Assembly: GCA_958510825.1 (NCBI GenBank)
Contig: OY294044.1
Span: 86,598,895-86,662,894, forward strand
Direction of reading: 5' to 3'
Source of the DNA: Brachypterus glaber
Taxonomy: Eukaryota; Arthropoda; Insecta; Coleoptera; Kateretidae
Length of the DNA: 64,000 bases
Under the pieces are notes generated by a model. That model was not told where the DNA came from and did not search any database. It was given only the letters and a program-made list of their open reading frames with translations. Position numbers and translations under genes: made by a program. Each line of letters starts with the position of its first letter. Positions within the stretch are counted from its first letter, which is position 1. Below are positions 1 through 64,000 of the stretch, in pieces.

Positions 1-383
1 CAAGCCGCGACCGAACTCATCGTTAGGATTTTATTTATTACGAGGACGTGAAATTTAAGGGGATTCGCAAAATAAAAAAAAAAAACAAAATTCAAAATAT
101 TCTTTGACTTTACAAAAAATCTATACCCCTTAAAAGAAAAACGATAAAAAAAAACAAAAAAATGAAAATTTTTTGAAAAAAAAAATGTTGAAAACAAAAA
201 TTTTCAAAAAAGTAAAAACAATGCAAAAAAAAATCAAGTCGTTTCATTATTGTTAACTAACAATAACACTGCTCAAAAAATTTCCGAAACCATTTTAGTT
301 GCATCTGGCTCTATTTGATGCGCTGATTTCGGAACCTTTTTCCGTTTTTCAAGATTAGCTCGTTTTTTTTTGCATATCCACAG
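1..383. other. AT-rich non-coding sequence
   Basis: Poly-A and poly-T rich sequence with no recognisable exon or clear element ends. It probably belongs to an intron or the 3' part of the minus-strand nesprin-like gene. Confidence 0.5.
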
Positions 384-506
384 CCTTGCATAACACGCAT
401 AGTACATAAGAATGCGATATCGTGATTGGCTTACAAGATACATGACGGCACATCAGCCAGTCACGGCATCGCATTCTTATGTATCTACTATGCGTATTAT
501 GCGAGG
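384..506. repeat. Short palindromic MITE-like hairpin
   Basis: Left arm TTGCATAACACGCATAGTAC and the following AAGAATGCGAT segment are matched in reverse complement by the right arm, which ends GTATTATGCGAGG. Arms are about 48 bp around a loop of about 27 bp. A small open frame here is a by-product of the palindrome. Confidence 0.7.
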
Positions 507-577
507 CCTTAGCCATGGGCCGTCCCAATATTTTCTCCGTGGATTTTTTTTTTGTAAAGTCAAGTTTTTGAAAAAAA

Positions 578-770
578 AAAACAATTCTGTCTGTCGGTCT
601 GTCTGTCGGAAAATTTGTGACGATAACTTAAGCACGCTTTAAGCTAAAGACTTTATATTTTTACCATAGGTTGCTTATCCAATGTTCTAGGTTGAAGTCG
701 GTTGGTTATCCAAAGTTCTAAGTTGAAGTCTGTTGAATTTGTTTTTGGTAAAAGTTTTTCCTTTTTTTTT
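578..770. repeat. CTGTCTGTC/cgataactt dispersed repeat, interrupted copy
   Basis: A (CTGT)n run is followed by an ACGATAACTT block, an 'agctaaagacttta' block and a 'ttgcttatccaa' block. Related copies occur near 8951-9170, 49610-49760 and, reversed, near 7630-7710. The same family resumes at 1319-1470 (tattcttttgctggcagcag, also seen at about 9147-9166), so the 771-1318 element has inserted into it. Confidence 0.65.
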
Positions 771-1318
771 GGCAGACTAACATCTCTACTCTAAATTTCT
801 CTACTCCCTAACATCCCTACTCCATAACATCCCTACTCCACAACAACTCTACTCCGTAACATCTCTACTCCATAACATCTCTACTCCGTAACAACTCTAC
901 TTCACACTATATGCACTTTATTAGCCACTTAATAATAAATGAGCAGTTCAAAGAACAAAGAATCTTCTTCTAGATTATTTTATTTTTTTCCTAGAAAACG
1001 TTTATCTTTAAATGTAAATCTGGAACAATCATAAATGAATTATTCTAAAAGCAACAATGACCGCGTACTCTTAACATGCACTAATATGTAAGTAATTAAT
1101 AAACTGAATTAATTTTTGACAGTGACTTAGCATGACAAATATTCTTTTGAGTTAAGACAAGTGGCTAATCGAGTGTCTATAGTGTGGAGTAGAGTTGTTA
1201 CGGAGTAGAGATGTTATGGAGTAGAGATGTTACGGAGTAGAGTTGTTGTGGAGTAGGGATGTTATGGAGTAGGGATGTTAGGGAGTAGAGAAATTTAGAG
1301 TAGAGATGTTAGTCTGCC
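771..1318. mobile_element. 548-bp fold-back element with tandem-repeat TIRs
   Basis: The ends are GGCAGACTAACATC and its exact reverse complement GATGTTAGTCTGCC. Each arm of about 150 bp is a run of roughly 17-bp subrepeats of the form AACATCTCTACTCCGT, and the arms mirror each other almost perfectly. Between them lie about 240 bp of unrelated AT-rich sequence without an ORF. T-runs flank both sides. Non-autonomous; the mobilising superfamily is not identifiable from the ends alone. Confidence 0.85.
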
Positions 1319-1723
1319 TTTTTTTTCATTTTACAGAAAAAAAAAACTTTTTTGAAATTTGAAAAATATAAAAAAAAATGAAAAAAAAAATTGTTTTTAT
1401 ATTCCAAAAATATATATTTTTTTTCCCTGCAGGAGTTGGTATTCTTTTGCTGGCAGCAGTTTATTATTTAAATGTAATCTTTTCTGTGCCCCCTTAATGC
1501 AGAGGGAGCCAGATCTATTATTATTTTCAATTCTTAACAACTTGAACTTTAATTAGCAATTACAACTTTTAGTTTTATTTAAATCGCGTGTAATGAATTC
1601 TTAAATCAATCAGTTTATATCTTAAAGCATTAAATGCTTTATATAATTTATTTTAATTTATAGTAATGATGTCATGAACTTATTTTTACGCTGAATGTTA
1701 CTATCATCTAACAAAAAAATGTC
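1319..1723. other. Non-coding intronic or flanking sequence
   Basis: Begins with the right part of the CTGTCTGTC-type repeat (to about 1470), then AT-rich sequence with no recognised content. Confidence 0.5.
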
Positions 1724-1837
1724 TACAGTGCGGTCCAAAAGTCACCTCCCTCATAACTTTTGAAGGAATTGAGATATTGTCTTCAAGGAACACGTAAATA
1801 ACCGAGGGGCTGACCGCGAGGAAATCTTTTGTACAGG

Positions 1838-2600
1838 CCAAAGGAACTCAGGAGGAACTCTGGAGGAACTCAGGAGGAACTCCGAGGAACTCTATGCAAA
1901 AAGGAGGAACTCTGGAGGAACTCTTTACAAAATGGAGGAACTCTTTGCAAAATGGAGGAACTCTTTGCAAAATGGAGGAACTCTTTGTGCAAAAAGGAAC
2001 TCTTTTGTACAAATTTCAGACGCGGTCAGAAACAATTATTATTTATTACCCATGTGGATTAACGTTCTTATGTTCAAACTAGATGAGCCGTTACAAACAC
2101 TTTACAAAATATCTTACCTTTGGGCGCCAATTTTTTTTTGAAGGGGCGCCAAGTTTGGTAGAAACCGTCAGGGACAAAGCTTTTTTTCCTGAAGGTAATT
2201 TTGGGGCACCAATTTTTGTTCTGAAGGGGCGCCATGTTAGGTAGAAACAGTCAGGGACAAAGCGTTTTTCCTGAAGGCAATCTTGGGGCGCTAATTTTTG
2301 TGTTGAAGAGGCGCCAATTTTGGTTCTGAAGGGGCGCCAAGTAAGTTTGGTAGAAACCGTTAGGGACAACAAAGCTTTTTTGAGGGTGCCTTATTGGCAG
2401 TAGTGCTTGCACAGCGGTAATTTCTACGGCTTATTTGCCAAAAATTACCGAGAAACTCTTAAGGAACACAGGAGGAACTCCCAACTCCCAAGGAACTCTG
2501 GAGGAACTCCGAGGAACTCCGGAGGAACTCCGAGGAACTCTTACCAAAAAAGGCACTCTTTTGTACAAATTTCAGACGCGGTCAACCCCTCGTAAATAAC
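1838..2600. repeat. GGAACTC minisatellite plus GGCGCC/CCCTGACGG tandem repeat
   Basis: Sequence 1838-2010 and 2455-2545 consists of degenerate GGAGGAACTC units. Between them, at 2125-2375, there are about three copies of an 85-110 bp unit containing GGCGCCAAGTTTGGTAGAAA and CGTCAGGGACAAAGC. The same two components recur together in the opposite orientation at 60080-60440, so this is one composite repeat family. Small frames within it are not genes. Confidence 0.75.
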
Positions 2601-2974
2601 TATCTTAAAAGATACAAAAATTAGCATATATTTGATATTTATTTAAATTAAAATATTTTTTTTGGCACACTTCGCCATTTCTAGTACCTACTAGAGCTGT
2701 GATTACTAAGAGTACAAACAAAAAGGGTGCGCTAATATCACACGGTATTGGACGTATGTATTTCTCTTAGTAAACAACACACGCAAGTCCCGAAGTATAA
2801 TAATTTTCAAATATTAAGTATGTATCTCCTTCTAGGATACAAAAACCGTTAAGGGGCCTTTCTACCTTAAAATATTAAAAATAATATTTTTTTTATATAG
2901 AAAGAAAAAAGATATCATTGTGAAATTTTGTAGGTACGTTTATTTATATTCTAAAAAAACAATTTTTTTTTTTT

Positions 2975-3368
2975 AGATTTTTAAAGTGCCATTTTTTTGG
3001 CAATAATTTTTTTTTGAAAACAAAAAACATTAGAAAACGGCTGCCGCCATGATTTTGGCCGTTTGGATCGACTGAAGTAAAAAAACAAAACGGGATATTA
3101 TTCAGTATTGAAGTCGGTATACCTAACAGCAAAATGGCGGATGTTTTTTTTTAATATTTGAAAATTTTTGAAAAACGTCCGCCATTTTGTTATTTTTGGC
3201 CAAAAAAAAATTCTTCTAGTTCAGGCTGTAGCGACTTCAATACTGAACAATATCCCGTTTTGTTTTTTTTTTCGGTCGATCCAAACGGCCGGAATCATGG
3301 CGACCACCGTTTTTTGATGTTTTGTTTTCAAAAAAAATGTATGGCCAAAAAATGGCACTAAAAATGTA
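2975..3368. mobile_element. Palindromic MITE nested in the 1726-3543 element
   Basis: Arms of about 185 bp run from AAGTGCCATTTTTTTGG to CCAAAAAATGGCACT. They include matching blocks around the Gly/Ala-codon-like GCCGCCATGATT, GGCCGTTTGGATCGA and AACGGGATATT. A loop of about 40 bp lies near 3160-3180. No ORF. Confidence 0.8.
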
Positions 3369-3543
3369 TAAAAAAAATAAAAATATATGGTCAAAGAGAA
3401 TCCCCGTAGGCCCCCTGCCCACACTTAAAAAGTTAAAAACATATAATATATGCAAAACTTTAAGTTGTCTTATTTAAGTGTTCTTAATTTGAAATCGATA
3501 TCTCAACTCGTTCAAGAGTCAAGGTGATTTTTGTATTGCACTG

Positions 3544-4112
3544 TATACAAATCCTGTCACGAATTCACCTGTCATGCCTAGTTTTCGAGATAAATGGGAC
3601 CAAGAATATGGCCATTTAATATAACCACGAGCATATTATGCCCCTCGAAATCTTAAAAACCTGATAGAAGGGTTCTGTGCTCGAATTCTGATTTAGCGAC
3701 CCAAAATTTATAAGAAAAGTATTGTCAGGTAATATCATGCATGTAATCTACACCTCAAAATTATTAAAACTAAAATTTCTGCCAGGGAAGATATTTATAT
3801 AAAAATATTTTTTTTCATAAAGGTATAATCTAATAGGTAAGTGCTATGCTGTTTAGGATGCGTAAAAACTATTATTTTATGGTATATAATTTTACACTTG
3901 TTCTAATTTTTTTATTTCAAACCGTTTTGCTAGTTTTAATTTCAGCTATTTGTAAAACAATATATTTTTACTATAGATATAATTCTGTGTAATTTTTTGT
4001 TATACTTATATATATATATCTAAATTTTCAATAAAGACCTTTATTATTATTATTATTATTAAATAAGGATAATATGCGTAACTTCGTTTATGGAAAAATA
4101 ATTAAGTGTTTA
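3544..4112. other. Intronic sequence with possible LINE 3' remnant
   Basis: AT-rich sequence ending with an AATAAAG signal-like stretch and a (TTA)n run at about 4045-4063. This arrangement resembles the 3' tail of a truncated non-LTR element on the plus strand. No coding sequence is visible. Confidence 0.4.
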
Positions 4113-4121
4113 ATTTCATAT

Positions 4122-4954
4122 TAGGGTGGTCCAAAAATCATTTTATTTACTTAATCTTTTCTATGTATCGTCTTTAGAACGCCTTTATAGGGACAACCCT
4201 AAGGGATACTTTTAGGTCGCTAAAAACCCTAAAATCACGCAAATATCGATAAAATTCGTATAAAACCTGCCCTAGTATTTGTAATTTTATAAAATTTAAA
4301 AACCTTAATATCTATATTTTTTCTTTTTAAGTATTAAAATAAGCCTGCAAAATCAAAGCCTGATCAAAAGTTTCTAACCCGTGCCAACAAGGCCCCACAA
4401 TTGCCCCTAAATTCCGAAAAAGTGCATTTTCTATTAATTTGTGCTACTGACGAATTATAAATATTAAATAAAAAAGTTTTTATTTCACTTTTTTTTTGTA
4501 TAAACCTTTTTTAGTTATTTTAAAGTATTACGTTAATCTACGCAACGAGTCTAAGCGCCATTTAACATTTTAACAAAAATCGTATCAAAATGTTGGTTAA
4601 TTGGCGCTTAGACCCCATACTCGTTGCGTAGATTATCGTAATATTTTAAAATAACTAATATAGATTTATATAGAAAAAAAAATGTGACATAAAAACTTTT
4701 TTATTTAATATTTATAGTTCGTCAGTAGCACAGCTTCGAAACCTTTGATCAGATTAAGATTTTGCGGGCTTATTTTATTACTCAAAAAGAAAAAATATAG
4801 ATATTTAGTCTTTTAAATTTTATAAAATTACAAATACTAGGGCTGGTTTTATAAAAAATTTATCGATATTTGCATGATTTTAGTGTTTTTAGGGCCCTAA
4901 AAGTACCTCTTAAGGCCTTCCATATAAACTTTTACTCTAAATTAGACCACCCTA
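4122..4954. mobile_element. 833-bp fold-back MITE with 9-bp target duplication
   Basis: Ends are TAGGGTGGTC and GACCACCCTA. The nine bases ATTTCATAT occur immediately before (4113-4121) and after (4955-4963) the element. Nearly the whole length folds on itself (arms about 400 bp, centre near 4575). A 9-bp duplication is typical of Mutator-like elements, so a MULE-derived MITE is the likeliest class; no transposase is encoded. Confidence 0.85.
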
Positions 4955-5132
4955 ATTTCATATAGGTACCAAACATGATTTCTTTAAAATGTAATATTTT
5001 GCTTTTATAAATATATTTATTTTATTTAAAAGTTGGTTTTACTTGTGCGTGAAATAGCATTCCTTCTTCCTAAATGTGCCCTACATAGATTGAGAATTTG
5101 TTGCAGTATGAAATACTGAACGATTTTGTATA

Positions 5133-5791
5133 CAATGAGGTCCAAAAGTCACCCTCTGTTAACTTTTGAACGATTGAAGATATCAACTTCAAATTTAGAA
5201 TGCGTAAATGACAACTTGAACTATCCTTTTAAATATATTTAATATTTGTAACTTTTAAAATCTAGACAGGGGGGCATAGGGGAAATTTTTTAAAATAGAA
5301 AGGGGTTCGTGTGACATAAAATTTGACCATATATTTTTTATTCTTTTTTAGATATTTTTTTAAGGGTCCTAAATTGGGTCAAAATGTCTTTAAAAAATCA
5401 AACAATTTTTGATAAATGATTAATTGTATGATGAAAAATATATATTATACTTTTAAAATCATTTTAAATGAAAAATTTCCAAAAAAATCTCAAAAAACGC
5501 ATTTTTTAGCAATAAAAAAATTAAAAATCAATATATTTAAAAACATGTTTAATAAATTAGAAAAATATATGGCGAAATAGAGAATTTTCTTTGATTTAAA
5601 ATGATGTATCACACAAACCCCCTTTCCATTAAAAAAATCTTCCCTATGCCACTTGGCCACATTTTAAAAGCTTATGTTTAGCAAGTATATGCCAAAAGAT
5701 AGCTTAAGTTGTCTTATTAACCTGTTCCAAAAAGTCCAAATATCTCAACATTCAAAGGTTAAGGCGGGAAGATGAATTTTGGACCGCACTG
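5133..5791. mobile_element. TA-flanked palindromic element, sister of 1726-3543
   Basis: The left end CAATGAGGTCCAAAAGTCAC and the right end (reverse: CAGTGCGGTCCAAAATTCAT) form TIRs flanked by TA. Inner blocks GGGGGCATAGGGGAA and TTCCCTATGCC, and GGGGTTCGTGTGACA against its reverse near 5610, show that the whole 659 bp is a long imperfect palindrome. No ORF. Confidence 0.8.
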
Positions 5792-5793
5792 TA

Positions 5794-6670
5794 TAGAATA
5801 CCAGACGCATAGGCGCCGACTTTTCAAGGTCCCAGGGAGGGGGCCAAAATATTTTTAGGTAAAAAAAATTATATAAAAGTTATAAATTTTTATTAAATGA
5901 AAAAAAAACTAAAAATATACTTAAAAATTGTAATATTCAAAAGTATCGGCTATATTTTAAGTCCAGGGGGCCAAGGCCCCCGCTCCCTCCATAGTACTCA
6001 CTTTGGGACCAACGTTTCTAGGGACATTTTTATATTTTTTAATGTAAATTAAGGCATTTAGAAATCACGTTTTTTAGAAAGTTTTTTCTCCCCTAATGTC
6101 GTAAAATATACTATAAAATATTATGTGCCAAATTTCAGCTAAATTGAGCTGAAATTTGGAACAAAAAATAGTGCCTTGTAAAAAAAATAGTTTTTAATTT
6201 TTTTTCCAATTTTTAAATGAACTGGAGCGGAACATAATTTTATTTTTATTTCTTAAAATTTTGCACAGAATTTTGTTACGGTATTTTGACATGGGGGGGG
6301 GGGACCTAAAACTTTCCATAAAACGTGTATTTTAAATTACCCTAATCTAAAATCAATCCTTAAAATTTTGTTACCTATTCCCGAACCACTTTGTATATTC
6401 AGTATTCATTCTTATTATTAACCAAACTTGTTTATAAATAGTGATTGTATTATATTGTAGTACATACATTAAAAATTTTTGAACCTGCCAAAGCGTTTCA
6501 ACTGGAGGTCACTTTTATAATTAAGAAATGATGTCATCCACATCTATAAAAAAATAAGTATACCTTTTCGTTACAAGTTAACCAGATTAAGTATTTACTA
6601 TTGCTGCCAACAAAATAACATTTTACCCTAATAGTTCAGTAGAGCGGTCGTGTGAAAGGGCCTCCCTCAC
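5794..6670. other. Repeat fragments and AT-rich intron
   Basis: At 5815-5990 there is a small imperfect inverted repeat built on GGGGGCC/GGCCCCC. From about 6120 to 6350 is a fragment (…TTTTGTTACGGTATTTTGAC… plus a G-run) whose blocks recur near 11040-11390. No gene. Confidence 0.5.
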
Positions 6671-7280
6671 CTTGCGGTGATATGCACACTCTGTTTTTTT
6701 GTAATCAAAAGGGGTTCGTTTGAAAAGCTTAAATCCAAATTTTACCCCTGTGCGATTTTTCTTGCACAGTTATGTGCAAAAACGCATTTGTTTTGTTTTT
6801 GCTCTGTAACTCGGCTTCGGCTCGTCCCTCAACAAAAAATGAACATGATATTTGTTCCTTATTGAATTTTCTACAATTTATGTAAATAACTTTTTTTATT
6901 ACAGAGCGTTGAAAATTTGCAAAAGTAAAAATTTGCAAATATTTTTCGGTTTTTTGAAAACAACTGGAAAACTAATAATTTTTTGAAAATTATGCCTATT
7001 TCATCAACTTTAACGCTCTGTAACTTTTGTTCTGATTGTTTAAACAAAGAAAGTTTTTGCATAAATTGTGAAGAATTTGATAGCGAACAAATATCTTCTT
7101 AATTTTTTTATTGAGTGACGAGCCAAAGCCGAGTTACAGACCAAAAACAAAATAAATGCATTTTTGCACATAACTGTGCAAAAACAAACTGGCACAGGGG
7201 TGCAAATTTGGATTTAAGCTTTTCAAATGAACCCCTTTTAATTACAAAAAAAAACAGAGAGTGTGCATATCACCGCAAAG
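6671..7280. mobile_element. 610-bp palindromic MITE
   Basis: Ends are CTTGCGGTGATATGCACAC and GTGTGCATATCACCGCAAAG. Inner matched blocks include AAGCTTAAATCCAAATTT, CACAGTTATGTGCAAAAA and TAACTCGGCTTCGGCTCGTC. Arms of about 250 bp. The two facing small frames inside it reflect the palindrome, not genes. Confidence 0.85.
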
Positions 7281-8950
7281 TCAAACTACCGTAATACTTT
7301 GTTTGTAATACTTAGTACATAATACTAATACTTACATAAAAAAGAAAGTTTTTTATTTTTTTTCAATAAACGATTTTTTTTTATCGAAAAAAATATCTAT
7401 GTTTTGTTGATTTTTTTTAATGTTTACCTCCTTTGGCCCTCTTACGCCACCCCGATGCCCTCCATTGGTTGGAGAATTTTGATATCCAACTCTGAACCTT
7501 TTTGTTTTTGACACTTTAAATTTTTATTTACTTTATTTTATTTATTTTAAAATTGTAAATTCCATACCATTTATATATGTATATACCACCCCGATTTTTT
7601 TTTGAAAACGTTTTATAAGGATTCCTTATTAAGGTCCTATGTTCTAAATATGAAGTCTTTAGCTCAAAGCGTGATCGTACAATTTTCCGGATAAACTACA
7701 GATAGACAGATTTTTTTTCGATGAAATCAGCTTATAAAACGACCGTTAATTGACAAATTGTGTAAAAAAATAAAGATTTTTTATACACTTTTTACATTTT
7801 TCGACAGCAAAAAGCGAATTTCCGCGAAAAAAATATCTCCCTGTAAATTTTGAAACATTTTATCTCGAAAAAATCAATTTTTGGTTCCTTGGACTAATTA
7901 CCTTTGCATATGATAAATGATGACATATACAAACTCCAATTAATTATTCCAATTAGACCCGACGTCTGTCAGACGTCCTCTGGAAGTCGATTTTTCTATA
8001 TATTTTTTCTCCGTTTTTAAATTAAATCATTTAATAAGGTGTTCTTTTGATTTATACTATCTAAAACTCATTACATATCAAAGTCAAATGACCAATAAAA
8101 TCGTAAATAATTTAAAAACATAAAAAACACATTTTTAGTACTTTTCTTACATAGGCAAGTGTAACTTAAATTTCACGTCTGTAGTTACGGGTTAAATACG
8201 ATGTTTTGAGATTTACAGGGCGATATGTTTTCCTAGTACCACAAATTTCATACGATTTAGGAAGTAAGACAGTGTCCTATTTCATACGCGTGCGAAATAA
8301 TATCATACATGTGTGGAAAAAGCTATGCTATCAAAAGCTACAAAAATACAATGACAATAAAAATTTTCATTGAAAACTAAAGAATTGGCATTGTCTGATG
8401 ATTACATCATCAATACTGACTGGTGAACAGGTTGATTAATTTGAAAATGGATCTTTTAAGGTCATTTATGTTTTTGCATAATTTACAATGAGTAATAATT
8501 ACCTATATAGCATGTTTATAATTCTTAAGAAACATTTTTTTTCCGAATGTAAGGTAAAATAGCCCCCATAATCTCCAGAATCTATAACCATATTTTTGAA
8601 TCGCGCTGTATACCGTGTGAGTTTCAAATTATGGTCAAGCCTTAAAATATGAGTATTTATGATCCGATAAAAGTGAAATTTTTAGAGTTTACGCAGTTTT
8701 GCCCATGCTTTCCAACTGCTTACTTTAAATTAACAACAACTTTTTTAAATGACTACCCTCTACTTTGTCTCTTCATTTAATTTTTAATTTTTATCTAAAA
8801 TAACTTTGTTTTTGTCGAGGTTTTTGCTTACCTATGCTTAAAAAATAATAAAGTTATGTACTAAATTGTTCAAAAAAAAGTCTCTAAACAGATTCAAAAT
8901 CATTCTTGGCCATAACTTAATATTTTCATACAACTGTAAAAATTTTATTG
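7281..8950. other. Intronic sequence without recognised genes
   Basis: AT-rich DNA. A reversed piece of the CTGTCTGTC repeat lies at about 7610-7715. A block around 7880-7960 (gttccttgga…tacaaactccaattaat) resembles one at 48715-48790. Nothing else is recognisable. Confidence 0.5.
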
Positions 8951-9170
8951 TCTGTTTTTCCGGGAAATTTTGTGGGCACGATAACTTGAGAACGATTTGA
9001 GCTAAGAACTTTAAATTTGGAGTTTAGACTTGTTACATTATCGACCTCGGCTGTGATTGTTTTTGGTAAAAATCGGGCAATAGAGAAACGTATACTTTTT
9101 TTTATGATTTATTTTTTTTATTATATTTACTATTATAGAGGAAAGTATTCTTTTGTTGGCAGCAGTATTT
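8951..9170. repeat. CTGTCTGTC/cgataactt dispersed repeat
   Basis: Contains ACGATAACTTGAGAACGATT, 'gagctaagaactttaaattt' and, about 130 bp later, tattcttttgttggcagcag, in the same order and orientation as the interrupted copy at 578-1470. Confidence 0.65.
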
Positions 9171-9178
9171 TAAATCAA

Positions 9179-9552
9179 ACTGGCTATTTATACGTCCGAC
9201 GTAACATAACCTCACTTATTGGTTTAGGTCGTTTTTTTAACCCTCCCATTTAAACGGGGAGAATACAATTCTGACGAAATATATACCTTAAAAGTGTCAA
9301 AAAATCGAAAAATCAGCCAATAACGATACAGGAAGTACACTTAGATTTGTATACGTCTGCCGTATAAATAGCTGTTACGTGTAAACTGGCTATTTGTACG
9401 CCTGTTTGGTGTTTTGGATGCTAATAGGGGGGCGAAGACCCCCATTTAATACTGACGAAAAAAAGTACGTTGAAAGCGTTTAAAACCCTAAAAATTAGCC
9501 AATAAGAAATACAAGACTTAGATTAGTATACGTCGGACGTGTAAATAGCCCG
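9179..9552. mobile_element. Two adjacent related MITEs
   Basis: GGCTATTTATACGTCCGACG at 9181 is inverted against CGTCTGCCGTATAAATAGC near 9353-9372. GGCTATTTGTACGCCTG near 9391 is inverted against CGTCGGACGTGTAAATAGCC near 9531-9550. The interiors are also similar (GACGAAA…CCAATAA…ATACA), so two copies of one short family sit head to tail, separated by about 18 bp. Confidence 0.75.
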
Positions 9553-9572
9553 TTTCTTTTTAAATTTAATTT

Positions 9573-9836
9573 TTTTTTACATGTTTGTTTAACCTCGTAC
9601 TATTCTACTTAATTAAGCATCCCCTAAGTCCAGGACTTGTGTGGGCTAGTAGTAGAGGGAACCACCGGCTTATACTGACTTTCGAATCAGTTTCTAGGGA
9701 GTGTCCGTTTCACTTATCGCCTTCGCCAAATTTCAATTATTAATTAACTGAAAAAGGCAAATCGGCGCCAGTGAGAATCGAACTCACGATAGTAGACTTG
9801 CTATGCATACGCGCTAGCCACTACGCTATGCCTCCC
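9573..9836 (-). mobile_element. tRNA-derived SINE, minus-strand copy
   Basis: Read on the minus strand it starts GGGAGGCATAGCGTAGTGG. It has a box-A-like TAGCGTAGTGGCTAGCG and a box-B-like GAGTTCGATTCTC with a perfect 5-bp T stem, then GGCGCCG. A body follows (…AGTTAATTAATAATTGAAAT…CCGGTGGTTCCCTCTAC…) and an A-rich tail at 9573-9590. The same head-body order occurs at 13753 on the plus strand. The acceptor stem does not pair, so this is not a functional tRNA gene. Confidence 0.85.
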
Positions 9837-10129
9837 ATTAATTAGACATCTGGTACTGTAGTTAGCCTTAAATAGTCGCCGAATATAAATGCAGTTTTAG
9901 TATATTTTTAAATTTTAGGTCATATGTTTAGTACACAGTCCAATGTAAATTTTTATTATGATTTTATTCGCGAATGGGTCTTTCCACGAAAACTGATTGA
10001 TGAAACGCAAACTTTGCTACTTTAGCAAAAGAATAATGTGACATGTTTTTTTTTTCTATTCAGATATATTTTTATGGTATTTAAAACTTAATTTGAAATT
10101 AGTTACAATTAATACTAGTATATTACTTT

Positions 10130-10625
10130 AATACTAGTTACAATCAGCTGTCGCACCCGTTACAAATTAAAAAATTAATACATAAGGGAGTGTTACGCCC
10201 ATGTTAATGGTATAGGAAAATAGCGTTAAAGGGGGGGGGGGCAAAATGATCAAAATTTGCGTTACGTAATACTTGAACGTTCCCTAAATTGCCTTTATAT
10301 ATTAATCACTTTCGAAATATCTTATGTCTTGGATTATGATTGTAGTTTGACACAAAAATCTAACAATTTAAGTTTCCATACCAAATTTTGCAGATTAAAG
10401 CCTAGAATACAACACAGCACGTTAGTGAAATTTGTAACGTCGCACCCGTTACGACACTTACATATTTTTAATTTTTTCTGTTTTTGAGTTATTGCAAAAA
10501 TCAATAGTCTGGATTAAACATGTATTTTTACAAATTTTTCTCATAAATAACGTGCACAATTTTCATAAATAGTTTTCCAGTTATATTTTAATGCATAAAA
10601 CTGGCGCACCCGTTACAATGGAACT
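10130..10625. repeat. Repeats with CGCACCCGTTAC and GGGAACGTTCAAGTATTACG motifs
   Basis: CGCACCCGTTAC occurs at about 10154, 10441 and 10606. Between them the minus strand reads GGGAACGTTCAAGTATTACG, then GTAACGCAAATTT and a C-run (10217-10290). This arrangement resembles a MITE type I recall as common in arthropod genomes. No coding sequence. Confidence 0.5.
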
Positions 10626-11390
10626 ACCCGAATAAAAAATACTGATAAAACCTTGACATCAGTTAATAGTATTTATTGGAATTGTGTCAAATAAAATTAA
10701 GATTTTTATCGATGTAGTCAATTTTTATGCACTTATTTTCATATTTTCGCAAAATTTAAATTTAAAAATGGTAATATCTTTAATGTGGGAAACAAATTGT
10801 TTTGTATGGGTATAGTAACACCGGGATAGGCAAAAAGGACCATATGGTCTAGTTGCCAGGCTTGACTTCTCCACCATTACTACTACTACTACATGGGTAT
10901 TTATTGGGGTATTTTTAAAAACACGGACAAAATACAAAAATTTAAATATTTTAAATTTGAGCTCAAACAAACGAAATTTGGCATGTACCTACTTTATTTA
11001 AAAATTAAAATTAAATAATAAAAAACTGATTAAATGTTATTTTTTTTTAATAAAAAAAAATCTCAATTTTTAGGTCAAAATAGTAAAATTACCAGGGGGG
11101 GAGCTTCATTTGAAAACTGAAAAAAATTAAAGTTGTTTTTTTTTTAATTTTTAATTTCGTTTTTGTTAAGTTAAAATTTGGCACAGATTTTTATTTTTGC
11201 ATTTTGCATGACATAGTATACCAGATGATTAAAAAAAAAACGTGCCTAATAAAATAATATAATTTTTATTTTTTTTAGAATTTTTAAATAACCTATTTTA
11301 ATTTTTTGAGCTGATATTTTGCACGTCATTTTGTTACGGTATTTTTTACTCGTTTTGAAATGTTAAAAAAGCGTGTATTTTGAAATGCCC
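10626..11390. other. Intron of the nesprin-like gene
   Basis: AT-rich sequence. The stretch at 11040-11390 shares blocks (TTTTGTTACGGTATTTT, gcgtgtattttgaaa) with about 6260-6340. No exon recognised. Confidence 0.5.
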
Positions 11391-11427
11391 TATTATTATT
11401 ATCATTATTATTATTATTATTATTATT
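11391..11427. repeat. (TTA)n microsatellite
   Basis: A TTA/TCA triplet run lies a few bases downstream (minus strand) of the splice donor of the 11435-11542 exon. Confidence 0.9.
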
Positions 11428-11434
11428 TACTCAC

Positions 11435-11542
11435 CTCTAAAGCTTCTTTCATTTCGTCATATCCTTCGGATGGAAGGTCACTTATGGAGGATTCCGTTGT
11501 CTGAAGACATTTATGGAGCACTTTTACATCATCTGTGATGTC
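11435..11542 (-). CDS. Msp300: Small coding exon downstream of the giant exon (nesprin-like)
   Basis: On the minus strand a clear acceptor (…CTTAAATAG) precedes 36 codons and a strong donor (GTGAGTAAA) follows. The exon is 108 bp with phase 0 on both sides. The peptide includes DDVKVLHKCLQTTESS and ends EGYDEMKEALE. Its heptad-like spacing and charge fit a spectrin-repeat helix. It has no stop, so the gene continues to the left of the window. It shows that at least some transcripts run past the stop of the giant exon, either by skipping that exon or by using an unseen internal donor. The assignment to the same gene rests on strand, phase and coiled-coil character; the gene symbol is inferred. 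Confidence 0.7.
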
Positions 11543-11980
11543 CTATTTAAGAAAACGATAATTATTAGCTTTTCATTTGTATTAAAAAAAACCTTGCATA
11601 TAACACAAACAAATAGCTTTTATATGCGTTAAACTTATGTAGAAAATCGAGTAAAAATAAATAAAAAAAATAAATTTTTGCGTTGATTTCATTATGATGC
11701 ATGCACTCCTTAATTTTAATTACTTTATGTTTAGTAAGATCTATAACTATGAAGCTAATGGCTAATTAGAGTTAAAATCCTAAGATTGGGAATAAAATCT
11801 TACACAATTCCTTACAGTCTCGGGAAACAATTTCATAACGAGCCGTTAGGTGAGGCCTGGATGCCTAAGGCCCCATTAAAGTTTGGTGCATACCGTTACA
11901 CATAAAATTATGTTTTAGGCAAAAAAACTCACAAAAATGTACTTTTTTTTATACCGTATTTGCACACAGCAATTGTCCAG
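11543..11980. other. Intron
   Basis: AT-rich sequence without a recognisable exon or element. Confidence 0.5.
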
Positions 11981-12234
11981 AACCACACAACTATAGTCCA
12001 GCCACACACCTATACTGCCCTACTACGCTAGAAAGCAGTAACTCTATTTGTCGCATAGCAACGTTTTCATAATATTACATCAGAGTTGACGTGAAAACGT
12101 TGCTGTGCGACAAATGGAGTTACTGCTTTCTAGCGTAGTAGGGCAGTATAGGCCATGAGCAATTGTAAAACGTGTTGCTGTATACCCCCCTATGGAGTTG
12201 AAACATGGACTATAGTTGTGTGGCTGGACTATAG
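11981..12234. mobile_element. Nested palindromic MITE
   Basis: An inner near-perfect hairpin at 12010-12152 has arms beginning CTATACTGCCCTACTACGCT and its reverse complement, reaching in to AACGTTTTCA/TGAAAACGTT. It is flanked by two copies of the phrase 'ctatagtccagccacaca', at about 11990 and (reversed) about 12233. This suggests one element inserted in another. Confidence 0.7.
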
Positions 12235-12314
12235 ATTTTTGAAATTACGTTACTTTATAATAGGGAAATGTAAAGTTTTGCGCATATTCTTAGTAGACAT
12301 AATATCTACTAAGT

Positions 12315-13340
12315 AAGGTGTACCCACCAAAGTTTCAAATTAAAAAATTTGGAGGTCTCACCCCTTAAATTTGTTTATTGGGGTAAGAGTATCCTGATTT
12401 TTTTCAGAATGTTTGAAAAAAATCTAGAGGTCACTCACAGCCATTTTTAAAAAGATATGTTTCTTTAGCTTATTTATTTTTTTTAAGTCCGCAGGATTTT
12501 TATTTAAATGTTTTTAACACAGGGATATATCCATTATTCATTTACTATCGATAGTAAATGGATAACCTCAAAAAAAAATCAGAATTCCGGAGCTGTGCCC
12601 TTTTAAGTTCGAAAATGCACTACATTGCTTCATTTTAGGCCTAATGACAGGCATAAAAAAAATTTTCACCAAAAAAATAATATATATATTTTTTTAGCAT
12701 TTTTGGAATATAAATTCGGTTTTTAGGCAATTTAATTCCTTTTTTGTAAGTTTTTTTTGTCTCTAGACAAATTCTGATATAAAAACATAAAATTCATAGT
12801 CATTTTTTTATTAGATGTATATATTTTATTTTTTTTTTGTGGATATCTTGTATAATAAGATGGATATTATCCAATAAAAAAATACTATAGATTTTATGTA
12901 TTTATATTTCGGAAGTTATCTAAATTTTTTAGATAATAGTCTTTGGACCAAAGACAAAAAAACTTCTAAATTAAAACTAAATTGCCTAAAAACCGAATTT
13001 AAAATGAAGCAATGCAGTGCATTTTCAAACTTAAAAGGGCACAGCTCTGCCAATTTGAAAGAAAACTTTCTGATTTGTTTTGTGTTTATCCATTTACTAT
13101 CCCTTTATACCGTGTCGTGTTGAAAAGATTTAAATAAAAAATCCTTCGACCTTAAAAAAATAAAAAAGCTTAAGACTATGTCTTTTTACAAAATGACGGC
13201 GAGCCACCTCTAGATTTTTTTCAGAAATTCTGTAAAAATTCAGGGATGATACTCTTACCCCAATGAAAAAATTTAAGGGATGAGACCTCAATTTTTCAAT
13301 TTGAAATTTTGATGGGTCACCCTAGTGTACAGTACACCTT
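12315..13340. mobile_element. 1-kb fold-back element
   Basis: The ends AAGGTGTAC and GTACACCTT are inverted. Matching inner blocks include TTTCAAATT, GGTCTCACCCCTTAAATTTG, GGGGTAAGAGTATC, AAAAATCTAGAGGT, TCCATTTACTATC, GAGCTGTGCCCTTTTAAG and CCGAATTTA…GCCTAAAAACCG. Arms therefore span about 450-500 bp with the turn near 12830. No transposase ORF. Confidence 0.8.
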
Positions 13341-13687
13341 TTTCTTCGTATAATTATATAGTTTATTAATAAACTAAAGCGGTTAAAAATTATATCTTTA
13401 ATAACCTATTATTAATATATTGAAATGGTTTTAAAATTTTAATTTTAATTTTTAATTTTATGTAAGTACTATAAAATAGGCTAAATCTTTCTACTATACA
13501 TAATCTAGGTACATAATATTATTAATATGATAAACTTTCACATCGTGCAAAGCTTTTTAAAGTAAAAAGGACTTATTTACTTACCAATATTAAAGACCTT
13601 TCATATTTTAAACTTTTTTAAACTCAAAATATTTAGGGTCTTTATACAAGTTATTCTTTAAAATGGCTAGTGTTTAAATAATACAAA
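13341..13687. other. Intron
   Basis: AT-rich; nothing recognised. Confidence 0.5.
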
Positions 13688-14073
13688 CCCAGTAAACACA
13701 GTGGTCTATTTTTTGTTAAAATATCCGTTTATTAAACGTTCAGTATACTTAAGGGAGATTAGCACAGCGGTCTAACGCATCGATATAGCATTGACACTGA
13801 GCTAATGATCGGTAGTTCAAACCTCACTGGCGCCGATTGCCTTTTTCAGTTAATTAATAATTGAAATTTTGCGAAGCGTACTCCCTGATATATTGATTCG
13901 AAAGTCATTTAAAGCCGGTGGTTCCCTCTACTACTAGCCCACACAAGTCCTGGACTTAGGGGATGCTTAATTAAGTAGAATAGTACGAGGTTAAAAATAA
14001 ACATAAACATAAAATGTATAATAAGCGGACATTTCAACAAAAGATAGACCTTTACACAATTGTGTTTACTGGG
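13688..14073. mobile_element. Palindromic MITE split by a SINE
   Basis: CCCAGTAAACACAG at the left and GTGTTTACTGGG at the right are TIRs. Next inside are GGTCTATTTTTTGTTAAAAT at left and the inverted ATTTCAACAAAAGATAGACC at right, then CCGTTTATTA/TAATAAGCGG. The uninterrupted relative at 58631-58763 has the same order. The SINE at 13753-14012 occupies the centre. Confidence 0.8.
13753..14012 (+). mobile_element. tRNA-derived SINE, plus-strand copy
   Basis: Starts GGGAGATTAGCACAGCGG (box-A-like), has a box-B-like GTAGTTCAAACCTC, then GGCGCCG. It continues with the same body as the 9573-9836 copy (AGTTAATTAATAATTGAAAT, CCGGTGGTTCCCTCTAC, GATGCTTAATTAAGTAGAAT) and ends in an (AAACAT)-like A-rich tail. 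It lies inside the 13688-14073 MITE. Confidence 0.85.
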
Positions 14074-14257
14074 AACTGTCCTACTTTTTTTAAGATGAAA
14101 TTTTGCACACATGTAATTTTGCACATATTTAATTCTTAAATGCACATATCTAACTCTTGAAATGAAGGAGGTGCTAAACAATTTAAAAGAATAACTCTTC
14201 AGATATAATTTACAAAACACAGAATTTTATTTGATTTTGACATCCACGATCGAACGA

Positions 14258-14372
14258 TATACCCATTAGCAGAGAGTAAACCGCTGAAAAAAGATTTACA
14301 CCTGAATAATGATTTTCTTCAAGATTACCTTAAAAAATTCCTCAGCGGTTTACCCCTCGCCATTGGCTATGT
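14258..14372. repeat. Short inverted repeat
   Basis: GAGTAAACCGCTGA at 14276 and TCAGCGGTTTACCC near 14343 are inverted, flanked by the similarly inverted CCATTAGC and GCCATTGGCTA. Probably a small MITE. Confidence 0.6.
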
Positions 14373-14978
14373 ACGGTCATATTAAAATTTGCAACTTTTT
14401 GCGTTAAATTACATTTAATTAACAAATCTAATTTAGCACAAAGAATTTATGTGGAAACTTTTGTCAAATGAGAAACATGATATAATATTATAATAGTTGG
14501 TTGTAATGCAAGGACAAAAAATACTGTTTTTTGACAACCGTATTTGTCCGAAACGGTTTTCGTCCGTGTATCATACACTATTTTTTATTTCATTATAATA
14601 ACAAATTTGAGGTTAGAGTTCAAATGTAATCAGTTTTAATGTCGATCACCCAATCAACGACAAATATTTTACTGTTTGCAATAGTGCGAAAAGTCAAACT
14701 TTTCGTACAGATTTATTGTACAAATAGTGGAATTTGATATCTACAATTGTGTTTTGTAAGTTTATTCTATTAATATTAAAGCTAGTAACACCAAAAAACC
14801 AAAACAACAATATTTAAAGCCAGAAGTTTACAATGCCGTAGAGTTACTCTATCTAAGGGTTTTTGTGAACCCAATATCTAAATGGAGTGACTCTACAATA
14901 TTGTTTTCCTCTATTAACTTTTGAAATAAGCGAGATTTCTAATCTATAGGTCGGAACTTTTAGAATATAAGGCGATAG
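14373..14978. other. Downstream flank / intron
   Basis: AT-rich sequence without recognised genes. A weak inverted pair TAGAGTTACTCTA…TGGAGTGACTCTA lies at 14839-14895. Confidence 0.5.
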
Positions 14979-15099
14979 CTTCTCAATACAGGTGGTATAT
15001 TGTTATGTAATCTACAATTTAAATTTAAATAGATCATAGTCTTAAAAATGTACATTACATAACCATATTGATATGTGTCCGAACCTGTATTAAGAAAAG
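14979..15099. repeat. Short inverted repeat
   Basis: AATACAGGT…TATTGTTATGTAAT at the left is inverted against ATTACATAACCATA…ACCTGTATT at the right; the arms are about 35 bp with mismatches. Confidence 0.55.
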
Positions 15100-15203
15100 T
15101 AGATATCTAATATTCAGCAGTCTTATTTCCCTGTCCTAAAGGTTTCGCCCTATAGAGACGTTCTCAATCACACCGTATACTTAAGAAAAGCGGAATTGTA
15201 TAC

Positions 15204-15318
15204 TTTATTTGATATAATTATAGTTACAAAATGAAAGCCCAGTCCAAATTAAACCTAAATAAAGAATTTTAGACTAAAAGCTAGTGTATTAGTAATCATG
15301 CAACATATAGATTTCAAT
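15204..15318 (-). terminator. 3' UTR with AATAAA poly(A) signal of the giant-exon isoform
   Basis: The minus strand after the TGA at 15319-15321 carries AATAAA at 15209-15204, about 110 nt downstream. This is consistent with cleavage shortly afterwards and a transcript ending with the giant exon. The signal is seen in the sequence; its use is inferred. Confidence 0.55.
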
Positions 15319-18300
15319 TCAATCGAACACAATTTTCACCTTCTTAAGTTGTTTGTCGTCATCTGTCAAAGAACTGCACGCGTAACCTGGTTGGTGCTGC
15401 ATTTGGGGCCCTAGAGGAGGATTTGCGTGGTCTAGGATTAGGGTATGATCTACGAGTGGTTCGGACGCAAGGTAAGTACTCTTGTCTTTCCACCCTGCTA
15501 TTCTACCCGGTAAAGAATATATTCTGTATTCCGAAGTTGAACCGTTTTGAGATGGTGGTTTACCATCGGGACCGTTAGATGGACCTTTACCCGGTCCTTT
15601 AGAATCGCCATCTTTATCGCTGTCATGAGGCTTATTTTGTTTTAAATCGCTTGGCCCTTCATCTTTGTTTTGAACAAGGTTAAGTTGGTATTCTGCTTCA
15701 GCGTCATCATAAATGCATTTAGTTAACCAATAGGTATCGTCTATTACTAAGTTTGTTGCTAATTCATCATCTGATGAAGATACAGATGATGATTTTTTTG
15801 ATTTTTTAGGTGTAAATACGTCTGAAACTGCTGATATTATTGACCCGAAAACGTTCTTTTTCTTTTCAGATTTTGGAGTTTTTTCTTGCTTTTTAACATT
15901 TATTTTTTCTTCCTTTTCTTCTGGTTCATTTTCTTCAATTGATTTGAACAATACTGATTCTTCTTCTGGTGTTAATTCATTTAATTTTTCTTCTTTAACC
16001 TGAACCCTTGTAAACTCATCATCAGTTAAATCATCAGTTAATTTACGGTCTTCTTCTTTCTTGTGTTTCTTTGATTTTTTACCGTCTTTACTTTTTACCT
16101 TTGAAAATATGTTAGTAATGAAACTACCGTGTTTTTCTACTTCGGAAGTTTGATCGTTTGCAGTTTTTGGAGGGCCGCTTAAATTATCATTTGACGAGTT
16201 CATTCTTTCATTATGAATAAAATCTAAAATATCATGTCTTTTACTAGTAGTGACCGTTGTTTCTTGAGGTGGTAATTTAATTTCCAATATTTCTACAGGC
16301 AAAGCTTCAACGACAATTGCTTCACTAGATTTAACTTCTGGTGCTTCCAAAACTACTTCTTTTTCTTGCTTACTCTTCCTTTTCTTAGATTTCTTTTTAG
16401 AATCAATTTCATCAATCTTTTCAGCTTCTTCTTTATCTGAGTCCTTATCTTTAGAACCTTTAACTTTTTTTACTACCCAGTCTAATATCTTACTAGATTT
16501 CTTATCATCTTTTTTCTTTAATTTTTTATTATCCAGCTGTTCGGAAGTACTGGTCTGTGGTACAACATGACTAGTAGTTGTGATGTTTTGACAAGTTATG
16601 GGTTGGGAACTGGTGATGTTCATTGTGATTATTGTCTCAGTTAGTGTTCTTGGTTGTACAACTTCTTCGACTTGTACTGATTCTGTTTTAGTCTTTGTAA
16701 TATGAGCCCAACTCTTCATTGAGCTTATGTCTGACAATAAAGCTAATTCATCATCAGGTTTAACGTGTTCAACCTCCACAGGATACTCCATATCTGCGTG
16801 TTCTACTGAAGGTTTAACTTTTTCATCGACCCAAGTTGTTTGAGCCAAACTTTCGTGAGTCGTATTTTCGTTTTTAACTAAAGCATCCAACTCCAGTTTG
16901 ATTCTTTCAGCGGAAACATCTTTATTCGTTTGAACTCTATGATGCGATATTGGTGAAGATGATCTACTTCTTCCTGCAGCTATGTCGGCATAGGTATCTT
17001 TTGTCCATGGTGATAACTTTATAACTTCTCTTGTAAGCGTTTCAGTTGGAGCAGTGGCTTGTACAGTTTCCAAATATTTTTCTTTCTTGGATTTACGTTC
17101 ACCATTTGTTTTTGCTTCAGTAGTAGTTATAACTGTAGTAGTGGTAGTAATTGTTTTTGTCGTAGAATCTGAATCTTTAGTTAAATCGTTAGATTTAATT
17201 TCTAATTCTTCAGAAAACATAGCTGGTTGGTCCAAAATATCGAGAAATAAGTCTGATGTGGTGTCTAAGGGCAAACCTTTGTAATCAGTCTTCGGTTTCA
17301 CTTCAGATTCGATTTTGTTTGAAGCTACAGTGGCCCAAGCAGTAATGAAATTTGAATTTACAACTTTTTCATTATGAATGAAATCACTTGTAACTTCTTT
17401 TGGAGCAGCAAATATTTCAAGTTCTGCAGTATCTTTGATTTTTTCTTCTACTACTGAAGTAGGTTCTTGTTCAGTATCTCCTTCTTGGTGCTTATTTTTT
17501 TTCGGTTTCTTTTCTATATTATTGTCGTCTTGAAGAGGAGAATGGCCACTAACTTCTGTAGTTTTAATAACAGTTTTTTCTAGTTTTATAACAGGTGTTG
17601 ATAAAGGTTTTGCATCACTAGCGATATATGCCCAAGATGTCGGTTCCGTAGTTAATTTAACTGGTTTACTAGTTGTAGTTATTACAGTATCTACGTCAGT
17701 AAATTGTTGTTCGTTTACAATAAAGTCTGTAATATCATCTTTTGATACAATCAGCTCTTTACAAATGGATGGTTTATCATTCACTTCAATTTTGAAACTG
17801 GTTTCTTTTATGGGCGTTTCAGGAATATTGATTATTTCTTCAGTAACTATAAATGCAGGTTCTTTTTCCACAATATCTTCAAATTGTTTGTCTTTCCTTT
17901 TTTTGTCAGATATAACTGTCGTATCAGTGATTAATACATGTTTTGGCTTTTTAGTGTCTCCAGAATGCTTTTCTGTTGTTAAACGATCCGTCGCGAGTAT
18001 TTCAGTAGTAATTAAGTCCGATATCGCCAAAGAAACAGTTTCTTTTTGTGTCTTTTTAGTTGGCTTTCGCGAATCAGCTGTTGATTTAGGTTTATCTGGA
18101 ATATGTCTGATTTCCTCAGTTACAACAAATGCCGGCTTTTTTTCTTTGAGTTCCTCACGGTGTTTCTTATGTTTATTTTTCTTTGATTTCTTGTCTGGTT
18201 CAGAATCTGAGTCAATTGTAAGTTTTTCAACAGTTTCTGTAACCGTAATGATTTCTTGCGGTTTTGTTTGCGCAATTTCTTTTACGCTAAATGTGGGTTT

Positions 18301-21300
18301 CTGAGGTACTGCATTCTTTTCTGCTATAGATGCCCAAGATGAAGTTGTTACTGTAATACTTTCTACAGTTGGTTGTGTTACTGTTTCCGTTGTCACAATT
18401 GTGATAACGTCATTTGTTGATTTTTCGTTAGATATAAATTCTGTTATTAAATCTTTGTCAATTGGTTTTTCTTCAACTACAGGAACGGTCTCTTTTTGTG
18501 TCTTTTTAGTTGATATCAGTTTATCACGTTTTAATTTTGGTTCTTCTGGAATGTGCCTGATTTCCTCAGTTACAACAAATGCAGGCTTCGTTTCTTTTGG
18601 TTCCTCAGGGTGTTTCTTATGTTTATTTTTCTTATATTTCTTGTCTTGTTCACAATCTGACTCAACTGTAAGTTTTTCAACAGTTTCTTGCGGTTTTGGT
18701 TCTGCAATTTCTTTCATCTTAAATGTGGGATTCTGGGGTTCTGCATTCTTTCCTACTATAGTTGCCCAAGATGATGTTTTTACTGTAGTAATTTCTACAA
18801 TTGGCTGTGTTATTGTTTCCGTTGTTACAGTTTTTATAACGTCAGTCGTTGATTTTTCTTTAGCTAAGAATTCTGTTATTAAACCTTGGTCAGTTGGTTT
18901 TTCTTCAACTACAGGAACGTTTTCTTTTTGGGTTTTTTTAGTTGATTTTGGCATATCAGATTTTACTTTTGGTTCTTCTGGAATGTGCCTGATTTCCTCA
19001 GTTACAACAAATGCAGGCTTCGTTTCTTTTGGTTCCTCAGGGTGTTTCTTATGTTTCTTTTTCTTATATTTTTTTTCTTGTTCAGAATCTGACTCAACTG
19101 TAAGATTTTTAACAGTTTCTGCAACCGTAATGATTTCTTGCGGTTTTGGTTCCGCAACTTCTTTCACCTCAAATGTGTGTTTCTGAGGTTCTGCATTCTT
19201 TCCTGCTATAGTTGCCCAAGATGATGTTACTGTAGTAATTTCTTTAATTGGTTGTGTTACTGTTTCCGTTGTTACAGTTGTTATAACGTCAGTCGTTGAT
19301 TTTTCGTTAGCTATAAAATCTCTTATTAAATCTTTGTCAGTTGGTTTTTCTTCAACTACAGGAACGTTTTCTTTTTGTTTTTTTTTAGTTGATTTTGGCG
19401 TATTAGGTGTTAAGTTTGGTTCTTCTAGAATGTGCCTGATTTCCTCAGTTACAACAAATGTTGGCTTCGTTTCTTTGAGTTCCTCAGGGTGTTTCTTATG
19501 TTTCTTTTTCTTGTATTTTTTTTCTTGTTCAGAATCTGACTCAACTGTAAGTTTTTTAACAGTTTCTGTAACCGAAATGATTTCTTGTGGTTTTGTTTCC
19601 GCAATTTCTTTGACCTCAAATGTCGGTTTCTGGGGTTCTGCATTCTTTCCTGCTATAGTTGCCCAAGATGTTACTGTAGTAATTTCTTCAATTGGTTGTG
19701 TTACTGTTTCCGTTGTTACAGTTGTTATAACATCAGTCGTTGATTTTTCGTTAGCTAAAAATTCTGTTATTAAATCTTTGTCAATTGGTTTTTCTTCAAC
19801 TAACGAAACCGTCTCTTTTTGGGTCTTTTTAGTTGATATCGGTTTAAGAGGTTTTGGTTCATCTGAAATGTGTCTGATTTTCTCAGTTACAACGAATGCA
19901 GTTTTTGTTTCTTTTGGTTCCTCAGGATGTTTTTTATGTTTCTTTTTCTTAGATTTCTTGTCTTGTTCAGAATCGGACTCAACTGTAAGATTTTCAACAG
20001 TTTCCGCACCCGTAATGATTTCTTGCGGTTTTGGTTCCGCAATTTCTTTCACCTCAAATATGGGCTTCTGAGGTTCTGCATTCTTTTCTGATATAGTTGC
20101 CCAGGTTGATGTTACTGTAGTAATTTCTTTAATTGGTTGTGTTACTGTTTCCTTTGTTACAGTTTTAATAACGTCAGTCGTTGATTTTTCGTTAGCTATA
20201 AATGCTGTTATTAAATCTTTGTCAGTTGGTTTTTCTTCAACAAAAGGAACGTTTTCTTTTTGGGTTTTTTTAGTTGATTTTGGCGTATCAGGTTTTAATT
20301 TTTGTTCTTCTGGAATGTGCCTGATTTCCTCAGTTACAACGAATGCAGGTTTTGTTTCTTTTGGTTCCTCAGGATGTTTTTTATGTTTCTTTTTCTTAGA
20401 TTTCTTGTCTAGTTCAGAATCTGACTCAACTTTAAGCTTTTCAACAGTTTCTGCAACCATAATGATTTCTTGCGGTTTTGGTTCAGCAAATTCTTTCACT
20501 TCAAATGTGGGTTTCTGAGGTTCTGCATTCTTTCCTGCTATAGTTGCCCAGGACGATGTTACTGTAGTAATTTGTTTAACTGGTTTTATTACTGTTTCCG
20601 TTGTTACAGTTGTTATAACGTCAGTCGTTGATTTTTCGTTAGCTATAAATTCTGTTATTAAATCTTTGTCAGTTGGTTTTTCTTCAACTAGAGGAACGTT
20701 TTCTTTTTGGGTTTTTTTAGTTGATTTTGGCGTATCAGGTTTTAATTTTGGTTCTCCTGGAATATGCCTGATTTCCTCAGTTACAACAAATGCAGGTTTC
20801 GTTTCTTTTGGTTCCTCAGGGTGTTTCTTATTTTTCTTTTTCTTATATTTCTTTTCTTGTTCAAAATCTGACCCAACTGTAAGTTTTTCAACAGTTTCTG
20901 TAACCGTAATAATTTCTTGCGGTTTCGGTTCCGCAATTTCTTTCACCTGAAATGTGGGCTTCTGAGGTTCTGCATTCTTTTCTGATATAGTTGCCCAGGT
21001 TGATGTTACTGTAGTAATTTCTTTAATTGGTTGTGTTACTGTTTCCCTTGTTACAGTTTTTATAATGTCAGTCGTTGATTTTTCGTTAGCTATAAATTCT
21101 GTTATTAAATCTTTATCAGTTGGTTTTTCTTCAACTAAAGTAACGTTTTCTTTTTGGGTTTTTTTAGTTGATTTTGGCGTATCAGGTTTTAATTTTTGTT
21201 CTTCTGAAATGTGCCTGATTTCCTCAGTTACAACGAATGCAGGTTTTGTTTCTTTTGGTTCCTCAGGATGTTTTTTATGTTTCTTTTTCTTAGATTTCTT

Positions 21301-24300
21301 GTCTAGTTCAGAATCTGACTCAACTTTAAGCTTTTCAACAGTTGCTGCAACCATAATGATTTCTTGCGGTTTTGGTTCAGCAAATTCTTTCACCTCAAAT
21401 GTGGGTTTCTGAGGTTCTGCATTCTTTCCTGCTATAGTTGCCCAGGACGATGTTACTGTAGTAATTTGTTTAACTGGTTTTATTACTGTTTCCGTTGTTA
21501 CAGTTGTTATAACGTCAGTCGTTGATTTTTCGTTAGCTATAAATTCTGTTATTAAATCTTTGTCAGTTGGTTTTTCTTCAACTAAAGGAACGTTTTCTTT
21601 TTGGGTTTTTTTAGTTGATTTTGGCGTATCAGGTTTTAACTTTGGTTCTTCTGGAATATGCCTGATTTTCTCAGTTACAACAAATGCAGGTTTCGTTTCT
21701 TTTGGTTCCTCAGGGTGTTTCTTATTTTTCTTTTTCTTATATTTCTTTTCTTGTTCAAAATCTGACCCAACTGTAAGTTTTTCAACAGTTTCTGTAACCG
21801 TAATAATTTCTTGCGGTTTTGGTTCCGCAATTTCTTTCACCTCAAATATGGGTTTCTGGGGTTCTGCATTCTTTTCTATAGTTGCCAAAGATGATGTTGT
21901 TACTGTAGTAATTTTTACAATTGGTTGTGTTACTGTTTCCGTTGTTACATTTGTTATAACATCAGTCGTTGATTGTTCGTTAGCTATAAATTCTGTTATT
22001 AAATCTTTGTCAATTGGCTTTTCTTTAACTACCGGAACGGTCTCTTTTTGCGTCTTTTTATTTGATATCGGTGTAACAGGTTTTGGTTCATCTGAAATAT
22101 GTCTGATTTCCTCAGTTACAATGAATGCAGGTTTTGTTTCTTTTGGTTCCTCAGGATGTTTTTTATGTTTCTTTTTCTTAGATTTCTTGTCTAGTTCAGA
22201 ATCTGACTCAACTTTAAGCTTTTCAACAGTTTCTGCAAGCGTAGTGATTTCTTGCGGTTTTGGTTCAGCAAATTCTTTTACCTCAAATGTGGGTTTCTGA
22301 GGTTCTGCATTCTTTCCTGCTATAGTTGCCCAGGACGATGTTACTGTAGTAATTTCTTTAACTGGTTTTATTACTGTTTCCGTTGTTATAACGTCAGTCG
22401 TTGATTTTTCGTTAGCTATAAATTCTGTTATTAAATCTCTGTCAGTTGGTTTTTCTTCAAGTACAGGAACGTTTTCTTTTTGGGTTTTTTTAATTGATTT
22501 TAGCGTATTAGGTTTTATTTTTGGTTCTTCTGGAATGTGCCTGATTTCCTCAGTTACAACAAATGCAGGCTTCTTTTCTTTTGGTTCCTCAGGGTGTTTC
22601 TTATGCTTCTTTTTCTTATATTTCATTTCTTGTTCAGAATCTGACTCAACTGTAAGATTTTCAAAAGTTTCAGCAACCATAATAATTTCTTGCGGTTTTG
22701 GATCCGCAATTTCTTTCACGTCAGATGTGGGTTTCTGAGGTTCTGCATTCTTTCCTGCTATAGTTGCCCAGGACGATGTTACTGTAGTAATTTCTTTAAT
22801 TGGTTGTGTTACTGTTTCCGTTGTTACAGTTGTTATAACGTCAGTCGTTGATTTTTCCTTAACTATAAATTCTGTTATTAAAACTTTGTCATTTGGTTTT
22901 TCTTCAAGTATAGGAACGGTCTCTCTTTGAGTCTTTTTAGTTGATTTTGGCGTATTAGGTTTTAATTTTGGTTCATCTGAAATGTGTCTGATTTCCTCCG
23001 TTACAGTGAAAGCAGGTTTTGGTTCCTCAGGATGTTTCTTATGTTTCTTTTTCTTAGATTTCTTATCTTGTTCAAAATCAGACTCAGCTGTAAGTTTTTT
23101 AACAGTTTCTGTAACTGTAGTGATTTCTTGCGGTTTTTGTTTCGCAATTTCTTTTACCTCAAATGTAGGATTCTGTGGTTCTGCATGGTTTCCTGCTATA
23201 CTTGCCCAAGATGAGGTTGTTAATGTAGTAATTTCTTCAAGTGGTTGTGTTACTGTTTCCGTTGTTACAGTTATTGTAACGTCAGGCATTGATTTTTCGT
23301 TAGCTTTAAATTCTGTTATAAAATCATTGTCAATTGGTTTTTCTTCAACTACAGGAACGGTTTCTTTTTGGTTCTTTTTAGTTGATTTTGGCGTAGCAGG
23401 TTTTGGTTCATCTGAGATATGTCTGATTTCCTCAGTTACAATGAATTCCTCAGGATGTTTCTTATGTTCCTTTTTCGTAGATTTCTTGTCTTGTTCAGAA
23501 TCTGACTCAACTGTAAGTTTTTCAACAGTTTCTGTAACCGTGATGATTTCTTGCGGTTTTGGTTCCACAATTTCCTTTACTTCAAATGTGGGTTTTAGAG
23601 GTTCTACATTCTTTCCTGCTATAGTTGACCAAGATGATGTTGTGACTGTAGTAATTTTTACAATTGGTTGTGGTACTGTTTTCGTTGATACAGCTGTTAT
23701 AACATCAGTCGTTGGTTTTTCGTTAGCTATAAATTCTGTTATTAAATCTTTGCCAATTGGTTTTCCTTTAACTACCGGAACGGTCTCTTTTTGGGTCTTT
23801 TTAGTTGATATCGGCGTAACAGGTTTTGGTTCATCTAAAATGTGTCTGATTTCCTCAGTTACAACGAATGCAGGTTTTGTTTCTTTTGGTTCTTCAGGAT
23901 GTTTCTTTTTCTTAGATTTATTGCCTTGTTCAGTATCTAACTCAACTTTAAGATTTTCAACAGTTTTTGTAACCGTAATGATTTCTTGCGATTTTGGTTT
24001 TGCGATTCCTTTCACCTCAAATGTGGGTTTCTGAGGTTCTGCATTCTTGCCTGCTATAGTTGCCCAGGATGATGTTACTGTAGTAATTTCTTCAATTGGT
24101 TGTGTTACTGTTTCCATTGTTACAGTTGTTATAACATCAGTCTTTGATTTTTCGTTAGCTATAAATTCTGTTATTAAATCTTTGTCAATTGGTTTTTCTT
24201 TAACTGCCAGAACAGTCTCTTTTTGGGTCTTTTTAGTTGATATCGGCTTAACAGGTTTTGGTTCATCTAAAATGTGTCTGATTTCCTCAGTTACAATGAA

Positions 24301-27300
24301 TGGAAGTTTTGTTTCTTTTGGTTCCTCAGAATGTTTTTTATGCTTCTTTTTCTTAGATTTCTTGTCTTGTTCAGAATCCGACTCAACTGTAAGATTTTCA
24401 ACAGTTCCTGCAACCGTAATGATTTCTTGCGGTTTTGGTTCCGCAATTTCTTTCACCTCAAATGTGGGTTTCTGAGGTTCTACATTCTTTCCTGCTATAG
24501 TTGCCCAGGATGATGTTACTGTAGTAATTTCTTCAATTGGCTGTGTTACTGTTTCCGTTGTAACAGTTGCTATAACGTCAGTCGTTGATTTTTCGTTAGC
24601 TATAAATTCTGTTATTAAATCTTTGTCAATCGGTTTTTCTTCGACTACAGTAACGGTTTCTTTTTGGTTCTTTTTAGTTAATTCTGACATATCAGGTTTT
24701 AATTTAGGTTTATCTGACATATGTCTGATTTCCTCAGTTACAATAAATGCTGGTTTTGTTACTTTAAGTTCCTCAGAATGTTGTTTATGTTTCTTTTTCT
24801 TCGATTTTTTCTCTTGTTCAGAATCTAGTTCTACTGTAGACGTTTCAATAGTTTCACTAATAGTAATAGATTCTTGTGGTGTTGTTTCTTTAATCTCATT
24901 TACATTAAATACGGGCTTTTCAGTTTGTGCATTTTTTCCTGCTATACTTGCCCAAGATGAAGTTGTAACAACCTCAGCAGGCTGACAAACTATTTCCGTT
25001 ATTACAGTTTTATTACTAGCTGATTGCTCATTCGTTATAAAATCTGTTATTAAACTTTTAAAAGGTTGTTCTTCAACAGTAAATGGTTCTTTTTTGATAT
25101 CTTTGCTGGTTTTCTTAGATTTTTTATTTTTTGTAGAATCTTTCTCATTTGAAGTTTTCTCAACGGTTTTAGTTGTTTTAACTGTAGGTTTAGGTTCTAA
25201 AGCTGAAGTTTTTTGTGGCTGTGCATTTTTCTTTATAATATTTGCCCATGAAAAAGTACTACTGGTTTCTTCAACCGGCTTTGTTATTATAAGTTCTTCA
25301 ACCACTGGAATTATTTCTTCAGAAGATTTTATTACCACATCTTCTGTTCTTACCGTTTGCTCTTCATACCAATCAGTTGTTTCGGCGGGTTTTTGTTTTA
25401 CCCTCTTTTCTTTAGCCTTTATTGCTTTTTGGGGTTGTTCAACCGGTTTATTCTGTTCAATCGACTTCGTAATAGGTTTCTCAACTGATTTTGGCCTTGG
25501 TGATGGTTCCCTACTACCCAGAATACCAGCATAACTTTGAGACTTATCGTAAGGTTTAATAAAACGATCAGGTTCATCAACAACTAATATTTCTTCAGGT
25601 TCTTCTGGTTTCTCAATCTTTTCTTTTTGCGATTTTCTAGACTTATGTGAAGACTGCTTCTCATGTTTTTGGTCATCAGAAGTATCATCTGAAGATAACT
25701 CTTGTTTCGGAACAATTTCTGGTCTTTGTTTTGATCTAGATCTGGATCTTGTTCTTCTTACGGACTTGGGGATGATAAATCCATCACTATCAACTTCAGA
25801 TTCACTGTAATTTTGTTCAGATTTAGTCACAACTATTTCAATTTTAGGTTGATGTATAACTTTCTTTGTTTTTTCAACGACTGTGGTAATTGTACTTGTA
25901 TGTTCTGGAACATAAGAACCAACCACTTTAGCGTAAGTAGTACCACTATTTTGTATTTCATCCCATATGTTAATGATGGGTTCAGTTCCTTGAGGTTCTA
26001 CAATAGCTAGTAACTCAGGTTGTTGTAAAACACTTTCTATAGGGGTCTCATACTTTTCAATTACAGGTTTCTTTTCAACTTTCGGTTTATCTTTAGATTT
26101 GCTTACTTCTGGTTTTGGTTTCTCGACTGTTTTTACAGGTGGTATTTCTTCTTTTGGTTGCGGAAGTTTGGTACCAATTACGTTCGCCCAGGAAATAACA
26201 TTACTTGTAGATTCGGTGACACTACTAGTTTGAATTTCTGATATAACATTTTTAGGTAACAAACTTACCTCATGTAAAATATGAGATTCAGGTTCATGTA
26301 ACATTTCATTTACCCACTCGTTACTAACATGGTCTAAAGGTATTTCGATATTTTCATCGACATTATACACATTTTTTGGATAATTCCAAGATTGTGGTTC
26401 ATTGTAGGGTTCAGGTTCGGGTACGCATTCAACAAGCTGTATTTTAGGTTCGCTAACCGGTACGAATTCCGCCGCGTTCGGATTTAATCGCGATAGATCT
26501 GACTTTGGAATAAATTCTTTAGCACGCTCAAGGATAGCTACAAATTCGGATGGTTTTTCAATTTCAGTTCTTTCCCGAGATATAAATTCATTACTAGACG
26601 CTTCGGGTATTATATACGTAAGATTTTGGGGTATGAATTCAGGAGCCGTTGGGGTTAATGAGGATACTTGGATAATTGGACTAAAAACATCAGTAACCGT
26701 TGCTTCATTCGAAGCAATATATTCTTCGCGAGCAATTTCAATTTTAGGTTGATGTTCGATATTACTTTCTTTTACTTCGACTATTTTAATAACGGGTTCT
26801 TTATTTTGTGCGAAAGTTGTTTCAGTTTTTGTTGTTGTAACTGTTGTGGTTGTTGTTGTTAAATTTGTAACTTCAGGTTTTATTTCTTCAGAAATTTTTT
26901 CACTTGTAGATTCAGAGTTCTGGATTTGTTCTTTAGCCTTAAGTTCATAGTAAGCTGTCTCTGCCTCCATAAGGCTGGTCATATCGTAATCGTATGGTTG
27001 TTCAACATAAAGCTGTTCTTTAATTTCTTCAGTAACCATATCTTCTACGCCCTCTTTTAAAATTTCTTCTGAAGATTGGTTTTCGTAATATTTGGTTTCG
27101 TCATCTAACATTTGTATGATGTCGTATTTAAGCATGTCTTCCTGTATTAAAGGAACATTTGACTTTATTTCTATTTTTTTAGATTCTATATTAGCATTGT
27201 ATTTTTCAGATTCGATAAAATCTAATACAGTTTTTCTTGTTTCATCAGTAATTTGTGTCGTTTTCTCAGTGATTACAAATTCCTTTTCTTTTGATTCAGT

Positions 27301-30300
27301 TTTTTTGGTTGTCTTTTTCTCCGTTTCCTCATCAGATTTCACTAAAGGTTCGGTAGCGATTATATGAATAGTTTTAACCTCCTGAGGGAGAATTTCTACT
27401 TCTTCAGTCTGTAAAACTCGTGATTTTGGTATATCAATTACAGATTTTTCATTTGTAATGAAATCAGTTATCAAATCTTTATTGATAATATCAGTCTGTT
27501 CAACACTCTCTGTAACAACAAGAGGTTTATCCTTTCTTGCTTTTTTTATTGGTTTTTCTACGATATGTTTTATTTCTGCGTCAGAAATATGCCTAATTTC
27601 TTCAGTGACTATAAAAGCAGGTTTGGTTTCAGGTGTTTCGTCTTGTTGGGGATGCTTTTTCTTATGTTTCTTTTTCTTCGTCTTTTCTGGTTCAGAATCT
27701 ATTATCTTCACAATTTCAGTAGTGTTAGTAAATGTAACTACTTCTTGTGGTTCAGGTTCCTTAATTTCTTCTACCTTCATAGTGAATTCTTCAGGTTGTG
27801 AATTTTTACTGGCAATTGTCGCCCAAGAAGAAGTTGTAATTTCCTCTACAGGTTTTGCAATGGGTTCTTTAGTTACCAAGGGCACATCGGTTATAGATCT
27901 CTCATTTGTGATAAAATCAGCTATTAAATCTTTATTAACAATATCGGTTTGTTCAACAGTTTCAGTAACGGCAATATGTTTTTCTATCTCCTTTTTTCCT
28001 TTTTTAGGTAATATTTCTAAGATAGGTTTACTTTCATCTTGTTGATGATTCTTTTTCGTCTGCTGCTTTTTCTTCGTCTTTTCTGGTTCAGAATCTGTTA
28101 TCTCCACAGTTTTAGTAGTTAAAGTAATTGTAACTATTTCTTGTGGTTTAAGTTCCTTAACTTCTTGCGCCATGATTGTAAATTCTTCAGGTTGTGATTT
28201 TTTACTGGGAATTGTCGCCCAGGAGGAAGTTACAGTTGTAACTTCCTCTACAGGTTTTACAATGAGTTTTTTAGTAACCAAAGGCACATCGATTATAGAT
28301 CTTTCATTTGTGATAAAATCAGTTATCAAATTTTTATTAACAATGTCGATAGTTTCAGTAACAGCAATATACTTTTCTTTCTCCTTCTTATCTTTTTTGG
28401 TTGATTTTTCTAAGATAGGTTTAATTTTATCATCAGACATATGCCTAATTTCTTCAGTGGCTACAAAAGCAGGTTTAGTATCAGATGTTTCATCTTGCTG
28501 AGGATGCTTTTTCTTTTGATTTTTTTTATTTGACTTTTCTGGTTTAGAATCTGTTATCTCCACAGTGTCAGTAGTTTTAGTAATTGTAACTACTTCTTGT
28601 GGTTTAGGTTCCTTAATTTCTTGTGCCATCAAAGTAAATTCTTCAGGTTGTGATTTTTTACTGGCAATGGTCGCCCAAGAAGAAGTAATAGTTATAACTT
28701 CCTCTACAGTGGGTTCTTTAGTTATCAAAGGTACATCAGCTACGGATCTCTCATTTGTGATGAAATCAGTAATTAAATCTTTATTAACATAAGTCTGTTC
28801 AATAGTTTCAGTGACAACAACAGGTTTTTCTTTTTCCTTATTATCTTTTTTAGTTGGTTTTTCTATAAAAGGTTTGGTTTCTTCCTGAGTAATATACCTG
28901 ATTTCTTCAGTGACTATAAAAGCAGGTTTAGTTTCAGGTGTTTCATTTTGCTGAGGATGCTTTTTCTTCTGCTTCTTTTTCTTTGACTTTTCTGGTTCAG
29001 AATCTGTTATCTCCAGAGTTTCAGTAGTTTTAGAAATTGTAACTACTTCTTGTGGTTTAGGTTCCTTAATTTCTTGTGCCATCAAAGTAAATTCTTCAGG
29101 TTGTGATTTTTTACTGGCAATGGTCGCCCAAGAAGAAGTAATCGTTTTAACATACTCTACAGGTTTCCCAGTGAGTTCTTTAGTTACCAAAGGTACATCA
29201 GTTACGCATCTCTCATTTGTGATAAAATCAGTTATTGAATCTTTATTAACAATATCAGTCTGTTCAATAGTTTCAGTGAGAACAATAGGTATTTCTGTCT
29301 CCTTATTATCTATTTTAGTTGGTTTTTCTATAAAAGGTTTGGTTTCTTCCTGAGGAATATGCCTGATTTCTTCAGTGACTATAAAAGCAGGTTTAGTTTC
29401 AGGTGTTTCATCTTGCTGAGGATGCTTTTTCTTCTGCTTCTTTTTCTTTGACTTTTCTGGTTCAGAATCTGTTATCTCCAGAGTTTCAGTAGTTTTAGTA
29501 ATTGCAACTACTTCTTGTGGTTTGGGTTCCTTAATTTCTTGTGCCATCATTGTAAATTCTTCAAGTTGGGGTTTATTACTGGCAGTTGTCGCCCAAGAAG
29601 AAGTAACAGTTGTAATTTTCTCTACAGGTTTCCCAATGGATTCTTTAGTTACCAAACGTACATCAGGTACGGATCTCTCATTTGTGATAAAATCAGTTAT
29701 TAAATCTTTATTAACAATATCAGTCTGTTCAATAGTTTCAGTGAGAACAATAGGTGTTTCTGTCTCCTTATTATCTTTTTTAGTAGGTTTTTCTATAAAA
29801 GGTTTGGTTTCTTCCTGAGTAATATGCCTGATTTCTTCAGTGACTATAAAAGCAGGTTTAGTTTCAGGTGTTTCATCTTGCTGAAGTTGCTTTTTCTTCT
29901 GCTTCTTTTTCTTTGACTTTTCTGGTTCAGAATCTGCTATCTCCACAGTTTTAGTAGTTTTAGTAATTCTAACTACTTCTTGTGGTTTAGGTTCCTTAAT
30001 TTCTTGTGCTATCAAAGTAAATTCTTCAGGTTGTGATTTTTTACTGGCAATGGTCGCCCAAGAAGAAGTTATAGTTGTAACATCATTTACATGTTTCCCA
30101 ATGAGTTCTTTAGTTTCCAAACGTATATCAGTTACGGACCTCTCATTTGTGATTAAATCCTTATTAACATTATCAGTCTGTTCAATAGTTTCAGTGACAA
30201 AAATAGGTTTTTGTTTCTCATTTTTATCTATTTTAGTTGGTTTTTCTATAATAGGTTTGGTTTCTTCCCGAGGAATGTGCCTGATTTCTTCAGTGTCTAT

Positions 30301-33300
30301 AAAAGTAGGTTTAGTTTCAGGTGTTTCATCTTGTTCAGGATGCTTTTTCTTGTGCTTCTTTTTCTTTAAATTTTCTGGTTTAGAATCTGTTATCTCCACA
30401 GTGTCAGTAGTTTTAGGAATTCTAACTACTTCCTGTGGTTTGGGTTCCTTATTTTCTTGTGCCATCATTGTAAATTCTTCAAGTTGTGGTTTTTTACTGG
30501 CAATTGTCGCCCAAGAAGAAGTAACAGTTGTAATTTTCTCTACAGGTTTCCCAATGGATTCTTTAGTTACCAAAGGTACATCAGTTGCGGATCTCTCATT
30601 TGTGATAAAATCAGTTATTAAATCTTTATTAACAATACTAGTCCGTTCAATAGTTTCACTGACAACAATAGGTCTTTTTTTCTCCTTATTGTCTTTTTTT
30701 GTTGGTTTTTCTATAAAAGGTTTTGCTTCTTCCTGAGGAATATGCCTGATTTCTTCAGTGACTATAAAAGCAGGTTTATTTTCAAATGTTTCTTCGTTTT
30801 GCTGAGGATGCTTTTTCTTGTGCCTCTTTTTCTTTGCCTTTTCTGGTTCAGAATTTGTTATCTCCACATTTTCAGTAGTTTTCGTAATTAAAACTACTTC
30901 TTGTGGTTTAGGTTCCTTAGTTTCTTGTGCCATCAAGGTAAGTTTTTCAGGTTGTGAATTTTTACTGGCAATGGTCGCCCAAGAAGAATTAATAGTTGTA
31001 ACTTCCTCTACAGGTTTCCTGATAAGTTCTTTAGTTACCAAAGGTACATCGGTTACGGATCTCTCATTTTTAATAAAATCGGTTATTAAATTTGTATTAA
31101 CAATATTAGTATGTTCAATAGTTTCAGTGACAACAATAGGTTTTTCTTTCTCCTTTTTATCTTTTTTGGTTGGTTTTTCTATAATAGCTTTGGTTTTTTC
31201 CTGAGGAATATGCCTGATTTCTTCGGTGACTATAAAAGCAGGTATAGTTTCAGGTGTTTCATCTTTTTCAAGATCCGTTTTTTTGTGCTTCTTTTTCTTT
31301 GACTTTTCTGGTTCAGAATCTGTTATCTCCACAATTTCAGTAGTTTTAACTACTTCTTGTGGTTTGGGTTCTTTAATTTCTTGTGCCATCATAGTAAATT
31401 CTTCAGGTTGTGACTTTTTACTAGCAATGGTCGCCCAAGAAGAATTAATAGTTGTAACTTCCTCGACCAGTTTTTCAATGGGTTCTTTAGTTATCAAAGG
31501 TACGTCAGTTATGGATTTCTCATTTGTGATAAAATCAGTTATTAAATCTTTATTAACAATATCAGTCTGTTCAATAGTTTCAGTGTAACCAGTGGGTTTT
31601 TCTTTCTTCTTTTTATCTTTTTTAGTTGGTTTTTCTATAATAGGTTTGGTATCTTCCTGAGAAGTATGCCTGATTTCTTCAGTGACTATAAAAGCAGGTT
31701 TCGGTTCAGGTGTTTCATCTTGTTCTGGGTGCTTTTTCTTGTGCTTCTTTTTCTTTGACTTTTCTGGTTCAGAATCTCTTATCTCCACAGTTTCAGTTGT
31801 TTTACTAATTGTAACTACATCTTGTGGTTTAGGTTCCTTAATTTCTTGTGCCATCAAAGTAAATTCTTTAGGTTGTGACTTTTTACTGGCAATGGTCGCC
31901 CAAGAAGGAGTAATAGTTGTAACTTCCTTGACAAGTTTCCCAATGGGTTCTTTAGTTACCAAAGGTACATCAGTTATGGATTTCTCATTTGTAATAAAAT
32001 CAGTTATTAAATCTTTATTAAAAATATCAGTCTGTTCAACAGTTTCAGTAAGTGCTATATTTTTTTCCTTCTGCTTCTTTTCTTTTTTGGTTAATTTTTC
32101 TAACATAGGTTTTGTTTCTTCATCTGGGATATGCCTTATTTCTTCAGTTATTATAAAGGCAGATTTACTTTTAGGTGTTTCTTCATCTTTCTGAGGTTGA
32201 TTTTTCTTCTCCTTATTTTTCTTTGTCTTTTTTGGTTCAGAATCTGTTATCTCTACAATTTCAGAAGTTTTAGTAACCGTAACTACTTCTTGTAGCGTAG
32301 GTTCCTTAATTTCTTGCGCCATCAAAGTAAATTCTTCAGGTTTGGATATTTTACTGGTAATTGTCGCCCAAGAAGAAGTAATAGTTGTAACTTCCTCAAC
32401 AGGGTTTGCAATGGGTTTTTCAGTAACCAAAGGCACATCTATTATAGATCTCTCATTCATAATAAAATCAGTTAATAAATCTTTATTAATAATATCAGAT
32501 TTTTCAACAGTTTCAATAACAGGTATTTTTTTCTCCTTCTTAATTGGTTTTTCTAAGATAGATTTTATTTCTTTATCAGGAATTTGTCTGATTTCTTCCG
32601 TGACTATAAAAGCAGGCTTCGTTTCAGGTATTTTACCTTGCTGAGGATTCTTTTTCTTGTGCCTCTTCGTCTTTTCGGGTTCAGAATCTGTTATCTCTAC
32701 AATTTCAGTAGTTTTAGTAATCATAACTACTTCTTGTGGTTTAGGCACCTTAATTTCTTGTGTCATCAAAGTTAATTCTTCAGGTTGTGAATGTTTACTA
32801 GCAATTGTCGCCCAAGAAGAAGTAACAGTTGAAACTTCCTCCACAGGTTTCGCAATGAGTTCTTTAGTTATGCATCTCTCATTTGTGATAAAATCAGTTA
32901 ATAAATCTTTATTAACAGTGTGAGTCTGTTCAATAGTTTCAGTAAAAATAACAGGTTTTTCTTTTACATTTTTATCTTTTTTAGTTCGTTTTTCTACGAT
33001 AGGCATAATTTCTTTAATTTCTTCAGCGACTACAAAAGCAGGTTTACTTTCAGGTGTTTCTTTTTCTTGATCATGCTTCTTCTTCTGCTTCTTTTTCTTT
33101 GACTTTTCTTGTTCAGACTCTGATATCTTCACAATTTCAGTTATTTTAGTAACTGTAACCACTTCTTGTGTTTCAGGATTTTTAACTTCTTGTGCAATCA
33201 TAGTAAATTCTTCAGGTTGCTTGTTTTTACTAGCAATTGTCGCCCAAGAAGAAAGAACCGTTGTAGCTTCCTCTACAGGTTTTGCTGTGGGTTCATTAGT

Positions 33301-36300
33301 TATTGAAGGTACATCAGTTGTAGATTTCTTATTTGTAATAAAATCAGTTATTAAATGTTCATTAATAATGTCAGTATGTTCATCAGTTTTAGTATCAACC
33401 AGAGGTATTTCTTTCTCCTTTTTATCTTTTCTAGTTCGCTTCTCTACAATAGGTTTTATTACCACATCAGGAACATGTCTAATTTCTTCAGTGACTATAA
33501 AAGCAGGTTTAGTTTCAGGTGCTTCATCTTGTTGAGTGTGCTTCTTCTTGTGCTTCTTTTTCTTCGATTTTTCTGGTTCAGAAACTGATATCTCCACAAT
33601 TTCAGTTGTGTTATTTGTTGTTACTATTTCTTGCGCCTTAGGTTCCTTAACTCCTTTTGTTTTTTCAATAGGTACTTTTGCTTCATCAGGTTTAGCATTC
33701 TTTGAAGCAACTGAGGCCCATGAACTAGGTGGTACAATATTTCTTCGTTCTGTTACCGGCATGGGTTTAGTTTCAACTTGTGACTTTTCTTTTTCAATAA
33801 AGTCTGTAATCATATCTGTAAAAACAATATCTGTTTGGACATTTTCAATAACCAACTCTTCTTCAGATAGTTTTTTAGTTTTTTTGCTTCGGTTTGGAGC
33901 TTTAGGAATTTCTATTTCAGTTTTTATTTCTTCACTATGTTTCTCAGCTGGTTTTGTTATTTCAGGTATTTGTTGTATTTTTGCGCCTGGCACAAATTCT
34001 TTAGCATAAACGTTTGTACCAGCAATATTTTTAAAATCTGCAATATCTACAAAAGATTTTTCATTGGCAATAAATTCAGTTATATTTTGTGATATTATAT
34101 TGATGTCTTTAGATTTTGATTTATCTTGTACAGCATTTTTCTTGCTTGGTTTTTCATCAGAAATATGTATTATTTCTTCTGTTACAATAAATTCGGGTTC
34201 TTGTGTTATTGAATCTTCGACAGGCTTTTTATTTTTCTTCGATTTTTTATGAATTAATGAATCTGATTTAATAGTTTTTTCTTCTAAAGGTCTTTCTTTA
34301 ACAACGATATCTGAAGGTTTAGGTACTTGACTTTCTTCAACAGTGAACACGTTTTGTTCAGCATCATGCAATGATGAAGTTGTTTTAACTATGTAATTTC
34401 TCATATATTGTTCGTTTTTAATAAAATCGTTAATTACTTCTTTGGAAATGATTGGTTCTTCTTTATTTTCCTGTTTAGATTTTTCTGTAATGTTTAATGT
34501 TTCTTTTTCAGAAACTGTATAAGTTGCGAAATCCTCATTAGATATATTTGCCCACGAACTAGTCATTTTGTCACTGCTAACATTATTATTATCAGTAGTA
34601 CCTACTACTTCAACCTCTTCGTCTGAAAAAATCATTGGCTCATCCAAAATATCAATAAATGATGAAGTTGTAGAATCAATTGGCAAACCCTTGTAATCAA
34701 CCTTTTTAATTTCTTTAGTTTTTGGTAATTCTATTGGTGTATCTTCTGAAAAGACAATTTCAAAGGAATCCTTGTTTTTTTCTATTGTTTTTGTAATATC
34801 TTTAGGAGTTACAAATATAAACTCATCAGCTGTTACAGTATTTCCATCCAGTTCACGACTGGGATCTTCAGGATTTATAATGTGAGGTTTTTCTTCAAAA
34901 GAGACTGATTTAACATTTTTCTTCTTTTTAGGTACTTTTATTTCACGAGAATTGCTTCTGGGAGAGTACCTGTTTTCAGCTTCTTTTTTCAATTGGTCAA
35001 TAACACTTTTTTCTGTTTCATCGTCACTGATTTTTGGTTCATCTTTTTTGCTGTTAGATTTTGTTATTTCCTTTGAGTTTTCATTGTCTGGTATATGTAA
35101 AATTTCCTCAGTAATAATAAATGCAGGTTTAGGTTCTGTAATATCATCGTTATTTTTCTTTTTATGTTTATTTTTCTTAGATATTTTATCACTAGTTGTT
35201 ATTCCTTCAGTTATTTCTATAAGTTTATTTATATTTGTAGTATTAATCAGTATTTCTTCTTTATTTTTTAACTCTTTATTTTCATTTGGTTTAGCGTTTT
35301 TACTTGTTATACCAGCCCAAGATGTAGATATTTCGTTATTAATAAATTCCTGAGATGTGCTACCTGTTTCTGTTAAGATATCGACATTGGTTAAAGTTTC
35401 ACTGACATTTTTCTTCTCTTTGTCAGATAATACATTCATTACTTGGTCGAAATCATTTACTTCTAGCTCAAAGATGGAATTTTGTCGTGACAGTGGTGAC
35501 GTTTCGGTGACAGTATTTTCAACTTTTGAAACATTTAGGTTATTTATTTCATTTAGCGTTTCTTGATTTTGAATTAAAAATTCTAAAGGTATGCCTTGAC
35601 GTTTCTTCTTCTTTTGCATCTTTTCTTCAAATTGTTTGCAGACTTCTTGTTCTTCTTTACTCAAATCGGTTAATTTTGGTTTCTTTTTCGATTTATCTTT
35701 TATAGTTGTAATTTCTTTTGCTGGTCTTGGTTTCACTGAACCAAATATTACTTGCTCAAAATCTTCCGAGCTAAATTCTTGTTCATTTTTAACAAATTCG
35801 TCAGAAATATCTTCAGTAATCGTGGTTGTAGTAACGGAAGATATTTCAGTAGTAATATTTGATTCATTTTCAGAAAGAACAATAGGTTCATCTAAAATAT
35901 CTATAAATGAGCTTGTAGTACTATCAACTGGTAAACCTTTGTATTTAACTTTTTTATGTTCGGGTTCTTTAACTTCAGGTTCTTTAATTTCAGGTTTTTT
36001 AATTTCAGGTTCTTTAATTTCAAGTTTGTTAGTTTCAGGTTCAGAAGTTTTCTTTATTTTAGGCTCTACTTTTATTTCCTCATCTGATAAAACTATAGTT
36101 TGATCCAAAAGATCAATAAAGGACGTTGTGGTTTGATCGATAGGCAGACCTTTATATTCTACCTTCTTTACAGGCTCTTTAACTTTAACAATTTCTGGTT
36201 CCTCGTCAGAGAAAGTCATAGGCTCATCTAATATATCAATAAATGAGCTAGTTGTTTGATCAATTGGCAGACCTTTGTATTCAACTTTTTTAGGTTCGGG

Positions 36301-39300
36301 TTCTTTAATTTCAGGTTCTTTAATTTCAGGTTCTTTAATTTCAGGTTTTTTAATTTCAGGTTCTTTAATTTCAAGTTCTTTAATTTCAGGTTCACAAGTT
36401 TTCTTTATTTTAGGCTCTACTTTTATTTCCTCATCTGATAAAACTATAGTTTGATCCAAAAGATCAATAAAGGACGTTGTGGTTTGATCGATAGGAAGAC
36501 CTTTATATTCTACCTTCTTTACAGGCTCTTTAACTTTAATAATTTCTGGTTCCTCGTAAGAGAAAGTCATAGGCTCATCTAATATATCAATAAATGAGCT
36601 AGTTGTTTGATCAATTGGCAGACCTTTGTATTCAACTTTTTTAGGTTCGGGTTCTTTAATTTCAGGTTCTTTAATTTCAGGTTCTTTAATTTCAGGTTTT
36701 TTAATTTCAGGTTCTTTTTCTACCTTCTTTACAGGCTCTTTAACTTTAACAATTTCTGGTTCCTCGTCAGAGAAAGTCATAGGCTCATCTAATATATCAA
36801 TAAATGAGCTAGTTGTTTGATCAATTGGTAGACCTTTGTATTCAACTTTTTTAGGTTCGGGTTCTTTAATTTCAGGTTCTTTAATTTCAGGTTTTTTAAT
36901 TTCAGGTTCTTTAATTTCAAGTTCGTTAATTTCAGGTTCAGAAGTTTTCTTTATTTTAGGCTCTACTTTTATTTCCTCATCTGATAAAACTATAGTTTGA
37001 TCCAAAAGATCAATAAAGGACGTTGTGGTTTGATCGATAGGAAGACCTTTATATTCTACCTTCTTTACAGGCTCTTTAACTTTAACAATTTCTGGTTCCT
37101 CGTCAGAGAAAGTCATAGGCTCATCTAATATATCAATAAATGAGCTAGTTGTTTGATCAATTGGTAGACCTTTGTATTCAACTTTTTTAGGTTCAGATTC
37201 TTTAATTTCAGATTCCATAACTTCTGTAACATCGTCATCAGAGAATGTCAAAGGCTCGTCTAAAATATCAATAAACGAACTCGTAGTCTGATCAATGGGT
37301 AAACCTTTATATTCAATTTTAGTGACTACTTTTTCAGTAATAGGTAAAATGGGCGACTCTTTACTAATAATATTCTCATTTTGAATAGTAGAACTTGAAG
37401 TTATTAAATTTTGTGTGAGAATTGATGTTTCCTGGATCTTGGTTGAAGTATTTCGAGTTTGGGTAGTTATGCTTTCGTTTACGGTATGTTGTCCCTGAGT
37501 TGTAATAAAAGGTTCTTTTTCAAATTCCATTTTTAAAGATACGATAGGTTTCATTCTGATTTCTTCATGAGTTATTAAGGTTATTTTTGTTGTGCCATTT
37601 GATGTGGTAACTACAGGTTTAAATTCAGTTGTAGTAATTTCTTTATTTTCTTCTGATCTTGTTTTTATATTGCTAATATTAACATTCCCAGATATTGCTG
37701 TGGTTGTCGATTCTTGAGTCATAATTGGTTTTGAAGACGAAGTATTTGTTGAAACGGTTTCAATAATTGGTGCGTTTTTCGATACACTTGTAGTGATAGT
37801 AGTTGTTGTTTTGGTACGTTTTAAAGATTCATCCCCTTGAGTAACTGTGCTGTCATCAGAAGTAGTTTTTACTTTAGAAAACTTTTTAGGTTTTAAAGGT
37901 AGTTCTTTGGGTTCTTCATCAGGAATATGTCTGATAACTTCCGTAATTGTGAATTCAGGCTCATGTTCTAATGGTTTTATAGGAGTCTTCTTCTTTTGTT
38001 TCCTTTTCTTAGATTTCTTATCTTCAGTTTCATTTTCGTCTGATAAATTTAACTGTTTTTCTGTTATAATAACCTTACTAAATTCTTCAGTAACTTGCTC
38101 TACCGGCTTCTTAGTAACTTCTAAAATTGGTATGCCTGGTTTTGCATTTTTACTAGTTATACTAGCCCATGTGCCAGTAGTATTAATGGCTTCTGCTGCA
38201 GTTGTTGTGTCTGATTTTTGAGTTTTTTCTTTGGCAGGAATTATATCCAAAGTTGACTTCTCATTTTCAATAAAATTTTGTATAGATTTAATATCGATTT
38301 CTGGTGGAGTACTTTCCCCTTCAACAGTAGTTTCTGGGTGCTTAGATTTCTTGTTTTTGCGAGCTTGTGGTTTGGGTTTATGGTTATCATCGGGAATTTT
38401 CCGAATTTCTTCTGTGGCAATAATGACTTCCTGTTTTTCAACGGGTATTTTTATGAGTGTTTTTGACTGAGTAGTATCTCTTTCTTTAGGTTTTTCTGAT
38501 TCTGATTTGAATGTTTTTCCGGCAATATTTTCCCAGGAACTTGAAGTGGTTGTAATAGTTTCAGTTTCACGTTTTAATGGTTCCTCCTTTTGAACAGGTT
38601 TTACTTTCTCTTGCTTTTGTTCATGATCTAATACAACAGACTTCTCGTGGTGTATAAATGTATTTAGAATGTGACTTGTTGGTACAGCAGAAATTAGGTT
38701 AACTTTTTCTAGGTTTTCTATTGGTTCTTTCTTTATATCAGATACTGTTTTAGTACTTGTTGTGTTTGTAGTAATGTTTGTTGTTTTATTTTCATCAGGA
38801 ATATGCCTGATTTCTTCTGTTACTACAAAAGCAGGTTCATATCTTTCTGGCTCGGGTTTCTTTTTAGGTTTCTTCTTTTTCTTCTTACTTTCTTCATCAT
38901 TAGGTGTACTAGATTTCTCTTCTACATCAGGTATTTTTTCAACAGATTCTGACCGGTTAAAAACTGTTTCTTTTGGCACTTTTTCTTCTGGTTTGGAATG
39001 TTTACCAGCAATATTGGCCCAAGAACTTGTAGTGGTTGTAATAGTTTCGGTTATAATTTGAACACTTGGTTCTTGTGAAGTAGTTATAACAATAGTTTCA
39101 TCTGCCTTTGGTGATATAGAAATTTCTTCAGTAAATTCAAAGATTGGTTTTTCTTTTGTTTCTTTCTTCTTATCTTTCTTTTTGTTGGACTTTTCAGATT
39201 TTAAGGGTTCTTGTTTTTGTTTAGTATCTTCTTGCTTTTCTTCATGTGCTAAAGCAACAACCTTTTCGTGATGTATAAATGTATTTAGAATATCGCTTGT

Positions 39301-42300
39301 TGGCATATCAGAAATAACAATAGTTTTTTCTATCTTTTCTATTGGTTCTTCTTTTATATTAGATATTGTTTCGGTAGTCGTCTTATTTGTAATCAAAGTT
39401 GTTGTTTTATCTTCTTGCGGAGTATGTCTGATTTCTTCCGTTATTACAAAGGCAGGTTCGTATTTTTCTGGTTCTGGTTTCTTTTTAGGTTTCTTCTTTT
39501 TCTTTTTACTTTCTTCGTCGATAATAAGTTTTTCTCCTACTGCTTTGTCAGGAGTTTTTGTAACAGATTCTGACTGGGTAACAACTGTTCCTTTTGGCAC
39601 TGCTTCTGGTTTGGAATGTTTACCAGCAATATTTGCCCAAGAACTTGCAGTAGTTGTAATAGTTTCGGTTGTAATTTGAACACTTGGTTCTTGTGAAGTA
39701 GTTATAACAATAGTTTCATGTGCTTTTGGTAATATAGACATTTCCTCAGCAATTTCTAATGTTGGTTTGGGTTGCTTTTCTTTTATATCTTTTCTTTGGT
39801 TGAGCTTTTCTGGTTTCAGAGTTTCTTCTTTTTTAACAGGTTTAACTTTTTCTTGTTTCTCTTCAAGAGCAACGCATTTTTCTTGATGTATAAATTTGTT
39901 TAGAATATCGCTTGTAGGCATAGCAGGAATTACGTTAACTTCTTCTAAATTTTCTAAGGGCTTTTCTTTTATAATTGTTTTGGTATTTGTTTTTGTAATA
40001 ACAGTTGTTGTACTATCTTCATCAGGAATGTGCCTGATTTCTTCTGTTATTACAAAAGCAGGTTCTGGTTCTGGTTTCTTTTTAGGTTTCTTATTTTTCT
40101 TCTTTACATCTTTATCAGAAGTTATAGCAGATTCTTTTTGTACTTTTTCGTCATCTGTTTTTGTAACAGATTCGGACAGGTTGACAACTGTTTCTTTGGG
40201 ACTTTCTTGTTCTGGTTTAGAATGTTTACTGGCAATATTTGCCCAAGATGTGGTTGTTATAGTTTCGGTTGTAATTTGAACACTTGGTTCTTGAGAAGTA
40301 GTTATAAAAATAGTTTTATCTGGTTTTGGTAGTATAGAAATTTCTTCCTTGATATCAAAGATTGGTTTAGGTTGTTGTTCTTTGCTCTTATCTTTATTTT
40401 TGCCAAGTTTTTCGGATTTGATTGGATCTTGCTTGTTACTACTTTTTGGCTTTTCTTGTTTTTCTTCGTGAGCCAGAGCAATTGACTTCTCGTGGATGAT
40501 AAATGTGTCTAGAATACTAGATTCAGGAATAATTTTAACCTTCTGTTGTTTTTCTAATACATTTTCTTCAGTAGTTGTATTTGCATTTTCTATAATATCA
40601 GACACTATCGGTTGATCAAAGGTATATTTAGTTTCTTCTGGTATAGGTTTCTTCTTATGTTTCTTATTTTTCTTTTTATTATCTTCCTGTTTATCACTGA
40701 CATTATCTAATGATGTAGTGGTGGTAATAGTTTCAGTGATTATAATTGTACCGGGAGTTTCTTTTGTTGTTAAAGTTATAATCTCATTAGCCTTTGGTAT
40801 AATAGAAGTTTCTTCAGTAACTTCGGAACTAGGTTTAGTTTCTTCAGCACTCTTCTTCTTTTTCTTTTTGGCAGGTATTTTAGGTTGCACTAATTCTTCT
40901 TTTTCAATAGATTTTTCTTCCTCATCTATAGAGGATATTACTTCTGTAGAACTTGATTCTTCTAAATTATTTATATTTTCATTATTCGACTTTTTATTCT
41001 TTCTAGATGGTTTTTGTATAACTGGTTTCTGTTTATCTTCTTCATCAGAAATATGACGGATTTCTTCAATAATAACAAAAGCGAGTTGTTTTTCTTCTTC
41101 TTTGTTCTTCTTTCTATGCTTTTTCTTGGATTTTTTTAGTTCGCCGTGATCATCATCTGTAGATTTTGCTTCGTCACTGTTTCGTCTAATATTAGGCATA
41201 AAGTCTTCAATAGATTTAGTTTCTTTAACTGGTTCAACATTAACCTTATTAAAGTCTTCTGGTTTTGCGTTTTTCTTGGTGATATTAGCCCATGAGCTAG
41301 ATACTGGCTGTTGGACAACTATTTCTTGCTTATCTTTTTTGCCGAATACTTTTTCCCTGACCTTTTCAATTATTGTCACTTTCTCCGATTTAACTTTCGG
41401 ATTTTGAGCTTCTTTATGTATCTTATGGTGAGTTTTTGAGTGTGGATATATCATTTCCTCAACTGTCACGATTGGATGTGTAATCACTGCAGTTGTTGAT
41501 GTTATATAGTCAGTTGGTTTGTTTCTTCTAGATTTCTTGGAAGTAGAGTCTTCGGCTAAAGAAGTTAAAATGTTATATTTTTCATTTTCAATAAACCTAA
41601 TACTGTTTTCTTTATCATTGTTTTCCGACTGGGAAATTTGTGAAACTAGTTCCTCCTTACTCTTCTTTCTTTTTTTCTTATTTAATTTTTCACCATCTAC
41701 TATATGAGATTTTTCTTCTTGAATTAAATTTTCTTGTTCGATTGATTTCGGGATAATTTGTACTGTATCTTTTTCAGGTAGATCTGTTATAGTTTTTGTT
41801 TTAGTTTCTTTAAGGATATGTTTACCCTTATCTTCTGTAACTGTTTCGGTGATGGTTTTTACAACCGTGATTTGTTTAACATGTGACTTATTTTTATTTT
41901 CAGGCTTTTTACTGATATGTTTTTGTTCTGCTATTGAAATTTCTTTCAAAGCTCTGTCGATATCGTCTTCGTCAGACGATTTGCTCTTGGTGTGTTTTAC
42001 TTTTTTCTTCTTATCTGTATTTGGGGAAATTTTATCTACATTTCTATGTAAGTCTTCTTTGATTGGAACGCGATCTGTAACTTTGCTACCACCTGTTTGA
42101 ACAGGCTCTCCATGGTAACTTGGTTGCTGATCGCGTTCTCCATATTCGTTGCGTACGAGTCGGTTTTCTTTTTTAGTTGATTTATGTTGCTGAGGAGCAA
42201 CATTAGGAATTATCCACTTGTGACTATCCTTTGTAACTTTGCGCGTGTGGTGCTCCCTCGTAGAAGACGACGTTTCTTCCGTAGGCTTGGATGCGAATCC

Positions 42301-44076
42301 ACGCTGCGGAGACTTAAGTCTAGGAGCCGTTCGTGCGTTCGTGTGGGATTGTACACTGGATGGTTGGACGGGTTTATAGCTAAGTCCCTGAGACAGAATC
42401 TGTGCGTAGGAGAAATGCGATTCAGCAACACTATCGCTCGTTTGCGTTGGTGGTTCTCGGAACATCTCTCCCTCCGCCATTGGAGTAGGTTCTTGTTGAA
42501 CCGTCTCCCCTATTTTCATTTTCTTTTTTTCCCTTGTTTCCTTCTCAGGAATCTGTTCCTCTATTTTAGGAACTTCTGTTATTTTTTCTACAACCTTTGG
42601 ATTTTTGTGCTTTAAACTAACCTCTTCTTGTATTTCGTAAATCTGAGGTTGCATCATGGTGTTTTGGTAGATCGGTTCTACATTATGCTGTACTCCGTTA
42701 TCGTAATATTGCTGTTGCGAACTGTATCTATTTTGATCTACTGGATACATTTCTGGAAACTGACTACTACCTTGATATGTACCTAAACCGGAACTCATTA
42801 GCTGTTGCCCCGAAGCAATAAAGTTAACCATATCTGGTACAGGTTGAATGTAATCCAAAATGTTAGATTGAAATTGTTGCTGAGAAATACTTTGTTGGTA
42901 ATAATCTTGATTAGAAATTGGCATAGTTGGCATAGCAGGGCTACCCAATTGTACCAAATAATCGTACTGTTCTGGGGAATAATTTTCCCAACTTTGGGAC
43001 GGGGGAATATAACCGGTAGGATTCTCGTTATTCGTATAAGTTTGAGCTTGAAGATAATTCATCATATCAACCGTAGATTGATCGTAATAATTACTAGTTT
43101 TAGTTTGATTATTATAACTGGTTTCCGTTTCATAGTATCTTGAACGATTCTCATTAGCAGTAGTTGTAACAGTTACCGGACCTACGTTACGGTCATAATC
43201 ATAAATTTGGGGTACCGCAGTGTTATCGCTTTGATAGTAACTTAAATGATCTTTTTCTGTTGTGGTAACAGTAACGGGTTCTGATTTAGATTCATATTTA
43301 GTAGTTTCAGTAACAGTGTATGTAGGTTCAGATAGTTTAACCTGTTTGTTTGTCATTACCACGTTAATCTCAGTTGTTTCTGGATACCCGTATTGGCCTC
43401 TTACCATTTCTGAGTACGTTGTTGACCCTGGAATCCACATGGGGCTTTTTGATCTTCTTCTAGTATGATCTTTAACGTTTAGACCTGCAGTTGGCGATAA
43501 AGAACGATCACGCAGTTTATGAGTATTGCTTACATTAACGGTTGTCAATGTTACTCTGATATCTTCGTCTTCGGATGGTTGCAAGGTCATACGTACAATC
43601 TCTTGAGGAGATTCGGGTGTTTCTTGAACGTGGATAACAGGTTTTGGTGTAGATTGGGCAGTTGTAGATTTTTGTATGCGTTCGTGTACAGTTTTTGTTT
43701 CGATAACGGTGGTTTCGCCACGTCTTCTTGGCGAACGACCACGCCTTTCTGGTTTGACGTTGGTGACTTTGGTGGATTCTGGCTTTATGATTGTAGTCGT
43801 GGTGATCTCTGATTCGTTGATAATAGGAAAAGATATTGTAGTTTGGATTGTCTCAGGGACTAATTTCTTTGTTGGTTTTTTGGTGGGGGTGATGGGTTCG
43901 TGGGTTTCGTAGGCAGGCGATGAGGATCTTCGTTCTTGCGATTTAGAGCGCCCGGCAGCGATGTCCGCGTAGGAGACCCCAAGAAGGGAAGAATCGCCTA
44001 AGTCGAGATATGGATCTGCACGTCTGATGACGGATAACAGGACATCGATCCGTTGTTGGTAGGCTTGGATTCTTGT
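15319..44076 (-). CDS. Msp300: Giant repetitive exon of nesprin-like scaffold (9,585 codons)
   Basis: One uninterrupted frame follows a splice acceptor (…CTACGTAAACAG) at 44077 and ends at TGA 15321-15319; an in-frame stop at 44106-44104 excludes extension. Phase 0 matches the donor of the 50090-50350 exon. Residues below are counted from the exon start. Residues 1-30 still look like a helix (QAYQQRIDVLLSVIRRADPY), then disorder takes over: SYADIAAGRS at 35, a Q/N/Y-rich segment at about 323-480, an irregular repeat zone at 919-2079, YKGLP repeats with PEIKEP linkers at 2249-2733, array A at 3479-5549, PAM2-like motifs at 5807-5873, an RS stretch near 6106, and array B at 6359-8659. The tail ends KKVKIVFD. 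It is rich in K, E, T, P and S, with no globular domain or membrane segment and no KASH. Probably an extended tether in muscle-type isoforms; the gene identity is inferred from the upstream spectrin exons. Confidence 0.85.
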   Translation of the reverse strand, partial: TRIQAYQQRIDVLLSVIRRADPYLDLGDSSLLGVSYADIAAGRSKSQERRSSSPAYETHEPITPTKKPTKKLVPETIQTTISFPIINESEITTTTIIKPESTKVTNVKPERRGRSPRRRGETTVIETKTVHERIQKSTTAQSTPKPVIHVQETPESPQEIVRMTLQPSEDEDIRVTLTTVNVSNTHKLRDRSLSPTAGLNVKDHTRRRSKSPMWIPGSTTYSEMVRGQYGYPETTEINVVMTNKQVKLSEPTYTVTETTKYESKSEPVTVTTTEKDHLSYYQSDNTAVPQIYDYDRNVGPVTVTTTANENRSRYYETETSYNNQTKTSNYYDQSTVDMMNYLQAQTYTNNENPTGYIPPSQSWENYSPEQYDYLVQLGSPAMPTMPISNQDYYQQSISQQQFQSNILDYIQPVPDMVNFIASGQQLMSSGLGTYQGSSQFPEMYPVDQNRYSSQQQYYDNGVQHNVEPIYQNTMMQPQIYEIQEEVSLKHKNPKVVEKITEVPKIEEQIPEKETREKKKMKIGETVQQEPTPMAEGEMFREPPTQTSDSVAESHFSYAQILSQGLSYKPVQPSSVQSHTNARTAPRLKSPQRGFASKPTEETSSSTREHHTRKVTKDSHKWIIPNVAPQQHKSTKKENRLVRNEYGERDQQPSYHGEPVQTGGSKVTDRVPIKEDLHRNVDKISPNTDKKKKVKHTKSKSSDEDDIDRALKEISIAEQKHISKKPENKNKSHVKQITVVKTITETVTEDKGKHILKETKTKTITDLPEKDTVQIIPKSIEQENLIQEEKSHIVDGEKLNKKKRKKSKEELVSQISQSENNDKENSIRFIENEKYNILTSLAEDSTSKKSRRNKPTDYITSTTAVITHPIVTVEEMIYPHSKTHHKIHKEAQNPKVKSEKVTIIEKVREKVFGKKDKQEIVVQQPVSSSWANITKKNAKPEDFNKVNVEPVKETKSIEDFMPNIRRNSDEAKSTDDDHGELKKSKKKHRKKNKEEEKQLAFVIIEEIRHISDEEDKQKPVIQKPSRKNKKSNNENINNLEESSSTEVISSIDEEEKSIEKEELVQPKIPAKKKKKKSAEETKPSSEVTEETSIIPKANEIITLTTKETPGTIIITETITTTTSLDNVSDKQEDNKKKNKKHKKKPIPEETKYTFDQPIVSDIIENANTTTEENVLEKQQKVKIIPESSILDTFIIHEKSIALAHEEKQEKPKSSNKQDPIKSEKLGKNKDKSKEQQPKPIFDIKEEISILPKPDKTIFITTSQEPSVQITTETITTTSWANIASKHSKPEQESPKETVVNLSESVTKTDDEKVQKESAITSDKDVKKKNKKPKKKPEPEPAFVITEEIRHIPDEDSTTTVITKTNTKTIIKEKPLENLEEVNVIPAMPTSDILNKFIHQEKCVALEEKQEKVKPVKKEETLKPEKLNQRKDIKEKQPKPTLEIAEEMSILPKAHETIVITTSQEPSVQITTETITTTASSWANIAGKHSKPEAVPKGTVVTQSESVTKTPDKAVGEKLIIDEESKKKKKKPKKKPEPEKYEPAFVITEEIRHTPQEDKTTTLITNKTTTETISNIKEEPIEKIEKTIVISDMPTSDILNTFIHHEKVVALAHEEKQEDTKQKQEPLKSEKSNKKKDKKKETKEKPIFEFTEEISISPKADETIVITTSQEPSVQIITETITTTTSSWANIAGKHSKPEEKVPKETVFNRSESVEKIPDVEEKSSTPNDEESKKKKKKPKKKPEPERYEPAFVVTEEIRHIPDENKTTNITTNTTSTKTVSDIKKEPIENLEKVNLISAVPTSHILNTFIHHEKSVVLDHEQKQEKVKPVQKEEPLKRETETITTTSSSWENIAGKTFKSESEKPKERDTTQSKTLIKIPVEKQEVIIATEEIRKIPDDNHKPKPQARKNKKSKHPETTVEGESTPPEIDIKSIQNFIENEKSTLDIIPAKEKTQKSDTTTAAEAINTTGTWASITSKNAKPGIPILEVTKKPVEQVTEEFSKVIITEKQLNLSDENETEDKKSKKRKQKKKTPIKPLEHEPEFTITEVIRHIPDEEPKELPLKPKKFSKVKTTSDDSTVTQGDESLKRTKTTTTITTSVSKNAPIIETVSTNTSSSKPIMTQESTTTAISGNVNISNIKTRSEENKEITTTEFKPVVTTSNGTTKITLITHEEIRMKPIVSLKMEFEKEPFITTQGQHTVNESITTQTRNTSTKIQETSILTQNLITSSSTIQNENIISKESPILPITEKVVTKIEYKGLPIDQTTSSFIDILDEPLTFSDDDVTEVMESEIKESEPKKVEYKGLPIDQTTSSFIDILDEPMTFSDEEPEIVKVKEPVKKVEYKGLPIDQTTTSFIDLLDQTIVLSDEEIKVEPKIKKTSEPEINELEIKEPEIKKPEIKEPEIKEPEPKKVEYKGLPIDQTTSSFIDILDEPMTFSDEEPEIVKVKEPVKKVEKEPEIKKPEIKEPEIKEPEIKEPEPKKVEYKGLPIDQTTSSFIDILDEPMTFSYEEPEIIKVKEPVKKVEYKGLPIDQTTTSFIDLLDQTIVLSDEEIKVEPKIKKTCEPEIKELEIKEPEIKKPEIKEPEIKEPEIKEPEPKKVEYKGLPIDQTTSSFIDILDEPMTFSDEEPEIVKVKEPVKKVEYKGLPIDQTTTSFIDLLDQTIVLSDEEIKVEPKIKKTSEPETNKLEIKEPEIKKPEIKEPEVKEPEHKKVKYKGLPVDSTTSSFIDILDEPIVLSENESNITTEISSVTTTTITEDISDEFVKNEQEFSSEDFEQVIFGSVKPRPAKEITTIKDKSKKKPKLTDLSKEEQEVCKQFEEKMQKKKKRQGIPLEFLIQNQETLNEINNLNVSKVENTVTETSPLSRQNSIFELEVNDFDQVMNVLSDKEKKNVSETLTNVDILTETGSTSQEFINNEISTSWAGITSKNAKPNENKELKNKEEILINTTNINKLIEITEGITTSDKISKKNKHKKKNNDDITEPKPAFIITEEILHIPDNENSKEITKSNSKKDEPKISDDETEKSVIDQLKKEAENRYSPRSNSREIKVPKKKKNVKSVSFEEKPHIINPEDPSRELDGNTVTADEFIFVTPKDITKTIEKNKDSFEIVFSEDTPIELPKTKEIKKVDYKGLPIDSTTSSFIDILDEPMIFSDEEVEVVGTTDNNNVSSDKMTSSWANISNEDFATYTVSEKETLNITEKSKQENKEEPIISKEVINDFIKNEQYMRNYIVKTTSSLHDAEQNVFTVEESQVPKPSDIVVKERPLEEKTIKSDSLIHKKSKKNKKPVEDSITQEPEFIVTEEIIHISDEKPSKKNAVQDKSKSKDINIISQNITEFIANEKSFVDIADFKNIAGTNVYAKEFVPGAKIQQIPEITKPAEKHSEEIKTEIEIPKAPNRSKKTKKLSEEELVIENVQTDIVFTDMITDFIEKEKSQVETKPMPVTERRNIVPPSSWASVASKNAKPDEAKVPIEKTKGVKEPKAQEIVTTNNTTEIVEISVSEPEKSKKKKHKKKHTQQDEAPETKPAFIVTEEIRHVPDVVIKPIVEKRTRKDKKEKEIPLVDTKTDEHTDIINEHLITDFITNKKSTTDVPSITNEPTAKPVEEATTVLSSWATIASKNKQPEEFTMIAQEVKNPETQEVVTVTKITEIVKISESEQEKSKKKKQKKKHDQEKETPESKPAFVVAEEIKEIMPIVEKRTKKDKNVKEKPVIFTETIEQTHTVNKDLLTDFITNERCITKELIAKPVEEVSTVTSSWATIASKHSQPEELTLMTQEIKVPKPQEVVMITKTTEIVEITDSEPEKTKRHKKKNPQQGKIPETKPAFIVTEEIRQIPDKEIKSILEKPIKKEKKIPVIETVEKSDIINKDLLTDFIMNERSIIDVPLVTEKPIANPVEEVTTITSSWATITSKISKPEEFTLMAQEIKEPTLQEVVTVTKTSEIVEITDSEPKKTKKNKEKKNQPQKDEETPKSKSAFIITEEIRHIPDEETKPMLEKLTKKEKKQKEKNIALTETVEQTDIFNKDLITDFITNEKSITDVPLVTKEPIGKLVKEVTTITPSWATIASKKSQPKEFTLMAQEIKEPKPQDVVTISKTTETVEIRDSEPEKSKKKKHKKKHPEQDETPEPKPAFIVTEEIRHTSQEDTKPIIEKPTKKDKKKKEKPTGYTETIEQTDIVNKDLITDFITNEKSITDVPLITKEPIEKLVEEVTTINSSWATIASKKSQPEEFTMMAQEIKEPKPQEVVKTTEIVEITDSEPEKSKKKKHKKTDLEKDETPETIPAFIVTEEIRHIPQEKTKAIIEKPTKKDKKEKEKPIVVTETIEHTNIVNTNLITDFIKNERSVTDVPLVTKELIRKPVEEVTTINSSWATIASKNSQPEKLTLMAQETKEPKPQEVVLITKTTENVEITNSEPEKAKKKRHKKKHPQQNEETFENKPAFIVTEEIRHIPQEEAKPFIEKPTKKDNKEKKRPIVVSETIERTSIVNKDLITDFITNERSATDVPLVTKESIGKPVEKITTVTSSWATIASKKPQLEEFTMMAQENKEPKPQEVVRIPKTTDTVEITDSKPENLKKKKHKKKHPEQDETPETKPTFIDTEEIRHIPREETKPIIEKPTKIDKNEKQKPIFVTETIEQTDNVNKDLITNERSVTDIRLETKELIGKHVNDVTTITSSWATIASKKSQPEEFTLIAQEIKEPKPQEVVRITKTTKTVEIADSEPEKSKKKKQKKKQLQQDETPETKPAFIVTEEIRHITQEETKPFIEKPTKKDNKETETPIVLTETIEQTDIVNKDLITDFITNERSVPDVRLVTKESIGKPVEKITTVTSSWATTASNKPQLEEFTMMAQEIKEPKPQEVVAITKTTETLEITDSEPEKSKKKKQKKKHPQQDETPETKPAFIVTEEIRHIPQEETKPFIEKPTKIDNKETEIPIVLTETIEQTDIVNKDSITDFITNERCVTDVPLVTKELTGKPVEYVKTITSSWATIASKKSQPEEFTLMAQEIKEPKPQEVVTISKTTETLEITDSEPEKSKKKKQKKKHPQQNETPETKPAFIVTEEIRYITQEETKPFIEKPTKKDNKEKEKPVVVTETIEQTYVNKDLITDFITNERSVADVPLITKEPTVEEVITITSSWATIASKKSQPEEFTLMAQEIKEPKPQEVVTITKTTDTVEITDSKPEKSNKKNQKKKHPQQDETSDTKPAFVATEEIRHMSDDKIKPILEKSTKKDKKEKEKYIAVTETIDIVNKNLITDFITNERSIIDVPLVTKKLIVKPVEEVTTVTSSWATIPSKKSQPEEFTIMAQEVKELKPQEIVTITLTTKTVEITDSEPEKTKKKQQTKKNHQQDESKPILEILPKKGKKEIEKHIAVTETVEQTDIVNKDLIADFITNERSITDVPLVTKEPIAKPVEEITTSSWATIASKNSQPEEFTMKVEEIKEPEPQEVVTFTNTTEIVKIIDSEPEKTKKKKHKKKHPQQDETPETKPAFIVTEEIRHISDAEIKHIVEKPIKKARKDKPLVVTESVEQTDIINKDLITDFITNEKSVIDIPKSRVLQTEEVEILPQEVKTIHIIATEPLVKSDEETEKKTTKKTESKEKEFVITEKTTQITDETRKTVLDFIESEKYNANIESKKIEIKSNVPLIQEDMLKYDIIQMLDDETKYYENQSSEEILKEGVEDMVTEEIKEQLYVEQPYDYDMTSLMEAETAYYELKAKEQIQNSESTSEKISEEIKPEVTNLTTTTTTVTTTKTETTFAQNKEPVIKIVEVKESNIEHQPKIEIAREEYIASNEATVTDVFSPIIQVSSLTPTAPEFIPQNLTYIIPEASSNEFISRERTEIEKPSEFVAILERAKEFIPKSDLSRLNPNAAEFVPVSEPKIQLVECVPEPEPYNEPQSWNYPKNVYNVDENIEIPLDHVSNEWVNEMLHEPESHILHEVSLLPKNVISEIQTSSVTESTSNVISWANVIGTKLPQPKEEIPPVKTVEKPKPEVSKSKDKPKVEKKPVIEKYETPIESVLQQPELLAIVEPQGTEPIINIWDEIQNSGTTYAKVVGSYVPEHTSTITTVVEKTKKVIHQPKIEIVVTKSEQNYSESEVDSDGFIIPKSVRRTRSRSRSKQRPEIVPKQELSSDDTSDDQKHEKQSSHKSRKSQKEKIEKPEEPEEILVVDEPDRFIKPYDKSQSYAGILGSREPSPRPKSVEKPITKSIEQNKPVEQPQKAIKAKEKRVKQKPAETTDWYEEQTVRTEDVVIKSSEEIIPVVEELIITKPVEETSSTFSWANIIKKNAQPQKTSALEPKPTVKTTKTVEKTSNEKDSTKNKKSKKTSKDIKKEPFTVEEQPFKSLITDFITNEQSASNKTVITEIVCQPAEVVTTSSWASIAGKNAQTEKPVFNVNEIKETTPQESITISETIETSTVELDSEQEKKSKKKKHKQHSEELKVTKPAFIVTEEIRHMSDKPKLKPDMSELTKKNQKETVTVVEEKPIDKDLITEFIANEKSTTDVIATVTTETVTQPIEEITTVTSSWATIAGKNVEPQKPTFEVKEIAEPKPQEIITVAGTVENLTVESDSEQDKKSKKKKHKKHSEEPKETKLPFIVTEEIRHILDEPKPVKPISTKKTQKETVLAVKEKPIDKDLITEFIANEKSKTDVITTVTMETVTQPIEEITTVTSSWATIAGKNAEPQKPTFEVKGIAKPKSQEIITVTKTVENLKVELDTEQGNKSKKKKHPEEPKETKPAFVVTEEIRHILDEPKPVTPISTKKTQKETVPVVKGKPIGKDLITEFIANEKPTTDVITAVSTKTVPQPIVKITTVTTSSWSTIAGKNVEPLKPTFEVKEIVEPKPQEIITVTETVEKLTVESDSEQDKKSTKKEHKKHPEEFIVTEEIRHISDEPKPATPKSTKKNQKETVPVVEEKPIDNDFITEFKANEKSMPDVTITVTTETVTQPLEEITTLTTSSWASIAGNHAEPQNPTFEVKEIAKQKPQEITTVTETVKKLTAESDFEQDKKSKKKKHKKHPEEPKPAFTVTEEIRHISDEPKLKPNTPKSTKKTQRETVPILEEKPNDKVLITEFIVKEKSTTDVITTVTTETVTQPIKEITTVTSSWATIAGKNAEPQKPTSDVKEIADPKPQEIIMVAETFENLTVESDSEQEMKYKKKKHKKHPEEPKEKKPAFVVTEEIRHIPEEPKIKPNTLKSIKKTQKENVPVLEEKPTDRDLITEFIANEKSTTDVITTETVIKPVKEITTVTSSWATIAGKNAEPQKPTFEVKEFAEPKPQEITTLAETVEKLKVESDSELDKKSKKKKHKKHPEEPKETKPAFIVTEEIRHISDEPKPVTPISNKKTQKETVPVVKEKPIDKDLITEFIANEQSTTDVITNVTTETVTQPIVKITTVTTSSLATIEKNAEPQKPIFEVKEIAEPKPQEIITVTETVEKLTVGSDFEQEKKYKKKKNKKHPEEPKETKPAFVVTEKIRHIPEEPKLKPDTPKSTKKTQKENVPLVEEKPTDKDLITEFIANEKSTTDVITTVTTETVIKPVKQITTVTSSWATIAGKNAEPQKPTFEVKEFAEPKPQEIIMVAATVEKLKVESDSELDKKSKKKKHKKHPEEPKETKPAFVVTEEIRHISEEQKLKPDTPKSTKKTQKENVTLVEEKPTDKDLITEFIANEKSTTDIIKTVTRETVTQPIKEITTVTSTWATISEKNAEPQKPTFQVKEIAEPKPQEIITVTETVEKLTVGSDFEQEKKYKKKKNKKHPEEPKETKPAFVVTEEIRHIPGEPKLKPDTPKSTKKTQKENVPLVEEKPTDKDLITEFIANEKSTTDVITTVTTETVIKPVKQITTVTSSWATIAGKNAEPQKPTFEVKEFAEPKPQEIIMVAETVEKLKVESDSELDKKSKKKKHKKHPEEPKETKPAFVVTEEIRHIPEEQKLKPDTPKSTKKTQKENVPFVEEKPTDKDLITAFIANEKSTTDVIKTVTKETVTQPIKEITTVTSTWATISEKNAEPQKPIFEVKEIAEPKPQEIITGAETVENLTVESDSEQDKKSKKKKHKKHPEEPKETKTAFVVTEKIRHISDEPKPLKPISTKKTQKETVSLVEEKPIDKDLITEFLANEKSTTDVITTVTTETVTQPIEEITTVTSWATIAGKNAEPQKPTFEVKEIAETKPQEIISVTETVKKLTVESDSEQEKKYKKKKHKKHPEELKETKPTFVVTEEIRHILEEPNLTPNTPKSTKKKQKENVPVVEEKPTDKDLIRDFIANEKSTTDVITTVTTETVTQPIKEITTVTSSWATIAGKNAEPQKHTFEVKEVAEPKPQEIITVAETVKNLTVESDSEQEKKYKKKKHKKHPEEPKETKPAFVVTEEIRHIPEEPKVKSDMPKSTKKTQKENVPVVEEKPTDQGLITEFLAKEKSTTDVIKTVTTETITQPIVEITTVKTSSWATIVGKNAEPQNPTFKMKEIAEPKPQETVEKLTVESDCEQDKKYKKNKHKKHPEEPKETKPAFVVTEEIRHIPEEPKLKRDKLISTKKTQKETVPVVEEKPIDKDLITEFISNEKSTNDVITIVTTETVTQPTVESITVTTSSWASIAEKNAVPQKPTFSVKEIAQTKPQEIITVTETVEKLTIDSDSEPDKKSKKNKHKKHREELKEKKPAFVVTEEIRHIPDKPKSTADSRKPTKKTQKETVSLAISDLITTEILATDRLTTEKHSGDTKKPKHVLITDTTVISDKKRKDKQFEDIVEKEPAFIVTEEIINIPETPIKETSFKIEVNDKPSICKELIVSKDDITDFIVNEQQFTDVDTVITTTSKPVKLTTEPTSWAYIASDAKPLSTPVIKLEKTVIKTTEVSGHSPLQDDNNIEKKPKKNKHQEGDTEQEPTSVVEEKIKDTAELEIFAAPKEVTSDFIHNEKVVNSNFITAWATVASNKIESEVKPKTDYKGLPLDTTSDLFLDILDQPAMFSEELEIKSNDLTKDSDSTTKTITTTTTVITTTEAKTNGERKSKKEKYLETVQATAPTETLTREVIKLSPWTKDTYADIAAGRSRSSSPISHHRVQTNKDVSAERIKLELDALVKNENTTHESLAQTTWVDEKVKPSVEHADMEYPVEVEHVKPDDELALLSDISSMKSWAHITKTKTESVQVEEVVQPRTLTETIITMNITSSQPITCQNITTTSHVVPQTSTSEQLDNKKLKKKDDKKSSKILDWVVKKVKGSKDKDSDKEEAEKIDEIDSKKKSKKRKSKQEKEVVLEAPEVKSSEAIVVEALPVEILEIKLPPQETTVTTSKRHDILDFIHNERMNSSNDNLSGPPKTANDQTSEVEKHGSFITNIFSKVKSKDGKKSKKHKKEEDRKLTDDLTDDEFTRVQVKEEKLNELTPEEESVLFKSIEENEPEEKEEKINVKKQEKTPKSEKKKNVFGSIISAVSDVFTPKKSKKSSSVSSSDDELATNLVIDDTYWLTKCIYDDAEAEYQLNLVQNKDEGPSDLKQNKPHDSDKDGDSKGPGKGPSNGPDGKPPSQNGSTSEYRIYSLPGRIAGWKDKSTYLASEPLVDHTLILDHANPPLGPQMQHQPGYACSSLTDDDKQLKKVKIVFD
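18100..25000 (-). repeat. Coding array B: about 16 units of about 147 residues
   Basis: Units are about 441 bp. Each contains, in order, DLITEFIANEKS, TETVTQPI, SSWATIAGKNAEPQKP, FEVKEIAEPKPQEI, SDSEQ-D/E-KKSKKKKHKKH and AFVVTEEIRHI. By eye 16 SWA-type motifs lie between 24955 and 18335. Unit lengths differ by codon multiples, so the frame is never broken. One unit has lost the Trp (SSLATIEKN). Confidence 0.85.
20090..21880 (-). repeat. 894-bp higher-order duplication inside array B
   Basis: Distinctive variants recur exactly 894 bp apart: the GATATAG at 20090 and 20984 and the GCCCAGGACG at 20546 and 21440. The block is two units (298 codons) and includes the rare STWATISEKN and FAEPKPQEI variants. 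A partial third copy follows near 22180-22390. Confidence 0.8.
26458..26658 (-). other. Three PAM2-like motifs (PABP/MLLE ligands) in the giant exon
   Basis: The encoded ten-residue segments are LTPTAPEFIP (26658-26629), ILERAKEFIP (26535-26506) and LNPNAAEFVP (26487-26458), at exon residues 5807, 5848 and 5864. All carry the spacing L/I-x3-A-x-E-F-[VI]-P. The PAM2 family binds the MLLE domain of cytoplasmic poly(A)-binding protein through the Leu and Phe of this pattern, and the third copy is close to the canonical form. A weaker TNVYAKEFVP lies at 34017-33988. Binding is inferred, not shown. Confidence 0.7.
27430..33640 (-). repeat. Coding array A: about 13 units of about 150 residues
   Basis: The period is about 452 bp. 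Each unit has DLITDFITNERS, VPLVTKEPI, SSWATIASKKSQPEEFT, MAQEIKEPKPQEVV, TDSEPEKSKKKKHKKKH and AFIVTEEIRHI, followed by a KKDKKEKEKP linker. It is related to array B by the same module order but differs at fixed positions, so the two arrays expanded separately from a common ancestor. Confidence 0.85.
35880..37330 (-). repeat. YKGLP repeat array with PEIKEP linkers
   Basis: Nine of 11 copies of a motif of the form YKGLPIDQTTSSFIDILDEP lie here, and each is followed by an acidic FSDEE or LSDEE. They alternate with runs of the hexa/pentapeptide KEPEI. Units are nearly identical at DNA level, indicating recent duplication. One junction (KKVEKEPEIKK, near 36720) has lost a whole motif without breaking frame. 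Two more diverged copies occur at about 34690 and 17270. Confidence 0.85.
37840..41320 (-). repeat. Irregular N-terminal repeat zone of the giant exon
   Basis: About seven diverged units carry the same modules (SSWANIAGKHSKPE, TFIHHEKSVALAHEE, AFVVTEEIRHIPDE, KKKKKPKKKPEPE), spaced about 350-950 bp apart. They are more divergent than arrays A and B, so they probably represent the older state of the repeat. Confidence 0.75.
42640..43110 (-). other. Q/N/Y-rich prion-like segment in the giant exon
   Basis: Exon residues of about 323-480 contain DYYQQSISQQQFQ, SQQQYYDNGVQHN and SQSWENYSPEQYDY, with few charged residues. This contrasts with the lysine- and glutamate-rich remainder and is typical of low-complexity self-associating regions. 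Confidence 0.65.
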
Positions 44077-44229
44077 CTGTTTACGTAGCAACAATGCAAA
44101 ATATCAGTATCGCGCAATAATAAAAAGAGAAACGCGCATATATGGTGACTGAAACGCGCGTCATGGTCCTAATTAAGGGTTTAAGGTCAAGATCGGTGTT
44201 TTTGGAGGTGAAGGTGGTCGAGAATGGAA

Positions 44230-44340
44230 TTAAGTGACCAGCGGCTCCGAGTCTGGCGTTCCCCGTTGCATGATTAATTTGACGCGCTCGTTACGCGCGG
44301 CAATATTACTCTGCAAGGTTCGCACTCGATCTTTGCACGC
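44230..44340 (-). CDS. Msp300: Alternative small exon ending in a stop (nesprin-like)
   Basis: On the minus strand, a pyrimidine-rich acceptor (CTTGTCCCTAAAAAAG) precedes 36 codons then TAA. The peptide starts ACKDRVRTLQ, continues with ARNERVKLIMQRGTPDSEP and ends LVT. It has phase 0 at its start, so it can join the exon ending SEQQ (50090). It competes for the same position as the giant exon, which also starts in phase 0 about 150 bp further on. Its composition is GC-richer than the surrounding intron. Either it is a terminal exon giving a short protein, or it uses the poor donor CTG|GTCACT just before the stop to continue into the giant exon. No AATAAA follows before the giant exon. Confidence 0.6.
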   Translation of the reverse strand, partial: ACKDRVRTLQSNIAARNERVKLIMQRGTPDSEPLVT

Positions 44341-44622
44341 CTTTTTTAGGGACAAGGAAAAGGATGCAGCGAAAATGAGAAAACAAAACAAAACGTTCCG
44401 TGAGAAACAATCAAATATGAGCAAAACAAAACTCGATTGTGTTCGCTTTCTGACTCACCCAAAATTATGTAAGCATGAACCACGTGTAATTAATTTTGTT
44501 TTTATATGATTTATAGTCCTTAATCCTGTAGTACTAGAAGTTCTTAATTGGTTTTGGTTTTGATTATGTCCTTTTCACACGATAAATATTAATCAAACCA
44601 ACTCGTTTAATTGGTATAAAAA

Positions 44623-45004
44623 CACAGCCACACAAAAAAAATTGATCTGGGGTTCTGACTACGTTTACAATAAGTTTTTTGGGTCACTAATTCTAAATAG
44701 CGGATCCAATATGGCGGATTAAATTTTCCGAAAAACTTTAAAAAATCTAATCTGTCATATTGGATCCGCCATTTTGAACGCTAACTTTTAAATTCTGACC
44801 TCGGATTCAGATTCAACTAACCCAAAATACGTAAGAATTGACTAGTCTGGTCTGCCGCACTCGAGATTTTTTTTTTTGAGGTCATGGCAAAATCCTGATG
44901 ATGTGATGGGGTCAAATAGACATCGGATTCAGATTCAGCGACCCCCAAAAACATATTGTAAACATGGTCAGACCCCAGATCAGAAAAAAAATTGTGTGGC
45001 TGTG
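44623..45004. mobile_element. 382-bp palindromic MITE
   Basis: The ends CACAGCCACACAA and TTGTGTGGCTGTG are inverted, followed inward by GATCTGGGGTTCTGAC/GTCAGACCCCAGATC and TTTACAATA/TATTGTAAAC. A second inverted pair lies inside (CGGATCCAATATGGCGGA against CATATTGGATCCGCC). No ORF. Confidence 0.85.
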
Positions 45005-46712
45005 AAATCAATAATGATTTGTTATTATTGTTATTTTTTTAATCATGAAACTCTTTAATTAACAAGTGCTTAATTAGTATAAGTGATCAAATGAACAACC
45101 CAGTTTAAATAGTTTTACCTTTTTCTGCAATATTTTTGTACAACAATTTTTTTACAAAGCACTACATTTGGATGACTATAAATCAAAAATTTCGTGTATA
45201 ATGAATGTGTACTGGCGTGAAAATTAAAAAATAAGTGGTGTTTAAATAAAATGAGATAGAACGTGAACACAAAACCAAGTGATAATGTGATGAACTCAAA
45301 AGCACAAAAATGTATCTACAAGCAGTGTGCACTCAGCAACCGGCAATCTTAATGTATATTACAACTTTCTTGTAAAATACTATTTTACAGACATTACCCA
45401 AATATTTTAATATTTTATAATAATTGTTTCGTAGACAATACCGTAACATTTATTTGAAATAACTAATATTAGATTATTTTAACTCAACATATCTTGTTGT
45501 ATAACAAATGGAATTTTAAATATATAATTCATGGGGATAATAACAAAACATGCTAGAGTTTTATGCAACTATTCATATTCAATACAACAACCTTATTTAA
45601 GAACCATAGTTTGTTTACTATATACTATATTATTGTTTAGGAAACGTTGTGTTATTGAATATAAATTGTTAACTCTGGCTCTATAAACCCAGCATATCGT
45701 GTTAGACCGATAACATGCTTGTTTATAATACATAATATCGTCTGTTTTAGTATTGTATAAAAATATAAAATATTCGTTATTTTAAACCAGTCTTACCATA
45801 TAGCCTAAGAAATAATGTATGGAAAATTTTAATACTTTTTTTTTTTTTCTATAAAAATACTAAGATACAAGAGCATTGTAGTATACATTACGAAAACCGG
45901 CTTCTGAATGTGGGTAAATGGTATAAAAAAGCGGTTAGAGCGGAAAACAAAAGCAAAGAAACAATAGTAATTAAATAGAGCCCGAAAACCAAAAAAACTA
46001 AACACAATCCCCAGCTGCCAGATGGGAGAGGGGCGGATGGAAACACCTTGATGAACGTGTCAGACACCATATTTTTAGCGCCCTCAAAATGTTTCCGGCA
46101 ACCAAGACAAGGTTAAAATAAAAATTATTTAAAATATCGATTTTTAGCAAAATACCTAAAAAGAGAATATGACTTACCGTTCTGTAAAAATCGATATTTT
46201 AATAATTCACTGTTCAAAACGATCTCGATTCAGTCAGATTAAAGATGAAAGTCCTTTACAAAACAATTTTGCACAACAATATTTCAAGAACGCAATGTTA
46301 TAGAAATTTAGGCCAAAGTTTTTTTACCACGTAAAAAATTTTTGGTTGGTCTCAATAACAAAGCGTTCTTGAAGCATCGTAGTTAATTTGTTTATTAACA
46401 TAGGACTAACAGCTTTGCACAGACTATACAAAATTCAGTAGTATGATAACTTTTTTATCGGATAGTGTACAAAAAGTAGTCCATACATTTTCTTTTAATA
46501 CCTTACTTTTTTTAAAAATTACAAATTCAGTTTGTTAAAATTACATGTGATATGTAAATTTTCGGTATTTTCTTCCTAAAATTTAGTTTCAGTCTAAACG
46601 TTTCTAATTTTACGAAGAAAATAAACATTTATTATTAACAATTTCACTGTATGAAATATGTAATTTTTTAAAAGTTCACGGTATAAAATGAAATTCTATT
46701 CACTAAGAAGTC
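45005..46712. other. Intron between the 50090 exon and the giant exon
   Basis: AT-rich. A comparatively GC-rich patch at 45888-46080 holds an open minus-strand frame of 60 codons that starts MVSDTFIKVF and has a hydrophobic core; I cannot assign it. Short inverted blocks (AAATATCGATTTTTA near 46133 and 46188) are also present. Confidence 0.5.
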
Positions 46713-46900
46713 GTTATCGTAGTAAATACTAATCGTTTTTTGTTTGTATGGAACCCCAAGAAAGTTTAGTTAACATTCACTGGTTGTTACAGTAATACTT
46801 AACGTTGTTATAGTTCTGTTTATTGTAACACCAGTGAATGTTAACTAAACTTTCGTGGGGTTACACATAAGCAAAAACGTTTAGTATTTACTACGGTTCG
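46713..46900. repeat. Inverted repeat / small MITE
   Basis: ATCGTAGTAAATACTAATCG and GGAACCCCAAGAAAGTTTAG at the left match, inverted, CTAAACTTTCGTGGGGTTAC and TTTAGTATTTACTACGGT at the right, with GTTAACATTCACTGG/CCAGTGAATGTTAAC next inward. Confidence 0.75.
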
Positions 46901-47467
46901 GTTTTACTCTCAGTTACTATCGTAACTCAACATTCCGATTTTTTTTTTATTTTATTAGTTTATTGACATACTTTAATTTTCATTCGGGATCCTATCTTGG
47001 TTGCCTCATTTTCTATCACGGAGAAATAAATTTTGATTCGATCGGTTGAAAATATAAAAAGAAACAAGAAAAATATTTTATATAACAAAATGGTTTTATA
47101 AATATTTTATAAAAAAATATTTCAATTTTGATTTATTTGCATTTTCGGCTCCACTACATTTGCGGTGCGCATTTAGCTGAATTTCTGGTTGTGGCATGAT
47201 CAGGGACCCAATTTAATGAGAATAGGGGTCCTGGCGCTATACTTTTTCCAAAAATTTTAGTTACAACTATTTTTTATGTACCCGTTACCAACTACGTTAA
47301 ATTGCGATAAAAAATGTATTACTGCTCTACAGAGAAAAGCGAAAAGGGATCTGAAGGGAAAAATGAGGTGTGTTTTCATAAAAGGATTACTGTTATGAAA
47401 AAATCCCCAATATTATTTTCCTTTTTACCAGTTTAGTTGAAATATCGCATAATATTTCTTATCTTAT

Positions 47468-48527
47468 ACAGAGTGTCTCAACGAAGCCGACTCGGTCGAT
47501 ATATAGTAAAGTATCCACTTTAGAGAAAAACTTTAAAGGGAAAAGTTGGATGGTTTTAAAAAAGGCACATTCTAAAAATATTTTGAAATATACAGGATGG
47601 CCCTCCTAGGCTGGGTAAAATCTGACTTATTTTTTTTAAAGAGAGTAGTATACTTTTTATTATGTCATCTTACTTGTCATAAAATACCTTTATTTTAAAA
47701 CCATATTATATGGGTCTATTGTTTATACTTTTTGAGATATAATTTATTTTTCGAAAAAATGCATTTTTAGTGATGAGATAAAACCTGCTTCAATTTCTTT
47801 ACTTTTCGTCAAAAATTAATAAAATGTTGAAAACTTATCTTAAAATGGTGTATTTAATTACTTTATGTACAAAAAATTAAATTTTTTATACAGGGCGTTC
47901 AAAATTAATTTTCAAACTTTTGGATTTTCAAACATAAAAAGCTCAATTTTTTTAAATGAAATGCTTTTTTTATTTTCTTATTAAATTTAAAATAAAATTC
48001 TACGTTTAATAATATAGCATTCCATTAAAAAAAATCAATTTTTTAAATGGTAGGCTAAATTTAATGAGCAAATAAAAAATATAGCATTCCATTAAAAAAA
48101 AAAAAAGTTTTTTATGTTTGAAAATCCAAAAGTTTGAATATTAATTTTGTACGCCCTGTATAAAATATTTATTTTTTTGTACATAAAGTAATTAGATACA
48201 TCCTTTTAAAATAAGCTTGCAAAATTTTATTAATTTTTAAAAAAAGTAAAGAAATTGAAGCAGGTTTTATCGCATCACTAAAAATGCATTTTTTCTCAAA
48301 AAAAATTATATCTCAAAAACTATAAACAATAGACCCATATAATGTAATATATATTAAAATAAAGGTATTTTTATGATAAGTAAGATGACATAATAAAAAA
48401 ATATACCATTCCATGTATCTTTCAAAATAATTTTTAAATGTGCCTTTTTTAAAACCCTTGAAAGTTTTTCTCTAAAGTGGATACTTTACTATATATCGAC
48501 CGAGTCGGCTTCGTTGAGACACCCTGT
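47468..48527. mobile_element. 1.06-kb fold-back element, TA-flanked
   Basis: TIRs carry GTGTCTCAACGAAGCCGACT at the left and its exact inverse at the right, preceded by ACAG/CTGT and flanked by TA. Arms continue through ATATATAGTAAAGTATCCAC, TTTTTCTCTAA and ATAGACCCATATAAT toward a turn near 48020. Related to Tc1/mariner-type MITEs by the TA ends; no transposase. Confidence 0.8.
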
Positions 48528-48652
48528 ATATTCTATTTGGTTTTGTAGTTTAGTTTTCTATGATAGAAATTCTATCATATTAGACATAGACATTTAAAGA
48601 ACGTATAAGAAATTTTAACTAAACTCACAAGGTTTCTTATTTATAGCTGGTA

Positions 48653-49130
48653 ATATTATATCGTTGTGTGACTGTCCAAACGTTGTATCTCCCAACAATC
48701 GATTTTCGGTTCATTGAACTAATCAACTCTGACATAATAACTGCTAACTGATACAAACTTCAATTTATTACTGGAATGCAATGTAACTTATAAATTAACT
48801 GCAATACGTAATTGAAGTTTGTACGAGTAATCCAGACGTAAGGTTAATAAAAGAGGCTTTACCTGGAAATAATTCAGGGAGTTTTAGTGCTGGTTTATTT
48901 GGTAGGGTTTAGGGCCGCAAATAAAAAACAATTTTGTGGCCTTGAACTCGAAAATGTTGGGAATTCGGTCTTCTTCATTTAAATGTAAAACGTTTTTTGT
49001 CCCAGAAAGCACCGACCTTGAGATATTTTGAAAAATTTGTTTTTTTGTTATATACAAAGTCGATTAGTGCAAGAAACCGAAAACCTATTTTTTGGAGATA
49101 CGAGGTTGAGAAAGTAACACGACGATATGT
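48653..49130. mobile_element. Probable MITE with degenerate TIRs
   Basis: TATATCGTTGTGTGACT…GTATCTCC…TTTTCGGTT at the left is inverted against AACCGAAAACC…GGAGATAC…AACACGACGATAT at the right; the arms are about 75 bp. A fragment of similar sequence lies near 7880-7960. Confidence 0.55.
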
Positions 49131-50089
49131 TGTGGGCTCAAGTGTAATAAGTCTAAAAAAATATTGAGGCAGTAACGCATTTTAAATACTATTATTAGCT
49201 AATTGTATTAAATTCTACTCTACACAAAATTTTGATAAGTGTACTTCTGTGATGAAAATGGAATGATTCTCACAACATTAAATACTTACATATTAAAGAA
49301 AATAATTAAAATTTATAGCGTCAGGTTTTTGGAAACAAGAAAACGTCAAAAAAAATCGCCCGAATAGCATTAAGTATTTTTTATACGAGACGATTTTTAT
49401 TTACGTCTAGGTACTAAGAAAGTTATTATTTTTTCCTTTTTGATATACTATCCCTTAAAAAAATAATTGTGTTCGACTTAAAATATTCCTTTTTTTTTGC
49501 TTAAATTGTTTTTATTTTGCGTTAGTAAAACAATTTTAACATATTTGTATTGCTTTTTTACGTTTCTCGACGTTTTATATCCAAAAAATAATTATTTCCG
49601 TCAAAAAAATGCTGTCTGTCGGTCTGTCTGTATCTGTCTCACTGTCTGTCTATGAAATTTTTGACCAAGATAACTCGAGAACACTTTGAGTTAAAGACTT
49701 CAAATTTGGATCATAAGTTGCTTATCCAAATATTTGGGATGGGATTTTGGTAAAAATTGGGGTGGGGTAAGGGGTCAAATGGGGGCAAAAACAATTTTTT
49801 TCAATTTTATTTTATTTTTTTTTGTTTTAAAATTAACTTCCTCTGAAAAAAAAATTTTAATTTTTTTTGTTGATATTTCTCCACAAATTATGAAAAATAC
49901 GACTAAGCAAAAAATGAAAATTTTAGGTCTATCACAATAGTTTCTCATTAAGAGAAAGTAAATAAAGGAAAATACCATTCTCAGACCCTATTTACGCCAC
50001 GTAGACAGCTCATGCCACTTCCATCTATTCTACACGTACGTTGTTAATAATAAACTCTTCAGAAAAATCATTAATTAACAAAACCCTAC
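49131..50089. other. Intron with a CTGTCTGTC repeat copy
   Basis: At 49610-49760 lies a further copy of the dispersed repeat: CTGTCTGTCGGTCTGTCTGT, then GATAACTCGAGAACACTTTG, 'agttaaagacttcaaattt' and ttgcttatccaa. The rest is AT-rich. The splice donor of the next exon is at 50089. Confidence 0.6.
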
Positions 50090-50350
50090 CTGTTGTTCGC
50101 TAAGCGCCTGGTCTCGATCGTGGGGCAAATATGTGGGGGCCATAGTGCTACGGAGATGCTGCTCGACCTGGACGATCTGCTGGCGAAGCTGCTGGACCTC
50201 CAGCTGGTAGTGCTCGACCTGGGCAATGGCTGTTTCGAGCTGGTGGCTTTGCTCCTTGATGCTGGTGTTTAGATCGTCTAGTTCTTTTAGAAGTTCCTCG
50301 GCTGTTTGGGTAACTCGGCTATCGCCGCCGACGCCGGAGCGGAAATGGAG
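50090..50350 (-). CDS. Msp300: Spectrin-repeat exon immediately upstream of the giant exon
   Basis: 261 bp, 87 codons, bounded by acceptor …GACTTTCCAG and donor GTAGGG, phase 0 at both ends. The peptide begins LHFRSGVGGDSR, then a long coiled coil (EELLKELDDLNTSIKEQSHQ, QLEVQQLRQQIVQVEQHLRS) and ends YLPHDRDQALSEQQ. It is clearly GC-richer than the introns. The heptads and the loop before the last helix fit a spectrin repeat of nesprin type. From here the transcript can join the giant exon (44076), the alternative exon (44340) or the downstream exon (11542), all in phase. Confidence 0.85.
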
Positions 50351-51111
50351 CTGGAAAGTCAGTGAATCGTAGTCACTTTTACGTATAAACCGACGGTTTT
50401 TCGCGTAAAAAAAAAGGTTTTTTGCATATAAAATGAATTTCCAGTAAAATAAATATATATTTTTTTCTAACGCAAGACTTAATTTTTACCTGTCCATTCT
50501 ACAGTAACTAGGTATTTTGAAAAAATATTTTAACAAGATTTTAGGTACTATCCAGTTTTTTTTTTAATACGTTGGACCTGCATATGCATATAAAAAAAAC
50601 TGTATTTATTTATTATATTTATAAAAAAAAACGATATTATAGATATAACTATACTACTCTGCCACCATAGCTTAAAATAACGTATTAGTCTTTATCATAG
50701 GAGGCCCTGAAAAACCAAAATTAGACAACTAGGGTCCCAGATTTTTTAAGTAAATGTTTAAGAACCCTGTAGATGCGCCTTCGCCAAAGTTGTAAATTAT
50801 TTTGCTTTCCCATTTTGAAAATTTTCAAAATTTCGGAAGGCCTTTTTTTAAAGTTAATTATGGAAAACAAAATTTAATTTATAAACTTTAAAAATATTAA
50901 ATAAAGTTCATAAAATACGCAATGCGGCATAAAAATAATATCTTTTGAATTAAATGAATTATAATTATTAGCGCTTTAAATAACATAAAATCACGAAACA
51001 TTCATTATAAATTATAATTATCTTTTTATCAATTTTAATTTAAAATTACTCTTTTAAAACTAATATAAATGAAGAAATTCTTGATCCTTACTCATATTGG
51101 AGTTGATTTAA
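50351..51111. other. Intron
   Basis: AT-rich; no exon or clear element seen. Confidence 0.5.
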
Positions 51112-51855
51112 ATAAACCACAGAAAAAATGTTATCTTTCCAAAATATAAATTTATTGTCTATTAAACAAACATTACAGCGACAATTGTTTCGACTTTTTT
51201 AACATAAAGTCATTTTCAAGCTACAAATAATGAAAAATTAGGTTGAAAGTGGTACAATTCCTTTTAGAAAAACTTACTTTTTAAATTTATAAACAAATTA
51301 ACACATTATTAGAAATGTCATACTGACCTTAACTATATTATTTTTATAAAATCTTAAAAATTTAAACAAAAAGAAAACTTGGTAACTATTTTATTCCAAT
51401 TACCAAGTTAAATATAAATTAATCTTTTTCTTTTTTATGTTTAACTGCTTTTTTTGCAGTTTAAAGATAATTCCTTTAGTCTGTTTGAAATATAGTTTGG
51501 ATTATTTTATGATAGTCCCAGATTTTTATTCAATTTTAAATTTTTAGATTTCATTAATATATTTTATTTTAACTTATTGTAGTTTTCTTTTTGTTTAAAT
51601 TTTTTAAGATTTTATAAAAATAATATAGTTAAGGTCAGTATACAATTCTAATAATGTGTACTCAAGTTAATTTGTTTATAAATTTAAAAAGTAAGTTTTT
51701 CTAAAAGGAATTGTACCATTTTCAACCTAATTTTTCATTATTTATAGCTTGAAAATGACTTTATGTTAAAAAAGTCGAAACAATTGTCGTTGTAATGTTT
51801 GTTTAATAGACAATAAATTTATATTTTGGAGAGATAACATTTTTTCTATGGTTTA
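51112..51855. mobile_element. 744-bp element with about 250-bp inverted arms
   Basis: TAAACCACAGAAAAAATGTTATC at the left is inverted near the right end (GATAACATTTTTTCTATGG). Matching inner blocks include TATTGTCTATTAAACAAACA, ACAATTGTTTCGACTTTTTT, AAAGTCATTTTCAAGCT and AAGGTCAGTATG. A unique AT-rich centre of about 240 bp lies at 51360-51600. Non-autonomous. Confidence 0.8.
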
Positions 51856-52413
51856 ATATAAATGAGATATAAATAAGTGCCTAATTTTCAGGGATGACGC
51901 TAGGGGAAGTAGGGGAGTGCGATCCATTTTGAGCTAAGAAAATCTTTTTTTTTTTTGGTGATTAACTTTTCGCTGGTATGCAATGAGAAAATCTCAATTT
52001 TGTATAAAAAGTTGGGAAAATCGCAATGTTGAGTAAACTTTTGGGAATATCTTTAGTTTGTATTTTTTTGCCCGCCCCCACCCTTCAAATCTAGCGACAT
52101 CACTAGCAGCGGAGGAAAATGGGAAAGTATTGCGTCAGTAAAAATTATTGATTTTTTTTTAATTTTTTTTTTAATTCCACGTTTTATGCAAAAAGCTGTC
52201 TTTCAGAAAGTAACTTTGTCAAAAAAAATGTTCCTACGATAACTGTAGAACTCTTGAAGATAGAGATTTTAAATTCTTATCGTTGGTTTTTCGCCACAGT
52301 GCTCGACTGAGATTATTTTTTGCAATTTTTTTTTTAACATTTTTTCCGATATTTTTTTTTTCACTTAAAAACAATTTTTTTAATTTTTTAGCAATTTTTT
52401 GTCGATATTTTAC
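51856..52413. other. Intron
   Basis: AT-rich with long T-runs; a minus-strand frame continuing from the exon beyond its donor (52234-52413) is read-through, not coding. Confidence 0.55.
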
Positions 52414-52626
52414 CTGTAGTTTCTCAACAGACAATGATATTTTTGTCTTTTGAATGTGAATGTCTCCAAGCATTTTTTCCCGGAGCGCATGTTGGTCCCT
52501 CAATGGTTTCTTTTTGTTCTGTTGAGAATCTAGAGCCGTTCTCGTTTTCTCTATCCAACCTCTTACGTCTTTCATCTTTTTCTCGCATTGTTCCCACTCT
52601 TCGGACGTTTCTTGTAATAACGCATT
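52414..52626 (-). CDS. Msp300: Spectrin-repeat exon
   Basis: 213 bp, 71 codons, acceptor TTTTTTTTAG and donor GTAAAATA, phase 0 at both ends. The peptide NALLQETSEEWEQCEKKMKD continues VRGWIEKTRTALDSQ and ends SLSVEKLQ. The two Trp residues at the helix-A position (EEW and RGW) are typical of spectrin repeats. A downstream in-frame extension is intronic because the GT at 52413 fits the phase of the next exon. Confidence 0.85.
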
Positions 52627-52824
52627 CTAAAAAAATATGATATAAAATCAATTATACCCCTATCAATTTCTAAAATATAGCGATTTAAAAATATTTCCAC
52701 CAGTCTATAAAAAATCTAGAAAGGGTCAGTTTCAGATTGTTTTATATATTGGTTCGAAATAATATACGTTTAAGGATGTAATTACATGGAAAAGTGTTAA
52801 AAGTTTGTATATTTTATAGCTTAC
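52627..52824. other. Short intron
   Basis: 198-bp intron between two spectrin exons, with GTAAGC donor and TTTAG acceptor. Confidence 0.8.
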
Positions 52825-52983
52825 CCTTTCTAAAATATGAGCCTCTACGTCAGTCTTGGTTTCCTCTGCCTCCTCCATTTTATGGGGAAGATCTCCAACG
52901 CTGGTTACACTAGCTATGTATTCTAATTCTTTCGCCATATCGCTAAGATTTTTCGTAGCTGCTTTGCAACTTTTAACAGCGTT
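52825..52983 (-). CDS. Msp300: Spectrin-repeat exon
   Basis: 159 bp, 53 codons, acceptor TTTATTTTTTTAG and donor GTAAGCTAT, phase 0 at both ends. The peptide starts NAVKSCKAATKNLSDMAKEL and ends ETKTDVEAHILER, a coiled-coil segment that joins NALLQETSEEW of the next exon. Its short length suggests it is part of a repeat split by introns. Confidence 0.85.
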
Positions 52984-52993
52984 CTAAAAAAAT

Positions 52994-53215
52994 AAAAGAA
53001 GTATAGGAGGAATTATTACTATTCGACGATTTTTAGTAGAGTACAGGTCTTAAACTGTTGCCATTATTTCATATCCATTTATAACAATTTTTTAATTATT
53101 CATTCATAAAAGAAGTATAGGAAGAATTATTACTATGCGACGATTTGTAGTAATTAAAGATCTTACACTGTTGCCGTTGTTCCATATTCATTTACACTGT
53201 TCCCGTTGTCTGATA
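52994..53215. repeat. Tandem duplication of about 114 bp in an intron
   Basis: AAAAGAAGTATAGGAGGAAT… at 52994 recurs as AAAAGAAGTATAGGAAGAAT at 53108, both followed by TTATTACTAT-CGACGATTT and ACTGTTGCC-TT-TTCATAT-CATTTA. Two diverged copies sit next to an exon acceptor. Confidence 0.75.
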
Positions 53216-53325
53216 ACAAAACGTCAAAGAAACTACAAAGTTAACTTGACAACAAGGCAGTGGGCTACCAACCTTGTATAGTTGGTAGTTGGATAAAGAA
53301 TGAAGCAGAATATAGGTATTATTAA

Positions 53326-53836
53326 AGGCGCTTTTTCACGGAGCAATTTGTACGCAAGTGTGGTGCTATGCAAGTTTGCTGCCAGATATAGCAAGAGGAC
53401 AATTGCACATTTATTTGCCTTTTCACGGAGCAAGTTTTACGCAAGTTTGGCGATATATTGCAAGTTAAACAGTGCTGCCAACCAGACAATTTTGACATGT
53501 GTCTGCGTTTGTTGACAAAAACATAACCTAGCATTGCTTTTTTAATGAAGTTTTTTTGTTAGACAGGCCGGCCTATTATTAATAATAATAATAATTATTA
53601 TGTGAAGTTGCTACTATATTAGTTAAAAGAAATCGCTTTGGTAACTTTTTTCCAGGTACCACTAAAATAACTATAAATCTTGCGTGAAAATCTTCAAAAA
53701 ATAGAACGTCCTAATAATTTGATGGCTTGAAAATAGCATCAAATTTGCCTGTAGGCATGCGCAGTGAATAAATCATTCTTGCAACAAAATTGCATAGCAC
53801 CAAAATTGAGTAGAAATTGCTCCGTGAAAGAAGCCT
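53326..53836. mobile_element. piggyBac-type MITE with TTAA flanks
   Basis: AGGCGCTTTTTCACGGAGCA at the left is inverted against TGCTCCGTGAAAGAAGCCT at the right; TTAA lies directly outside both ends (53322-53325 and 53837-53840). The TIRs extend about 65 bp. A second internal copy of the left-end sequence (CTTTTCACGGAGCAAG) begins near 53413. No transposase. Confidence 0.75.
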
Positions 53837-54175
53837 TTAAGGCGGCTTAATGAATAAAATTGGTTGGTATAACTGGAAAATTTATTTATTTATTTAATAC
53901 ATAAAAAATTACATATGGTATTTTACAATTTGCTCACTGTAGGCAAAAGCCCGTGTAGTGAGAAAAAAAAATAATAGTAATAATAATAATAAATATCTAA
54001 ATTAAGAACTACAACAATTATAGATACTTAAATTACAGTATATAAAATCTTAACAAAATAGAAAATTAATGGAAATAAAATAAATAAATGATAGTGTGTG
54101 TGTGTGTGTGCGCGCAAAAATGGAGAAAAGAGAGAGAGCGAGAAAGAGAGATATGGAAAGAGAAGGAAATGTTTA

Positions 54176-54646
54176 TTAGCTATCATTTTGAAATAAGGGT
54201 CTAATGCTATTTATATTTTGTTTAACGTATTTTTTTAACTCACGCTTTAATCTAAAACAATAGGGAATAGTTTTAATGCTAACTGGCAATAAGTTAAATA
54301 GTTTAGGTCCTAGATATAAAATAAACCTTTGGGAAAATGTCTTTGTACATAAAGGAACTGCTGACGACTGATTGGAAACTGATCTTGTTGTATGGGGTCT
54401 GGATCTTATATTGACAGTGTCGTTTTTAATAATAAAATTTAAGGTACTGTAGGCGTAAAGTTCACAAATGTCAAACAGTTCCAGTTCCTCATACAACAAA
54501 GCAGTGGGATGCGTTCGCTCTTTATTAAACAAAATTTTTAAAAGGGTATTTTGTGCGACCTGTAGACTTTGTAGGGTTGTTTTACATAACCCGCCCCATG
54601 CTGGAATGCAATACTTTAGTATAGATTCAGCCAAGGCATAATACAC
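54176..54646 (-). pseudogene. LINE ORF2 C-terminal part (frameshifted)
   Basis: Encodes the region after the reverse transcriptase palm (ALAESILKYCIPAWGG, FNKERTHPTALLYEELELFD) to the natural stop. It overlaps the upstream frame and is separated from it by a one-base shift around 54640, so the ORF is broken here. Confidence 0.8.
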
Positions 54647-55779
54647 ATATTTTGAATGTTAAGAAATGACCGAATTTGATAAAAAACGGGTATTAACCTT
54701 CTTAGCCTTTTGACCAGACCTTCCGCATGTTCTTTCCATTTCAAATGCCGATCAATCGTAACCCCTAGGTATTTCATTGTGTTTTCTCTTTCAATAAAAG
54801 GACAATCGCAGTTTAAATTTGCACAATTTTGTGTATGTATGTATATTTTGTTTTGAATTGGTTGATCGACATTTGTAACAGAGAAAGTAAGGAATCTGGT
54901 TTTGGAGAAGTTAAGGCTTAAACAGTTAATACTTAACCAGTCATAAATATTTTTTAGGCCATTTTTGGCAAATTCATATACTCTGTTCCAGGAGTTTCCC
55001 AGAAAGACCGCAACTGTATCATCCGCATAGGACAAAATTTTAACGTTTTTTATTGAAGTAAGCAATCCGTTAATATATATTAGAAAGAGAATTGGTCCTA
55101 AGACAGTTCCTTGCGGAATTCCTGTCATAATATTTAACGGATCACTTAATTCTCCCCCAATTTTGACACGCTGCGATCTCTCTTTAAGATAATCCTGAAA
55201 CAGTGAAAGCGCTATACCACGTATACCCAGAAGATTTAACTTTTTTAACAAAATTTTATGATCCACCGTGTCGAACGCCTTAGCTAAGTCCAAAAATATT
55301 GCAAGGCATTTTTTATTCTCGTTTATACCCTCCACTACTGTGTTGGTAAACTGCATAACAGCATGTTCTGTGCTTAGTCCATCCCTGAATCCAAATTGGT
55401 TTGGGTTAAGAATCTTATTTTTTGTTAAGTATTTGTTTAACCTTGTTTTGAGACATTGCTCAAATATTTTAGTAAATTGGTTTATAACCGAAATTGGCCT
55501 ATAGTTGGTAGCATTTGTTTTATCTCCCGCTTTGAATATTGGCGTTACAACATATTCCTTCCATTCAGTTGGAATTTTTCCGGTAGAAAAAGTAAGGTTT
55601 ATTATATAAACCAGTGGTTTCGTAAAAAACATATGCATTTTTTTGATAATAAATGTAGAAATCCCGTCTAGACCTGGCGATGAGTTATTTTTTAAATTTG
55701 AAATGGACAATATTACTTCATTTTCATCAACCGGAGTAATAAAAAAAGAGTCTTTTATCGCTTTATCAGCAGGCGCCAA
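54616..55779 (-). pseudogene. LINE reverse transcriptase domain
   Basis: 387 codons with the conserved RT blocks in order: NNSSPGLDGIS, NYRPISVINQFTKIFEQCL, FLDLAKAFDTVDHKILL, GIPQGTVLGPILFLIYING, YADDTVAVF (catalytic aspartates present) and MKYLGVTIDRHLKWKEH. It is separated from the endonuclease part by a one-base change in an A9 run (about 55800-55808). The first in-frame residue shown by translation is not a true start. Confidence 0.85.
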
Positions 55780-55789
55780 AATACCCCTT

Positions 55790-57136
55790 TTATTTATTTT
55801 TTTTTGCCATTTTATTGCCTATATTTATAAAAAAGTCATTTAAAAAGTTGGCTTTTTCTTTTGGTTTATTTAATTTTTCACCTCTTTCATTAAATAAATT
55901 ATTTATGTGTGTTTTTTTCTTTTTATTGATATTACAGGCGTCATTTATATTTTCCCAAAGCTTTTTACAATTGGTTTTTGAATTTTCAATTATATTTTTA
56001 TAATAATTTTGTTTTGTACACCTAATTAACCATTTTAAACTATTTCTATACTGTGTATAGTTATTTTTATTTTCGGCGCTTGAGTTATTTAAATAAACTT
56101 TTTGCAAAAAATCGCGTTTTCTAATTGAAGTTATTAAACCAATGGTAATCCATTCTTTAAGTTTTATATATTTGTTATTTATTTTTTTTATTTTGGTGGA
56201 CAACTCAATATAATTTTTTATTTTCTTAATAAAAAAATTGTATGCGGTTGGCGAGTCGTTTGATAAAAAAACATCCTCCCATTTTTCATTTTGTAAGTAT
56301 GTATTTAAAGTTTCATAATCTATTTTGTATTTTATCTTTTCTTGGGTTTTTGTATTTGAATTATTTTTTTGTTTTATAGTTAACAGGGGCGAATAGTGAT
56401 CTGTTAGGGAATTATTATAAATCATGCCTTTAATATCTATATTATTTTTTATTGTTGTTTTAATAAAGAAATGATCTATGATGCTAACTGTACCATTTTT
56501 AACCCTAGTTGGCTGATTTATGTAGGATATAAACCCATGATGGGTCATGGAATGTATGTAATCACCTACGTCCTCGTCTACATAATTAAGCAGATTGTAA
56601 TTTATGTCACCTAGAAAAACTTCAATTTTTTCATGGTTAAGATTTTGAAAGTAGTTATTTAAATCTGTAATAAACGTTTTTCTGTTTGACCCATACACCC
56701 TATATGTACCGGTAATACCTACATTTGCATTTAAATCTGTAATTAATATATTAGCCCTTATTAAATTTGTTTCACTTTGTGGACTTATGGTGACTTGTGC
56801 ATTTAACGAATCTCTTACGTAAATAATAAACCCATCATTTTGATTAAAGCGTGAGTTGTTATAGTATAAAGAAAAATTTGGGATATTATAAATATTTATA
56901 TTTTCTACGTGCCATGTTTCAGATAACGCTATAACATCTAAGTTTTCCGGTTGAAAATCTTGTAAATAGATTAAAAATTCGTCGAAATTTTGATTTATAC
57001 TTCGTATATTAAAATGTAAAAAATTTAATACTCGCTTACCCTTTATTTGTTGTATACATCCTTCAATATTTTTGTAAACAGAAGTATTTAATTCCTCGCT
57101 TACCTCTATATCATCAAATAAATTTAAGGTCCCCAA
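55790..57136 (-). pseudogene. LINE endonuclease domain
   Basis: 448 codons with APE-type endonuclease landmarks: HFNIRSINQNFDEF, IALSETWH (catalytic Glu), FLGDINYNLLN, SIIDHFF and SLTDHYSPLL. A linker follows to the start of the reverse transcriptase, ending MAKKNK at a premature stop caused by the A-run shift. No zinc knuckle or gag is seen upstream, so ORF1 is missing or truncated. Confidence 0.85.
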
Positions 57137-57244
57137 AATACAACCTAATGCATAGTAATAATTCTTTCTATATTTGCTTAACTTTACAAAGTCATTTTGC
57201 TACTTAGTTAACGGAAAAAAATTTCAACTGACTTAATAACTTAC

Positions 57245-57619
57245 CGAGTATACGTGTAATTTTTCTTTGGCTTCAGGCAGAGTACTAATAAACAAAGGTT
57301 CCTGTAAGAAAATGCGTTTTTCCTTGACCCAACCCATAACCTGTTGGTACAGGTTAAGGAATCGTTGCCAAGCGTCCAAAGTTTCACCAACTTGTTGTTT
57401 CTTCTCGTCCAACCAAGATCTGACTTGCTGAAGTTGGTCGGTTAGGTTGGTAATAGTGGATTGAATCAGTCGTTTTTCATCTTCGTCGCGAGTGTTTTCG
57501 ATAATCGATTTTCCGTTTTTCGTCAGTTTTTCCAGTCTTTCTGCAATGCCGGGAATTTCGGATTGGATTTGTTGCAGGGCTTCTTGTAAGAGGTGAGGTG
57601 CGATAGAGCGATCTTGTAC
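57245..57619 (-). CDS. Msp300: Spectrin-repeat exon
   Basis: 375 bp, 125 codons, acceptor TACGATTCTCTTCAG and donor GTAAGTTAT, phase 0 at both ends. The peptide has the clearest spectrin signature in the window: QQVRSWLDEKKQQVGETLDA followed by WQRFLNLYQQVMGWVKEK, i.e. Trp-centred helices of two consecutive repeats. It ends EAKEKLHVYS. Length and style match the large nesprin rod. Confidence 0.9.
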
Positions 57620-58630
57620 CTGAAGAGAATCGTATAAAATATTGTTTTAAATCTCGAATATGTTGGTAAAAATTATAAAGAAACCTAAAAAATACATCTG
57701 AAAAGAAGTAAATTATTCGGAAAATAACGCAGTTTTTTTTGTAAAATTTGCTACTGATATAGTAAACATTAGATGCCCTACTAACAGCCATTATTTCAAT
57801 CGATAGGTAGTAAACTCTTGGTTTCAAAACCAACACTTTTTATTTTGTTATTACAGCCATTTCTTTAGTCGTTGGTAATATTTTTGCTAAGTAACCAACA
57901 CTTCCAAGTTTTAAATTTAAAATTAATTAGCTAAGGTCCACCAACGTTTAAACTGGGATAATCTCGACTAAGCCGAGTTAAAAAATTTTTGTTCTTAAAC
58001 TATCAAATCAGAATTCCGTCAATTTAATCCAAGTTTAAAGCATCATTGGTGCAAGTGGCTCTTAATGATTTATTTAAAATAATACATTCGGTAAAAACCA
58101 ATTATTATAGTCATCTTAGTAAATGTCGAATATTTTTCTTGCGTTCTGTACTATTTGTATTTTTTTTGTCTTTATCTTTGTTACCTTTTTCCTTTTTTAG
58201 CTTTTTTTACCTCTTAATTACTTTTTACCTATTTTTTCGTAACTAGAAAATAGAAATAATAAAGAATTGAAATGTGAAATTGTAATTTTAAGATAAATAA
58301 AAGTAAAGACGATATAAAAACGAACAAAAATACTTTTTTCTACTAGCTTACATATTATCTAACGTTGTCAAGCCTTGTTTACCTTGGCAACCAATAAAAT
58401 TAGTGAATTCGTTTATTACTGACCGTTGGTAAGTAGTGTTTAATGACAATATTGACAATAATGAAAAAAATTTAAGACAACCACTAACTTTTTTCAACTA
58501 AATTTCTCAAACTGACAGCTACCTATGTCAAAAACATTTTTAAACTATATTTTCAACTGATATTTAAAGTTCTAGGTTTAGTCAGTATACATACATGTAC
58601 TATTAATAGAAAATATTACAGTAAACGATA
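57620..58630. other. Intron
   Basis: AT-rich. Two diverged neighbouring copies of an 'acagccatt…accaacactt' block lie at 57785-57835 and 57853-57905. A T-rich open frame at 58046-58246 on the plus strand looks like simple sequence. Confidence 0.5.
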
Positions 58631-58763
58631 CCAGTAAATACAAATGTCTATTTTTTGTTAAAACGTCCGTTTGTTAAACGGTTATTATACGTAAATTTAC
58701 GTATATATAAACGTTTAATAATCAAACATTTTAACAAAAAATAGACATTTGTGTTTTGACTGA
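58631..58763. mobile_element. Intact copy of the 13688-14073 MITE
   Basis: CCAGTAAATACAAATGTCTA at the left is inverted against TAGACATTTGTGTTTTGACTG at the right, with TTTTTTGTTAAAACGTCCGT and the inverse inward and a short palindromic centre (GTAAATTTAC). Length 133 bp. Confidence 0.8.
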
Positions 58764-59050
58764 TAAAATAGAACAATAAATAGAATATTGGTATAGACAA
58801 AATAATATGTAAATATTGTGACTGCATTTATAATCTATCCTTGAAAACAATATTTTTATAATATGATATAATACTTACAAATATCCTTATTTACGCAAAT
58901 TTTAATAAACGTCTCCCTATAAAAAATGTCATATTTCGATTTTTTTTTCAAAGTAGATTTGGACCCCATTGTTTATGTTTTTTGTTATTCCTTGACAAAT
59001 ACTATAAAAGTCATGGTTTTAGATTCCCAATTTCGTTACAGGTTTATTAC
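58764..59050. other. Intron
   Basis: AT-rich; nothing recognised. Confidence 0.5.
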
Positions 59051-59486
59051 CTTGATTTCCGCCTCCTTTATCCAATTTTGTACATCTTCAACGTCGTTTA
59101 GATAGTCCTTGCGTGTGGTGCGTGCCTTTTTGAATTCTCTGTCCTTTTCCTCCATGGCACCTGTGATTCCTTCAGTCAATAACTCCAATTGGTTCAGTTC
59201 TTGTGCAACGTCAGACGGAACCAACTGTTGCGATTGATTGTATTTGGTTCTCAAACTTGCGCACAGTTGTCTTGCTGCAGCAATTTCTTTCTGACTCTTG
59301 TTTGAAAGTTGTTTTATATCACTTTCTGTTTTTTCGGTATCTTCGTGGTAAACGTAAAAGTTGGTCACTTCTGTGTTTAGTTCTTTCAGAGATAGTCGTT
59401 TCTGTCCTATTTCCAAAAGGTCTTGGTCAATTTCTTGTAAATCGTTTTCAGATTTGTTGTGTTTTTCATTCAAGCTGTTTACAAGC
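59051..59486 (-). CDS. Msp300: Spectrin-repeat exon (most 5' exon visible)
   Basis: 436 bp, acceptor TTTTATCGTTTTAG and donor GTAATAAAC. The exon starts with the last base of a split codon, then reads LVNSLNEKHNKSENDLQEID…AARQLCASLRTKY… and ends YLNDVEDVQNWIKEAEIK in phase 0. The heptads are long, the Trp of NWIKEAE marks a helix-A start, and the LNEKH phrase fits nesprin spectrin repeats. The earlier exons lie beyond position 64000. Confidence 0.85.
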
Positions 59487-60079
59487 CTAAAACGATAAAA
59501 AATATATATAAATTTAAATGATAAAAATCTTAAAAACGTGGACTGTGTTTTTGACTAAGCACTAATGAACGGATGTTTGAAACGGTTTACATTTGGATGA
59601 ACTATTTTTATTTTTAACCTCACGCGAAAATTAAAACGGTGCCAAAAATTCATAAATACAAATCTTAAAATTCAATGTTTTTTTACTTTTAACGCGATTA
59701 TGATCGGTTTGTAATTACTAATACATAATTTGTATCTTATAAGTTTTTTTTTGATTATTTTTGATTTTTTTGCTATTTTTAATATTTTTTTTTTGTAAAA
59801 ATATTTTTTTGAGGGAATTCCTCAAGGGATCTTAAAATTTAAATCGTTACTAAACAGGGTTGAGTTATATTAACTAATTATAAAAATTAGAATACTACTT
59901 ACACCATTAAAAATACAAAATATTTATCTTAATTAATTACAAAAATATTGAGGAGGGGGGGCAACATATTAATGTAACAATTTAAAAAATAATTGCGAAT
60001 ATTTACGGCAAACACCAAATAAAAAACCTATGTTTTAAATCCTTTCTTCAAAATCAAGCAAGTTATGGTCAGGTTATCT
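59487..60079. other. Intron
   Basis: AT-rich; no exon or element boundaries recognised. Confidence 0.5.
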
Positions 60080-60440
60080 GGGAGGAAATTTCGAGGAACT
60101 CTCGTTTTAAAAACACGAGTTACAAACCAAAAAAAACAAAAACAAAATTAGCGCCCAAAAAAATACCCCCAAGAAAAAAGGCTTTGTCCCTGACGGTTTC
60201 TTCCAAACATGGCGCCCCTAAAAACCTACAAAAAGGAATTTTCGCCCCCAAAAACTTTGTCCCTGACGGTTTCTGCCAAACTTGCTGCCCCTACAAGAAA
60301 AAATTGGCGCCCCAAAATAAAAAAAACCCTCAAGAAAAAAAGCTTTATCCCTGACGGTTTCTAACAAACTTTGGGTCCCTCTAAAAAAATTGGTGCCAAT
60401 CCTATGGGGGGGGGGTAATTACCTCCATTACCCCCTCATC
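60080..60440. repeat. GGCGCC/CCCTGACGG repeat, inverted copy
   Basis: Contains GAGGAACTCTCG and three copies of GCTTTGTCCCTGACGGTTTC or close variants with adjacent GGCGCCCC, i.e. the reverse orientation of the block at 1838-2600. Confidence 0.75.
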
Positions 60441-61094
60441 TACACCCTTGCTAAGCTAATGACTTTACTTCTTTTGCGAATAAAGTCAAGACTGTTTTCT
60501 TAATCGGCTTACAGAGTTTACTCTGTATTGAAGAGGACAAGCAGCCCGAAACTGTATGATGATTAGAAAGCAGACTGATGGAATAATAAATCAAAATCTA
60601 TATATTTTATTTTTATAAATAAAAATAAAACAAAAATATTATTTTTAACTCGGCTCTAAAATTCTTAGACACTCATAAATAAAAATTTTGTTATAAAATC
60701 TAAATGGGTCAAGCTCGTTTACAATAATTTTTAAATATATTCGAAACATACATTTGCTATCGCAGAAAAAAAAATAATTTTAAAATACATTTGAAGTAAT
60801 TTTTAAGTAATGTTTATTTTTATTTTATTAAATAATTTCTATATTTAAAATATTGTATTTTATTAATAAAGTTGTGTTTAGAATCATTAGTATTTAAAAA
60901 CTTATATCCTTTTCTTGTTCTGCGTTTATGTTATAAATATTAAATATAAATTTAATTTGATTTGTTTTTAACAAAACTTTCTATTAAATTATAGATATAA
61001 ATAGTTTAAATGGTACACTTAAAAATAAATCCTTTAAACCATAATTCTTTACTAAAACGATATATATGCCAATTTGGCACATAATGTGAACAAT
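60441..61094. other. Intron
   Basis: Very AT-rich; nothing recognised. Confidence 0.5.
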
Positions 61095-62228
61095 GCACAG
61101 TGGTCTCAGAAAAAAGAAAGTGATAAAATTCTGTTTTTTTTTGCTTAGGGCCATATTTCGCACCGCTCATTACGAAAAAAATAGTGAAAAAACTGAAAAA
61201 AAAACTTTTGCGACTTTAGGGTGGTTAATTTTTTTTAAAGGGCCGATTTAGCTGAAATTTGGTATAAAGGCTTCTTTTAGTAATATTAATGCGAACCAAT
61301 ACTCAAAAACTCAAAATTCAAAATGGCAAAATAAATATGGCCGATTTATTTTTTAAATTTTGCCAAAATTAACGAAACTTAAACAAAAACAAATGACAGA
61401 TCCCGCCCATTCTATTATGGGTTATTTTCTTAATATGTACTAGTAATAACTGTAAAAATTTTATGATTTTATACTGGCCAGTTTTTTTTTTAATTTAATT
61501 TTGAATAAAATATATTATGTAAAAATTTGGCTAAATGTGAATAATTTTTATATTCTATTAACATAATAAACAAAATAACCCTAAAATAATTACAAATTTG
61601 CGAAGAAAAATTGTTTAGTCTCAACATATTTTTTTATAATATTTAAGAGAGAAAAATCGTAATAAAAAACATCTAAATTGGTCTCAGAAAAAAGTGACAA
61701 AAGGCTGTTTTTGGATAGGGCCATATGTTGCAGCGCTTCTTGCGAAAAAAATATTGAAAAATCTAAAAAAAAATTGCGACAGGTTGGTTCAAAATTTTTG
61801 AAAAAATTCAGATTTAGCTGAAGTTTCGTATAAAGACTTCTTTTAGTATTATTACCAATACCCAAAAGCTTAAAATTCAAAATGGAATAAATATAGCCGA
61901 TTAATTTTTTTAAATCTTGCCAAAATTAACGAAAATGTGACAAAAAACAAAACAAAAATTACAGATCCCGCCAATTCTATTACTGGTTATTTTCCTTATA
62001 TGCACTAGTAATTCTGGCTAACTTTAAAAAATAAATAGGCCATATTTATTCCGCCATTTTGAATTTTGAGTTTATGAGTATTGGTTTGCATTAATATTAC
62101 TAAAAAAAGCTTTTATACCAAATTTCAGCTAAATCGGACATTTGTCAAAAAAAATTGAACCACCCTAATGTCGCAAATATTTTTTTTTTAGATTTTTCAA
62201 TATTTTTTTTTCTCTGGGACCGCTGTGC
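61095..62228. mobile_element. 1.1-kb fold-back element with a duplicated left arm
   Basis: GCACAGTGGTCTCAGAAAAA at the left is inverted against the right end CTGGGACCGCTGTGC. Matching inner blocks include GGGTGGTTAATTTTTTTT, TTTAGCTGAAATTTGGTAT and ACTCAAAATTCAAAATGGC. A second, diverged left arm (TTGGTCTCAGAAAAAAGTGA) starts at 61676, pointing to a copy inserted in or recombined with another. Confidence 0.75.
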
Positions 62229-62591
62229 GATGATGTGATTGATTGTAATACATATTGTGTATTGTGAGCGGTTTTCATAAAAAATTTTTTATAGGGAAAT
62301 AAATAAATTTTTTTGCCTTGAAGACTACTCTTTTTTTAGTGTATTTAATATTTTAGTTTTGGTATTCGTGATGACAGCCCATTACGTATCCACTTCTATG
62401 CTTTGAATCTATTTAAGGAGCATTTGTTCTATATTGATAAAACGAAACCATAGAAGTGTAAAATGGAGCAGCAAAATATTTTATTTATATTTTTAAATCT
62501 AAATATATCCAAGAATATGTATGTAAACGTAAAACTTCTTTCTGAGAAAAAATTCTGTTATATATATGGTATAGGAAATCAAAATGGGTAA
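62229..62591. other. Intron
   Basis: AT-rich; one short inverted pair (CACTTCTATG near 62390 and CATAGAAGTG near 62449). Confidence 0.5.
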
Positions 62592-62754
62592 CATAGAAAA
62601 AACGGATTCCTTGAACCAACGACACGTGTCTTTGGATATGTACAAAGCCATATTCTCTTGTTTCAAGGCTGGCATTTTCTTGAAACAAGAGAATATGGCT
62701 TTGAACATATACAAAGACACGTGTCCTTGGTTCAAGGAATCCTTTTTTTCTATG
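62592..62754. repeat. Near-perfect 163-bp hairpin
   Basis: Arms of about 75 bp, from CATAGAAAAAACGGATTCCT to AGGAATCCTTTTTTTCTATG, match almost base for base (CGACACGTGTCTTTGGATAT against ATATACAAAGACACGTGTCC) with a loop of about 12 bp (gctggcattttc). It could be a short MITE or a small-RNA hairpin precursor. Confidence 0.8.
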
Positions 62755-63338
62755 AATGGTAAAACTAAAATTTTGGACCTATTTTCATGAAAACTATTGA
62801 ACGTAATCGTAAAAACGACAAAAATTTTTTTACTAAATTAAGTTTTTAAACGTTTTTTTTTTGAGTCAGGAAATTTTTGAATATTAGGTCAGGGAAATTT
62901 CAAGAATATTAAATTCCTACTCTTTATGGGAACCCTGCGCATCCTCTTTAACTTCTAAAAGGCTAAAGATATCGACTTTAAATTTGAAATAAGTATACTG
63001 CATAATCTAAGCTATATTTGGATGTAAGTTTTATACAGGGTGATTTAGAAATAAGTTACAAAATTTGAATGGGAAATTCTAGGTCCAAAAATATGAAAAA
63101 AGTTCCTATAAAGGTTGGTCCGGAAATCTGTAGATTTTCTCAACAAATATTAATCTTTGATTAAAAATAAATAGAAAAGGTACTCTTTATGTAACACCGT
63201 AGGGCCAACCGTTTTCGAGAAAATTGCAATTAAATAGGCAATTTCATGTTCTAACCATCAAAAATTGGAACTAAAGAATACACCAATAAAAATTTCAAAT
63301 TGCTATATCAAGAACTATACACAAATATCAACAAATCA
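62755..63338. other. Intron with a fragment of a Tc1/mariner-like MITE
   Basis: At about 63036 TATACAGGGTGATTTAGAAA begins a sequence containing GGTTGGTCCGGAAATCTGTAG and GGGCCAACCGTTTTCGAGAAAA. Such phrases are typical of TA-flanked MITE ends; a matching right end was not found. Confidence 0.4.
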
Positions 63339-63752
63339 CTTACACGGAAAAAAAAATTATAGCTAGGAGCGCTATATTATAATCGCTTATTATATAAATA
63401 CAAGGCTTTCTCTTACAATTATGGCAGTCAGTGTAAAAATTTATATGAAATACTTTAATTGTTTAGTGAATAATAAAATATAACAAATAGTATGGCATTT
63501 ATAGCTTAAATAGATTTAATTATTGTCCGTGCTAATAATTTTTATAATATAATAAAATTTCTGTAAATTTATAATAGTGCCTGTAATAAATATAATCGTG
63601 TCTGTAATATATATAATCGTTTCCAATTTATTTTTAACATTATTAGTTATTGTGTCCCTTATAATCTATAACTTAAATCACTATAATTTGCCACTGTTAC
63701 CAAATATCTTATAATGTATAGCGCAGAGCCCACTAATTTCTTTCCGTGTAAG
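63339..63752. mobile_element. 414-bp MITE with CTTACACGG ends
   Basis: CTTACACGGAAAAAAAAATTA at the left is inverted against TAATTTCTTTCCGTGTAAG at the right; TATAGC…GAGCGCTATA and TATAGCGCAGAGC are also inverted just inside. AT-rich centre with several TATAATCG copies. Confidence 0.7.
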
Positions 63753-63821
63753 GGAGCTACGGTCTCCTAAAAAGTGTTATTCTTTAAGAGGCCGTAGTAT
63801 ACTTAAATAGTATATTATTTA

Positions 63822-63930
63822 CCAAGTGAGAGAAGTTTAACATTTTTGACCTGCGTCAAATTGTGGGATGAGCGCGCTAGCGCGAAGCCCGCAAGACGCG
63901 GTCTAAAATGTTAAATCTTCACTTACGTGG
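63822..63930. repeat. Palindromic MITE-like repeat
   Basis: CCAAGTGAGAGAAGTTTAAC and TTTTGACCTGCGTC at the left are inverted against GACGCGGTCTAAAA and GTTAAATCTTCACTTACGTGG at the right. The GC-rich centre contains GCGCGCTAGCGCG. Confidence 0.8.
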
Positions 63931-63970
63931 AAAATATAGTATTTTTTTCACTACCTGTACAATTAGCTAT

Positions 63971-63990
63971 TTATTTATTTATTTATTTTA
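63971..63990. repeat. (TTTA)n simple repeat at window edge
   Basis: A TTTA run similar to the 3' tail of the LINE at 53881. It may mark another minus-strand retroelement starting to the right, but the window ends here. Confidence 0.4.
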
Positions 63991-64000
63991 CTAAAATTTA

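Follow-up and report, generated by a model that had tools for sequence, protein, structure and literature searches.

A giant open frame and its likely gene

The window analysed here, a 64,000-nucleotide stretch of the genome of the beetle Brachypterus glaber (contig OY294044.1), holds on its minus strand a single open frame of 9594 codons plus stop (Table 1), which looks coding both from its freedom from stops over that length and from a median dN/dS of 0.41 among its repeat units. A sequence-only reading of the same DNA had placed three peptides of common spacing within 67 residues of a giant exon, and they are indeed there: positions 26458–26658 of the minus strand translate, in the giant frame, to exactly 67 residues that start with LTPTAPEFIP, contain ILERAKEFIP and finish on LNPNAAEFVP (hereafter peptides A, B and C, respectively). 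At its 5′ end the frame offers a phase-0 acceptor (TAAACAG/ACAAGA), from which the exon would start at 44076; its 3′ end (15319–15500, minus strand) is free of repeats and closes with a stop codon (...LKKVKIVFD, then stop); this tail could be a genuine C-terminus, from an isoform without KASH, or else a splice donor zone.

Upstream on the same strand, a coiled-coil-like ORF ends in a donor of matching phase, and the predicted junction (50090 to 44076) reads in frame, with ...LSEQQ followed by TRIQAYQQRI...; intervening exons are possible. Further upstream still, a second ORF matches the spectrin-repeat family PF00435 above its cut-off when scanned alone—a match that depends on the length submitted, falling to 28.0 bits within a 367-aa stretch and being unlisted, at E up to 0.1, in the 3333-aa read-through frame that holds the ORF. 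Two nesprin models score below threshold: Spectrin_SYNE1 (PF25034; 21.7 bits, cut-off 35) at this same ORF, and ANC1_spectrin (PF24531; 19.4–19.9 bits, cut-off 27) at 59039–59554. In the PDB the spectrin ORF matched 15 sequences at E up to 1, led by chemotaxis proteins of bacteria (5.2e-05); we judged this to be a coiled-coil likeness and set it aside. CH and KASH domains were listed neither in the minus-strand frames of 5402–15402 and 44104–64000 nor in the giant ORF, and could lie outside the window.

We consider it likely, if not proven, that the giant exon belongs to a nesprin-like protein. This assignment, already made in the sequence-only reading, gains from the same-strand spectrin-repeat ORF and from the phase-matched splice signals leading out of the coiled-coil-like ORF; it loses from the weaker spectrin match in the longer stretch, the sub-threshold scores of the nesprin models and the absence of CH and KASH from the parts scanned. 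The dependence of the spectrin match on scanned length led us to lower our confidence slightly.

Directly adjoining the spectrin ORF are retrotransposon-like ORFs (54176–57199, minus strand; reverse transcriptase PF00078, 121 bits), by our reading of the non-LTR type. Elsewhere in the window there is a tRNA-Ala (AGC) gene (9763–9835, minus strand), called by both Rfam and ARAGORN, and, at 1773–2141, a group of plus-strand ORFs that overlap across three frames and repeat strings of the EELWRNSGGT/RNSLQNGGTL type, which suggests a tandem repeat that is short and degenerate.

Table 1. Coordinates of the giant open frame, its component segments and the ORFs upstream of it (positions in the window)
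Feature	Position	Strand	Basis
Spectrin-repeat ORF	57236..57646	-	PF00435, 31.8 bits scanned alone (cut-off 29.9)
Upstream coiled-coil-like ORF	50090..50485	-	Splice signal (donor CAG/GTAGGG, phase 0); no spectrin match
Giant open frame	15319..44103	-	Coding part probably from 44076, after AG acceptor
Block with 9 of the ORF's 11 KGLP[IVL]D repeats (YKGLPIDQTTSSFIDILDEP type)	35704..37503	-	Pattern matches; analyst-set range
Peptide D, AGTNVYAKEFVP (also given as AGTNVYAKEFVPG), PAM2-like without leucine	33988..34023	-	6/7 features
Tandem array 1, ~150-aa units with SSWATIASK, KPAFIVTEEIRHIP and DLITDFITNE blocks	27424..33753	-	Repeat patterns; analyst-set range
Unique non-repeat spacer holding A–C, between the two tandem arrays	25264..27423	-	Bracketed by repeat anchors; boundaries set by analyst
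Peptide A, SSLTPTAPEFIP, near-canonical PAM2, Thr for Asn/Ser at position 4	26629..26664	-	6/7 features
Peptide B, VAILERAKEFIP, degenerate PAM2-like (Ile 3, Leu 4, Glu 5)	26506..26541	-	5/7 features
Peptide C, SRLNPNAAEFVP, canonical PAM2 by sequence	26458..26493	-	7/7 features; PF07145 above cut-off
Tandem array 2, unit plan of array 1 (SSWATIAGKNAEPQKPTFEVKE...)	18004..25263	-	Repeat patterns; analyst-set range

Tandem arrays and the spacer between them

The giant ORF consists largely of tandem units of ~150 aa, marked by SSWATIA[SG]K, KPAF[IV]VTEEIRHI and DLIT[DE]FI.NE blocks; pattern counts over the ORF come to 45 for a loose SWA expression, 34 for TEEI, 31 for DFI and 11 for KGLP[IVL]D. 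The last of these is a second repeat family of the giant exon, mostly gathered in one block (Table 1), with single copies near 34690 and 17280 and EIKEPEIK spacers accompanying some. Copies of [STG]WAx[IV] number 38 (25 of them SWAxIA), mostly followed by [SG]K; they are found in both arrays and scattered to ~41300, and Tyr versions (SYADIAAGRS, TYAKVVGS, SYAGILGS) occur outside the arrays. The SWAxIA repeat may resemble SWAxIxSK-like stretches of the mRNP proteins YTHDF and G3BP, a likeness that we treat as a lead; among the matches listed by a literature text search for SWAxIA-like strings, all looked unrelated.

For estimates of dN/dS, 39 anchors were used to delimit repeat units, of which 24, measuring 125–175 aa, were aligned (14 other intervals being dropped), and 181 of the 276 unit pairs were kept after a saturation filter. 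Median dS over the 181 pairs is 0.34, alongside the median dN/dS given above, with a few pairs lying near a dN/dS of 1 (0.98, 0.99). In the three cross-array pairs for which values were output, dS is 1.89–1.99, and each array therefore looks to have been homogenised on its own.

The PAM2 stretch between the arrays has a Lys+Glu fraction of 0.18 versus 0.30–0.31 for the arrays, and a hydrophobic fraction of 0.33 versus 0.23 in array 2 and 0.25 in array 1. Read from its composition, the long, repeat-rich giant-exon insert is probably disordered. At E up to 1, Pfam lists only PAM2 and Coat_F in the giant ORF, and no RNA-binding or translation domain. Coat_F, a bacterial spore coat family with a cut-off of 25.7 bits, scores 63 bits on the second half of the ORF; since the match falls within array 2, we rejected it as a likeness probably driven by the repeats.

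PAM2-like peptides of unequal quality

In the solved complexes described in PMC2854688, Leu3 and Phe10 of PAM2 fill two pockets of the MLLE domain, Ala7 packs on an MLLE methionine and Pro12 makes an extra contact. That source defines position 3 as Leu, or occasionally Pro or Phe, with Ala7 and Phe10 invariant, Glu9 preferred and Pro12 usual. Following it, we scored seven features (a hydrophobic residue at position 3, Asn/Ser at 4, Pro/Val/Thr at 5, Ala7, Glu9, Phe10 and Pro12), making Ala7 and Phe10 obligatory and widening the choice at position 3 to take in Ile, Val and Met. The Pfam PAM2 model PF07145, with its gathering cut-off of 20 bits, was applied alongside.

Only four A-x-E-F-x-P strings exist in the giant ORF: peptides A, B and C, and a further PAM2-like peptide, D, missing from the sequence-only reading, whose three motifs are real but not the full set. 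One more string in the ORF scores 4/7. B and C are 4 residues apart, A lies 29 residues before B, and D some 2,440 residues before A. Ala7, Glu9, Phe10 and Pro12 are present in all four. Position 3 is Leu in C and A, Ile in B and Thr in D, where the feature is unmet; C and D have both position 4 (Asn/Ser) and position 5 (Pro/Val/Thr), A has Pro5 without position 4, and B has neither, dropping to 4/7 under a strict reading of position 3 (Leu/Pro/Phe). Against PF07145, C scores 26.8 bits in a 24-aa piece and 22.0 bits (E 1.1e-4) within the 4794-aa second half of the ORF. In 30-aa pieces A reaches 12.8 bits and D 14.8 bits, both below the cut-off; no family is listed for D in a scan of the 4800-aa first half of the ORF at E up to 1, nor for B at E up to 10. 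The human ATXN2 and PAIP1 peptides scored 33.6 and 29.7 bits, respectively, in the run on these short pieces.

By these sequence measures we class the four as one canonical PAM2 (C), one near-canonical (A) and two weak look-alikes (B and D). The earlier description of LNPNAAEFVP as close to canonical PAM2 is thus upheld, by all seven features and by an independent curated model. The companion claim, that all three are PABP ligands, is not supported: C is canonical and A near-canonical, but the motifs are not alike, B being without the Asn/Ser and Pro/Val/Thr positions and unlisted by Pfam, and C alone passing the Pfam cut-off. The earlier interpretation taken as a whole is supported in part.

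This inequality bears on a plausible, if tentative, reading that overlaps with the one we prefer (PABP docking by peptide C; see below), namely that C alone is a ligand, making the protein a single-site PABP recruiter and no multivalent anchor. Pfam passes C only, the Leu and Phe pockets are described as dominating binding (PMC2854688, PMC11166328), and the first half of the motif is broken or weakened in B and D; on the other hand, A retains Leu3, Pro5, Ala7, Glu9, Phe10 and Pro12, and the single sites of eRF3 are given affinities of 3.9 and 3.1 uM despite the leucine-less form of its PAM2-C (PMC2854688). For D the eRF3 precedent is of limited reach, since in PAM2-C a position-1 Phe helps binding and stands in for the leucine, a residue that D does not have. 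D is further disfavoured as a ligand by the fall in affinity of about three orders of magnitude reported for Paip2 without its Leu (PMC2854688), and by human ATXN2, in which mutation of either L914 or F921 is described as preventing PABP binding (PMC11166328).

Composition does not account for the A-B-C cluster. The expression [LIVMF]xxxAxEF[VI]P matches three times in the ORF, a number reached in 0 of 2000 ORF shuffles (mean 0.0010). Three peptides score at least 6 (A, C and D), against 0.0125 expected per ORF from a global shuffle (2000 runs), 0.019 from a 300-aa block shuffle (2000) and 0.014 from a first-order Markov model (1000). Three matches of at least 5 within 75 aa were produced by none of these (0/2000, 0/2000 and 0/1000, respectively), nor by 10000 shuffles of the 640-aa spacer segment alone, and a 7/7 match arose in 0/2000 global shuffles and 0/1000 Markov sequences, with a mean of 0.0005 per block shuffle. 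Beyond the frame of the ORF, the window's remaining five frames contain three matches of at least 5; these occur together in a single plus-strand frame, and each lacks Glu9 and Pro12. A looser PAM2 expression, of the ELM kind, matches C alone, as often as is seen in 13 of 2000 shuffles. As these null models probe composition only, and not conservation, their outcome speaks against composition as the cause of the cluster rather than for a function.

Nor do A, B and C look like recent copies of each other: their pairwise nucleotide identity is 13–23 of 36, and of the 4–7 residues that each pair has in common only 1–3 use the same codon (2/5, 3/7 and 1/4), so that codons differ at most common residues. 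B and D, by comparison, share the codon at 5/5 common residues, which may be codon bias or relatedness.

Against this background, it seems doubtful that the peptides are a chance or relic resemblance in a fast-changing disordered linker, with nothing bound. For such a resemblance speak the sub-threshold score of A and the unlisted status of B among the three reported peptides, the choice of PAM2 from many possible motif classes and the lack of relatives in the collections searched, which we suspect to be without insects. Against it speak the threefold occurrence of scores of at least 6 where at most 0.019 is expected, the rarity of a 7/7 match in the three ORF-wide null models, and a Poisson tail for three matches of at least 6 that stays at 1e-4 to 3e-4 when penalised for an assumed 300 motif classes. 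Regular expressions for eIF4E, LC8, G3BP, GYF, DDX6, SIM, EB1, EVH1, kinesin and 14-3-3 ligands also gave some matches (among them 2 eIF4E-type, 6 SIM-type and 5 14-3-3-type), on which we place no weight.

As for relatives, searches of a protein database returned 1876, at least 7993 and 2016 word-sharing candidates, none of which passed E thresholds of 0.001, 1 and 1, respectively; 30 matched stretches in genome_contigs and 5 in viral_contigs yielded none confirmed as a relative, and a PDB sequence search with the 100-aa PAM2 stretch gave no match up to E 10. We read the missing relatives as a matter of collections that we suspect hold no insects, and not as evidence about the motif. In the collection of papers searched, none combines Msp300 with PAM2 and two combine nesprin with PAM2; one of the two, a study of Atxn2 mice (PMC13115098), describes SYNE1 changes and, in the portion available, reports no PAM2 in a nesprin. 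PAM2 itself is a known motif; the novelty lies in the kind of protein that carries it.

Proposed PABP docking and comparison with known systems

With modest confidence, and from the sequence of the motif, we propose that peptide C is a docking site for cytoplasmic PABP, engaging the MLLE domain of the latter and tying poly(A) mRNPs to a nesprin-like giant protein. The giant exon would then be a probably disordered, repeat-rich insert of that protein, offering a PAM2 docking site between two large tandem arrays; PABP seated on poly(A) tails would be held by C and so tethered to the giant isoform, and polyadenylated mRNPs would be retained on, or carried along, filaments, with B and D at most adding weak sites. 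We favour this reading because C carries every residue singled out by the structures and passes PF07145 with a score close to those of the two human peptides, because scores of at least 6 are in excess and all but one of the PAM2-like peptides lie in a cluster, because A, B and C do not look like recent copies and the frame looks coding, and because fly Atx2, whose pull-down of PABP is reported to require PAM2 and its Phe (PMC11166328), provides an insect precedent for the mechanism. It is weakened by the scores of A and D below the Pfam cut-off, with B unlisted; by the want of a relative in the searches made; by the repeat pairs with dN/dS near 1 and the codons shared by B and D; and by the fact that sequence can mislead, since a TOB1 PAM2 peptide is described as recovering less PABPC1 and a PAN3 peptide none, with the key residues present in both (PMC5118804). 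Quoted PAM2–MLLE affinities span 0.2–40 uM (PMC9249222). Real PAM2 sites may also be dispensable: Upa2 is reported to retain mRNA transport without them (PMC9249222), and LARP4B and HELZ are reported to retain their tested functions.

A second MLLE partner, with the cluster docking the MLLE domain of the E3 ligase Hyd/UBR5, in place of PABP or alongside it, and serving turnover of the giant isoform, is very improbable: the UBR5 MLLE is reported to bind the PAIP PAM2 at 3.4 uM, so that a canonical PAM2 can serve both (PMC9249222), and degenerate sites such as B might, speculatively, suit a laxer MLLE, but the PAM2-like sequence of the UBR5 HECT domain is given as acidic and of altered spacing (PMC9249222), C has the PABP-type LNxxAxEFxP form (PMC7356810), and no pointer to ubiquitin biology was seen within the window.

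Docking of PABP by peptide C would, if real, give a LINC-complex giant a direct molecular handle on mRNAs, and supply a first binding function within a giant exon, the repeats of which otherwise have no explanation. The link of Msp300 to mRNA localisation, invoked by the sequence-only reading, is borne out by a review (PMC6416162), according to which Msp300 mutants lose localisation of par-6 and magi mRNAs at the fly NMJ; the role described is in mRNA transport, not export or stability, and the motor Myo31DF is put forward as the partner of Msp300, the physical link from Msp300 to these mRNAs going unnamed in the portion of the review drawn on here. A broader proposal, which we regard as unlikely, is that insect nesprins, in their giant-exon isoforms, form filaments that dock PABP multivalently: several PAM2 sites of graded affinity, placed in a spacer that separates two homogenised repeat arrays, would gather poly(A)-tailed mRNPs on tracks that run from nuclear envelope to synapse. 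Were it true, it would supply the physical link that is missing from mRNA localisation by Msp300. As PF07145 already fires on C, automated annotation of such proteins may carry an unnoticed PAM2 domain.

Set beside established PAM2 proteins (Paip1/2, ataxin-2, eRF3 and HELZ), peptide C fits both LNxxAxEFxP (PMC7356810) and PF07145 and is likewise embedded in a stretch whose composition looks disordered; the host differs, being a giant, repeat-rich and probably cytoskeletal polypeptide. The tandem PAM2 of eRF3/GSPT1 offers a parallel for neighbouring PAM2-type sites and for a leucine-less form among them (PAM2-C there, D here). The two eRF3 sites, however, are described as overlapping, sharing one Phe and binding 1:1 (PMC2854688), whereas A–D are separate, so that multivalency is possible in principle.

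We know of no relation between the giant-exon protein and the Upa1 and Upa2 proteins of Ustilago, scaffolds whose PAM2 motifs likewise connect PABP-mRNPs with a track for transport. Four such motifs are described in Upa2 (PMC9249222), and the system differs in being endosomal and fungal, and in that Upa2 transport is reported intact with all four PAM2 mutated (PMC9249222). A further setting is that of Drosophila Msp300/nesprin-1, to which the present gene is tentatively likened and from which it differs in showing no CH or KASH in the parts scanned; common to both are great length, with fly products reaching 13,540 aa (PMC11213522), and an architecture in which, here, spectrin-repeat and coiled-coil-like ORFs lie upstream of the giant exon on the same strand.
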